Shown here piece after piece: positions 1-64,000 of a DNA stretch of 64,000 nucleotides. The first letter of the stretch is position 1, and each line of letters starts with the position of its first letter. This DNA comes from Rhea pennata (taxonomy: Eukaryota; Chordata; Aves; Rheiformes; Rheidae), in contig NC_084687.1 of NCBI RefSeq assembly GCF_028389875.1, positions 5,678,157 through 5,742,156 on the forward strand, read 5' to 3'. The notes beneath the pieces are model-generated. The model saw only the letters and a program-made list of their open reading frames with translations, ran no database searches and was not told where the DNA came from. The position numbers and the translations under genes are program-made.

Positions 1-3000
1 TAGGCTCTAATATAAACGAAGTATGTATAAAGACAGGCCAGTAATAATTAAAAAAAAAAAAAGAAGAAGAAAAAAAGGATGTAGACAGAAATAATAGAAT
101 TGCCTTTTATATCAGCTAGTCTGATATAATAACCATCACTTTGAGGCACAGAAACATTACATTAAAAAGTAATTTCCCATGGTATCTTATGGGATGGCCC
201 CATGTTTCTTCAAATGGCTCCACAGACTATTCTTCACCTGTCACGTATGGCCCCAGCATTTCCCAGGCAGCCCCAGGTGACACTTCCTCCCCATAGCCTA
301 CCTCCCTATTGGCCTGTCAGGCACACTGGTCTCCATCACTGGCCTTCTGGCCATCTTGAGGGGCATCAGAGGATCTACCTGAAGCTGTACCTACAAAAGC
401 AGCACTAACACGAACAGGACCACTGCATCTTCAGCCAGATATTTACCAGGGGTCAAGCATGCTGGTGTCCCCTCCCAGAAGTGTCCTGGGGTCCAAGCTG
501 TACAAGGTTTCGGCTCCTCTTACAGCAGATTTCATAGTTTTTGCTCTCACCTACTCTCAGCACAGCCATTCAGCAAAGACCTGGCCAGTAGGAGGTAAAG
601 TCCATGAATTTAAAGCAGATCAAGCTGTATTTTGGAAAGAAAGAAAAATCCCACAAGCTCACCTTGTAGTAATAGTTTTCACTTATACAATACTTCTCTT
701 TCAAAGTGCTCCATTTATGTTAGGAATATTTATGCCTGACTTTAACAGTGTTGGGAAACTGAAATATAAGTGGTCACATAAGTTGTTTAAAAAAAAAAAA
801 AAATCTTGCAACTTAAGTGTTTTACAGTTAAAAAGCATTAGTAGTGTGGGGAGAAGGAGATGAAAGAGTGAGAATAAGGACTTATATCCCAAGATATTTT
901 CTTTTCCCTTTTGGTGTCCTTGCTCAAAAAAGGTAGTAAATGGGAAAATATTCAAAAAGTCACTTAAGTGATATTAAAGGCACAAAAACCAGTTCTAGTT
1001 TAATGTGAATGAGACTGAAAGGACTTAAGTCACTTCAGAATATGACCTGAGGCAAAATAGTTCTGAGACAAATACTTCAATTCATCAGAAATGTTTAAAA
1101 GGGGAAATGTTTGTAACAAAGTTAACAGACCCTATTTATTGTTAAGGAAAACCACTAAATGAAAATGTTAACCAAAGTGTCCTCACAAAGCCAACTACTT
1201 AGTTAGAAATGCTAAGGAAATAAGATAATGTGACAACACAAAATGTTGTTGCTGCAAGTCTTATCTACTCAAAATGCAAACGTTATTCAATCTGAAAGGC
1301 AAGAGATTACTCAAGTAAATTATCGTTTTCCTTTCAAAATACTTAATTTCAAATTCTGTATAAAGCAAACCTTTGAATATAAAACAAAAAAGTTTTGAAG
1401 GGTAAATGAAATATTATGGAAGAGACATACAACAGGAAACACTCCTTTGACTTTGTTCAAGATTGCTTAAATTTGTTGCCTGTCAAAAAATCATGCAGGG
1501 GCAGGAGACCAAACTGAAACCACAGATTAAGGCCGAGGGCTGAATTTGACCTAAAGATTTTAATTCAGTATTCAGTTTAGAAAGGAGTTGTCCCTTACTG
1601 GTCTTTCTTTCATAGAGAATGAATTCTAAGCCTACCTACAGTGGAAGAAGCACTTCAACTTGATCTGTATCTACAGAAACAGGAGAGTGAAATTTTGTTT
1701 ATGTGTATATATAAAAATATATATAATACACACACATATATAACCATTTCCTGGTCTACATAAAGCTCTGACGCTGGAGATGTGTATTAGTCCAGGATGT
1801 GGTTATTACGAACTAACAAGCAGCACTCCCAGACCAAATATGAGTCAAACATGTATCAGGTTACAGATGTTTAGTGTTTTTAAAATCAACATATGAACAT
1901 AAGCACATGGAACAGATACCACGTTCTCCTTACTCTGTACACCCAGGATAGCCTTTTTACCAATACTACAGAAGCTTAACTTACTGGTGGCATCTTGGCT
2001 TGACTTACCATTTTGCACTTTCCAGAGACCCCAAATACGAATGAAATAATTAGATGGTTCTTTTTGTGTTCTGCTGCATCAAAACTGCACCTAAAAATAC
2101 CAGTTTTCAAATTTCAAGGAATTTTCTGGGTACTTTCAGGTTTCCTTCAACATGGAAGCAAGGAGGACAAGAACAGAACAGAAGCTTTTAAAAATCAATT
2201 CCTTCCCATTTAATGAAAAAAAAATCTTACTCTTTCAAGGTCACACCAACAGGGCCAAAGTATGCTGTACTGCAAGAAATGGATCTGGTCTTCAATTTCG
2301 CCTTTTGACTTTTTTCTGATCCTATAACTAAACACTACCAAAGAAATACAAACAGGATATTCCTGAGGCAAAATTCTGTTAATTTGAAACTGGACAGCTA
2401 GTATCAGATTCTTTGTCAGAGAAATATTATCCCTCTATTTTGCCAGCAGTCATCACAGCAGTTACAAAACTGTACACAGGCCCACACTTTCCAGATATGC
2501 ATCCATTAAATGCAACAACAACAAAAAAAATCATTCATTTCTGCTACCAATTCCCTGTGAACACATGGGAACTTTTAACTACACTGGCAGAGCATTTGCT
2601 AGAGAACTTTTGGATGAAAAGTGTTCAACATGTACAATAGCAATACTGGGGATAACAGCAGCCAAAGGCTGCATGTGGACTAATAGGACAAAGTGCAGTG
2701 ATAGATCAGTGGTAGGGTAAAGAAAAGTAGCTCTGAGAGTTCACAGATCTTAGTCTTGCATCATTTCTTAGACTAGAGTAGTATTCAATTTTGGGACAAA
2801 ACAAGTGCCGTACCTGCTAATTGCATCACTACTAATCAATTTTAAAACTGAAGCATTGCAACAGTACCTGAAAGTAACTTTGTATCTGTATCAGAGAGAG
2901 AATCCACGTCAAGACTGCAACACACAACTGCAGGTATCTCAGCCATGAGTTAGGAATACCTTTCAGGGTTAAGTGGCTGGCATGTTTGAAAAGGAAAGGG

Positions 3001-4640
3001 AGGAATGCTATAAGCTGTGCACTAAACCACTGAGCTCCAGAACTCTGGAGAACCACTTTTCATAGCAAAATCCTTATACCAAACACACAGAAGTTAAAGG
3101 ATCTGATTTTCCTCACACTATAGAATAAAATAAACACAGATCAAGCAAAGGTAACAGAATCTGCAGCCAGACACCAGTTTATAGCTGTCTGCAAGTATAC
3201 AGTATTGTTGTGGTGTTTGGCAACATACATGGCAGTTCACAACAGCATCTGAAAGCAGATATATTAACTACACTATGCTGCAACTGGGGGTAGGGGGAGA
3301 AACTCCTATATAAGCTCACATGAATGGGTTAGGCAAATGCGGTCTCCTATTCAATTGTACTTACCACCAAATGGCTCAGAGACCACTGTGTCCTTGTGGT
3401 TAAGTGGGTTGCTAAATCAGAACAAGTACAAGACATGTTGAAAGTGCTTGCTCAATAGAATTACAAGCGTTAAGTGCTTAAACTCTAACAAAATAAGATT
3501 CCAGAAGAAGCTTCACCCCAAATTCTAGCAGAAACAAATGCTTTCAGGTATTTACCTTAATAAAACAAAAATTTCAAGGCACAGATACACATTCATGAGC
3601 AAAACGCAAACAAGATCCAAGTTATCAAGGCAACAATGACAAAACATTGTTAGCTGACGCTTGTTAAGAACAGCCTTTAACAAAGTTCAAAGTTTTTTCC
3701 ATCTCGTCTCAAATGAGTACTCAAGCGTTACTACAATGCTACTCTAACTGTGATGGCTCAGGATATTCCGAGGGGAGGGGGGGAGTGGGACACATATTAC
3801 CAAGGTCCAGGCTCGCCCTCTGCTGCTCACAAGCAACATTTGCGCTCCATCGCTGCAACGTCACCTTGGCTCCATCATCCCACCAGGCAAGGGCCAAAGG
3901 TTGATGGATTATATAGCCCCAAGAACATCTGTGGAACTTCACAATGACCAAATGCTTTTTAAACATCTTAGCTGCTATAACTGTTATTACAGAAAACATA
4001 GAACAGACTGTAGGAAAAGTAAGTAGGACCTACCAAAAGAGATTTCTTAAAACACAAACTTGCTAGGCATGACAGCCTCTAGTGCATGTGATGGCACATC
4101 TAGAAAGGAATCAGTACAGCGGGTCAGTTTATTTGCATTTGAAATGACACCCACCTGAACAGTCAGTGTACACATTGGCTGAACCAGCTTATGAAACCAA
4201 AGATCGTGCTCTTTATTACCAAGATGACTTAATTCTTTAAATCTTTCCCATAACTGATAAGTAGTAATATTAAATCGTACTTGCCAAACTGCTCTGGCCA
4301 AAACCTGACTAGCTTCTTCAGGGAAAGCCTAAGGTCTAAAAAGGAATTAACTTCAAACCTAGGAGACATTGTAAAAGGTGAATAGTTTTACACTTTGCTA
4401 AAAGTAACAACACAAAGCAATCACAGAGTACCTTAAAATAGCAGAAAAATTACACAAGTCATGTTTATGGGTTATAAAAGCCCTTTTATAAAGCCATTTT
4501 TAAACAAAACCAAAAGTTTACAAAAGAAAATAAAAGATACAGAAGAATGAGTTGCTTAATATATTCCAAAAAGGAGAAAAATAAAAGAGGGGACACAATT
4601 CCAACATGCTGAACAATAAAGGGTTCTTTTCCTTGTGTGT

Positions 4641-4688
<48 letters not shown>

Positions 4689-4934
4689 ACAAAATACAAG
4701 CGAAGGATACACATACTTAAAACAGAGCTCAGGAGCAGGTATGCAATCCTGGGAACCCTTCAATAAAAGCAAAGCAAGGTTTTGTTATTTTTTTTTCTTT
4801 CTTTGCAGGTACATACAGAGACTGGAATATGTAAAATTAAGTAGCACAAAAGACCATCACACAATTCTACCAATGAACGTTGCATCTATAAATTCACGAA
4901 CATGGTCAACAAAGTCATGTTCACTTCAACCCCT
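1..4934. other. AT-rich flank beyond NUCKS1, no gene recognised
   Basis: I see no convincing splice-bounded coding exon on either strand. A patch at about 190-560 is richer in G+C than its surroundings but has stops in every frame over its length. An AT dinucleotide and CA stretch lies at about 1705-1745. Part of this flank may belong to longer NUCKS1 3' UTR forms. In human the next gene on this side is SLC45A3; I could not match this sequence to its protein. Confidence 0.5.
4643..4684 (+). repeat. T homopolymer, 42 bases
   Basis: Uninterrupted T run. In the sense of NUCKS1 it is A42, lying about 270 bases past the distal poly(A) candidate. Confidence 0.95.
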
Positions 4935-4951
4935 TAAAAAAAAGTGTTGTT

Positions 4952-4957
4952 TTTATT
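4952..4957 (-). terminator. Candidate distal poly(A) signal of NUCKS1
   Basis: Sense AATAAA about 5.2 kb after the stop codon. The downstream G/T-rich signal (AAGGGGTTGAAGTG, later TTTGTTG) is modest, so the call is tentative. Confidence 0.35.
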
Positions 4958-7620
4958 TTAAATAAAGCATTAATGTTACATTCAAACTTAACTCCTAGTA
5001 CCATGCTGTAGATCTCAGTGTTGTCAAGGTATTGCAAGAGTTGTTAATCCTATCAGGCCCAGCGATGACAGCCATCATGGGCCAGCAGAAATGGAACTTT
5101 AGTTGTAGCTGCCCCTTCTTCTGACCACTCTTCAGATTAAAACGAAACAATCGAATAAACAAAAAAAGGGGTGGGGAAGGGAACTGCAAAGGGCCTGATT
5201 TTTTGAAAAAAAATCGCAACTGGGGATTGCAAATACCCAAGACAAATATTCACTGCATACCATCTAATGATGCCTTGCTAATAGCTAAGGGCCAAAAGCC
5301 CTACCTGGAGTCTCTTCCTCCTCTAAAATTACTTGTTCAGGGTTTGCTGTGACATGATGTTCATGGTTAAACAAAATTATGTAGCTCTTATTTACAATGT
5401 TTTGTAACAACTGCTTCTGCAGGAAAAAAAAAAAAGTAAAACTCACAAATTTTCAGAAAACAAAGGGAATAAGATGTCAGACACTCCCATGCGCGCACTC
5501 ACACTCGCGCACTCACACACAAAATACTTCAGGGGCTTTTACACACATTATTCTGGCTTAAGCTGATTTGAGTATCTCTCCATCCCACCCACTACCCCTC
5601 CCAAAATATATATATAAAAAACCCTTGCCCCAATATACAAAGCATATGCACAATGGTGTTTTGCAGTCACACTGAGCATGCTCAGACTGATGGAACCATT
5701 CAATTTACTGCAGTTGAAGGGGGGCAGGCAGTTTACAGAGTCGTTTTTAATAGTGGTTGATACATAGAGTCAGCACAGTGAGAACTTGACTAGACTTAGA
5801 AATATTATGTTTCAATTTTAATATAAAGAGTTTAATGAAAAAGACATTCAAATGCCATTCATCTACTGAAGTGGGAAGTTTAAAACAAGGATACACTTAT
5901 TTGGGAGAGGTGCTCTTGAAAGGACACTGTCATCTTTCAAAACTCTCAAATTCTTCATAGTACATTAAGAAAAAAAATGTCACCATGGACAATATGAACA
6001 AATAAGTTTGCTTCCCAGTTTCATGCACAGAACTTGTATTTAAACTTCCCAAAATTATAGGAAAGTATTCAAAGTTCAAGGAAAATTTTCTTTTTGATCA
6101 TATACATAAAGAATATATATTTCCACATATATATGGGACCCCCCCAAACTAACATATCCCATATCCCAGCAGCTATTCTGCGACAGTGTCCCTTTAAACA
6201 TCCATCTGCTTACATTTTCATATCCTGCCTCCCCCAACAGATGAACATCCACTTCTCAAATATTGAAACTCATGGATCAGTCTGTGGTTTTTAAAAACCA
6301 TGTGTTCAACAATATGATCTGTTATAAAAATAAACACTTCACAAACAAATTACATAAAGCAAAGCACCAGTTTCTACAGCCCAAAAGCTTCCAGCATGTT
6401 AGTTTACTTCCCTCCCTCCTTAACCTGGGTGCCTCAGCGTCTACTGTACATTTGTGACCGTCACCAGTGGGGTGGGCGTGGGGGGCCAGAGGGAAAAATC
6501 AAATGCATCTTCTGCCACTGCCCTGGTAGTCCATCACCTGCGGATGCAGCCACGTGGTGGCACAGGTGCCGAGCAGGCACAGAACCCTTACCTAGCATTC
6601 CAGGCGTTCTCTAACAGGAAGCACACAAGGTGCACTTCTCCTCCCGCACGCTCTTCTGCTTTAAGGAAGCTATTTAACAACAAAATTAAAAACTTCTTGA
6701 CTGTCCTAAGTCTTGCTCTTACCCACAATGCATGTAGCTTAACGTTTGGTATCTTCATGCTGATCAAACAGAAACCAAAGCAAATAATCTTTAACATGAA
6801 ATCTCAACCGAAATTTTGTTTGCTGATCAAGCCTTGTGGTCAGTTAAAGGTAGTATGAATTGCACACAAATATTAAACAATGTTGTAGTCTGGATTCAGA
6901 AACAGAATGTACAAAAGGACATTTAATGGAAGTTAGTGATAAAATATCATTTGAAGAGTGAGATCAGGGCAGGGCACTAGATTAATTGAACTCTGGAATA
7001 AATCCATTTACCTCTCTGCAAAGGCTCCAAAACTACAGCTGTGTAACAGAAGAGAATCTTTTCAAAGTCACTTTCTGCAAATGAAACTTCCTGCTCCACG
7101 AAGAACTATTCATGCTCCTAAAGAAAGGCATTTTTACAGCTTTCCTTCAAGAAATCAAAATGCTTAATAAAAAAGAATTAAAAAGGACATTTAAAAATGT
7201 TACGTCTGCCACTACTGAAAAATGTTTTGTACTACCAAAAAAAAAGTTAGCCTTCACAATTTTCTTCAATCTGTAAAAATTTAAACTGCTGTATTTCTAA
7301 CAGAGTAATCAAGAAAGAGACCATTTGGGCTTAGTGTTTGCAAAGATCAGCGAAACAAAAAGATATAGAAAAAGTTACAAAATCCCAGTAGTAGTATAGG
7401 ATTTACATAGTGTTTGGATTGTGACACAAGTTCAAAGGTAAGTATCATGCATCCCGTAACTGCCATTAGAGAAGAACATATGAGAAAGCAAAATAATTTT
7501 ACAAGATACAGGGTCAAAACTGCCAGGCACAAAATAATCCACAGTCCAAAACTTGAACTGAGAACAATGGGAAGGTATTTTTCCACAGCCTGAACATTAG
7601 TTAACTTTGTTAGAAAAAAA

Positions 7621-7646
7621 ATATAATATATATATATATATATATT
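7621..7646. repeat. (TA)n microsatellite
   Basis: About 25 bases of alternating T and A inside the NUCKS1 3' UTR region. Confidence 0.85.
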
Positions 7647-8144
7647 AAGTGGAACTTACAAAATACACTCTTCAAAAAAATCTGGTCCAGCAGGTAAAGA
7701 AACAGCTGTTTGACCAGATCAGCTAGAGGTATTCTATGTTTAAGTAATTCCTTGTACATTTTAATAGCAAACATAAACTAAGAACCCAATAGCCAAGAAT
7801 AGCTCAAAACATAGTCTGGACTGAAGGGGAATAATTATGTGGATCAGTCACTCAAAAGTGTATGCTACCCCCCAAAAATTAGTCCAAACGTTATTTAAAG
7901 TTTGGCCATTTATTTTCCCATATTGCCCAAGAAGCACTGGACTAAGACTGCAGGGAATGCAAGAGACTCTGCTCTCCAAGATCTTTGGAAATTGGGAAGA
8001 GGTGGAGGAGAGGAGAAGGGATTACATTCACTTCTTTTTCAAGACTTTTACTTCACTCCAGCCTTAAGCTGTTCTGCAACATTAAATCACTTAAAGGGGA
8101 AAAAAAGAAAAAAAAAAAGATTTACAATGGAAACACCGATCATC

Positions 8145-8150
8145 TTTATT
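8145..8150 (-). terminator. Candidate proximal poly(A) signal of NUCKS1
   Basis: AATAAA in sense about 2.03 kb after the stop codon, in the context ACAATAAAGATG, followed by GGTGTTTCC and then a T-rich run, as expected of a functional site. Confidence 0.5.
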
Positions 8151-8823
8151 GTAACGGCAACAGTAGTTTCATTATAGTAAAGAATGTTAGAGAACTTAAA
8201 TTTGTATAAGCCAAGGTAAAGTCGTTTACCAGCCTCTATAAAATCCACGGCTATGAATCACACAAGACAATCACTTGGCTGCTGTTAACACTCCATTCCA
8301 TGTTTTAGGCTCCATACTGTGCTCAGTATCTTCAGGCTCCCTACACTATTCAGCCAAGTGTCCTCCCCGGTTGTATTAGTGTATCACATCTAAAAGCTCT
8401 TTAAAAATCCAAACAGGATTAAAAATCTGGTAACATACGCACCAGAAATCCAACTAATTAGCTGCCTTATGTTACCTTCAAGAGGCTGGTTACAAAACAT
8501 ATGTAGTTCAGTGACAAGGGAAAAAAAGTTGCAAAGCTTGTCAGCTACGAGATAACTGTGAGCAACATACAGAAAGCACAAAGGGTTTAAGAAAAAAAAG
8601 AAAGAAAAGTGGCAGGTCCAGTTTTTAATATTTCCACCAACAAACATGGCAGCAACCTGTGCATTAAGGTTTGAAAACCAAAGCCTGGGTACTTTAATTA
8701 CATTAAAAAAAAAAAAAAAAAAAGAAAGATATGGCTGCTTTGATAAAAACACATTAAAATGTCATCACACAGTCTCAAGTATCTTGCATTTAGAAGGACA
8801 TCCTACCTTTTTTTCTTTTTTTC

Positions 8824-8825
<2 letters not shown>

Positions 8826-8849
<24 letters not shown>
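8826..8849 (+). repeat. T-rich homopolymer tract
   Basis: A T run following TTTTTCTTTTTTTC, inside the NUCKS1 3' UTR region (A-rich in sense). Confidence 0.8.
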
Positions 8850-8854
<5 letters not shown>

Positions 8855-10181
8855 AAACTATAGCCCTACTACACTTCTTCCAAACCTCATTTCCTCCCGG
8901 CTTCAGCCATTTAGTACTGTTCCCTACTCAGCACTTTTTAGGCTTAGGGAGCAGAACGATGACCAACAGTTAAGATGCAGACATGATGATGCGGGAGCAG
9001 AATGAGCAGAGCCTCCCGTACTATGGGAAGGAAGAAATGGAAGTGGTATTGGGGTAATGTTCACCACTGATGGAAGTCTACTATCCAACACTGCAGCTGG
9101 AGAGCCTGAGAGGTATGACTACATAGCCTTTCTGAGGACAGATGGAGGGAGAGAAGAGAAACAGTTAAGCGTGACTCATGGGATCCGAGACTGACCAGAG
9201 CATTACAGGAATCCTTTGCTTCACATCAATAAAAGGACATCCCTCAACCCAAAAGCTACAGAATTTAGTTCTATATTGTCTATTAAAGTTTTTCCTTGAA
9301 ATAACTTTAAAGAAAATTTCCACATTACTAAACGGAAACCAGAATTTTAAGTCGTTTTCGATTTCTCTTCCCTACTCTGCCCATCTATAGCAAACCTTCA
9401 AAGAAATAAAATAGAATTGATGGATATGAGCAGCTGGTAGACTGTACATCTAAAATTGTATAGAATGACCTGTAATTTGCTTGAAGTGGAACAGTAATCT
9501 ATCAAAAGACAAGAAGATCTTCCACCCTAGCTAGAGGGTCTTTTCTAAATAGAGAGGCCCACCTACAAGCTTCCTAGATGCTTTCCATGAAAAAGCTGTA
9601 TGAACAAAGAAACACAGGTTTGGTCCCCATGTTTCTTCCTTCTCAACTGGAATTTATATTAACTACATCTTTTTTTCTGAGAGGATAAACTTGTATCAAC
9701 AAAAATGTGTTAAAGCATAGGTTCATTTTCCCCACCCCCCCCCCACAATATTCAGATAAGGAATAATAGTTTTAAAGAATTCTTACCAGCACTGGGAAAT
9801 CTATTCTACTTAACGATTTGTATGTATGGTTTCCATGTATCAGCCTCAAACCTTATTGCTTCACAACTGCAGTATCCCTTGAAAAATATATATATTTAAA
9901 TGTTCTGTTAATTTGTCTTAAATGGCTTTCAGATTTGGTGGGGGAGGGAGAACGGAATGGCCAACAGAGAACAGTGACTTCAAAATATTACTGTATAAGG
10001 GTTTCCTCTTATTAAAAAAAAGGATACACTGTATTAAACAGCTGAAAGTAAAGACAGCATTCAAAGCCCATGAGTCAAGCCACAGCCAAAACCGTGTTCT
10101 ATCCCTAAGTATGTTTTCTTTTCCTTTTTTTTTTCTTTTCTTTTTTTTTTTTTTTTAAACAAAGATTTCCTCAACTGCCAT

Positions 10182-10381
10182 TTAATCTTCACCAGAGGGT
10201 GCTTCATCTTCAGACCCCTCATCCCCTGACTTCTCTGGTGGAGGGCTGGCTGACTTCTTTTTTTCTGGGGGACTTTCAGGCTCTTCATCCTCTTCTTTGG
10301 GGGATGGGGTCTTCTCTTTTGTTGCCTTGGAAGCTGTAGGGCGGCCTGCCTTGCCTTTGCCTTTCACTGGACTGGGGGTCA
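10182..10381 (-). CDS. NUCKS1: NUCKS1 last coding exon
   Basis: 200 bases including TAA. The acceptor CTCTTTTTCAG is preceded by a long T run in the sense direction. Encodes residues 228-293: [18 protein letters not shown] (AT-hook-like GRP flanked by lysines, TPSP CDK site), then [20 protein letters not shown] and the acidic tail ending EAPSGED. Confidence 0.97.
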
Positions 10382-13300
10382 CTGAAAAAGAGGGAAAAAA
10401 AAAAAAAAAAAAAAAAACTTATAGAAGTTACGATCCGTTACAACGACAAAAGTTATACAGCTTTACACAAGCAGGATTTACACCCAAGTAGCGGGTTTCA
10501 TTTTGCTCTGACCATATTACTCACATAGCATTTCCTGCGTTCCATATTATCGAAGTTGAACTGAATGAAAACTGGTAACTAAAAACACTTTAATAATACT
10601 TATTTGTAAGTTGTGACTAATTATTGGGTACGACATCATTAACTACCAGAGCTAGCCTCTCATCAAACCAATACATATACTTTTACTACTATTCTAGACT
10701 TCCTGCAGAAGTACATCAAAACTTCCTTTGGTTTTTTCCACTTTCCACTATACTGAAAACATGCGATAGAGACAAGTCTGAAACAAAATTACGTTTTATG
10801 GTATTTGTATATGATACACAGAAAGCCAGACTGTACTGTCAGAGCACAGAAGTTGTACAATCTAACTAGTTTTGAGACACACAGTAATTCAATCTCTTCA
10901 TTAGCTAAGAATTACAGCCATTTTATTATTTCATAGGGTTGCTTTAATTCATTGCAAGTTACATGAACTAGTCCTTCAAAATTATGTGACTGCCTACTGG
11001 CCCCAAGATTTCCATCAAGTCTTATATGGCAGAAAAAGAAAATGCTAGTTTCTAAAGCAAACAGGCTAGTTTTCTTTTCATGGACGCACCTGTAGCCTTT
11101 AGCCTGGGCTTAGGCATTTTCTTTTCTTTCCTTTCTGGTTTGGACTTCTTGGACACCTTTTTATTTTTCTTTTTTGAACTGCCATAGTCACTATCATCAT
11201 CATCTTCCATGAGAAAATCTTCATCGCTTCCTGAATCTTCTGAAAGGACAAACAAATTAAGTTTGTGAAGAAAAGCTTTTCATTCATTTGAAAACAAGTA
11301 GAAGAAATATGGTTGAGGTATCTGCTAGGTAGATTGAGGAGACAAAAAATCAGGACTCTAACCTGGTAAGCTTCCACACAGATGCTGTACTAAGGAATTC
11401 TGATATATTCTGACAGATCTCATTGAAGAGATAAAATATTAGCATGATGAAATGTGTAACTGTTATGAGGTCCTCAAAAGATGTTCCAACTCCATACCAA
11501 ATATCCCATATCAAAATGAAGAGAATCTCTCACATAGAAAAAGTTAAGTAATCTTTGCAGTGGTATTCTTACTCCCTTCTGAAATCATGTTTGCATCCAC
11601 TATTTCAGGAACTTAACTGCAGTTCGTTAAGAGACTAAATCAGACCATTCTGCTTTGATCAGCCAGGTATAATGGGAACTTTCATGTGCCCTGAAAGTAG
11701 CATCAATGCCTCTGAACAGATGGGATGGCAAAAAACAACAAGAAACATTAAAAACTTTATAGGCAGCCCTAAAGGGGCATTGTGAAGACATTTACCTGCA
11801 CTCTAAACTTAGGACAAAAATTCTAGATGTGAAAGTGTAAGCTTACTCTGTTAGACAGATATGCTGTAATGAATTAGTTACCAAGAAGGACAACTTATGT
11901 CTGCACTGTCACATTCAAGATAGTGTTCCTTCTGCTGTTTGACCAGAAGCATTAATTCACACCTGGTACTATATAATTCAAGTCACACTGATTTTAACTT
12001 TTTGTTTCTGCCATACAACCCCATTTACTTACTTTCCTGGAACTGTGCCTCATCATCCTCCTGTTCTTCCTCCTCGCTACCAACATCATCCATAAGCATC
12101 TCTCGTTGTTTGGAAGCTGCTTTGGATGCTGCCTGTCGCTGCTGACGCACATTTTTGTGGTCTTCTTTCTCATCTTCGCTGTCCTCTGCGACAAAAAGAC
12201 ACCACATTATCATGAAGACACAGAATACAGGCCACTTAACTGTCTTGAGGTACTGAGCAGACAAAACAAAGATCAAGTCACACACAAAACAGTGAATCAA
12301 GATGACTTGAATAATTGAGTTGTGAGGAGAACACAATCATATTCAACCTAACAAGTGCGTTTCTGGAGTCACTCAGCATTGGACTTGTGCAGTGTCTTTC
12401 GCTGCAAAGACTAGCCACACTTATTGCCCTGTCATCAACCATTCTGCATACTATTATTCATGGAATAGCACTAAATCACTTCTGGTAAATACATATTTTG
12501 TTTCAGAAGTTAAATGTGAGGCATCATGAAGCAAGCTTAGAAGGGACAGCTACTACAACAAATCTAAAACACAGTAGTTTCTTACTGTGCAAACTGTAAC
12601 TTATCTGCAATGGTGAAGAACCGAAGAACTGCCAAAGTCTGTAGCTATGGTCAACTAGTAGTATTTTCTCCCTCTCCTACAGTTTAAGAAACTTGCTGAA
12701 TTACATACCACTTTGATCCATTCTACTTTGTACTTTATAAAATCTGTGCAATGAGTGAAATGCATACACAGTACAGAACTACTGCAACACAATATAGGAA
12801 CTGAATATATCAGTCAATATTCATACATACTGAATACTGTACTTTATCATAACAGACTTTCTAAACAAACAAACAAACAAACAACAAAATCAACACACTT
12901 GTTTCTTCACCTGCTGGCCTCTTCCTGGATTTGGAAGCTCTCTTATTCTTTTCTGGTTTAGCTTTTTTTCCTTTTTTGCTTTTTTGAGAGCTCTCATAGT
13001 CACTGTCAGCTTTGCCATCATCTGCTCCTAAGTCGTCATCTTCACTACCAAAATCTTCATCTGGAAAGAAAAGGTGAGATAAATGAAGTTTCTTCACTAC
13101 CACTCAGTTAAACATATGGATGAGAATAACAGGGAAGAGATTAACAACCTGTGAAGACTAAGCTTGTAGCAGTATCATATTAGCAAAAAGCATCTGATAT
13201 CCCAAACTAGGGCTGGAAGTAAAAGCAGGAAAAACAGCATCCAAGTTAGATATAAGCATATTAGAAAAGTGCATGGTTTTCTAATCAACACCATTTTTGT

Positions 13301-16300
13301 CCTATGCTAAGTCCTACTCCTGCAACTTTCTTGCAAATTGGTATTAATTTTGAAGTTACGCTAGCAGTGCAACGTTGTTAGTTACCTGGAGAATGTGAAT
13401 CATCTTTCTTCGTCTTCACATCTTTTTCTTCTGAATCCTCACTGAAAAGGAGAGAAAGAGGGTCTGCTTCTGTTTAAACTCTGATTCCAAACAATACTAT
13501 ACGAAAGCAATATCAATTTTCAGTGAATGAACTGATTTCTGGGCCACGAAAATATGTGCTTTTTTTGGAGACTGGCACTTTATACTCAGAAATATATGTA
13601 GTTATTATGGCTGAAAAGGTAATTTTCAAACTCTGAATCAAGCATAAATTTACATGACTGTCAAGTGAGCCAATCCAGAAACAACAAAGAACCAATCTGG
13701 AAACAAGACTGAGATGAACTATGTATTTTATTCTGAAAATAACAATCATCTAGACACCTTCCATTTTACAGTTAGGATTTCGAAGTTTTATATACTAATT
13801 TGTGGCTGAGTATATAAACATAATACATTTTATTCGGAATGAATGTATAGAGTTACTACTACTCTACTAGTCAGAACTAGCACTGTAGCACAGTTAATGA
13901 AGCTCTGAAATGGTGAGAGCTCTGATGGAGTTTCCCCACTCAGCTCTAGCAGTGCCTGTTTCAATTCTCAGAGTGAATCTCTGTTAGGGAGGCTGACTCT
14001 GTTCTCTGACTACTGTTTCTGTTCTTATCCACATCCCTCAGTTTTCATTACCAATGTCAAAATTATCAGGCAGAGAAGGACCTCCTTCCAGCATTTAAGA
14101 ACATGCATTCCAGCCAATGATTAAACAAGTGTTTGAGGGAGGAATGGTGAATACTCTACTGAAGGTCATTGATGCACAACATATGTTTCAGGAATGGTTG
14201 AGCTGCAGATTTCACCAAAGGTCAGGAAATATGATAGACCAAAGCCTTGCTACTTTCAAGTTTGGTAGTCAGAACTGACACACAACATATCTCTAGAACT
14301 TTTAATAGTTTAGATAACTTATAATATCACAGCTCATCAGGCCCACTTGTTTTCAGTCTTATGTTTGTTATATCAAACAACTATGTATTTCAATTACTTG
14401 AATACACGTCTGTTTCACGTGCAAGCCCTGTGCAATGTTCAACAGAAATGCTCTTACACACTTAAAAATCCACAAAGTTAAAGGGACTTCAAGATCAATC
14501 ATTCAGTTGCTTTGGGAGCTGCTCAGCCCCGATTTATTTATGTAATATCACATCTGTAAAACAACAGTTTTTGAATTCAGCTGCTATCCACATTTGCAAG
14601 CTCTTCTCTGGCAGTTTGATCTCCAGAATTTCTCTAAGCATTGTAAGAGCAAAACACTTAGTGCTGAGCATATTATTGTAGCAGTTTGCCTGGGCCATCC
14701 CAAATCTGTTAAGCAATGGATGAACTAGATTTATCCAGAAGAAATACAAGTAGATGTCTGAAGTATTTGCATAACACTACCTTTGCATTAAATTCCTATT
14801 CACCCTTTGTGTCAAAATAGTGCAACATAAATTGGGAGGCAACAGGAAGAAAGGAGTTCTCTCCTTAAACTTTTACAATATTAAAAAAAAAAAAAAAAAG
14901 CCCACACCCTTGTATCTCTAGGACAGTTAAAAGCCAGGGTGAAAATTGTCTTGCCCTCTCACTTCACAATAGCAGGCCAACCGTTCAAATATTCCCATGT
15001 CTATATTCAACTTTTACCTTACAGCACAAAAACATAAGGAAGGAGTCTTCTTAAGCACATTCTGCTGGTAAGTTAACTACACTCTACCAAACAGTGCAAG
15101 AGAGCTAACCTTAAGCTTATATCATAAGAATCAGCTGGAAGAATCTCCATCCCTAAAGTTGATTTCTGTCACAAAAGCAGTCAACTGATTTAATAGTTTT
15201 TTTTTTTTTTTTTTTTTTTTAACCATGTTACTTACGGTAATCTTACATTGATGATAGATATATTATGAAAAGCAGGATACCTTCATTCTACAAAAAAATA
15301 CATTTACTATTCTAAAGGGCATTACTGAGTCCTTTCATGCTGGTATAACAACTCAGTTATTAGAATAAGCTACTTCCTTTCTAAATTAAGACAAAATAGG
15401 AAATTAAAACAAACAAACAAAAAAATCTACAAAACTAACAAATCATCCCTACTACTACTGCCTGTGTATTGTCCCAAATAGTTGTTATCCTCAAGAATGG
15501 TCTGAGCACACTGAACAACCATGCAGAATGAAATGCATCAAGCCACTAACTTACCTGTATAATTGCACTGGTTGCTGAGTTTTGTAACTTTATCACATTC
15601 TTTCCCATTGCAACTAACTGTCTAACTCTGGAAGTTGTTTTAATGCTGAAGTGACAATATTTTACACATGATTTCCCTGAATCATGTGTAAAATATTGTA
15701 TATCCTTTGAATAAGACCATATCAACATCCAAGCTGGTAATGAAAGCTTTGTGAGTGAGAGTTCTACATCTAGAACTGCAGACTTTGCATTCCACTTACA
15801 ATCATTCTTCTGAGAAGATTCTGCTCCCCACATACAGAAGTAAGTTTGTAGACACGCAGATCTCATCCTTCATACTAATCTGAATTCTGACAACTTCCTT
15901 CCAGATGAGCTACTTCCATGCAGTTTTGAATAAGCCCCAACTATTGGTCCAAGAGAAATACAGCATAATGCCTAGAACCACAAGTTCTGTTACACAGCAC
16001 AGAGCCATGCTCCCTCAACTGTTCAAAGGAATTCACCTATTATGCACAACAGATAGCAAGCCATTTCTGCACTTGCACAATCTTTCTGCATGAATTCTCC
16101 CTGTCAGGCAATCTAGAACAGAATTCTGCAGAATTTTTTTCCTTAATCAAATTTGTACACCAACTGGAAGCAAACTGATGCCTGAAAGATGACTGACTGT
16201 AAAACAAAGAAAGCTCTTACAGAAAAAAAACTTGACAAGTTAAATGCTTAAAACTGGTGACTGAATTCACACTTTAAGCAGCAAACATACTTTAAAAAAG

Positions 16301-19300
16301 TCTCTATCTACATCAAGATCAGTATGGGCAGGATATATAGTGTATGCTCCTACTTGAGAATACTGAAAGGTGAGACTCTAAAAAGGTGGCCAAATAACCA
16401 AGATAGATATGATACGAGATTACAAGATAAAGTTGCTAGCAATTTAAGTGCTAACACCAAGGTTCACAGCATTACAACAAAGACCTCAGTACATTACAAA
16501 CGCATCAATGCAAAGACTAGGCAAGCTCAGATACAAAATACAGGGCCTTCTCATGGTTACAATTACTTCACATTTTCTAACATGCTATGAGAATACAGTA
16601 AGGAATACAGTTAAGAAAGCTGCAGTGCAAATAAGTGAATGGTCTTCATGCCAATAATTTAAGGGGGGATTTTTGATTGTTTTGTAGGGTTAAGTTTTTA
16701 AACAGATTAAGTATGTATTTTACCTGTCCTCCTGAGAATTCTTCCCAGATCGCCTCTTATTTTTAGCTTCCCGGGGAGACGAACGGATTTTCTTGGATGG
16801 GGGACCTGAATCTCTTCCGTAATCTTCATCTGGACAGGACAGTGCAAAATGGTTTTGAATCAAACTCCTAGTTCCCAGCAAACTGACTACCAGCTCCACA
16901 GCAAACTGACTTCCTCAGCTGTATCTTAAAATGACCATTTCAGATACATCAGAAGGAAGCCCTCTAAATATCTCAAAGCTTCAAACAAAACTTTGTAACA
17001 GTAAAGTCTTGTCTTAAACCAATTAACTTACATTTTCAACTGCCAACAGCACAATATAACATACAATCGAGTTTGACACAGGAGTATTAAAAAAAAATAC
17101 ATCAAGCTTCATGAGAGGAAATATCTTTACAGCTAGTCAGAAACACACACAGTTATTAAGCAAATTTATTAAAAATTAACATTCATATACAGCTCTATGT
17201 CCTTAACAGCAAAAACTTTATTTACTGTCCTACGATGGACAAAATATATTATTATATAGTAATCTACAGTGTAACTTTTTACAATCGTTACACAATACCT
17301 TATAGAATGAGTAATAGGACTGCAGTTAAGAGTTATGCATACTTGTTTCCATTAATTAGCAGTGCAGTCTCATTTAGCAAACAGTAGCAGCATGTCTATT
17401 TTCTAAGAACACAAAACATACTCCATATGGCTTCCAGAAATATTTAGTTAATTCACACAGAATATGAAGATGTTTTAGATCTAATTCACAGAAAAGCCTG
17501 ACATTATGGGATTAACTAGGGTCCACTAAAATAAATTGACAATACATTTTACTGTAGGAAAAAAAAAGTGGGATCAGGGAGATTTTGCCGTAGAACATAA
17601 AGACCAAGGAAGAAGACAGTTACTGCCAACAGCCTAAAGGCACTACAACAATACAAGCATTAAATAAGATTTCTATCACCATTGTTTAATATAAAACATC
17701 TGGGAATCATTACATTTTCAAATGTTTAATAACAGTTCAGAGACTGTGAAGAGCAGAAGGGCCTTAGAGTTTAGGTTAAACATATGACTAGAAGCAAAGC
17801 AATTAATATGCAAAATAATAACTGGTGTATCTCAAGAATATTATATTGCTAAGAACAAAATGTTTTACCAGCATCATCCGATTCCTGAAACTGTGAGTAA
17901 TCGACCACCTTCCTGTTCCTGTTAAAAAGGGGGAAAATTAGCAATCCATGATCTCAGAGATGCAAAACTTTCTTTAGCCAACAAGAAAGTACCATATATT
18001 CATTTCTAGTGCAGGATTTGTAGTTTAGAATAAAAAAAGTCACACACACCCTCAAACATCCCAAGAAACCTTTCATAAATAAGTCACCTGTATCTTCAAA
18101 GTCAGCAATGAGCACAGATGCTAGTATATTCTAGCATCTCCTTAGAGAGTCGTCATAATAGCCTGGATTATAATCTCACAATCTGTAGGTACTTTTTGAT
18201 GAGCAGAACTCTTTTATGGCTCACAGAGTTAGGAAGAGCCACCTTAACTTGTACCATGCAGCTCTTTCACTATTAAAACCATATAAATTGTGGTAGCTGA
18301 ACATGTAACAAGGGTACGATTACTGATGGCAGTATTTAAATGCAGTGCTGGCATTCTAAGATTAAAGATGGATTTAAAGATACTAAGCTATTTTATTACT
18401 TAAGGTGTGATTCTTTTTTCTTCCTTTTTAAATAGGCTGAATCTTTGAAAGCCAGACCTCTTCCTGACAAACAGTCTCAAAGCTGGAATATTTAAGAATA
18501 CAATTCCAGGTACAAAACAGACAGGTGAATTTAATACGCCCACAACATTTTAAATATATTCCTAATATTAACCACACTTGTTTACATGTTTTCTGTATGG
18601 TACGCGTTATTCTTCACATAACATCAGCCCGTGCCAATACACAGGCCAGTAAGGGATAATCACAATACACTACTGAATAAAAAGCAAAGCAGCTTCATAT
18701 GCAAATATCATAGTTGCGGGTTTTTTTGGAATCAGTGATACCTTCCAGACCAAATTACTGGAGGATCTTTCAGAATGATTTAGAAAGGATTTATGTCTCC
18801 TTCCTGTATCTCTGCAAAAAGACTTCAAATTTTAAATAACCTTCAGTGATTTTAAAAATGATACCCTTGAAGTAAAAATCTAAACATTAAACTTCTTGTA
18901 GTAATGGCTGAAATTGTTGGTTTGAACTCATTAACTCTTTAAACTAATTAAATAATAATTTGGGAAGAGTGTACTAAAATGTTTTCAAATATCATTACAA
19001 ATTCAAGAAACCATTTCCTAACTACTTTCTGAGTGGAGAAGGACAGGGAGAGGAACTCTGCTTTTTAAAGCTCAATATAACCTTGCTTATTCTCATACCT
19101 CCCCCTCCAGATATTTGCTTCCCCTGTGTTCCCTCCTACAACATGAGAGGTTTTCAACACTTGCCACCAGGGTATTCTGTGGTACTTTGTCAGTTAATTA
19201 CTTAGGTTCTCTAATGCAATTTAAGAGAGAATTATGATGATTAGCTGCATTATTTGACAAAACAACAGGAAAAGCTATGTATTTTATGCACCCTATATAT

Positions 19301-21546
19301 TTGGATAGCAAATGAACATGGACTTGCACTTTCTTTACCTCATCAGCACCTTTTCTGCTCTCTAAGCAAACTGAAAGTAGCAGAAGTAACTAGGTATCAT
19401 TAATAATGCAAATGTAATGGCCAATTCTAGACAAATATAGTTAACTAAATACGCAGCTGCTACTTAAATTGATCTCTCGCTTGCCAAAAAAAATTAGATA
19501 TGCTTCTCAAACTTACTGAGGCCTAAAAAAATAAAAGTAGGTGTTTGGCTATTATTTTCAGTACCTGTCCTAATTACTTTATTGATAAGGTATAATTGCC
19601 CTGTAAACCAGCTACTCAAGGGAACCAAGACAGCTATACAATTGAACTACACTTGCAATCTAACACATTGCTGGTAATCCCTCAGATACCAAATATCCTT
19701 TTCTTATGGCCAACAACGCAACAGCAGAGGAGAAGCAGGAGGAGGCTGAGGTCTTCAGAGATTCAGAACCCTACACACACACACACCCCTTTTTTACAAT
19801 CTCTATGACCCAAAGCCAGTGATGTACTTAATGCTGCAGTAACCATCACATGAAGCAGTATCACACTACTACAGCTACATTTGGCAAGTGAGAAATTAAG
19901 TGACCTACCCAGTATCACAGACTTGATGACTGCTGCAAATAGAAGTCAACCCAAACATCATCCAATACTTGAATCACAAGTCCCTTACTTCTCCTGAACT
20001 GCAGAGCAAAACTGTTTAATTTCACATTCACTTTCCATATCTGAACTGCACTTTGAGATGAACACCACGCATTCCTGATAAGATTGTTCAGTTGAAAGAT
20101 ATACCCAAAAATCACATTTTTGCACTCCGGCTGTTAATCAACTGGAAATCAATTAGACACTTCCCTCTCGTACAACTGGCTCTATTCAAGGATTACAACA
20201 GCAGAATTCAAGAGAGGAATCAGCATAACTAATTTAGTTCAACCCTACATCAACCCTCTCAAAAGAGCCAACCTCCCCCCAAGACCACAAAAAGCCCATG
20301 CAAACAAAAAAGGCAAGAAAGACCTGTCATTAGATTTCTACAGGTTGTATCACATTGAAGTCTGGGGGAACTATGAGTAGAGCAAAGTACAAATGCAACG
20401 TGCTACTGAGTACTGCCCACTTGTAGTCTGAATACTATAGAATACCAAATTAGGAATACAACTATTAGCAAGGCATCTTATGGTGCACTATACAGGCTAG
20501 GCAACAGACTCAGAACCATATTCCAACAGGTAGTCTTTCTGAAAACTGTCTTCTGCCACATCTTCAATGTAAAAGCACTAAGTTTATTCTGGTGAGCATC
20601 TGAAGCACAACAAAATTACTACAGAAAATGTGTAATTTGGTATATGTATCATATTACATTTTTCTCTGCAAATGGAATCAGAAAAAAAGAATACTGTGTT
20701 CTAGCAGCTTTGTAGAACAATGGTTTCAGACATCACTCATCTAACAAGCAAGATGGAAATTGTAACACTGCCACCACGTAATAAATTGGTCATACTGAGT
20801 TTCATCTTGCTGATTTAATACGGGTCTCTAATGAAATAAAGAAGTACTGAAGAGGTGATAGTTAGACAAAACATTAAAGTCACAGATGTCCTCTCGCTTT
20901 CCTAAGCAGCATACCCTAGAAGTATTCTGCTTATAAGTAAATCCAGATACACTGTCATTACTTTGTCTTCAGGAGCACCGATTTTCATATTGGAAAAAAA
21001 AAAAAAAAGGTTGGTAGAAAACAGCAAGAGAGAAGGTTGTTTGTTTTTCTTAATTTGTTTTGAAGAACAGTAGAGTAGGGAGAAAGAGGGAGTATCGACA
21101 CTGATATTATTGAAGATAGAACTTTGATGAAATGGTCTTCCTGCTAAAACCAGATAATTACACAAGGACAAAAACGTGAAACAAACTGCTCTTCGATCTA
21201 CCATTCCACTCATTCTATATTTATCATACATCCCATTTAGACCAGCTTACAATTTTCTTTAGAACTGTCAACAGCACTGGCATGAAATGCTTAATGATTT
21301 TGCAAAGTCATTAAGCTTGCAAAGAGAGACTGCATCTTATATTAGATCACTGTGATAAAGATCGTAGAGTAGATAAACCCACTGATATTAAGATCTTGGC
21401 GGGGGGGGGGGTGGAGAATAAAACCACACATACACACTTGTTGGTTTTGTCAATTAAGAGTACTTCTTTTCCACCAGCAAACACTAACAGATGACAGAAC
21501 AAACAACCAGACATGAAAATATTTGTTAAATTCAGTTAAACTGAGC

Positions 21547-21582
<36 letters not shown>

Positions 21583-24500
21583 AGTCTGGTAGACAGCTGG
21601 GATAGATATTGTTCAATAAGATTTTAAAAATAGTGTAACTTTAAGATAACGTAGTTGCTAATTCAGCTCAATGTTTGAAGTGCACGTGGAAGGAACTCAG
21701 ATATAAAGAGGAGTCCTGAAAGTGTAAGCTTTTAGTATCAGCTGCTAGTCCAAAATTTTCAGAATAATTCATCTAGTAATTCATTTAAGTGTTACACAGG
21801 AAGCACTTATTAAATTACCTGAGTATTGCTATGCTGAATAAGAACTCAGAACTGTACTGTAACTTACAACTAATACCTGATGTCTAACAGTTTCAAAAAT
21901 GATGAAAAGTAATATTAACATTTAGAAATACACCTAAATGCCTACACAACTGATTAAGGATTGCATAATAATACCTCATCTTCAGTTAATGAAGTTCCCT
22001 CAAACCTCAGTGTAAGTCAACATGTCTAGGATTAGATGATCTCCTGAGGTCCCTTCCAACCTCAACACTTCTATGACTTTGTGATATGTCACACACAATA
22101 AGAGAGTTCAAGACTGGAACATACACACAGTGTAACAATCAAAGAGCTTTTTTGTTTTTTTGAAAAGGAGAATGCTTAGTTCCCCAGTATTTCCACAGGT
22201 ATTAATAATCCATAGATAAAGGCAAAGGTCCAAGTTCAGTAAGTACAGATACTCCTGAAAAGCAAGGCCACAAGGAGTCTTCAAAAAAGCTAATAATTGA
22301 TTACATCATGTAGTGAAGAGGAACGTTTAGGTCAAATGATTATCAGCAGAAACATAAGCCTACCCTCTAGTCCAATCTGGGAAGTAAAATGAATGAGAGA
22401 TTAAATAGTTACTGACTTTCTTGTTTTTAGTACAGCATTTCACTAACATAACCATCAAGCTAATCATTTATGAAAAAAAAGTAATCAAGTTTTCTTCATT
22501 TGAAGGCTTCAAACAGGCCAAGTAAAGAAAAAGCGGTCAGTTTCACTTTCTGGTTCTCATTCTAGTTGGTTGTTATACTTCGAGGACAGCTTATTACCAA
22601 TAAATATTGCCATTTAAAGCACCATTGTGATGCCTCTTTATATACAGATAGACAAACAGACTGAAAATACCTATATGAAATATTTCCTAAGTTGTGCAAT
22701 ACAAATATGCAGTGCTAGATTTAGGTCTTAAATAAACAGACATTAACTTATGATAATGCACCAGAAGTTGAAACATTTAAGCCTAGTGACAGTTATTTAC
22801 CTAAAACACGTCACTATGGTGTTAGTCTATTTAAAAATTGGCACAACTGTACTCAGACAAGACTCACCGACTAGAGGTTCCCAATTACAGAGGTCATTGT
22901 TTGGGTCTGGACTTGGTGCAACTCCAAACGTCTGTAAGACTAGGCACTGCTCATGGTATCTGCAGAATTTTTAGGGATACACATGACTTGAAACTCCGTA
23001 AAACAGTTAAATGATTTATGCAGCAACAGTTTAAGCAGCCTCGTGCCCATCCTCCATTTGAACGTAACTACAAATAAGAATATTTTAAAGATATAATAGA
23101 GAAATGCTCTGATGCTGAGGGGCAAGAAAAAAGAATCAATTCCACAACCTGTGTTGTTCCTAGTAATTTGATTTTTTATTGTACCTCTGCCTCAGCCTCT
23201 GTATCTCTTTAAAGTTTTCAGAGCAAGGATCTTATCTTTTTACTAATTTGGAAAGCCCTCTAGAGTGCCTCTGATCATTACCACAAATTCTCACCTAAGC
23301 TAAATGTCGGTCCCCTAGGAAGTACTGCTTTCCTGCTACTCCATGGAGTGTTTCTAGAATAATGATATTTGTATTTACATTGTCCTGGTATAATATTGGC
23401 AACAAAACAAGATACATTTAATAAATTTACTTTTTCCTGCAACTACAATTTAGTAGGAACACCTTTCCACTGAAGTGCCAATAAAAGACTAGAATTTTAG
23501 AGCTGCTACTAAAGAACAAAGAACGTAAAGCTATAAAGCCTTGAAACAATGAAATAAATCAATTCTTTTTTTTTTCTAAGATTAAAACCAATAAACAAAT
23601 GAACAAGCAGTGATTTAAAGACTTGCCCATATTGTTTCATTTTGCAATACCTCTAGGAGAGGAGTACCAGCAAGTGAAAGTGACCAGTGAGCAAAAGGTA
23701 GAAATGAATTGCATCAAATTTAAGTCAAAATTCTCATTTAAAATACATCACTAAGATGTATTAATTGACGCTGCACATAAAAATAGCAGCTCAAAATTTT
23801 ATTTCACTTGTATTGAAGAACAGATAAGGATACAACTATATAACCACCAGCTCTACGTGCTTTTTGCAGTATTTCAGAACAGTCAGCAATAAGATGTGGA
23901 GATTTAAAAACTGCAGGCTCTTCTAATTTTTATTACTTGTCCTAACAATAATGAAGACACCATCTTCATCCACCTAAGAGAACTCTAGTTAAGTAGGAAG
24001 TTTTTTGTTCTGAATTAAAATGCATGAAGTCTGTAAATAAGGGGGCTTTATTACTACTTCACTGAAAAAATTTAAGACACTGACTTCTACAGTCAGAATT
24101 AGTCTGAAGCTAGTCTTCCAGTTCTGAAGAGAATAAAATCCAACAGATATCCCTAATTTCTATCAAGTGTGATACATATGTACTCACTAAAATCTAGCAG
24201 ACATCACAGATTAATTCAAAGACCACTAAACTAAGAAAAACTCTCCCACCTCTAAAACCAATTCTGATGAGGAATCTTTCACAGCCTTCCCTACTAACAA
24301 TAGTGTAAGATATCCAGAAAAAAAATAAACAATTTGAAAGGTTTCGAATTAAAATCTATGATAAGAGTTATCCAGTCACTACCAAGGGAATCAATATACT
24401 GGCACCTGAAGATTTTTGCCCTGAAAGGGTTATTAAATACAGCTAGCTCTATTTCTGGCACATGCCAAAAGGTAGCTATTCTACTACTAACAGCCTGCTG

Positions 24501-26498
24501 GACTTTGGCATTGAATTTTGCTGTAGACTAGTACATATCAGTTGTAGGTATGACAAGTCAGGTGTTTCACAACACTGTCTGATCTTCTAGATATTATTTT
24601 AGTTTAGAAATTGTTGCTTACTAAGTTAATTAATACCAGAAACTTTAGAAACTGTACTTTTAAAGATATAACACTTTCCTTACCTGTAGTAAGGCTCCAG
24701 TGCTGGCAAGTATATTGCCAGCAGAACGTACACTGAAGTGTCACACTGAGCAGCAAAGTCACATCATCACTGTATTCCAGAACACAGATACTGTCATTCA
24801 AGATCAGACCACTAGTCCGATATCCTGCCTTGCAAAGGGCCAAAAACTGATGCTTCAGGGCAGGGTATACATAGTCCTATCAATGCACCTTTTGGACCCC
24901 AGACAATTCCCTAAGATTGGAACTTAGATTTATTTACTCACACCTCTGCATGGAGGAAATAAGTATATTACCGATCAAAAAAGAGCCACAGTGTTTCCTC
25001 TCTAATTAGCAAAGTAGTCCTAAACTAACTTTTAAAAAAACCCTATTTTGCATTGAAGACATTACTTAAAATACAAAGGTCATCAACTGTGACGTTTTAT
25101 ACTCAAAGTTAATTTCGTATGTATTATCCTAAAATAAATATATTTATTACATAATCTAAATCAATCTAATTACCTAAAATATCTTGAAAATTATTAAGTT
25201 CCAGAACAAAGTATACATTATGAAGCATCTTACCTTTTCTACAAAGAAAAAATAAATCACAAGTTCACACTATTTGAGTGCTTTGCAGAGAGATGTAAAA
25301 AATGAAAATCCTGTAGACAAGCTATCAAAAACATGGAGAAGTTCTGTACACTGTGCATTTTCAAAATTAACATAATTCTGCAAAATAGGTGAGGTCTCCC
25401 TGAAGCTCCATGCTCCTGATTCAATGCTGTTTCGTAAGACACAAGCACCACGACCTACCTCCTTTACTGCTGGGGAGAATACAGCCCGTGTAGCTAAACG
25501 GCCCGCTATATCCTCCTCCCCAAGCTCACGGTTTAACATCAGGCGTCTCGTGGGGAGAGGGGCAGACCACCAGTAGGAAACCGACTCGGGAGAGAGCAGT
25601 TAGTTTAAGGCGAAAGGAAAAGGGCGTGTGTTCAATGCTGTTCCCACCAGAGGGGGCGGCTCCTCCTAACTCCTCCCCTAAACGTGGTTTAACTTGTATG
25701 CACATCCCCTCGCCTCCAAACCCTCGCTGGTCACGGCGTATTGCACGCCTGTCCCCTCCCCCTCCCCAAAACCGTGCAGCATGGTCTGCTTTTTTTCTGC
25801 CGTTTCAGCCCCTCGCTTGAAAAAGCGTGCACGGAGCTATGGCAGGGGCCTGCTTCCACTACAAGAAACGCGAAAATCGCGTTACATCCGTGCACTCTGC
25901 ATGTTCCCTGCCCAAAGTGGGTCATGGCAAATCGCAAATATCCACTTTTCCCATCGCAAAATATGGGACGCAGCTCGCCGTACGCGGCCTCTCCAGGCCT
26001 TATCTCCACAAGTGCGCAGCAAAACGCGCTGACGCCTCCTTTCTCCCCCAGTAAGCGTGGGGCAATACATATTACCCTGCACTAGGCGTGCTGCATGCTC
26101 GCACCACCCTCTCAAGGAAAAAAAAATAAAAAGAAAATAAAAAACCCCCACAGAAAACAGCCCATGCTGCATTCGCGCAGCTTCCCTCCCCCCGAGGACG
26201 CGCACACGCGCTCCTCCTCACGGCCATGCAGCAGCCCCGGGGCCGTGCGCGGAGCCCTGCCGCACGGCTGCCCTCCAGCGAGCGTGCAGCCTCCCCGCCC
26301 CCGCGCCCCACGGCGGCCCGGCCCGCGCTGCCCACGGCCCGCGGCGAGGCCTGCTCCAGGGCGCTGGGAGGGCCTAGCGCCGGCGGCCGCGGCGGGGGCC
26401 GGGCTCGGCAGGACGCAGCGCTGGCGCCGCGGGTGGGAGGGGAGGCGGGAGCGAGGCCTCCACGAGCTGCCAAGGACTCACCTGACAGGCCTGGACAT
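10182..26498 (-). CDS. NUCKS1: NUCKS1, nuclear casein kinase and cyclin-dependent kinase substrate 1 (8 coding exons, 293 aa)
   Basis: Nuclear, highly phosphorylated, intrinsically disordered DNA-binding protein; the family acts in chromatin access, cell-cycle transcription and homologous recombination and is a paralogue of RAD51AP1. Coding exons in order of transcription: 26498-26482, 17918-17869, 16829-16724, 13441-13386, 13060-12911, 12185-12033, 11239-11090, 10381-10182; the sum is 882 bases, in frame, ending in TAA. Recognised by the N-terminal motif [14 protein letters not shown] (residues 3-16), CK2-type acidic runs, CDK-type sites (TPSP at 229-232, TPSPK in the tail), the AT-hook-like GRP at 240-242 and the C-terminus EAPSGED. 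The human protein is 243 residues as I recall it; the extra 50 residues here (77-126) are one additional exon. The start ATG has A at -3 and lies in a CpG island. Function is inferred from the family. Confidence 0.96.
11090..11239 (-). CDS. NUCKS1: NUCKS1 coding exon 7
   Basis: 150 bases, phase 1 at both ends, acceptor TGTCCTTTCAG, donor ACAG|GTGCGT. Encodes residues 178-228: [18 protein letters not shown], then a lysine-rich block with [10 protein letters not shown] and PKPRLKAT. This exon has a clear human counterpart and is the likely source of the duplicated exon 5. Confidence 0.96.
12033..12185 (-). CDS. NUCKS1: NUCKS1 coding exon 6
   Basis: 153 bases, phase 1 at both ends, acceptor TTTTTGTCGCAG, donor GAAA|GTAAGT. 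Encodes residues 127-178, including [20 protein letters not shown], the [10 protein letters not shown] segment that is also recognisable in RAD51AP1, and a long acidic run ending in AQFQE. Confidence 0.96.
12863..12882 (+). repeat. (AAAC)n microsatellite
   Basis: Five tandem AAAC units in the NUCKS1 intron between coding exons 5 and 6, about 30 bases past the donor of the duplicated exon. Confidence 0.85.
12911..13060 (-). CDS. NUCKS1: NUCKS1 coding exon 5: extra, internally duplicated 50-codon cassette
   Basis: Exactly 150 bases, phase 1 at both ends, acceptor TTCTTTCCAG, donor CAG|GTGAAG. Encodes residues 77-126: an acidic half ([19 protein letters not shown]), then SDYESS and a lysine-rich half containing KAKPEKNKR. 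It resembles coding exon 7, which has the same length and phase and the same order DEDF, DSDY-SS, lysine run, KPE. The recalled human protein has nothing at this point: its HSAEDSED matches exon 4 joined straight to exon 6. Being symmetrical, it can be skipped without a frameshift. Confidence 0.9.
13386..13441 (-). CDS. NUCKS1: NUCKS1 coding exon 4
   Basis: 56 bases, acceptor CCTTTTCAG, donor CCAG|GTAAC. Encodes residues 58-77, with [18 protein letters not shown]: acidic CK2-type serines beside a lysine patch. Leaves in phase 1, so it can join in frame to either the next exon (13060) or the one after it (12185). Confidence 0.94.
15197..15220 (+). repeat. T homopolymer, 24 bases
   Basis: Uninterrupted T run in NUCKS1 intron 3. 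Confidence 0.9.
15654..15699. repeat. Perfect inverted repeat: 20-bp arms, 6-base loop
   Basis: Left arm 15654-15673 reads ACAATATTTTACACATGATT; right arm 15680-15699 is its exact reverse complement; loop TCCCTG. It sits mid-intron in NUCKS1. Either strand would fold into an uninterrupted 20-bp stem. Confidence 0.97.
16724..16829 (-). CDS. NUCKS1: NUCKS1 coding exon 3
   Basis: 106 bases, acceptor TCCTGTCCAG, donor CAG|GTAAAA. Encodes residues 23-58 with [10 protein letters not shown] and the basic stretch [19 protein letters not shown], which includes a proline-directed SP phosphosite and is a likely nuclear-localisation and DNA-contact segment. Confidence 0.95.
16830..17868 (-). other. NUCKS1 intron 2
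   Basis: About 1.04 kb, AT-rich, consensus ends. Nothing further recognised. Confidence 0.8.
17869..17918 (-). CDS. NUCKS1: NUCKS1 coding exon 2
   Basis: 50 bases, acceptor TTTTTAACAG, donor G|GTAAAA. Encodes residues 6-23, including [14 protein letters not shown], the most conserved block shared with RAD51AP1. Enters in phase 2 and leaves in phase 1. Confidence 0.95.
21550..21579 (+). repeat. A homopolymer, 30 bases
   Basis: Uninterrupted A run in NUCKS1 intron 1. No retroposed sequence was recognised upstream of it. Confidence 0.9.
22024..22085 (+). mobile_element. CR1 LINE fragment, 3' end
   Basis: The segment GAGGTCCCTTCCAACCTCAA followed by CTTCTATGACTTTGTGAT matches the well-known 3' end of avian/reptilian CR1 elements, including the short terminal repeat of the TTCTATGATTCTGTGAT type. 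Only about 60 bases remain; there is no ORF. It is heavily 5' truncated, as is usual for CR1. Confidence 0.85.
26482..26498 (-). CDS. NUCKS1: NUCKS1 coding exon 1 (17 coding bases)
   Basis: Encodes MSRPV plus the first two bases of Arg6, then a consensus donor AG|GTGAGT. Too short to form an ORF and found by looking for the conserved N-terminus. The rest of the first exon is 5' UTR, running up towards about 26.8 kb inside the CpG island. Confidence 0.93.
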
Positions 26499-26906
26499 TT
26501 TCGCCCGGCGGCTGGGGACCCGGCCCAGAGGACGTCGCCCGAAGCAGGAGGGGGAAAAAAAAACGGTCGCCTGGTCTCGGCGCGGTGTCGGCCCCGTCCC
26601 CTCCCCCCGGGAGCGAGCGGGAGCCCTGGGCCCAGCGCCTCAGGCCGCGCCTCCGGAGCCGCCTCTTCCCCCTCAGTCGCTGCCGCAGCCGCCGGCCCGC
26701 GCCGCGCCGCGCCGCACCGGCGGAGCCTCCCGCTCCTCTGCGTGGGCCGCGCGTCCCCCCCCCGCCCCGGTCACCGCTCGCTGCCGCCGCCTCAGTCTCC
26801 GCCGCTCGCCGATCCCCCCCGCAAAATGGTCGCGTTCGCACCACCGAGAGGATGCGAGCGGGGGGCGGCGCAGCCTAGCCCGCTGGCACCACCTCCTCCC
26901 CCGCTC

Positions 26907-26942
26907 ATTGGCCGCGGGGGGCGGCTCGCCGCGCCCCATTGG
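26907..26942 (-). promoter_or_regulatory. Twin CCAAT boxes, NUCKS1 promoter
   Basis: Two CCAAT motifs (ATTGG on the plus strand) 31 bases apart, about three helical turns, a spacing often seen for paired NF-Y sites. Each is followed by GC-rich sequence. Assignment to NF-Y is by motif only. Confidence 0.65.
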
Positions 26943-27251
26943 CCCGTTCGAACCATCACGGCGGGCAGAGCCTGCCCACCCCTCCCCGCGGGAAGGAGGG
27001 GGGAAGGAGAGGACGCCCCACACGCTCAAGCTGCTGTGAGCCGCAGCGCGAAGCGAGGAGCGGGCGAGCAGATTCGCCACGATCCCGCGGCGGCGCCGCG
27101 CCGCCGCCCCGCGCCCGCCGCCGCCGGGTCCCCCCACCCGGTTCTCCCGCCTACGCGGCAGCAGGTGCCCGCCCCGCATTTTACTTGCGGCGCCGGAGGC
27201 CCGCGGGGCCCCGGCCGCGGCCCGCAGATTCGCCGCGCGGCAGCCCGGCTC

Positions 27252-27253
<2 letters not shown>

Positions 27254-27287
<34 letters not shown>
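27254..27287 (+). repeat. T homopolymer, 34 bases, inside CpG island
   Basis: T34 flanked on both sides by GC-rich, CpG-dense sequence about 310 bases upstream of the NUCKS1 CCAAT boxes. Confidence 0.95.
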
Positions 27288-27288
<1 letters not shown>

Positions 27289-27477
27289 GAGGGAAAACGC
27301 GGGGAAGCGCCGCGCCTCCGCCTCGCAGCCCGCCCCGGGGGCGTCGAGGCCCCCGCTGCGCCGCGCCTCGGGGCTCCCCTAGCTGGCCCCGGCCCGCCCG
27401 GCCGCACTGCCTGTGCGGGTTCCCCTCACAACGTCGCTGCGCGGCCTCGCGCCGCCTCAGGGGGGGCCCGCGGCGGC

Positions 27478-27510
27478 GCGACCGTTGGGGACCGTTGGGC
27501 CAACGGTCGC
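27478..27510. promoter_or_regulatory. MYB-type motif palindrome upstream of NUCKS1
   Basis: Two direct CCGTTGG units and one inverted CCAACGG within 33 bases. The inner GACCGTTGGGCCAACGGTC is a perfect palindrome around one G, and 11-base arms GCGACCGTTGG / CCAACGGTCGC flank an 11-base centre. CAACGG fits the MYB consensus YAACKG. The motif is visible; binding is inference. Confidence 0.5.
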
Positions 27511-27537
27511 CGCGCGGCCTGAGGGCGGCGCGGGCGC

Positions 27538-27547
27538 CTGAGGTAAG
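27538..27547 (+). other. Plus-strand splice-donor candidate of a divergent transcript
   Basis: CTGAG|GTAAGC is a strong 5' splice site on the strand opposite NUCKS1, at the edge of the CpG island just after the MYB palindrome. No coding exon is visible; if used, it would end the first exon of a divergent noncoding RNA. Confidence 0.35.
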
Positions 27548-27560
27548 CGGCGCTCGCTGC

Positions 27561-30500
27561 AGCTTAGGAAGGGAGGTTAGAGCAGGAGGGCGATCCCGCC
27601 GCTCCTTTGTCATGGAAGCGTGCCTCCATTCAGGGCCAGATTGCACTACTTCAGAGGGGGCTAACGCTGCGAATACACAAACCGCCGAAACCGCCCGGGC
27701 CCGCTGAGGCAGCGCCTGTTCTCCATGCTCGAAACGGAGCAACCCGGAGCTCGCACGAGATCCGAGGCCGTGGAGACCTGAAATTGCGTTGCCGTGCCCG
27801 ATTCATTCCGCGCTTGGCACCTCCGTGCACTCCAGCGAGCTCCATTTCCCAGCTTGACTATGCTGGCCGACGGTGTCCACAGTAAACCTACACATATTGC
27901 AGATTTCATACTGTTACTTAACATTACTTCTTTGTTGCACTGATGAGTCTTAGATTCAGTGTGAAGTATTTTTCGTACGCTGAAATGTACCAAATTAAGT
28001 CCAGCTGGTATGAATTTCATTATCAGTACTGATTTCACTACAGCCGTAATTATTTCCCTCTACTAGTCAGCAAATGTAAAGAACAGGCAAAATTTATGTA
28101 AAATAGAAGTAGTAAAGAAATAAACTCCCAAATAAAGTTTGGGGCTCGTTTGACTTCTAATCTCCTAGAAACTTATAATTACTCATTTTAATTAGAAAAG
28201 GAACAGCTTTCACCATGAAAAAATAAAAAGTACAATCCATAAAAAGGGCAGCTTTTGCAATAGCAAGTCATTTTTACTTTAAACTTAAATCTTTCAGACA
28301 CTGGTCCTTAAGTTTTATCAAATGTAGTACTTAAAAAACCACAGGGTCATCTGAGAAGACTGGTTTTGACAATATAATTAAGTAAAAGTTGACAATATTT
28401 GTAATTTGCAGCTACTTAATACCTTTCTTGATCTTAATTTTTCTTTTTTGGAGTGACTAACACTTTTCTGATCAGTTCAGATGTCCTGAACTCAACGCTC
28501 ATGAAGATCAAGTTGATCAGGAAAGAAAGAGGGGTATTCAGAACAGCTGCCTGACTATATAGCCAGCCCATAAATACACTATGTGAATTAATGAGCTATA
28601 AGGAGGAAGATATTATTAACAAATAACCACATCAAGGGGTTTTGTTTTGTTACTCCTCTTAGGTGGATATATTGGATAACAAGTCACTATAACTGACTCA
28701 ACAGATTGGAAAGTTCTACATACTTACCTCCAGCTCTAGGGTCAACAAGACTACGATAATCAAGATAACAAGGTGTTTCAATGAAAACAATTAATTTATT
28801 TTGTTGGCAACACAGGAGAGTTCACACTGCATGCTGTGTACATATTGTTGACAGCAAGACTGTTTTTGTTTTGGACTTGTGAACCCATCTGTTAGGACTG
28901 TTGAGACAGGAAGACAACTACTAAACAAGCGAAGTCAAACTTCTATTTCAGACTTCTGCAATACTGCATTAGTTACTGATTGATACAGGGAAAACCTCCC
29001 ATCAATTTCTTCTCTTTATATAAACATAATACTGCAACTTTACAGCAGTCAGAATCCTGTCTCTAAAATACTTGTGCATAACTGCAAGCAGTTAAGAAAG
29101 GCTCGGTTTTTATATTGTTGACTAGATATTTCTAAATTATAGTCTACCCTCATGATTTCAAGTTCTATTGCAGTAAAAATTTCAAGCTATTATACAAATT
29201 AAAGAGTTACAGCACTAAGTAACACAGGTGGAAGAGAGTGAAATAGGTACAGTTAGCCCAGCATCATGTAAAGAGTACAAAGTCAAACTAGGCACTGCAT
29301 AAGGAAAAAAAAATCAAGTGTCTTCAATTTCAAAACAGGTCATTCCTATCAAAGAAATGACACTAGTTAAGCACAATCCCCCAAAATAAAGACAAGGCTT
29401 TTCTGATTTATTTCTAGAAGATCACGAAAATAAAGCAAATTCTTACCAGTCTGCACAAACAAGCTTTAAGTTTGATTAAGTATTTCTTAAAAGCTTTGCT
29501 TCACTCAGGTTGGATTTTTCCCTGCAGTTGTTTTAAAAACTAAAATAACCAACACAAGCTGGGCACAATGTTTCAGAGGCAACCATTCTTTGAGTACTGC
29601 CTAACACAGCAGAAAACACGTTTAGATGGAGCCTCTGAATTACAGTTTGTTTTACAGGACTAAATCAGGGTTGCCAGAAAGCCTGCATTTTTTTTCCCCC
29701 AAGTACCTTATGTGCCACAGAGAGCGCTCTGAAAAAAACACGTTTGCACAGTCAAATCGTTTTCCTGTTTGGTCGGGTTTTTAGAGAGACCTCAAGCAAC
29801 GACTCTTTCTGTTGTGTAGGCTTAGCTTCTGACACTTGTCTGCCATGTCTGGTAGGATATTAACAAGCAGTAAGTTGTGTGGAAGAAAAACCTCAAGGTA
29901 TACATCAGTACCGGAAACCACTGGCCAGAACAGAAATTATATATAATATAAACAAATATTCAAAGATCTTATTTTGGCTTTTTGCTCATATCTGAGAGGC
30001 ACTTATGCAAAATAAAGGGATCCAAAAACCAAAGAGACACTGGTGCATAGCAAACTGACATACAAACAATATAAAGATGTTTTCCTACATATGGCTTAGT
30101 GGCTAGTCTGTTGAAACAGGTATTAGAAAATCTGTATTAGTTCCAAGCTCCTACTGACTCGAATAGTTGGTCCTGGGCAGAGTATCTTCTGCTGCTTGCC
30201 TCGGTTTCTTCATGTGTAAAGCCAGCTTTAACACTTGAACTCTTTGCTCAGACTTTTTGAGGTGCACATACAGAAATCAATAAATAATGTACAGATCTTA
30301 ACAATCTCATAGGCCTTTTTAAAAATTAGACCCTTTTCCCTGTGTTCCATAAAGGACTAAAAAAACCCAAACCCCTTCCTTTTTCATATATTCAGGAAGT
30401 AAAATTCAACAGGACAGTTCCATTTTGTTGCTAATAAGTTCTACTTCCAAGTTCTCAGGTACTATCTCCACAATACTATTTCACTTTTTTTTTTTTTTTT

Positions 30501-30635
30501 TTTTTTCCAGTGAACTCAAATTCATGGAGAATGATATTTCAGTGTCTATAAAACTGAATTTAGTAATATTTGCATAACAGAATCCTATCCCAGATATCTT
30601 AGCTTTTAATAAAAGTAACAGAACAAAACACTAGG
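27561..30635. other. Intergenic DNA between NUCKS1 promoter and RAB29 3' end
   Basis: GC falls quickly after about 27.9 kb. T-rich and A-rich ordinary sequence follows, with no coding exon recognised. Sense-strand (minus) AATAAA hexamers at 28800-28795 and 29412-29407 could serve longer RAB29 transcripts. A T22 run lies at 30485-30506. Confidence 0.6.
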
Positions 30636-30651
30636 CCTAAATTCCATAGCA

Positions 30652-30657
30652 TTTATT
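30652..30657 (-). terminator. Candidate poly(A) signal of RAB29
   Basis: Sense AATAAA with a strong G/T-rich downstream element about 22 bases on. Confidence 0.55.
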
Positions 30658-31112
30658 GTTCATGTATCAATCCTTTTCAGCTCCCGAGAACAAACATTCA
30701 GAAGTTTTTTTGTACTCAGTGAAGGTAATCAGTTCCTGTTCTTACTGCCCTCTCCCTCCTTAGATTATATAGAATAATAAAAGATAGATAGAGGAAACTT
30801 TGCCAAAGAGCAGTCCTAATTCAGGATGAATTTTGACAAATAAATTTATAGTCCTGTTTTCAGATTAGCTTTTAGGAAAAGTCATTTGACATTTCCACCC
30901 CTCAACACACTCCTTATTTAATCTACTAGAGAAAGTAAAAACATTATTGAAGAGCATTTGTTTAAATCTTAACCTATAGCATGGGCAAGATAATTCTATA
31001 GCATAGCATGCTTATAACACACATGCAATACTATGTAACCACAGGCTTATAGACTGAGTTTCCTATTAACTTTAAGATAATTATCTGGTGTGCTTTCACT
31101 TTCCTTTTTTTT

Positions 31113-31163
31113 GGGGGGGGGGAGGGGGGAAGAGGGAGGAGGAGATGGAGGAGGGGAAGGAGG
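31113..31163 (+). repeat. Polypurine tract with G10 and G6 runs
   Basis: Thirty-three unbroken purines (31113-31145), one T, then seventeen more. The several G runs could form a G-quadruplex on the plus strand, or a triplex with mirror symmetry. It lies in the putative RAB29 3' UTR, where the RNA is C/U-rich. Confidence 0.85.
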
Positions 31164-32356
31164 CTGGCAAGAACCATTCTCAATAACGATGAATACCTGG
31201 GAGATATACTAGGAAAAAGCAGGGATCAAAAGGCAAGTAGGGAGCAGTTCTCTTCATTTCCTTTTGTCCTGCAAAGTCTTCTCCTTTGCTTCCCCCTTGG
31301 ACCACTAAAACCAGCAGGTGGGCTTTCAGACAGCTGTATCTCCAGCAGCATCCCTGCTTCCAAATTCACTCACCAGTACAGAATAATTGTGGGAAGGCAA
31401 TTCATCAGCAATTGCAAAGCTATTTGAGATTGTAGGTTATAGGGTGTTCTAAAAGTGAAAAGGACTGTAGTTCTATCATACAAAGGAGTTTACAACCTAT
31501 TCCTCGTTCAGCTCTTGGTGCCCTAATAAAGTGGCAGCAGAACAGAGTATGTACGCTTGTGCTAGAGAGGTTGAGTGAGAAAAAATGAACATAAGGCAAC
31601 TGGATAATTCTTGATGAAAATCTGAGGTCTCTGCTGCAAGCACTGCAGTCAGTATACATGAGGGCTGTGCTATACAATTATTCAAATTCATACACCGATT
31701 ATTTTACAGGTCCAGTAACATGGCATTGTGCTAATCTGCATCTGGCTGTGCATCTTAAGGACAGTTAGTGGCAACGAGGAGATGTTTTGGTCTCTCCATG
31801 ACATGTAAACAGAGGTATGTGGTTCCAGAGCATAAGTAAAGTTTGGTGTAATCTCACACTGTGAATCTGAAGGCACAGAGAGACTACTTGAGCTTTGCAT
31901 GCATCAAAAAAAAAAAAAAAATCACTGTAACACTTCAGCATGGCACGTGTGTGTTTTCTGTATACACGTGGTGGAGAATGAGAGATGCAACACTATTAAA
32001 ATATTCCTTCCCCATCCCTACCCCTGCCCAAGACAGGCAGCCACATATGAGACAATGAAGTGCTCTAAATTAAAAATCATTAATCTGAGCCATGTGCTTG
32101 AATAGAGACTGCGCTACCTTACTAGCAGCAGAACTTCCATTTGACACTACATTAGAAGAGGAATCCTTTTCTCACTCCTCTCCTCTTTCTGCTCCTCACC
32201 CCAAAATCATTGCAGCAATGCTTCACTGAGTGCCAGTGTGCACTGAAGAGGAGACAGTTCACTATCATGTAAAAATACCAGCAAGAGCTGTTTTATAAGT
32301 AGTAATAAAAAAGGACATTGCTGCTTGACCCAGAGGAGATGGTGCAGTAAGTGTAT

Positions 32357-32474
32357 CTAACAGCAAGTCCAGCCTGGTGAAGATGTCTCTTTTATGTTAA
32401 TATAATCCCCACTTCCAGAAGCAGAGGGATTTCTGTCACCACTGGATGAGGACATCATCTTTTCAATCAGGACT
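32357..32474 (-). CDS. RAB29: RAB29 last coding exon
   Basis: 118 bases including TAG, acceptor ATTTCTTTTCTAG. Encodes the last part of the GTPase fold (RVLIEKMM), a Ser/Gly-rich hypervariable tail, GDYINIKE and the prenylation end WTCC. Found by searching for the tail; no ORF longer than 60 codons covers it. Confidence 0.95.
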
Positions 32475-35400
32475 CTAGAAAAGAAATATACATTTTTTTT
32501 TGAACAAGCAACATTGTGCTACACAGTTCTGAAGCAGTACAAAAGAGAAGTAATGATTCATTCTAGAAGGATAAAAAGCTCCAGAACTTTGACTAAACAA
32601 TCAGGCTAGAGAATCTCATAGGCACTGCCAGTAGCATTACTGCCATTACTGCTATTATCTGGCAGCATCAGAAGACACTGCAATGACACTATTACAAAGT
32701 CTGCTGCAACAACTTCACCTTGGGTCCAGTTAAGGACTGGGTCACAGCAACAGGCTTCCTACCAGATGTTAAGATAAGGTGTCAATTCCCACACTACAGT
32801 CTGATACCTTTCAGAGAAGGCCAAATTCTGCATTAAAGGTTTGATACATTACACAAGAATTTCTAATCTCTTTACAGAAGAAGTCCCATCCTCCTAGTAG
32901 AGGCCTGCATATGAAAAAACATCCATGGTATTGTTTAGAGAATTTGTTTCCAAAAGCATGTTTCCCCTTAACTAAGGAGAGAAGAACTTCTGACCTTTCA
33001 GAATTCAGTTTCCCTTTAGGAGATCTACTTGCATGTTATTGCTGCTATTTGTTACTAACTGACAGCATCTTCCCTCACCTCGAAGATGGTGATGTCTAAA
33101 AGAGGGAATTAACTCTTCAGATGTATCACAAATCACTGCACTTACCTCATAGACTCATTAATATTCTTGTTTTCCTTGACAGATGTTTCCACCCAACCAG
33201 AAAAGCCATTTTCTTTGCTGAACCGATCCACTTCTTCTCTTGTCACTGCCCATGGGGAAAGGTCACACTGTAAAACAAGAGTCAGTCATTTTAAGTTTAA
33301 CCTTTTAATTTTTAAGCTGGGAGGGGAATTCTTCCCCTCACCCATTTACTGCTTGTGTTTAGGCAGCAACTAGGCTTGGCCCCTCACATCTCCAAGATCG
33401 CAGTCTGATAGAGAGTTCTTAGGGCAAGGTTCTTAATGGGATGTTGCAAGCAGCAATATATTTATCTAATCTGAGATACAGACACACCTCAGTCAAGCAC
33501 GCGTGGAATTGAGGTTCATCCAGAACAGGACAAAAAAGCATTGTCATTCATCCAGAATTTGCCAGGCCTATCAGTAGCAAGGAAATTTTACTGATGTAGT
33601 GCCACTGAAGCAATCACACTGATGGCAGCAGGAAGTATGAAAAGGCAGCGAGGAAACCTGTCCAATAAGAGCTTGTATTTGTGTGATTACATTACTTTAA
33701 TGACATACACAGAGATCTCCTTAATGCAGGCAAGAATGTTACTTGAAAAATGCTATTGGGGGAAAGCATTCTTCCTGAACAAGCGAAGAAGCAGGAAAGC
33801 CATTTTCCTGCCCACCCATCAAGTTTTTGGTTGATTTCCAACTTTAGGCTCCTTCAAACAAGGCAAGTCTCAAACTGAATCTGGAAAGGGCTGTTGAACC
33901 AATGTTGACACATGTAGCACATAAACGTAGTTTTTAAATTAAAGAAAAATAAATCATTAAAGACAGTAAGCAATCTACACAGTGAAACTTGACATTGCGT
34001 CGAAAAGTAGACATCCCTCGGGCAGCTCTGAAAAGGAGAGGCTTTACCTGCCATATCATACCAAACCTTCCCAGTCTACTGCAAGTTAAAGACGTTAAAG
34101 ACAAAGACAAAAAAAAAAAAAAAAACCCACACATCTCTCTCTTTCCATTTTTCTCTCCCTTCATGGTTGTAAAAGTATGGTAATGTATGTATATACACAT
34201 AAACAGACATGCAAGCACACTCAGTACATCTAGAGTGTCTCACTTTATTAGCCAGCAGTAGGCAAGGCACAGGGTTCCCATCTGGCAGCGTGAGTTTGCT
34301 GTCCAAATCCTGCTTCCACTTTTGGCTGTTGCTGAACGTGCTGATGTTAGTGACATCAAACATGATAATGCAGGCTGACGCCTCCCTGTAGTACAGCCGG
34401 GTCATAGATGTGAAGCGTTCCTGCCCTTGAGGTGAAAAAAGGAAAACCTTTTTTCAGTTATCTTGTTAGACCTGATCACCCAGAAATCATGCCCATGATA
34501 ATGTCCACTGAGAAAATGAGGTACCAACTGTCCCCTTAATTAAGGGGGAAACAGAGGCATTAAGACACATTCTGCCTTGCGCACCTCAGCACTGCAGTGA
34601 TAGATGGAACAAATGGGAGTTCTTAATACCGACCCAGACTCTCAGATGTCCCTGAAATACTTGCATCACTCCCAGTGCAACAATTTAAATTAAGCATCCT
34701 TTCCCCAACCACAGTTTTATCTCCTGTACAGCAAAACCCTACTAACAGCAGTGTGTCTTGCCACTAAGCACAACCATCAGTAAAGTTCTAGGAGGGTTTT
34801 TTCAGTCACTATCGATACATGCTGCTGAGTGCTTGGTGGAGACACAGCAATACAAATACAGCCTCTCAGAAGAAAAAAAGTTTGATATTAAGGAAAAAAA
34901 AAAAAAAAAACTAAAACTCACATAGGCTGTTATTATTATTTAAACCTTACAGCCTGTTGGTACTACCAAAACTGTATCCAGGGAGTAACCCCACCATGCT
35001 GCTATATGGCTTTATTATGCTTGTTTTGATGGGGACAAACCACAAAATGTTCACATCACATTACACGGGTCAGCAGCACAGTGAAAACTGGCATTTCTGA
35101 CATTGCATAGACATCAGCGTGAGCTCTGACATAGATCTGTTGCTGGTCAACAGGCTTTATTTTCTGAACAGATCACAAATTAAGCACTCTAAGTTACCTC
35201 AAACTATCTGTGTCCCTTTCAGGTGGGAAGAGCAGTGAGGAAGGGACTATCTTGTGTGCACGTCCCCTTCAGCTCAGGGCATGTCAAGAGTGCTGTGACA
35301 AATATGGCCACTCTGCCTTTCAGATCTTAAACGTCTTTTTGGTCTGAAATCGAAATCAGTTTCTTGCTGCAATCCTCTTGCTGCAAACTTCTCCTTCCTG

Positions 35401-38400
35401 TTTTCTTTTTAGAGATTCCAGACTTGCACGTCTGAACAGTGAAACCAGAAGAAGCCACAACTCTGTTTTCCTCTCTACTCTAGATCCAGAGGTGCCATTT
35501 TAGAGATCTATCTGTCCTTTGTCTTCTGGTGATAAGAAAATTCAGGAACAGAACGGTTTTGTGCTTTTCTAAGCAGCAGATGCTATTCAGTCCACTTCAC
35601 TGCCTAATACGGTCCCCCAGAACGTGCCCCATTCCTGACCCAGGCCCACCACCTCCGGGGCATGTAACAGTGTCCTGTTTCCATGACTGCTGCTTGCCGA
35701 CCTCTCCAGCGCTGATGTGGACGGTTGTTCCCTAGGAAACCACCAACTCTGCTCACACAGGTCACTGAGCAGCCAGATAGCAACTTGCAAGACCCAGTTC
35801 TGATCCCAGCAGCAAGACCAGATTGAATTCAATGGAAGTACTCCAAGTTTAGACACAAGAATCAGGCCTTCCTGGCTATCATGCCAGAAAGCAGTATTTT
35901 AACAGAAGACTTAGAGCTGAGAAGTTATATATCCAGTTACAAATCATCCCATCTCCCCACTCAGTCTGCTCTGGCTTTGAAATTGAAAAGAAAGGCTCCA
36001 TAGAATTTATCATTTGTGTTGCTGTGTTCTTTGCAGATGAGCTTTTGATTAAATATTTAAATCACCACTGCAAACTAGAAGAACATCACAAAGCAGAACA
36101 ATCTTGTCCCTTGATTTCACAGATTTTTAGGGTTTATTTTCATATCAGACTCCTACTGGGGAGGATGGCGGGGGGGGGGGGGGAAGAGATTGAGAGAGAG
36201 AGAGACAGACAAACAAGACAGACAGAAGAGGGCCAAGCAGTTCAGAGAGCTATAAATTATGCTCCTGAACAGCTCTGTGGTTCATCTGAACATACCTGCA
36301 ATGTCCCAGAGCTGGAGTCGTACCGTCTCCGATTCTGACCACTGCACCACCTTCAGAGCAAAATCCACTAGAAAATCACCCCCCCACAAAAGGAAATCCA
36401 ATTAGAAACATTGGACTTGTTTCTCAATATTTCCCCAGAGGGGCAGGCATAGGGCATCGTAGCAACTGCTGTCACAGCAATGGCAATTTGCATTGGACCA
36501 CTACCCATACAAACACAGAACAGATAAGGGCCTGGAGAGACTGCAAGCACTGTCCCCTCTCCTCCATCACAGACAGCTGCAAAGCAAGTGTTAAATCCAG
36601 AAGGCTCCACACACTGTCTGCTATACTCCCTGGGTGCTCAAAGAGAATGATCACAGGTACACAAAATGCCCTTGGAAAAGAGGAAATCAAGGGCATTATC
36701 CGCATCCCATTCCTGCACAAGGATGCTACACTTTGCTTTTTCTTTCTTGAACTTTAGATTAGAAGTGCTTTAGGTGGAGTTAAATTACACAATAGAGCAG
36801 CATTCCCTGTCTTGCAAAGCCCAACCAACCTGCTGTCAAAGTCCTCACAAATGGCAGCAGAGCAACATGGCATTTTCCAGCAAATGCAGCACCAGGCAGC
36901 CAGTGTGCTACCCCAAAAGGCAGGACTTTTTGGAATCAGACACTGCCACCACCAGGGTTCGTAAGGATCCCACCTACAGCTTCCAGTCTGCAGAAGATAT
37001 CCATTCTTGATCCTTGGGGTGTTGCATTGACACTGTAGCAACACTAACCAAGAGCTAAGGCCAGAAAGAAAAAAAGTTCGGGAAATAAGAACTCCTCCAG
37101 CACATAGGCCTGAATAACCACAACACTAACAAAAGGCTACTGGAAACCTTATCGCTTGGAGAGTTTTAAGGAAACCTTCCCTCACCCAGCTCTGCTTCAG
37201 TTAAGTGCTGTTGGGGTCATGCCTTTTGTTCTTTAAATCCACAGTTTAAACAGCAGGCCAGAGAACTGGATCTTCTCAGTTAGGGTTAATAATGCACAAA
37301 GGCAGAGTTTAAAGTAAAAAGGTCAGAGCTAATCATGCTCATGCCTCCTTTTACAATTCATAATCCTAGTGGAAACTCAGAAAAATGCCAAATAAAATGC
37401 TGGATTTGCTGTTGTTGCCTGTCTTTGTCCTGCACTGCCTAAACCGTTTAGTCACTGGTAGATGGAGCACAGTGTTTCCTTTCACATTTACCACTTCCCA
37501 TCATCTATAATTCAACTGTAACAAATGCACAGGGAGTAGAAAAGAAAAACACTGCATTTTTTTCAGAAGATTACGATACATGAAGTTTTCATTGCAGGAG
37601 GAAAACTGTCCAGCTAAGCTGTCATCTGTGCTCAATAGGCCTGGAACTTTTTGAATGTAGGAACAGATTTAAAAAAGATTAAAACAACAAAAAGCAAAAT
37701 CTGCAGCTCTTACTGCAGTGAATGATTGCATGCTCTGCCTCCAGTATGCTAGGTCCTCAGAGAGATATGCTGAGTAGGGCCTTGGCACCTCCTGCTCTTT
37801 TGGGTCATTCACTAACACTAGTGTTAAAGAAAAAAAAATACCTTCTACTTAAGCCTTGTCCCAAGACCACTTTGTTATAAAGCTATTCTTTATCTTCTTT
37901 CCAATCACCTGTTTTACAACAGAGCTCATATTCAGCAACATGAAATCACTACTAAAGTAAATGTCAGAGCAATGCTGTTCTGATTTTCACCAGCAAGATC
38001 TAGGGCTATAGTCTCATCCTCCAGGTGAGGACTCAGCAGGGTGTCTGCTGTGCAGGGACGAGGGACGGGCACCCAGGTCCCTCCCCAAAGAGTCAGCGCA
38101 GTTCATCAGGGGCCTTACTGAGCGGGGGCACATCAGGAGCTGCATCTGAGAGCTGCTGCACGAGTTGCCAAATACGGTAATTACAGGCTGATGACTGTTC
38201 ATTTCACAAATTACTGCAAGGTTTTTATACCTGCAGGGAAGGACAGGAGCAAGTTTCCCACTAGAGCCTGCGAGCAAGGGATGCTTGACAGCACCAAGCG
38301 CAACAGCTGAGCGCGGCCCCCGCCGCGCTCCGCGGCACGGGACAAACCGGCGAGGAGCCGGCAGAGGCACCCCCGGGAGGCGAGCGGGGAAGCCGCCAGC

Positions 38401-38609
38401 CTCCCGCAGCAGCGGCGCGGGGCCGCGGGCAGAGAGCCGCGGCCAGAGCCGGCCCCGGCGGGGCAGCGCCGCGCTCCCCGCTCACCTCCCACCGTGGACT
38501 TGTAGTGCCGGTTGAAGCTGTCGTTGGCGTAGCGCTGCACCAGCGACGTCTTCCCCACCGTGGCGTCGCCCACCACCAGCACCTTGAACATGCGGTCCCG
38601 GTGCCCCAT
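32357..38609 (-). CDS. RAB29: RAB29 (RAB7L1), Rab GTPase (5 coding exons, 205 aa)
   Basis: Small GTPase of the RAB32/38/29 group. It acts at the trans-Golgi and on stressed lysosomes, where it recruits and activates LRRK2 and supports retromer traffic. Exons: 38609-38486, 36367-36296, 34425-34244, 33267-33146, 32474-32357; 618 bases in frame, TAG stop. Visible GTPase boxes: P-loop GDATVGKTS (14-22), switch II WDIAGQE (62-68), NKCD (125-128) and ETSVK (153-157). The LRRK2 target residues Thr71-Ser72 (FTS) are kept. It ends in Cys-Cys for double geranylgeranylation. Human RAB29 is 203 residues. The start has G at -3 and +4. The tail between residues 174 and 190 is Ser/Gly-rich and diverged from the human tail as I recall it. 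Confidence 0.97.
33146..33267 (-). CDS. RAB29: RAB29 coding exon 4
   Basis: 122 bases, acceptor TTGTTTTACAG, donor ATGAG|GTAAGT. Encodes residues 127-167: CDLSPWAVTREEVDRFSKEN, GFSGWVETSVKENKNINESM. Phase 0 in, phase 2 out. Confidence 0.96.
34244..34425 (-). CDS. RAB29: RAB29 coding exon 3
   Basis: 182 bases, acceptor TTTCACCTCAAG, donor AAA|GTGAGA. Encodes residues 66-126: GQERFTSMTRLYYREASAC with catalytic Gln67 and Thr71-Ser72, then FDVTNISTFSNSQKWKQDLD and PCLLLANK, the start of the guanine-specificity box. Confidence 0.97.
36170..36206 (+). repeat. G14 run followed by GA-rich repeat
   Basis: Fourteen G followed by AAGAGATTGAGAGAGAGAGA, a purine-rich simple repeat in RAB29 intron 2. Confidence 0.85.
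36296..36367 (-). CDS. RAB29: RAB29 coding exon 2
   Basis: 72 bases, acceptor GATTTTCTAG, donor GCAG|GTATGT. Encodes residues 42-66: VDFALKVVQWSESETVRLQL and WDIA, up to the first base of switch II Gly66. Confidence 0.96.
38486..38609 (-). CDS. RAB29: RAB29 coding exon 1
   Basis: Encodes residues 1-42: MGHRDRMFKVLVVGDATVGK with the P-loop, then SLVQRYANDSF and the switch I side HYKSTVG. Donor GGAG|GTGAGC, phase 1. Confidence 0.97.
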
Positions 38610-38619
38610 GCCGCGGCGC

Positions 38620-38660
38620 GGCCCGGCGCGGCCCGGCCCGGCCCGGCCCGGCCCGGCGCC
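38620..38660. repeat. Tandem 5-base GGCCC repeat
   Basis: About seven GCCCG/GCGCG units in a row between the E-box and the RAB29 start codon; very likely within the 5' UTR or at the TSS. Confidence 0.8.
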
Positions 38661-38670
38661 GTCACGTGAG
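38661..38670. promoter_or_regulatory. CLEAR-type E-box GTCACGTGAG, RAB29 promoter
   Basis: Matches nine of ten bases of the palindromic CLEAR element GTCACGTGAC bound by TFEB/TFE3/MITF, and is also a canonical E-box for USF or MYC/MAX. Which factor uses it cannot be told from sequence. Confidence 0.65.
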
Positions 38671-38830
38671 GGTCAGGCGGCTGCAGCGGCGGAACCGCTG
38701 CCGGCGCGGGGCTGCCGGGACGTGTAGTCCGCGCCGCCTCCTGCCCCCCGGAGCCGCCTCCTGCCCCTCCCGGCCCCTGCCCGCCGGCCCGGGGCTCTCC
38801 CCGCCGCAGCGAGGGCGTTGCAAGTCCCTC

Positions 38831-40784
38831 CCGGACAAAAATCTTTCGAAAAGGGCAGAAGAGAAGATTAAGGTGAGGCGGGCCTGTACCAAAATGCTGG
38901 ACACAACTGCATTATACACAGGAAAAAGGAAAAGCTTGCAAGGTAAAAGAAGACACGCCCGCCCTCGCTGATAGGAAGGTTTTGATCCACTCACCCAGAA
39001 ACAGCTCCAGCTTTGCAGTGTGACTGGGACCAGGAGACGCAGGCCAGGCCCCCAGGGCGGGGGGAGGAAGAGCTTCCAGCCACGCCATCACGGGCACTTC
39101 AATCACCGCCCCAGCATTTGGACCTGTCGGGCTACTGAATTGTTCTTGTAAAAATTATATTGCACACTTTACCATGATAGAGAAAAAGATCTGAAGTAGT
39201 TTGGGGATTCACAAGTTGGAAGACAAGTGAAAACAAACCATACTGTGTATATACATGTGTATGTATATATATTTTAAGGAAAGCTTCAGTTGTTGGGATT
39301 CCTTCAAGGTATGATCAAGTTAAGGGCAAAATTCTACCTGCAATATCCATTTCATACCCTCCTCCTTCCTCTCCTGCTCTTTCACCCAACCAAAAGAACT
39401 GCCACCAGAGACCACCTCCTGTGCCTCAGTACACTGATAGTTAGTGTACAGGGAAATAATGTGACGCTTCAGGCAACAGGACACAGGTTCTGAGAAGATT
39501 CAGAGTCAGCAAGGCCTTGCTGGTTGTCCCCTACTCTTCAGCACTGCTGTAGGTTTGCTTTAGGACTACCCACCGTGATCGTCATTCAGGCAAGCAGCGA
39601 GGGGGAGCAGCCCCTCCGGAAACAGGCCACAGGATAACCCAACGCAAGCCCACAGCGGGGGAGAACCCAGAGCCCTCGTAGGACAAGCAGCTGCTGCACA
39701 CTGAGGATGCTGCTCAGCATCCCCCAAACACACAGGACCGCATGTGCTGTACTCCTGCAACACTCAGGCAAACGGATGACGTGGAACAGCGGCCCTCGCT
39801 GCAGGCATTGCAACGACAAAGCCAGGGAAGGGCTTTCCAACACACCAAGTGGCTGAAAAACAAACCTGTGCATTTCCTGCTGGGAACTCATGTCTAGCTA
39901 CCTGCGGCTACCCAAAAGCAAACCAGAAGCTGGCCTCACTAAAAGCTGGCAGGCTATAATCTATCATTTTCATTAATTGTATTTTGCCTGATATACAAAA
40001 CAATTTTTATTTTCTTACCTCATTCCACTACATATCAGAGAATCTTCTGTGTAAGCTAAGCTGCAAAAACTGAGAGTAGAGAGAAAGAGAACTTCAACCG
40101 CAAGAGTGGCTGCACTGCAGACCCATGGAATGAATAGATGGGACATAATCTGTTATTAATTCTGGCAACACAACATGTTTCAAATCAATTATTAAGCCAG
40201 AGGCAGCACTTGTATAAGCCACTGCCACAATCTATTAACACAAACACGAGTAGGAAAGTGACCTTCGGCTGCATGCGAACACGTGCCTGCTGGAGCCCCC
40301 GCAGCAGGGAGTCACTCCTCTCCCCACTGCCAGGTGGGGCAACGACACACCGAGCCCTTCAGGACCTTCTGCTTCAGGCTTGCAGCCTTGCGCCATGCAA
40401 TGCCTTGTCCCTGGCAGTTATTTTGCCCTCTTCTGTCATCATGACCAGCAAAATAGAAAGCTCATTCATTTTAGCAGAGGTTGCATCACTATAGGCACAA
40501 GGGTCTGATCAGCCATTTCTCAGCAGCTGCTGGGTTCTCTGCAACACATCTTTGGAAACATTAGCAAATTAACCGTGTCCTCAGATTTCAGTGGTCTCTC
40601 TCCACTAAGACTGATGAAACATTCCAGCAGAGAACAGGTCCAGAAACAGACAAGAATCAGGCTCCCCAGGAGATTAACTATTTTGTAATACTTCTGAAGT
40701 AGGAGATAGGAGATGCAACAATATGCTGTTACGACTAATAACTTCTCATGTGAGGGCCTTATGGAGAAAAGACACCACAAGCCA
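38831..40784. other. Short intergenic stretch between RAB29 and SLC41A1
   Basis: About 1.95 kb with no coding exon recognised. AAG|GTGAGG at 38871-38876 on the plus strand is a possible donor for a transcript divergent from RAB29. An AT/GT-rich run lies at about 39245-39275. Confidence 0.6.
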
Positions 40785-43700
40785 CATAAATAAATGTCAT
40801 CTTTATTTAACCAAATATAATTTATCAGTTAAGTTGACATCTGTCAATTCAGTTATAGGAACTATAAATAATTAAGACAGTCTTTTTCCTTTAATAAAAA
40901 GAGTAAACCAGTATTTTTTTCATTTGCAGTCAGATGTAAAGTAGGCATGCATTTGAGTGCAATTGGTGGAAAAAGTTTTCATCCTTCAATATTCTGAGAA
41001 TTTAAATTAGATTCTTCCCTGACCTATTTTGCCCCCCACACACATACACACCCTAAACCTTATAAAATTGTACATACAGCATCACCCTAGCAGCATGACA
41101 CCTCTGAGTCCCTACATCTTACAGATGAGACCACAAGTGGTAGATTCTTTCTAAGGGAATTAGATAGTTAGATGACACCTAAAGACCAGGAGACTTTCCC
41201 ACATATAAGCTTAAGTGTTAATGGAAGGACATCTCAAATTATTCCTCAACATTAGGCAGAGAAGTCAGGTGAGCAGGAATACTCCAGAAGTCTCTAGGCT
41301 AAGACTTCAGTACAGTAGGGTTTGGGGGGATGCAGGCGGTGCTGGTTTGTTTTATGGGGGGTTTTTTTGAGAGGACAATGCCTTGGCCAAATTAGGTTTG
41401 TGAGCAGTCAAGTCACCACGGTGAAGAGTATAAAGTTCAGAGCCGATGTCACAAAAGGAAACATTTCAAAGGCAGAAGAGGGAAAGAAAGCCTGACACTA
41501 CATTAGCAAGGTAGAACGGGGAACTCCATCTGAAAATGCATCACCTGCCCCTCGTAAGATCCCAGAGTCAGTATTCTGACAAGGTAAGAGTCAGATCTCT
41601 GTCTCCCAAATTCTACAACCAGTAAAGACGTTAAAAATAGGAATACTTAATATACACATACTGAAACATGACAGGATTCTTCTACAACTTGCAATACAGT
41701 GGTCCCTCAGCAATCTGCTCTTGAGTAAGCAGAAGACTGACTGCAGCTTGGTTCAGATGCATCTGTCTGTGTTTTTTCAGAATTAGCTTCCATTAATCCT
41801 GAGCTTCCTTTCCAACATGCTTGTCTCCAGAGTAAGGATCAACACTGGAACCAGATCTCTGGGCTCGGACAATACCCAATTTCAGTCTAAATTTGTTCTT
41901 GACTTGGATCATAAAAGGGCGCATTCAGCTCAGCCTTTCCTGTTTTTGTGCAAGTGTGTGTGTGGGGAGGGGGGCAGGGAAGGAACAGTTTCTAACAAAA
42001 CTCTCCTTACCTAAAAACTAAATGGCTGCACTTGCACAGGTCTTTGTAGAACTCAGCTACTTCTTGTATTGTCCAGTGTAACAAACACATCTTCTAACCT
42101 GGCCTTATTTCAGATGATCAGCAGGCCCAGCACCACATTGCACCTCTTTCCACCTGAGCACAGAAGCCCAGTGTTGCTGGGACAGAAAGCAAAAGAGACA
42201 ACAAGCATTGGTTTCAATAAGGCCTGTGTGAGAAATACAGAAGTTAACCTAAATGAGGAAATCAAGCCAATCAAGAATGGTCATGTTCTGCTATGAGGAA
42301 CACACTTAAGACAAAGAAAAAATGAAGAGGAAAAGCAGCAGCCTACAGGCAACCACAAATTCAGCAGCTTTGGGGTTATACTCTGGAGTTGCAAATAAAT
42401 AGGACATGCAGTGCGTCCAGAACAGGATCAGAACTGTAGCACTGAGCCACACAGCTAACTAAAATGAGAGCTTGGCTGTTATTTCAGGATCAAGATGCAA
42501 GGTGCTACTGTACTGAATACTGCAGGCATCCCCAGAGGTTTGCAAGATACTGGCAGCTTCCCAAGTTTTGCATATTGGAGCACTGAAACTAGGCTCCACA
42601 CAATATACTGTGTTTTTCCATCCTTCACAGATGTTACGAGCTTCCCCCTACACACTTAAATTATGCACTCAATTTATATTCATACATTAAAGGCGGTTGA
42701 ATGAAGCTATCTGCTTGAGCATATCATTTAAGCATAGTGTAACAGGCTGAAGTTTCCAAGTCAGTCAGACCTGTTTACACCAAACTGCATCCAGTTTACT
42801 GAATCATTTTAGATCCAAATGGGAAAATTAAATAGCGTTAAGTGCCAACAACATTCAGCAAGACCATTTCCAAATGCTGTATTCACACAGCCAGAACAGT
42901 TTTTCTCTCATTATGCCACTGCAGGCTGCATGAAAATATTTCCAGTGCGTACTAGCAGGATAACAGAACGCATCTCAGCCGTTACCTAGACGAATAGCAC
43001 AAAAAGCAGAGGGGAAAGTAACAGAGCAGGGAGCCCTGCACCTGCAGCGTACTTGGCCACTGCTTGCAAGCCAGGCGGTAGTCCTGAGCCCAGATTTCAC
43101 AAGCTGTATCAAGGGCAAGCAGGTTCCTTTGCTACAGTCCCATACAGAGAGTTGCACTGAACTTCAGGACTCAGACTTCAGAAATCAGGCTGTAGCTGCT
43201 AACCTGTTTCCCAGCTAGCACCTACACATACCAGCTACAGCCAATGGCTGAACATGGACATCCTTTTCTAGGAGGCACCGACAGCGTAACATTCCCAGCT
43301 TTGCAGCGCCTCAGGCTCAGCTGTGAGCGATAGCTGAACGGCCTCTTCACAGCCACAATGGGCCCTTCAGCAGCACCGTGTAGGGCACCGTGAAAAAATA
43401 AGTCTTAACACAAAAAACAGGATCTATTTTTCCACCCATCCTGAACAGGCCGCCATGAAAACAGTGCTCTGCCTATTCCAGTACAGAGGAGAGATTGCCA
43501 CGTAACAGCCCTGCGCACAAAACCCATTACAGCTCCAGCAAATCTCTGCTTCCTTCAGCTGAGCATTGCCAGGCAGCAGAGGGAGAGTGATGGATGGGGC
43601 TAGCTCACAGCCTCCTTAGACAAAGTGTAGAGCATATCCTTTTGCACACAGTAGTAGCTGAACTCAGTCCACAATCACCACCCTCCATCTGCAGATGAAA

Positions 43701-44507
43701 GATGAGGAGAGACAGAACAAGGAGTTTGTAATTTCTGAGATGCAGATGCTGCAGGATGGTTGGCAAAACAGAGCTATATTTGAGACAGCTTTGTTCTCCA
43801 GCCTAAATCTGTAAGCAAAGACCAGCCCACTCACAGCCAGATTTTCAGGGCTCTGCACTCCTCAAGCCTGAGATCACTTGCCTTTCTTGTGGGCACACAG
43901 AAAACAAGTGTTTCGCCCTTCTTCACATGTCTTTGCTAGTCCTCTTTTGGAGGGCCGCATGCTTTGGATACTAGGCACAGGACAGGGATTCAGAGAGTGA
44001 ACACAAGGGAGGAGGGTAACAAGGCAGAGAAGACAGAAGATACCCCATGCCCTCATCCACGAGGTTGTACTTTGCTAGAAGGTGCCTGTTCAGTAAAATA
44101 AATCTGAACCTTACCTCCAATATTTAAAACGCTTATGAAGCGAAAAAAAGCAGCCCTTCACCTCTAGTGACTGGGACAGGGTGGACCACCTATATGATCT
44201 GACTGATCAGTATCTTCACTGTAGCCTTGGTTTAGACACAACTGCTATGAAATTGCACTTGGTGATTGTCTCTTTACACTTTTTTTTGTCCTTCCTAAAA
44301 CTAGATTTATATTCTGTACAAACTTGGCTTGAAATATAAACCACATAAAAATTCCCATTGAAAATAATGAGAATCCAGTATCAAAGGTGAAGTCTGAAGA
44401 GAGAGAAGGGGAGGAAGCAAAGGAAAGCAAAGGTGTAAGAAAAGAAACAAACAAATGAAAAAAAATGAGGAGGAGAGCTGTCAGAAGGAGAAGAGCAGTG
44501 AGGAGAG
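40785..44507 (-). other. SLC41A1: SLC41A1 3' UTR (probable extent)
   Basis: About 3.7 kb from the stop to a strong poly(A) site. No other coding exon is recognisable. A 3' UTR of this order is expected for the gene. Confidence 0.65.
40802..40807 (-). terminator. Poly(A) signal of SLC41A1
   Basis: Sense AAATAAAG followed after about 20 bases by TGTGGCTTGTGGTGTC, a near-ideal G/T-rich downstream element. Confidence 0.7.
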
Positions 44508-44693
44508 CTAGTCTCCCACATCAGAGTCCCGGTCACCAATGAGCCAGAGGATATGGAAGCTGAGAGCAAGGAGACCTGTTCCAATCAGGTCCCCAAGTGC
44601 TGTCAAGTATGGGATGGAGAAGTTGTCAGGATCGAGGTCCCTGCCCCACATCCAGTGCACCATCCAGTCAGCAATGTACAGAAGAATGAGAAC
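44508..44693 (-). CDS. SLC41A1: SLC41A1 last coding exon
   Basis: 186 bases including TAG, residues 455-515: [40 protein letters not shown] (second PDN...LGD), [20 protein letters not shown] and a final D. Acceptor TGACTTTCAG. Confidence 0.97.
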
Positions 44694-47600
44694 CTGAAAG
44701 TCAGAAAGAAAAGAATCAAATCAGCCATGAATCCAGACCTCCTCAATCCCAGTCCTCAAGGTGCATCACATTGGTGCAATTCCAGCTGAGGAGGCCAGTT
44801 TGGCCAGTTTTCAGAGATGCAGAACCTCAATCCAGCCAGCAGCTCCATTGCTAGGTCAGAGAACCTTGCTGAGCACTACAATCCAGGCATTTATTGCAGG
44901 CTGCATCCTAAAAGCAACGGATGTACAGCATGATGATGAACTTGCAAATTTCAGTGGGCCCCATGGCATGTGAAACCCCTCCATGTCTTTGAAAGACTCT
45001 CCTCCCCAACTACCACCCTCAGCTTCACGTCACCGTTAAATTTAGGCTTAGACAAGGAACTCAGCATGCTGGCACCCAAACCCTCCAGCATCTAAATTTG
45101 GCATCTCTGTTTCCAAATCGAACTCCAACATGCTTGAAGAGACACGGGGCTAAAGAGGGGATTCAGAAGTGTGGAGGAAACTTGGGAAAGGGACAGCAAC
45201 ATCTGGCTTCCAGGAATAAAAGAACAACTTCCCAGCAGCTGAAACCACCAGAGTGTGATGATCGTCCCCACCTGTTTCAATACAATGAGGAGATCCGTAA
45301 CAATGTTTAATCAAAGACAAAAGAAATCCACATCCAGTCCTCAGACCCCTCAAGCCTTTGGTCTGAGACAAGCATTTGAAGTGACCAGCAGGACTTTTGC
45401 TGCTAATGGCTCTGTTGGTTCCAGGGCTGGGAAGGCCACGCTTGGGACAGCAGCAGCCAGTGCACTGCAGTTCCTTTGCAACCAGTTCCCCTGCCAGCGC
45501 TCCCAAGCCTGCAGGCTGCTCACTATAGCGGCTTTGCAGAATGGCTGTGAGCGGAAGCCTCCTCTAAATGCCCAAACACCAAGCAGGAGTTCACAACCTA
45601 AATTTAGCCTCCTAGATGACAGCACTCTGCTTTTGCCTCTGATGGATGCTCTGACTCATTTCCTCAAGCTCGCTTCAGATGTTGATTTTAGGGGACACTG
45701 AAACAAGCCACAGCTTCCACAAGCAGAAGGGGTGGGGAGTAGGGGGAAGCGTAGCTGGGCTTAGCAGGAAACTCCCTAACCAGTGTTTCTCCCTTCCCTC
45801 TGGCACAGGCAGACTCAGGCAAGTGGCTGCTGAGCTTTTGCAGATGCATACCCTGGTCCATGCAAGTCCCTCAGAACAGTCACTACTACAGGTTCACACA
45901 GCCTCTGTGAGGAGACTGGGAGCGCTGCATTAGCAGAGCTGCCAGGTCTCTACCCACCCAGGAGAGGCAGGGAACAGGCAGGAAGAGCCCTATGAGGCAC
46001 TGGCTCCCTGCAAATTCCAGATCTTGTTTTTTTCATCAGTAGTTTTAAAATAGCTATTAACACATAAAAGAGAATTGACTTTTGCTATCAGAGGACTTTA
46101 GAAAGACCAAAGATAGATTCAAAATTTGTCAAGAACACGAGGAAGGATGAATTAAGTTGTATGTACAGGTATCAAAGAAAGATTTGTTTAATTTGACACC
46201 TGTTCCTTTGACAACTACAACCTACTGGGACTACCTCTCCCCAGCACATAAACCTTCTACATAGGGAACATCGCTGTGACCTCAGCAATCTGTCTACAAC
46301 TTAACTGGGGGAACAGCTTCCCACCGTTCATGCCCCCTTATTCCAGTCTGAGGGGCGTTACAGCCCCAGAAAGACTCCAGCGAGGTCTGGTGCTTACCTG
46401 CAGAAGTGCAGCTGTCATGTAGAAGAGTATGAAAATCAAAGTGAGTGTAGTGTGTCCACCTCGCATGGAGCTTATGGTGTAAAGAAAAACCAAGTGTCCA
46501 GGCACTACCAGAAGAAAGAGCACACGAGCAGAGCGGGAATTCACATCTGTTAGGAAAAGAAGAAGGAATTAAAGGTTTAAAGATGCCCAAACACACAGCA
46601 ACTCTGCAGACCACTTCCTGGGCACCAGGTGACAAGGCAGCAGACTGCGGTCAAATCAAAACCAGGCATCAGCACACTGGACCCTCACCCCCCCCCACTC
46701 CCCCAGAGGTGAGCTGGAAGGTGGTACCTTGAAAAACAGGCATCAGAAATGCCCAAGGACACATTGCACTGACAACACTCAGTACAGAGCTTTCAAGAAC
46801 TTCCTCAGAAGGGCTGAATTTTCTCAGAGCAAATAAAGCAGGGAGGTCTGTCTGTACCTTGTCTGGTGATCAGTTTACTGACAGCTCTCAGATCATCATC
46901 TCTCTGTTACCCCCCCTGCTCCTCAAATGCAAATACCTAATGGCTGATACATGTGAACAGAGCCAGATGTGGTCCCTTTCCAGGGACAGCCTTTCCCTGA
47001 AGGCCCTAGGCTACAAGTTATCAGGCCTTCTCTAGGTAATTGAGAGAGTAATCTCTGCTCCTGCTCTGTGCTGGAATACAAGTTTGGGCTATTCTGTCAC
47101 ACGACTGCTAAATAACAGAGCCATTAAAAAGCCTTCATCAGTGAAAACTTCCTGCAGCTCTACAGGCCCAGCAGAAATGCAACATTCAAGCAGCCTCAGG
47201 GCAGGTTTTAGTGTTCCAGACACATCTGGAAAAGATTTAGAGGGTGGAGGATTTACAGCATTAGACAGAGCATGGGACTTCTGCTCCATGTTTTCCTAAT
47301 CCAATAGGTTATGTCCTCTCGCATAGCAGCTTTGCCCAACCTTACTGATTATACGATTCTAAAGGTCTGACTGTCTCTAGAGGGCAGGCCAGCCTAGGCC
47401 AGGCCAGAAAACTAGCTGCATCCATGATTTGACAGCTGCCTCTGAGCAGACTTCAGTCACTATTTCTGTTGACAGTGTTCCCGTGACTGCCACAGACACA
47501 TGTTTATCCAGCCATTTGCAGCAGCTGGTGCTGGCAGAACAAAATATATTTCATCTCCCCACTTGAATACCTGAGCTGAAGAAAGTGCTGCAAGGACTGG

Positions 47601-50600
47601 GGCACTTGCGAGGGGCTGTTTCGGAGCTCTCTCCAGGCATCCCACTCATGTGCAGGTAAGTGGAGATCCGACTAGCCTGCACAGCTACCAGATTGCCACC
47701 CACGCCTGCAGATAAGGAGAGAGCAGTAAGATAAATGTCTAAAACACGCTCAAAAAAGGAGCCATTTTCAAAGGCCAACAGACCTGGACCTGCTAGATGC
47801 TGGAATCACACAGGACCGTATTTTTGACCCAAATTGCACTTTTGCAGGATGTAAATGGTCAAGACAAAGCACTACAGTGTCCTCCTATGCCTCTTAACAG
47901 AATAGACGCAATTCTATTTCTGCAGTTTTGATTGGAAGAAATATGTGGAAAAAAAATCAAAAAATCAACCAAACAAAAAGCCCACCTGAGTCAGCCACCA
48001 AAACAGACACAAGAAGTCTGAAGCTACTTTTTTGTATGATGTGTAATGAAATTGTGGAATTAACTCAATTTATTGAAAGGCTGCCAATGCAGAAAGGTGG
48101 TTCGCTTGTCCATTAGGCAGAAAGGAATTTCAAAGCTTTATACCAGAAGCAACTAAATTTAAATGACTTTGTGTTGCAAATCTAGATCTTTATGTCACCA
48201 GGTGCCACAAGACATAACTCTCAGAAGATGGAGGTCTTTCTCCAGTCAGAAGGAATCAGGAGATGAAGACTATTCTCAGGCACCATCACCCTGGCAAGGT
48301 TAGACAGGAAAAGCCTACGAGTGAGTCCCACAGCATCTGCATGATCCTGGCCCAGCAGCCAGGCTGGTCTGCCTTTCCCCACAGCTCAGATTTGAATTAC
48401 TCAGTAGCTCCCATGCTAGTAGGCTCCCTGCTGGCTTCCTATCCTGGGCTATGTTACATGCCTCACTATGCAGTTCCCAAATCATAGATCAAGCTCAGAT
48501 AGCCTAAAGGACAGATTCACCAAGAACAAACTAAGGAAAATATTCCAAAGTACACGAGGTCCTGGGATTTGGAAAGCGTATCTTCTCGGCAATAATCTCC
48601 CAGGCCAATTAACCCCTCTGGTGAAAGGCTGGCACCAGGGGGAGCCACAGTGCTGTAAAGCTCCAGGCTAAGACCACGTCTCACTAATGATCAAAGACAA
48701 TCGGGCTCCTAATCCCATCTGAAATAAAGCTCACAGGACAAGTTCACTCTGTCTGCCAAGAACCTCCAAAAGCTGGAATAACAGAGTGGAAAGAACTTAC
48801 CATTAATAACTGGTGTGAACACAGCTATCCCAGCAAAGTTTGGATCTGAAACCGTTCTGTCCAAAATTAATCCACCAACACTGCAGGGGAAAGATTGAAG
48901 AGTTCAGTGAAATAACTCATTAGTAACTCTTTGTTCAGACAAAGCACTACACCATGAAGGTATTCACTGCTGCTGTGTGCACACAGGTGATCTATACACT
49001 TATTAACATGCACCTGCACTTGTGGTTGTCGCACATGATTTTAGGTCTCACAGCTGGGGCATATTCCTGGAGCTCCTATTACATGGTAACAGAAGACAGT
49101 TTCAGCAGGAGCTATTCCCATTGCTGCCAGAAAGACCAAAGACTAAATCCCTCAACATGTACTTTATTGCAACACAATTATCAGAATTATCTGAATTATC
49201 AGACTTTCCATCTCCTGGCAGAGTGAACTGTAGAAGAGGGAGAATGTTTGGCCCTCTCTCTTGTCCAGAGTCCATCAAGGGCTAAGAGCTTGAAAGAGTT
49301 GAGAGGGAAAGGTGCTCTTTTTGTCTGAGAACTCTTCCATGCCTTCCTACCTGCTGATAGCCATTGCGATAATGACTGGTTCCCAACCAGAGTACAGCAC
49401 TTCTCGAGTGGCTGCATTCTTCTTGGCAATGATGATCCAGATGGGCAGCAGAGCTATGAAGAAGGCGCACACTAAAGGATTCACATATGCTTTGCTCTCT
49501 GAGGGGAAAACAAGGAGAGGCAACATGTCAAGGAGACAGCCTGCTGCAGAGGGGCAAGGCTAGCTGAGCTCAACAGTCCTGCCTTCAAATTGCCTTCATC
49601 CCTAGAACCAAGGGAAACACTAGCAGGGACAGGCAAACTAGACTAGGCCATCCTCAATCCTGGGAGACGTGGCATTTCCTTCTCCTAATGCACTCTCAGA
49701 GGCTTTATCAACAGCTCTGAGTGAAATGTCCTCTTCAGTTACTAACTGTTCATTCTGACCTTCTGCTCCTGGGCAAGATCTCCCAGTCTAGCTTCACCAT
49801 GGGCTGAACCTGGCTGAGTCCTATCTTCTGTAGCCTGACCACTGGGGAAGGAAGGCAGAAGGGAGGGAGGAGAAAAGTGGAGTCTACAGCTGCAGCTCTG
49901 CACCGAGGAACTCCCCCAGCTGATGATTACAGCAAAAAGGACTGAAGGCTGCCTTTCCCCACTGCTTTAGCCGTGAGATCAAACCTCTAACACTTGGAAG
50001 GAGGCAAACCTCTCCCTTACCACTTTACCTGTTAAGAAGGATGTATGCAAATCACTGCCAAAACTGTCTGCAGTTACAAGTCAATAAGAAGGTCCATTTC
50101 CTCCCCTCACCACTTCTGACTAGGTCTTGCTAACTGAGATAGTTTCCAGGCCAGGCATCCTATATATACCCCGAGAACAGTAAGGATAAGAGAACAGGGT
50201 GAGGCGTGAGGGAGATGTTGCAGCACATGGAAGGAACAGGGAGAGATAAAAGCCTTTTGTTGCTCCTCACCCAGCTCTTTGTATAAGCCCCAGCTGATTC
50301 CTGAAAGCAGAGCCAGGGTGATAAGGTCCCCCAGGCTGGCAGCAATTGGTGTGGCTACATTATCAGGATTGATTCCCATCTTCCTGGATCCAATGATGAC
50401 CCCAATCATGATCATGCCTACAGCCAAAAAGAGGAAGAAAACAGGATGAGGCCAAGGAGAGACAAACAGTTTAGGAGGAGGTGCACAGAGGATGTGCAGG
50501 GTCTCTCTCTTACCCAGAACAAGGGAAGCAATGAAAGCAGTAGCCACGCTGCTGGCACAAAGCAGGACAGCATGGTCAATGCTGAAGTGGCCATCAGGGA

Positions 50601-53600
50601 TCCATCCAAATATCACTGCTGCGATTGAGGCTAGGAAGCCAACCACAGTAGCCTGAACCTGAAAACAGAAGAATTAGGCAGTCACAAAGAAGACAGAGCA
50701 AAATGGGCCCAAGATGGGGAAAGAAGGGAACACCACTCAGGGTATGATCCTGGTGGATTGACATCTGGCAGGGAGACACTGAATCTCACCTATGGGATGA
50801 ATTTTTATGGGAAGATGATTGTGGGACAAGAAGTTTTTCTCCCTAGTAGTCACGCAATAACAAAACCCAGGTATTTAAGCCTTTTGACACTCTTCACCAT
50901 GGGACTCTCACAACCCACTGGTATTCCCACTTTTTTTCTCCTTTCACATTTTCTTACCTGTATCAGAGCCATGTTCCCTGTTATCATCCTCCAGAGCTCT
51001 TTTGGTGTGTCCATTTGGCCAATATTAGCCTGCAAGAAGATACCATAATGTCATTACATACTTAAAAGATTGATGTAATTTTGCACATATTAACAGTCAA
51101 ATTCCTGCCTTCCACCAATGCAAGTCTGTACTGGAGACAGGAGAGAATAATACCCTCAAATTCTCAGCACTTATGGAAGAACATTTCGGTAGAAGAGATG
51201 TGCGTGTATACTCAGGGCACAGCTCTGTAATCTCTTCACAATCTGTGACGTGGTTCTGTGAATGTCATTTGGGCAACATACCCTGAGTGCAAGTGGCAGG
51301 ACAGCAGATCACCAGACAGGATCCCTCTCCTGCAGCTGAATGGGAAGCAGCCATAATCTTGCAAAGGCAAGAAGATATTCTTTGTCCTCATGCACAGTCA
51401 TGCACTGCTGCTTATTTACTCATTGACTTCACTTCACTGATGATCAAGTCAAACCTGGCTCAGGCCCAGTTGCGTCATGCTGCTCCCTGGGTCAGCCAGG
51501 AGGGAAACAGGGGAGGCAGAGAGTCTCAGGTCAGCTATCTGTGTGCCCTCAGCCCCGGTACAGAGCAAGGCCAGAGTGACATCACATGGGCAGTGGGAGC
51601 TGGCAACAAGAACTACCGTTTCAGATAAAAGTTGAGTAAACAAAGCTAATGCCACGTAGAGACCTACTGAGTAGCAGGAAGCAGCCATGGCACACAGGTC
51701 ATCTGGCATCACGAAAACTGCAGGAGATGCTAATCAGACTAACCAGAACAGATGGAAAGTTACTTTAATTTCTTGGCATACAACCGACTCCCCCCCCAGT
51801 TGAATCACTGCAAGTTGCTGGTTATCATGCAGCATAAGGGTTCTGCTCTTCTCCAGCCATTTCTAAGTCTTTAGGAAAACCTGGAGAGAATGGATAGGCA
51901 GAGATAGAAGACTGGATACAATCTTATAGTATTAGAAGTTCATGAACATGAAGAAACAGCAAGCTTGTCACCATGAAATCATAAGGGAGAGGCTCAAGAA
52001 AACTGAGTCACTGGCTGACAGTGCCAAACTCTCACCTCACCTATCCCCTTCTTCAAACCCATCAGCTAAACAATATAGTAGTAATTTCTGCCTCTCAGGT
52101 TTCTTTTCTGATCTCTGCAAAAACAGAAGTACAAATTGTACCGATTTATTGTACAAATAGCAATAAATCAGTCCATCTGTGTTCCTTAGTGCACATGCAT
52201 TTGAGAGAACTGCCCAGCCACTTCAGTGAGCATTGAAATGCACCCATCTCCAGGCTGAATTTTTCTGGTAAGTTTAGCAGGGAGGAGGAAGGAATGGGGG
52301 AAGACGAACAAAAAGTTGACTGTAGAGTAGCATTCAGTACATTCATCACAGGAACTTGAGCTCCATATGAAACCTGACCTTAAAATTCTTGCCACATGGC
52401 AATTAGGTTGGGATTAACATAATCTAGCTGTAGTCACTGGCAACAAGATTTTAATCCTTTAACTAATGGGAGAGTTTTGCTTCTTAACTGTGAAAAGAAC
52501 TTTTGAGGTGCCTTAATGTGGCACTAATTAGAAACCCACAGTCCAAGAAACCATTCCAGGCTGCCTTCCTGTGGAAAGGACACAAGAACCACATCGCAAA
52601 GCACTGCTGAGAGAAGGGCTCGCTCCTCACATTTGTGTGTGTTCCTCATGCCGATGAAAAAAATGGACAAGGAGAAAAATGAAAACCAAAGAGGTTGTCT
52701 TATCCCACCAGGCACAGATACAAAGAAGTAGTGTGCAAGGCTAGAGAGCAACCCAGGAAGAGGATGCATAGCCTTCCTTCCCATCGGAAAGCAAAGTAGG
52801 GGACTTGTACAAGCACTGCCTGGTTGATGGCCAAGCTAACATCGCCCCACAGCAGTCAGCTCAGGGGCAGTAGGAGGCACCACGAGACCAGGCTGGCGCA
52901 AGTGTGGCAGCCATTCAGCAGGGACGGGCAGGCGAGCCAGACTGGTGCTCTCTGTGCCAGCATCCTAGTGACCCTGCTGCAGCCACCAGAGCAGATAGGA
53001 GAAAGTTTTGCATTCCTGAGACTTTCTGCAGAGTCAAGACAGTCTCATTTCTCTGCCAAGCCTGCCACAGCAATGCTCTGTGCCAGCCCCATGAGGGACG
53101 AGGATGGTGAAAACAGAGGTCACAGCAGTACCATGCTGCCTTTGTCCCAGGAGAGCCAAGCACTGACTTGGATAAGCCCATGCTTAGAAAGTGCAAGCTG
53201 GCCAGAAACAAGCCAAGGCCAAGAGGGAGAGTGTCCTGTGTCTGGGACCATGAGGATCCTGACATGATCTGAACAATAGGGAATGAACAAAACAAAGAGA
53301 TTTGTTTCTGTGAATGAAGGGGCAAACAAAGCTAGGCCTGCAACACAAGCTGCAGAGCTCAGCCTCCGTCCCTGCAAGCCCTGGCACAGGAGCACAGCAG
53401 GGCCAGGTGCAGCACGAGGCTTCCCGGCAGCTTCGCTCTCCCCAGCAGTGCCTAGAGGAAAGGAGAGGACCAGAGCATGGAGGAGAAGCACTCACAGCCC
53501 ATGCTCACCTACAGGCAGAGCTGAGCTTAGCTTCTGCCAAGTAATGCTGGCACGGTCATGCCCCAGGCAGCTCAATGCCCAGCTTCTGCAGAGAGCAGCA

Positions 53601-56600
53601 GCAGAGCAAGGGCTGAATCCAGGATAGGGTGTGTGTGTTTGCGTGCGTGCGTGTAGGGGGTGGTGCGTGAAGGGGGTGTGTGCATGGGGGAGCCCACAGT
53701 TAGAAAACACTGCTTGCCTCCCTGCTCCCCAGAGATTGCAGAGCCATTCTCAGACTCTGAGCAGGGAGGACACTAGTCCTCTCCTGTAACCAGTACTCTC
53801 CTATGTGCCACTGGTTCAGTGGATTAGGGCAGCATCCCTTAGGATACCTAAAGGGAGCCACAGCATGAAGCACAAGGGGGGCTGCAGGAGACAAAAGGTG
53901 GATTAACCGCTCGAAGTGTCATTTCTGCTGCCTTCCAGAAATGCACAGGAACCCTGGCCTCAGGCCTACAAGAAACTACCAGTAAAAAAGAGCCAGAGCT
54001 GGCATCACCCCATTGCTTAAGATGGAAGGATGCGAGAGGATCCAGGAGATTGGATGTAGAGAGACTTTCAACTCTTTTCTTTCTGCTGCAGCAATCCACA
54101 AGAGAAAGGTTGAGAGGAAATACTACACAACTCTCTGCTAGCTGTGCTGCTGCTACCACCCAGACAGACCACTCTGCATCCCAGTGAACACCTCCCGAGC
54201 AGCGCTCTCAGGCCCATGCAGGTCAGCTCCTCTGCTCTCTCAGTGCCAAGTCTGCGCTGCTTGCTGCAAAGGCTGTTTCTCCCAGTAAGTCACTGCACAG
54301 TGCCAGCAGAGTTTAAAGCTTGGCAGCAGGCAGCCAACACCCTGCAGATGCAAGATTCAAAGCTATACTCCCATCATGGGATGCCCGATGAAATGTGGAA
54401 ACATGAGGCATTCACTTGCTATCATGCTCAAGATGAAGGTGCTTTACAGAAGGAAGGATTATTTATTATTGTGCCTGTTAGGAGAGGTTGCCAGTCTCTC
54501 TCTAGCCCTGCTTAGCTACCAAGACAAACTGCTGTGTTGTGGCAGGAGTGTTTAAACACAAAGCAATTCATTTACAGCTGGACTAACACAATGTTCTAGG
54601 AAACTAACAGAGCCTGTCCCCATCTCTCACAAGGAGCTCACTGTTTCATAGGAAAGAGTGACACTTCTAGAAAGAGCAATGCCTGGCCATGCCTCTCCAT
54701 CAACTTCAAGAGGCTGTCAATCCACCTAACAGACAGGCAAACTCACCTCCATTTTAGCCTCTGCAGTACAATTCTCTCCAAGCTTTCTTATTTCTTACCT
54801 GAACTGAACCTGGCTTGTTTTAACCTGCTTTGAACACTTTGATGGCATGCCTGTGCCCAGCTTCCTCACAAACAAAGATAGATCCAAATACTAAACTGCC
54901 AAATCCTTCTCATGCACCATGCCTCCAGGACCATGAGCAGTCATGGCAAGGAAATGAACCTTCAGCAAAGCTTAGGGACTACTGAGCCTTTAAACCTGAT
55001 CAGTCAAACAAGATGAAGGCACCTTGCAGGAATGCCAAATGCTAAGCTCTCTTTTTCATGGCCACTGCCTTCGCAGGCTCACACACACAAAGGCGGCTTT
55101 GCTCGTCTGCCCAGTCACCACACATACATATGCCTTCCTCCCCTGCAACATCCAAAACCAGAAATCAGGTATCTTGTTCTCTTCCCCAACCTGCCCTGGA
55201 TACTCACAGCTGTAGACAGGCGAGATGCCAGAGTCATCTCCAGGTTCCCCTTCAGGCCCAGTAGTGCAGGTACCAGGATAAACACCTCAGTCACATATTT
55301 GAAGACATCCCAATGCTGCAAAGTGAAAAACAAAAACAAAAAAAAAAGTAAAAGAAAAAACAAGAACACACACACGTGGCTGTTAGACACCTTTGCTTGG
55401 AATTGAGCATCATTTACTTCACTGCTTTTGTAATCTGGCACTGCCTATGTGGCCCTGAACAGATTACCCAACTCTGCTTCCAGTTCGAGTGCCACACTTA
55501 GAGCTTTCCCGTATTTTTAATGTTTTTGACATTTGGAGGACAAAATAGGGAGTAATGAAGGAAGTTTGCTCAATATTTGCACTTTTGGTATAATGAAGCA
55601 TTGAAGCTTAGTCAGTCTGAGCCTATAGCTATTTCCTACATGTGTGTTTTACAAATGCCTTCTAGAGTAAGGCCCTCCTGTCTCCTGATGCTGCCAGCTC
55701 CAAAAGGCAGCCCACCCTGGTCTCTGTTCTCCCTTAACTCACAGAGGACGCACGCACGTCCTCCCTCCCCACGGCACCTACACTGCTCAGGTATGTACTA
55801 CCTATTCTGGGTCTAGAGACAGGGCAGTTGCCCTGGGCATGAGGCAGAACAGACAGCCACAGTTATTTAGGAAAGAACTGAAGAGTAATTGTAGGGTAAG
55901 CAGTCTCACAGCAAAGCTGCTAGCTTCTGGGAAAACATAAAACCACCCCCAAGAAACCTCACAACTGCATAAGCCTCCTTGCCTGATTCTTTATTTTCAA
56001 GGGTGTTTTGCAAGAAGTCCAAAATAACTCCTCTGCTTCCCGCATTGCCCTAACTACCACTCTTTAAAGGAAACCAAGCACCGCTGGAATCATGCTTTCA
56101 GAAGCTGGCTCTTACTCCAAATGCCTTAACAGTCATGGCTTTCGCTGCTTTCTTCATGCTAACAGCATTACCTGCAACAGGCTCCATCCCTTGCAGCGCT
56201 CTCCTGGGCCCAGTACTGGACTGCCAGAGGCTAACTAACCAACAGGATGCGTATTTCTTTCTAGGACAAGGAGTGCAATCAGCCAACACCTTACAGCAAA
56301 CAAAGCTCTTTCTACCTGCATGAGTAATACCTTCCTGTGGAGAAGGACTTCAGTTATTTTTGTTTATTTTTCCACTCCTTGTTCTGTTTGCCTTCAGCAC
56401 TGGGACAACAAGAGCCAGCCAATTCCAGTTTCCTGCCAGCTCCTTTGCAACATAGTATTCAAATTGCATTCAGTAGAACAGCTGTTTGAGAACAACTCTG
56501 ATCACCAGAGGCATGTAAGTGCTTAATATGGATGAACTGAAAGTCCTGGGACCATTTTTCCCCTCAAAGGGAAAAGCTGTTCTCTAGTCACTTCATGAAA

Positions 56601-59600
56601 ATCTCTTAACATTTCCACCAGCTTGGTAACACAAGCTAGCAGTGCTCTCCACCCCGCAGGTGCGTGGATGAAAGCCGTTCAGCTATTTCAGGCATACCCA
56701 CAAGCCTCTCACTGCCCAAGGACAAGGTTGCTGAGGTCACCCAGTCTCCAGACTCTCATCTCTCCTCGCCATCCAATGAGCAATCCTCTCCCAACTGCTG
56801 TGATGGACAGTATCGAGGAAAAAAGCCTTAGCCCAGGCAGCCAGCCTGCTCAGACCACCTAACACACAGCTTGCCTCAGCTCCTGACTCGGGAGACCTTT
56901 GCGTTATTGCCAGAGGCGCTCTGAAAGGATTCAGCTCTACTAAAGGTCTGAACAAGCAGTGCAGAGGGTGTCTGATTTCAGCATCTGCTGCAGAGGGGAG
57001 TAAGAGAAGGAAGTAGGAGGTAGCAGGGAGAATCAGTCCTGCCCTCTGAAGTATTTTGTTTGACATAGCAGCACATCAGGCTGTGCTTCCTTTAAGGTCA
57101 CATCTACGAACAGGCGAGCTCTGCTCTCCGTCGTCTCTATTTTTAGGTAGGCCTAGCAGGCATTATGATCATTCTGCTGCCTGCTGTACTGGTGAATCCT
57201 TTGCCAGGACTTCCCTTAGCAATATCCAGAATTTGATCACCCAGCGACATGCTTCCACTCCCCAGCAGAACAAGGTGGGTGCCACCAGAATCACTTCATG
57301 AAAGGAACATTGTTGTTAGTCTGACCATAGGCTGGAGGCATTCGGTGAGTCTCCTGGTTCTTCCTGCTTCAAGAGATGTGGTAGAGAAAGGATCACGCAA
57401 CAGCTAACAGAAAACTGCAGTCCTCCCTCACCTTGCTTGTCCTAACCCTGGCTTTTTAAATTAACCTTTAAAGGAGTCTGCACTGCACTGCAAGCTGGTA
57501 CCAGAAGCTGCTGTAACTGGAGCCTGCTGCAACAGCTCCCTGAGCAAGACAGTGGTGTTCCTAGAGAAGGGGGGGGGGGGAACTCGCCATCTTGGGGAGG
57601 GAAAAACAAGAAGATTTCTGCAGACATCAGCAGCTTGCTCACTGCAAAGAGCAGGACCTATGGGCCCCTGCCAACTTTCTTAATATAAGATGTTATACAA
57701 CACTGGTTTATGGGCATTTAGGTCATCTCGAAGGCCTTCCCGGTTCCTGCAGAGAACAAAGCGCTCTGCAGAGACGTGTGCCCACTGATGCAGCTCCAAG
57801 GGGAAAACCAGAGCCAGAGTGTTTGGGGAAGACAAAAAAAAAGTGGGGGGGAAGGGGAACCATTGTAAACTTAGATTCAGGACTCTGAGGTGTTCAAATC
57901 CCCTTCCACTTTGTGACAGCCCCTCCAAGAAGCTTGAAGCTGCTTTTGGGAGTGAGGAGGCAGGATCACATAGTAAACAAAATCCTCCAATGCTGTCCAG
58001 TCCCTTCCACACCAAACGGAACTCCCCACGCTGGGGAGAGACGGGCCCTGGCCAGTTTTCAGCAGTGTCCTGGAAGAGAATTCAGGGAGGGACATTTCAT
58101 CTCCAGCACCTCCTCCCTGAACTCTGGGGAGGGAGAGTGGAGAGAAAGTAACAGAGCTAGGTCTCACTTTCTTCAGGGTCACTCGCTACTAAACTGTGGT
58201 CTCTCTGAATGCAGGTCTCCTCAGATGCCAGAGCCACCACAGACCTCAGTCTCTCCCACGCAGCACTGGCACGCGAGACCAGACCTCAGCCTGTCAGAGG
58301 TTCTGGAAGTAGCACCAGGACCCACATTGTGTTTTGCTTTTTTTTTTTTTTTTTTTTTTTTTTCTTCCCAGGCTCACTATGTTTCAGAAGCTTTGCACCT
58401 GCAGACATCTAGGTACTTCCAGGACAACAGCTGTTTCTCAGCCTCTCTCATTTCTCATTTTTGGTCATTACACATGGGGATTAAACCTCACAGATGCAAG
58501 CAGCAGTATGGTTTCACTCAGGTTATAGTGGCACAGTGATTCACAGTAGCTCAGCAGAGGGGAAGGAAGTACTAAGGAGGTTAGAGCTATTTACTGCCTT
58601 GGCGTGAATAGTTTGCATACTGCATGTCTCTCCTCCAAACACCCTGAAAGCAATCTCACCACAAAGAGTCAAGGAACAAGTGGCTTTAACAACAGAATTT
58701 AAGGCCCTGCACTCTCTTGTAGCAAGGGCCAAAATAAACCTGGAAAAAGCCTTGTCTTCAGACATCTAAGCAAGTTTACCAGGGATGTTGCTTCCTCAGC
58801 CTGTGAGTCAGGCTGCTGGCTTTCAGGCCAACAGTAAACAGAGTTACTCCAAGATTTCTTTGCTGCATTCACTCCCTCTACAACCAATACGGTGGCTGCT
58901 GTCGAGGAAGTGAGAGGACAGCAACCCTCAGTGTTAACACCTTCCACAAGAATTACCAGGGCAGTCCACCAGCCCACATTATTCAGCAGGGTTAGGCACC
59001 TTGCCGTGGGTTTGAGCAAACGGTGCTCTGGCCAACAGGACGAAGCGATGGAAAGCAGGCCCAAATCGCTGCAAAGGAGCCCTGCTAAGAAAGGGCTGGG
59101 TGGCCAGCTAGGCTCCAGAGTCAGCACACCCAGCTGGCCCTGCTCCGACCCGCCCCACAAAGGATGGTAACACCAAAGAGAGTCAAGAAGAGGAAATAAG
59201 CAGATCCCTGCTTCATATGAATTATCATCCATCCCATCCAAAGACTCTCCAGGGAGCAGACAAGTCTGGAAAACAATCATCCAGGGCTCTGTTGCACACA
59301 AAAAAGCAGCTGGTACAATCAGATGTCACCTGGCCCAAAGATCTCTCCAATCCCAGAAAGAGCAGAAGCAAATTCCCCTACCGAGAGGTAAATTCATAAG
59401 AATACATTAATAGGACAGCACAGCATAAGCCCAGGGCTGCTTGTTTTCACAGTGGGGAGGCCAATTACAGCTAGCCAATTAGTCCATTTGTTCAAGACAG
59501 GGGAAATTGAGTGTACGCAGCCCTCCATCCATTGCAAACCATGGCTGCTTCCAAAGCCATGGAACTCCTGTTGTCTCCAGTGCAGAAGCTGCCTCTTCTG

Positions 59601-62600
59601 CACCTTCTCTCCTTTCCTCCAAGGATCCGAGTCTCTGAGAAGCCTGTTATCAAGATCAGCTCTCCAAATTCTGCAGCCAAGCAAGCTGCAACCACAGGTT
59701 TCCCTTCCCCCCTTTTCACCCTATGGCATTTAGATGCCTCATTTAATCCCAAGGCTAAAGGGAGTTAGAGGAGTTGGCAGGACATACTGCATAGCTACAT
59801 GCTGAGCTGCTGTGGAACAGAGGAATTATGAAGCTTTATTTCTAATGGCCATAAATAAAAGACAGAGGAACACAGCAGTATGCCACAGTATCCCACCCCT
59901 GTCCCTCTCCTCCCCTCTGTTCTTTCTGAAAGGGCTGTTCTTTCTCCAGGAGAGACTTTAAGGCTGAGTTCAAAGCATGGGCTCTGAGGAAAAACCAGAA
60001 AAGGCATACATGAGTTTACAAGGACCTTGCAAAGGAAAACACTTCTTTTTTTTCTAAGAAAATCACTTCAATAAATCCCTCTATCCTGGATTAATTTAGT
60101 GCAGCCTTTTCTGTCCTGAGCCCAAGTGCACAACTCTCTTGCACAACAAGCTGCATCAAGAGAAATAAGGATGACCAGTATGAAAAGGTGTGCAGAAATA
60201 GCCATTACAGGGACAAGAGAGCAAAAAAGCTTGATCTCTCACCCATGTAAAAAACCCAACTTATCTAAACATCATGAAGCCTCACCACCTTATTGGCGCA
60301 TAGATTAGCTTGGAGACAACTGTTGCAGCCAATAGTACAGACAAATGACCAGTGTTTGGCCTTTTCATGCCAAGTACCACAAGGGGTTGTTTGCCCCACT
60401 AAAATGAAGGTGCTTCAAGGAAAGCTTTTGGTTGATCACAGCTCTAAAAAGGCTGCCTCCTCTCATGGGAGATTGAGTTTTGTGCCTTACTCACCATCTT
60501 GGCCAGGGTATTTGGACAATCCCACACAACCTGTCTTTCAGAGCACAGCAGAAGGGCTTATGCTGCTGATAAGCCAAGACACATGCTTGGAAAACCAGTG
60601 CTAAAGACTGGCACAGAAGCCCTGGTCTGTTAATTTACATTTCCCAGATAAAATCTAAGCAAACCAGATGAGTGCCACATTGCCCACCATTCCAGGAGCA
60701 CTTACAACGCTATTCAAGTTTTAGGCTCAGGTATCTGCAACACTACTTTAAAATCAGAGACACTTTTTTTTTTCTTTTTTTTTTTCCTCCCCAGGGAACA
60801 TCTTCACTTCCTTTTGGAGCCAGTGTGGAGCAGTCAGAGGCAATGTCAGAGACTGAAAATCAAACACACTTCATGTAACACAGCTCTTGCTACCATTCCT
60901 TTAAAGAGGTTCCTGTAAGCTACTGCTTAGCTCCTCCTTGGCTTTGTGGAAAGCTGCTCTCCAGGCAGCTCTTTAAAACCACATTTTTCTGAAAATGCTA
61001 ACAACATTGTACTTAAATCAGCCTGGTTTCTAAGGCATCTTCTGGATGTGGCCAAGTCCTTGAGGCCAATTCCCTATTAGGGAAAGCAAAAGAACTAATG
61101 AGACTGCTTGTCTGGCAATACATCAGTTTCGATCCAGAGGTAACAGCCAGCTGTCCGGCTGGCTTTTCCAAAGGCTCAGCGGCACACGTCTCTCAGGAAG
61201 AGCCATTCCATTAGCCCAGTCACTCCTGGGTGCCTCAAGCACACAAGAAGGTACGGGAGAACCCACTCAGCCAGGCTTTGACCTTTAGAGTGAGCCACCA
61301 TGCAAGTGTCCTGCACCCACCACAACAGGGAATCTGCGCTGGCAGGGACAAGCCAAGCATGCTGAATCAGCTTAGCAAACACCAAAGGTGACACATGGCT
61401 TGCGGAACCAGGGCCTGGGATGACTATGGCCATCAACAGGAGAGTGTTTTATTTCAAGTACTTAACAAACAGAGCCATCTCAATTCCCACGCAGGTGCTT
61501 TGGCTGCACAAGTGCCAGCTGCTGCCTCCTCCTTTGAGCAGGAGCACGGGTGCTTGCAGCTTCCTCTCCCCTCACTCCAGACATCATAAAGGTCAGGAAT
61601 CAGTCTCAGCTGCAGCCCTCTCTGGTTCACAAAGTGAAAAGAAAGCAGACTGCAAGACCTTTGCCTGTTCTCTATATACTGGGGGTGGCAAATACATCCC
61701 AGGCCTTTGACACAATGACATTGTGGTTCTAGTTCACAGAAACATATCTAAGCTAAATATCTGAGCTGAACTAAAAAGGTGAAGCACAACTTCAGTGCAG
61801 GCACCACACTCCTCCTATGCTCAAGTAAGGGCTGGGTCCCTATAACATGAGCCACACAGCTGTGCCAGTCTGGGGACATCTGCAAATGCTGCAGAACAGA
61901 CGCAGCCTTAGCAACTCGCCCCAGGACCCACGGGACCGCAGCAGCAGCCCTAGGAACGATGATGGTCCTTCCTGCTCCCCCACGGCTCACACGTCAACCA
62001 TCAGGCCACTGCATCAGGGATCCCTGCTCCAGTTCAGCAATACAAGCTTGGCTAAAGACAGAAGAATACCCAGGAGAAGTGGTTCTCTTCAAAATTTCCC
62101 TGACCTCCCCGGTCTACCCCCACCCCAGGCTGCACACAAGGTCTCCTTCCCCTCTCCACCTGCCACCTGCTGTACTAGCTGCAGCATTCAAGTGCCTCTT
62201 CACTCAGCTTGAGAGCAAACTGTTGGCTAAAGAAATAAGATTCAGTGCCCAGCCCCACATCAGGGAGGTTTCAGTCCTACCTGCACGATGTCCAGCACCA
62301 TTCCAGCAGCAACTGTTCCAAAGCCTGCCAGAAGGAAAGGGAAGAGAACCTGGAGCCCAATGGAAAAGGAAGTCTCTTTGAGTGGCAAGGCAGGTTCAGG
62401 ACCTCGGTCTGTGCTAGTGTCATCACTTTCATTGCTCTGGCTGCCATTTTCCAACAGGGCATCTTCTTCTCGCACTCCTTTGGCATTGGCACGGGACTCC
62501 AGCACCACCACTTCCACCCCATCACCATCAGATCCCAGGAACTCCAAGGGCTCCACCAACTGCGTGTGGTCTGGATCAGCACAACAGTCCACAGGCACAA

Positions 62601-62658
62601 TGGGCAGCACAGTCCCGTTGGCCTGGTGGGCCTCCTTGTGCTCTGGCTTGGATGACAT
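44508..62658 (-). CDS. SLC41A1: SLC41A1, MgtE-family magnesium transporter (10 coding exons, 515 aa)
   Basis: Plasma-membrane Mg2+ carrier, described as a Na+/Mg2+ exchanger. Exons: 62658-62281, 55315-55208, 51029-50958, 50658-50514, 50417-50271, 49498-49351, 48880-48801, 47705-47571, 46546-46398, 44693-44508; 1548 bases in frame, TAG stop; human is 513 residues. The N-terminal 95 residues are hydrophilic and cytosolic, with [19 protein letters not shown]. Two homologous MgtE halves follow. The first has PALLGLKGN (142-150), ASRLST (156-161) and [14 protein letters not shown] (252-265). The second has [16 protein letters not shown] (360-375) and [14 protein letters not shown] (476-489). The paired PDN...P...LGD segments hold likely Mg2+-binding acids. 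About ten hydrophobic helices. The start has A at -3. Confidence 0.98.
46398..46546 (-). CDS. SLC41A1: SLC41A1 coding exon 10
   Basis: 149 bases, residues 405-454: [20 protein letters not shown] (helix), [30 protein letters not shown]. Acceptor TTTTCCTAACAG, donor CAG|GTAAGC. Confidence 0.97.
47571..47705 (-). CDS. SLC41A1: SLC41A1 coding exon 9
   Basis: 135 bases, residues 360-405: [20 protein letters not shown] (second MgtE signature), [25 protein letters not shown]. Phase 1 at both ends. Acceptor CCTTATCTGCAG, donor CAG|GTATTC. Confidence 0.97.
48801..48880 (-). CDS. SLC41A1: SLC41A1 coding exon 8
   Basis: 80 bases, residues 333-360: [20 protein letters not shown] and FTPVIN, opening the second MgtE half. 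Acceptor CTTTCCCCTGCAG, donor G|GTAAGT. Found by homology; it is too short for the ORF length cut-off. Confidence 0.95.
49351..49498 (-). CDS. SLC41A1: SLC41A1 coding exon 7
   Basis: 148 bases, residues 284-333: [49 protein letters not shown]. The first residues (ESKAYVNPL) differ from the human NHWRYIYPL that I recall, so the loop between the two halves is variable. Donor AG|GTAGGA. Confidence 0.95.
50271..50417 (-). CDS. SLC41A1: SLC41A1 coding exon 6
   Basis: 147 bases, residues 235-284: [48 protein letters not shown]. Contains the first PDN...LGD element. Donor G|GTGAGG; the frame reads on past it into intron without resembling the family. Confidence 0.96.
50514..50658 (-). CDS. SLC41A1: SLC41A1 coding exon 5
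   Basis: 145 bases, residues 187-235: [20 protein letters not shown] (helix), [10 protein letters not shown] and a second helix, [18 protein letters not shown]. Acceptor TTTTCAG, donor G|GTAAGA, phase 1. Confidence 0.96.
50958..51029 (-). CDS. SLC41A1: SLC41A1 coding exon 4
   Basis: 72 bases, residues 163-186: [20 protein letters not shown] and ALIQ. Acceptor TTCTTGCAG, donor CAG|GTAAGA. Confidence 0.97.
51030..55207 (-). other. SLC41A1 intron between coding exons 3 and 4
   Basis: 4.18 kb, moderate GC. Open frames of 100-150 codons occur in several overlapping frames without family resemblance. A GT/GCGT-rich repeat lies at about 53628-53654. No exon recognised. Confidence 0.75.
53628..53654. 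repeat. GT/GCGT-rich microsatellite
   Basis: GTGTGTGTGTTTGCGTGCGTGCGTGT, followed by G-rich sequence, in an SLC41A1 intron. Confidence 0.8.
55208..55315 (-). CDS. SLC41A1: SLC41A1 coding exon 3
   Basis: 108 bases, residues 127-162: [20 protein letters not shown] and the MgtE signature [16 protein letters not shown]. Acceptor TTTTCACTTTGCAG, donor GCT|GTGAGT. Confidence 0.97.
55316..62280 (-). other. SLC41A1 intron between coding exons 2 and 3
   Basis: 6.97 kb. Contains a G10 run near 57571, a T26 run at 58338-58363 and a T-rich run near 60763. Open frames of about 200 codons at 57913-58539 (plus) and 58699-59301 (minus) show no recognisable domain. Confidence 0.75.
58338..58363 (+). repeat. 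T homopolymer, 26 bases
   Basis: Uninterrupted T run in an SLC41A1 intron, followed by CTTCCCAGG. Confidence 0.9.
62281..62658 (-). CDS. SLC41A1: SLC41A1 first coding exon
   Basis: 378 bases, residues 1-126: the cytosolic N-terminus ([17 protein letters not shown], then [30 protein letters not shown]) and the first membrane helix, [19 protein letters not shown]. Donor CAG|GTAGGA. A good acceptor at 62871-62870 (TTCTCTGTTCACTCAG) suggests the exon begins with about 211 untranslated bases. Confidence 0.97.
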
Positions 62659-62869
62659 GCTGCAGAGAGGCTATCCTGACCCTTGGCTTGGTGGGCCTAC
62701 AGCCAGCAGCTGTGCCAGAAGAGATCTTCTGCCAGGAGCTTATACAAATGGCCTTTCCAGCATCTAGAGGCCACCTCTTCTACCCCTGCTCGCTTGCTTT
62801 TGAGCACAGAGACTGGTCCCACAGCAGAGATCCCCATCAAGCACAACCCAGAACGAGGGACACCAACCA
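62282..62869 (-). other. SLC41A1 exon 2, 5' UTR part (62659-62869)
   Basis: The best acceptor upstream of the start codon is GTGTTCTCTGTTCACTCAG ending at 62870. The stretch from there to the ATG would be untranslated leader; the remainder of the exon is the first coding exon. Confidence 0.5.
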
Positions 62870-63415
62870 CTGAGTGAACAGAGAACACAGGTAGAACTGG
62901 GAACTACAGGGAATCTGCTCTAGTTCTCCTCTTTCCAGCACAGTGAGTTACAGCAGCCGCTGAGACGGCACCCAAGCTTCCCGTTGTTGTTGTTGCGTAA
63001 CAGTTCAGCACATCTTTCTGAGTCTTCTTCCAGCAGCAGGACTGCTGTGACGGAGCACACAGTAAGGCAGGGAGAAAAACAAATGAAGCAAAGAGCAAAG
63101 AACAATGCAGGAACCTAAAAATTGGCTTTTAGAAATGATATAGTCCAGAAAAACCCTTCTTACTGCCAGGGCTTTGTCACTCTCTCCTGTGGTACCTTCC
63201 TTGCTCAGAACTTATGTCAGAAAGCTCGTGGGGGATTTTACTCTGCTGCAGCCTATTTTGTGCTCTCCGCCAGGAAAGGCAGCAACACCAGCAAGCTCCA
63301 GGCGTCAGTGTCGATGTCCTCCTGCTCCTCCAGGGTGGAATTTCTCACTTTAGAGCACGGGGCAACGACAGCTCTTATTTAAAGTAACAGCAAGCTCCCA
63401 GTTAAGGTCACTCAC

Positions 63416-63780
63416 GGAGCTGAGCAGGCTGCAGGCGCGAGCTGGCATCTGCAGAGCCTCAGACGCACATGCCACTCTCCAGAACCCGTCTTTCGCCTGA
63501 AACATGGGGGGGAGAGGATGGGTTAGGGGGTTCCGCGGCAGCAGGCGCGCTCGCCTGCGGCGCCCGCCCGCCGCGGCTGCACGGCGCGGAGCAGCCAGGC
63601 CGCCCGCGCAGCCCGGCGAGGGCTCAGGCGTCCCAGGGCGCCGCCAGCCGCTGGAGCGGGGCCGGTCGAGGCAGCCGCGGCCGCCAGCAGAGCCGCGGCC
63701 GGTCCCTTCCTTCCCTCCCGCCGCTACGCACCCGCCACCGCACCGCGCTCCGCTCCGCTCTGCCCCGCCGCCGCCGCCGC
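63416..63780 (-). other. SLC41A1: SLC41A1 untranslated first exon region
   Basis: GCTCC|GTGAGT at 63416/63415 is a strong donor at the lower edge of the CpG island and probably ends the untranslated first exon. A possible acceptor (CCCATGTTTCAG, ending at 63497) would instead make 63416-63496 a separate 81-base untranslated exon, with an upstream donor such as GGCGG|GTGCGT at 63732/63731. Sequence alone does not decide. Confidence 0.5.
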
Positions 63781-64000
63781 GCTGCGCCGGGCCGGGCCGG
63801 GCCGGGGGCGGCGCCGGGCCGGGCGGGGGGCGGTGCCGCGCCGCCCTGACATCACCGCCCGCCAATGGCAGCGCGGGCCCGGGCTCCGTGCGGCGCCGCC
63901 GTTGGACGGGCGCGCGTGGCGTCACGCGCGGCGGCGGCGGCAGCCCCGCCCCCTGCCGCGGGGGGGCGGGGCTCCGGATCACGTGCCGCCGGGGCGGCCC
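63510..64000 (-). promoter_or_regulatory. SLC41A1: SLC41A1 CpG-island promoter
   Basis: Very GC- and CpG-rich to the end of the window, no TATA box. Contains GGCCGGGCCGGGCC-type runs at about 63790-63830, a CCAAT on the plus strand at about 63864, GC boxes (GGGGCGGGGC near 63966) and a palindromic E-box ATCACGTGCC at 63978-63987. The window may cut the island. Confidence 0.75.
63978..63987. promoter_or_regulatory. E-box ATCACGTGCC, SLC41A1 promoter
   Basis: Contains CACGTG; TCACGTG agrees with the core of the CLEAR element but the outer bases differ. Candidate USF/MYC/TFEB-class site by motif only. Confidence 0.5.

Follow-up and report, generated by a model that had tools for sequence, protein, structure and literature searches.

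An additional in-frame exon in a bird NUCKS1 gene and its plausible origin as a diverged duplicate of exon 7

The NUCKS1 gene of this bird genome carries an additional exon of 150 nt (exon 5), which is open in the frame required by its neighbours, is bordered by splice sites comparable to theirs, and almost certainly represents a spliced coding exon. The first-pass annotation had reported this exon at 12911-13060 together with its likeness to exon 7 at 11090-11239, and the observation is confirmed as regards the existence of the exon and the coordinates (exact), lengths (both 150 nt) and phases (both 1-1) of the pair. On balance, we favour a reading in which exon 5 is genuine, probably constitutive, and a duplicate of exon 7 that arose after the split between NUCKS1 and RAD51AP1, adding a second disordered acidic/basic module to this DNA-repair protein.

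The analysed window (i.e. the whole 64-kb stretch of DNA, contained in a 1.27-Gb assembly of 180 contigs) holds NUCKS1 on the minus strand, as eight coding exons that run from 26498 to 10182 with phases that are consistent throughout:

26482..26498, minus strand: coding part of NUCKS1 exon 1, from the ATG to CAG/GTGAGT, encoding MSRPV and a split codon; placed by pattern match in a GC-rich stretch, in a frame that suits exon 2
17869..17918, minus strand: exon 2, 50 nt, phase 2-1
16724..16829, minus strand: exon 3, 106 nt, phase 1-2, with a DEDYG start at the exon border
13386..13441, minus strand: exon 4, 56 nt, phase 2-1, joining exon 5 (or exon 6 if exon 5 is skipped)
12911..13060, minus strand: exon 5, the additional one; 150 nt, phase 1-1, encoding residues 77-126 of the 293-residue product
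12033..12185, minus strand: exon 6, 153 nt, phase 1-1, with an 11-residue segment common to RAD51AP1
11090..11239, minus strand: exon 7, presumed parent or sister of exon 5; 150 nt, phase 1-1, encoding residues 178-227
10182..10381, minus strand: coding part of exon 8, with the GRP DNA-binding motif and the stop

The spliced product has 293 residues and, when exon 5 is left out, 243. Compared with human NUCKS1 (UniProt Q9H1E3), the form that skips exon 5 has the same residue at 229 of 243 positions and aligns throughout without a gap, so that the extra 50 residues form a single clean insert, placed between exons 4 and 6; in other words, the human protein is the same protein minus the 50 residues of exon 5. 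This full-length match to the human reference, collinear apart from the insert, and the GRP motif at residue 240 (encoded by exon 8) identify the gene as the NUCKS1 orthologue. The first-pass statement that the product exceeds the human protein by exactly 50 residues holds, as a passage of PMC11313516 gives the human length as 243 residues; the same source, in the part available, reports that human NUCKS1 is predicted to be fully disordered. Within intron 3 of the bird gene lies a perfect inverted repeat of 20 bp, whose arms enclose a loop of 6 nt (15654-15699), possibly the remnant of a small transposon. Beside NUCKS1, and also on the minus strand, we observed two Ras-family open reading frames (34076-34453 and 38211-38672) and one of MgtE type (50107-50673), all identified by their domains only, which fit the gene order NUCKS1-RAB29-SLC41A1 that we assume for human.

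Several properties of exon 5 are those of a coding exon. It is bordered by a CAG acceptor after a pyrimidine tract and by a donor reading CAG/GTGAAG, which rank 4th of the 7 acceptors and 3rd of the 6 donors scored in NUCKS1 (position-weight scores), and only one of its three frames is open, which is the one imposed by exon 4; canonical splice sites are in this way combined with an open frame in the phase that is needed. When both strands of the 64 kb were scanned for segments of 60-300 nt, with a length divisible by three, an open 1-1 frame and both site scores at least equal to those of exon 5, exon 5 alone was returned, a result that is partly circular since the thresholds were its own scores (the genuine exon 7, with its weaker acceptor, fails the same scan). 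A chance open stretch, i.e. a pseudo-exon absent from the mRNA, is in our judgement very improbable: 49 open codons would arise with a probability of 3.9 per cent at the intronic stop frequency, which counts in its favour, but such an origin also demands that both splice sites be good, that the phase fit at either end and that the composition be NUCKS1-like. From these properties we infer that exon 5 is transcribed. A search of the genome with the whole of NUCKS1 gave 9 matches at E <=10 (54 candidates scored), namely seven exons of NUCKS1 itself, one exon of RAD51AP1 and a further, weak match interrupted by a stop (E 5.5); among these 9 there was no processed NUCKS1 retrocopy that could serve as fossil evidence of splicing. 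Five peptides of exon 5, searched as text, occurred in no paper, and the passages of the literature on NUCKS1 that we consulted are without this exon; bird gene predictions may already include it. In sum, the exon is genuine, and as a departure from a known gene it is modest.

With regard to the origin of the exon, both exon 5 and exon 7 encode an acidic front and a basic rear (exon 5: 25 residues of net charge -11, then 25 of net charge +12; exon 7: 22 of net charge -9, then 28 of net charge +13). Exon 5 was compared with exons 3, 4, 6, 7 and 8 against half-shuffles, a null that keeps the order of acidic front and basic rear. The local score with exon 7 was reached in 34 and 30 of 5000 such shuffles and the end-free global score in 12 and 3 of 5000, and the remaining partners (exons 3, 4, 6 and 8) gave z values of at most 1.15. 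The likeness to exon 7 persisted when residues were shuffled within blocks of 12 (score reached in 14-35 of 4000) or of 8 (22-45 of 4000), although the choice of the best of five partners weakens all these values by about that factor. Moreover, in a six-frame search of the window without composition adjustment the best match of exon 5, other than itself, was exon 7 (37.7 bits; next 23.9). Exon 3, also considered as a source, stood out in a plain composition shuffle (82 of 5000, z 2.67) but not in the half-shuffle (z 0.75-1.15), and was discarded.

The claimed resemblance of exon 5 to exon 7 is upheld by the half- and block shuffles; the finer claim, that the two exons present the same modules in the same order beginning with DEDF, is weakened as regards the pairing of the two DEDF motifs. 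Two alignments are available, one that pairs DEDF with DEDF at the cost of an 8-residue gap and one that pairs the exon starts and needs small indels only, and as they score about equally (37.7 vs 37.0 bits) the DEDF pairing is insecure. End to end, the two exons have the same total length and differ by small indels only, which renders the equal length of 150 nt neutral to mildly supportive of a duplication; we had entertained the view that this length is a pure coincidence and dropped it on account of that alignment. Exons 3 and 5 open with DEDYG (16829) and DEDFG (13060), respectively, exactly at the exon border, and the corresponding third segment of RAD51AP1 also bears DEDF; these starts may reflect chance or be a trace of common exon starts.

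Searches of other kinds gave a less favourable picture. Composition-adjusted BLASTP found no significant match between exon 5 and exon 7 (E 12-15), and in each of the three adjusted modes RAD51AP1 ranked above exon 7, as did exon 3 in two of them. With phmmer (filters off), exon 5 found exon 7 at E 0.074 (search space of 177,635 sequences), and the reversed search found exon 5 at E 0.9 only. With default filters, exon 5 matched 0 of the 177,635 PDB sequences at E <=10, a comparison of limited weight since exon 7, used as a query in its turn, missed human RAD51AP1, which is present in that library, so that the search is of modest sensitivity. In the whole genome at E <=10, exon 5 recovered itself alone (3 candidates scored), and exon 7 recovered itself and the RAD51AP1 exon without exon 5 (4 candidates scored).

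The paralogue RAD51AP1 offers an external point of comparison. Human RAD51AP1 (PDB 9qn8_B) matches the NUCKS1 residues of exons 1-3 and 6-7, and with a human query we located the gene in the same genome at C1:83360000-83378000, where it contains an exon of the exon 7 type (C1:83369191-83369346, 52 residues, acidic then basic, phase 1-1 by reading). This exon resembles NUCKS1 exon 7 (half-shuffle z 5.2-5.9), whereas its protein score with exon 5 is no better than that of half-shuffles (reached in 1568-3058 of 5000). In the 18 kb of the RAD51AP1 locus, searched without composition adjustment, the best match of exon 5 was the same exon (23.9 bits; next 20.8), and no separate counterpart of exon 5 was found there, the best matches being this exon and the DEDF-bearing third segment. 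RAD51AP1 is thus akin to NUCKS1 in the residues of exons 1-3 and 6-7 and in the phase 1-1 exon, and differs from it in that no distinct counterpart of exon 5 was seen in the 18-kb locus. As the RAD51AP1 exon resembles exon 7 and not exon 5, any origin of exon 5 from exon 7 is more likely to have taken place within NUCKS1. An origin of exon 5 from the RAD51AP1 exon itself was considered and rejected, the protein signal not exceeding half-shuffles and the DNA signal being weak (alignment score reached in 72 and 132 of 2000 codon half-shuffles, as compared to 20-24 of 2000 for exon 5 with exon 7). As a separate observation, the RAD51AP1 exon appears to end in a GC donor (CAG/GCAAGT), i.e. to be followed by a GC-AG intron.

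At the DNA level, the words shared by exons 5 and 7, to which the first-pass annotation had drawn attention, are present and do not constitute independent evidence, because the shared residues account for them: among the 25 identical residues 15 codons are identical, as compared to 13.0 expected from the codon usage of the genes themselves (P 0.26), which gives no sign of residual DNA likeness between the two exons beyond the shared residues. The flanking introns of the two exons are weakly alike (P 0.06-0.07). An old copy of exon 7 would likewise be expected to lack residual DNA likeness. Where the residues are identical, 12 of 20 twofold degenerate codons agree overall and 10 of 13 within securely anchored motifs. 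Under neutral rates, an age of 25 My falls below the best log-likelihood by 1.1-2.5 on the 13 anchored positions and by 7-12 on all 20; on all positions the fit keeps improving with older dates, and on the anchored ones it peaks at 75-150 My and declines by up to 1.3 log units for very old dates. A very young copy (25 My or younger) is disfavoured by these codons. Furthermore, exon 7 differs from human NUCKS1 at 2 of 50 residues, which makes identity of only about half the residues less likely (if still conceivable) for a young copy, since a very fast phase of change would be required.

We consider that exon 5 is probably homologous to exon 7, and that the intragenic duplication proposed in the first pass is plausible, moderately supported and contested: exon 7 exceeds order-preserving shuffles and is the best unadjusted match of exon 5 in the window, but under composition-adjusted BLASTP it is non-significant and stands below RAD51AP1. 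The alternative is that exon 5 is real and no duplicate, having arisen by independent exonization or slow drift and having converged on exon 7 through compositional demand. Acidic/lysine-rich disordered segments are common in chromatin proteins, and the non-significant BLASTP result, the reverse phmmer value and the chance-level codon identity all accord with such convergence; we nevertheless hold it to be somewhat unlikely, in view of a likeness that persists under 12- and 8-residue block shuffles, that is not seen with exons 3, 4, 6 and 8 under the half-shuffle, and that is accompanied by the same phase class and by equal total length with small indels only. Intragenic (tandem) exon duplication is a known process (Kondrashov and Koonin 2001, as cited in PMC2592719), and the duplication envisaged here resembles it in that a phase-symmetrical exon would have been copied inside one gene; it departs from it in that the NUCKS1 copy sits beyond exon 6, is very diverged and shows nothing pointing to alternative use.

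That the exon predates the bird lineage and was lost in mammals is a serious possibility which, in our estimation, falls just short of probable: the twofold codons disfavour a copy of 25 My or younger, and the near-identity of exon 7 to its human counterpart would oblige a young, half-identical copy to have passed through a very fast phase, but the anchored positions favour 75-150 My over very old dates. No relatives of exon 5 or of exons 6-8 were found in the collections of prokaryote and viral contigs that were searched, as expected of such collections. A more far-reaching version, which we regard as doubtful, is that exon 7 was copied early in vertebrates and the copy deleted in mammals, so that birds, and perhaps other vertebrates, would possess a second DNA/nucleosome patch of the RAD51AP1 type, as well as an extra SQ and an extra CK2 site, in homologous recombination.

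The manner in which exon 5 is spliced may be approached through its splice sites and the following element of intron 5:

12863..12888, minus strand: (GTTT)n array in intron 5, 22 to 47 nt downstream of the exon 5 donor in transcript sense

Inclusion of exon 5 is probably constitutive, as its splice sites are not weak. The first pass had put forward skipping of the exon, and in this form exon 5 would be a regulated cassette giving a long (293-residue) and a human-length (243-residue) protein of differing DNA affinity. The frame does permit the 243-residue product, and the existence of two isoforms is a possibility that we deem unlikely. The 1-1 symmetry of the exon, whose skipping restores the human junction, is compatible with a cassette and says little about skipping, since exons 6 and 7 are likewise symmetrical; the GTTT array beyond the donor is also compatible with it, but the middle ranks of the acceptor and the donor stand against it. 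It is possible that the length of the array differs among individuals and affects the splicing of exon 5. According to a passage of PMC2592719, splice-site strength alone does not account for inclusion.

As for the function of exon 5, we favour a scheme in which exon 7 would have been copied within NUCKS1 after the separation from RAD51AP1 and would then have diverged to about half identity, with the result that a second disordered module was inserted between exons 4 and 6. The basic tail of exon 5 may touch DNA or nucleosomes at an additional point, as the corresponding lysine patch of RAD51AP1 does, and its acidic half, with two CK2-type sites and together with one SQ site, may tune this contact by way of phosphorylation. 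The motifs in question (CK2-type SEDD and SDYE, one SQ and two K-[KR]-x-[KR] stretches) are present in exon 5, and such motifs are frequent and do not amount to proof. If the isoform 2 numbering of RAD51AP1 is converted to that of isoform 1 by a shift of 17 residues, as we assume, each of K231/K232/K234/K236 and K283/K284/K286/W287 corresponds to a K or W of the human sequence, and this agreement places the first four lysines in the exon of the exon 7 type. K or R occupies three of the four places in exon 5, in exon 7 and in the RAD51AP1 exon of the same genome (alignments, by reading). In passages of PMC8233230, the same four lysines (isoform 2 numbering) are counted with the residues that are critical for binding to DNA and nucleosomes, and they belong there to a bipartite C-terminal domain with affinity for DNA and the nucleosome core. 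On the grounds that lysine/arginine places of exon 5 align with these binding lysines, the most likely contribution of exon 5 would be a second DNA/nucleosome contact. The suggestion that exon 5 doubles a DNA-contact module stands as far as this analogy with RAD51AP1 carries it and is qualified by the GRP motif of NUCKS1, mutation of which abolishes DNA binding according to a passage of PMC8630071 and which is located outside exon 7, in exon 8. A passage of PMC4181878 furthermore ascribes two nuclear localization signals to NUCKS1.

NUCKS1 is a recombination and chromatin factor, and the literature passages that we consulted treat the human or the mouse protein. The reach of the present finding is that of one exon in one gene. 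Should exon 5 be ancient, work on mammalian NUCKS1 would miss the second patch and the extra sites. If other vertebrates also have the second acidic/basic module, mammalian NUCKS1 would be a reduced form, and the comparison between the 243- and the 293-residue proteins would then constitute a natural experiment on the role of this module in DNA and nucleosome binding.
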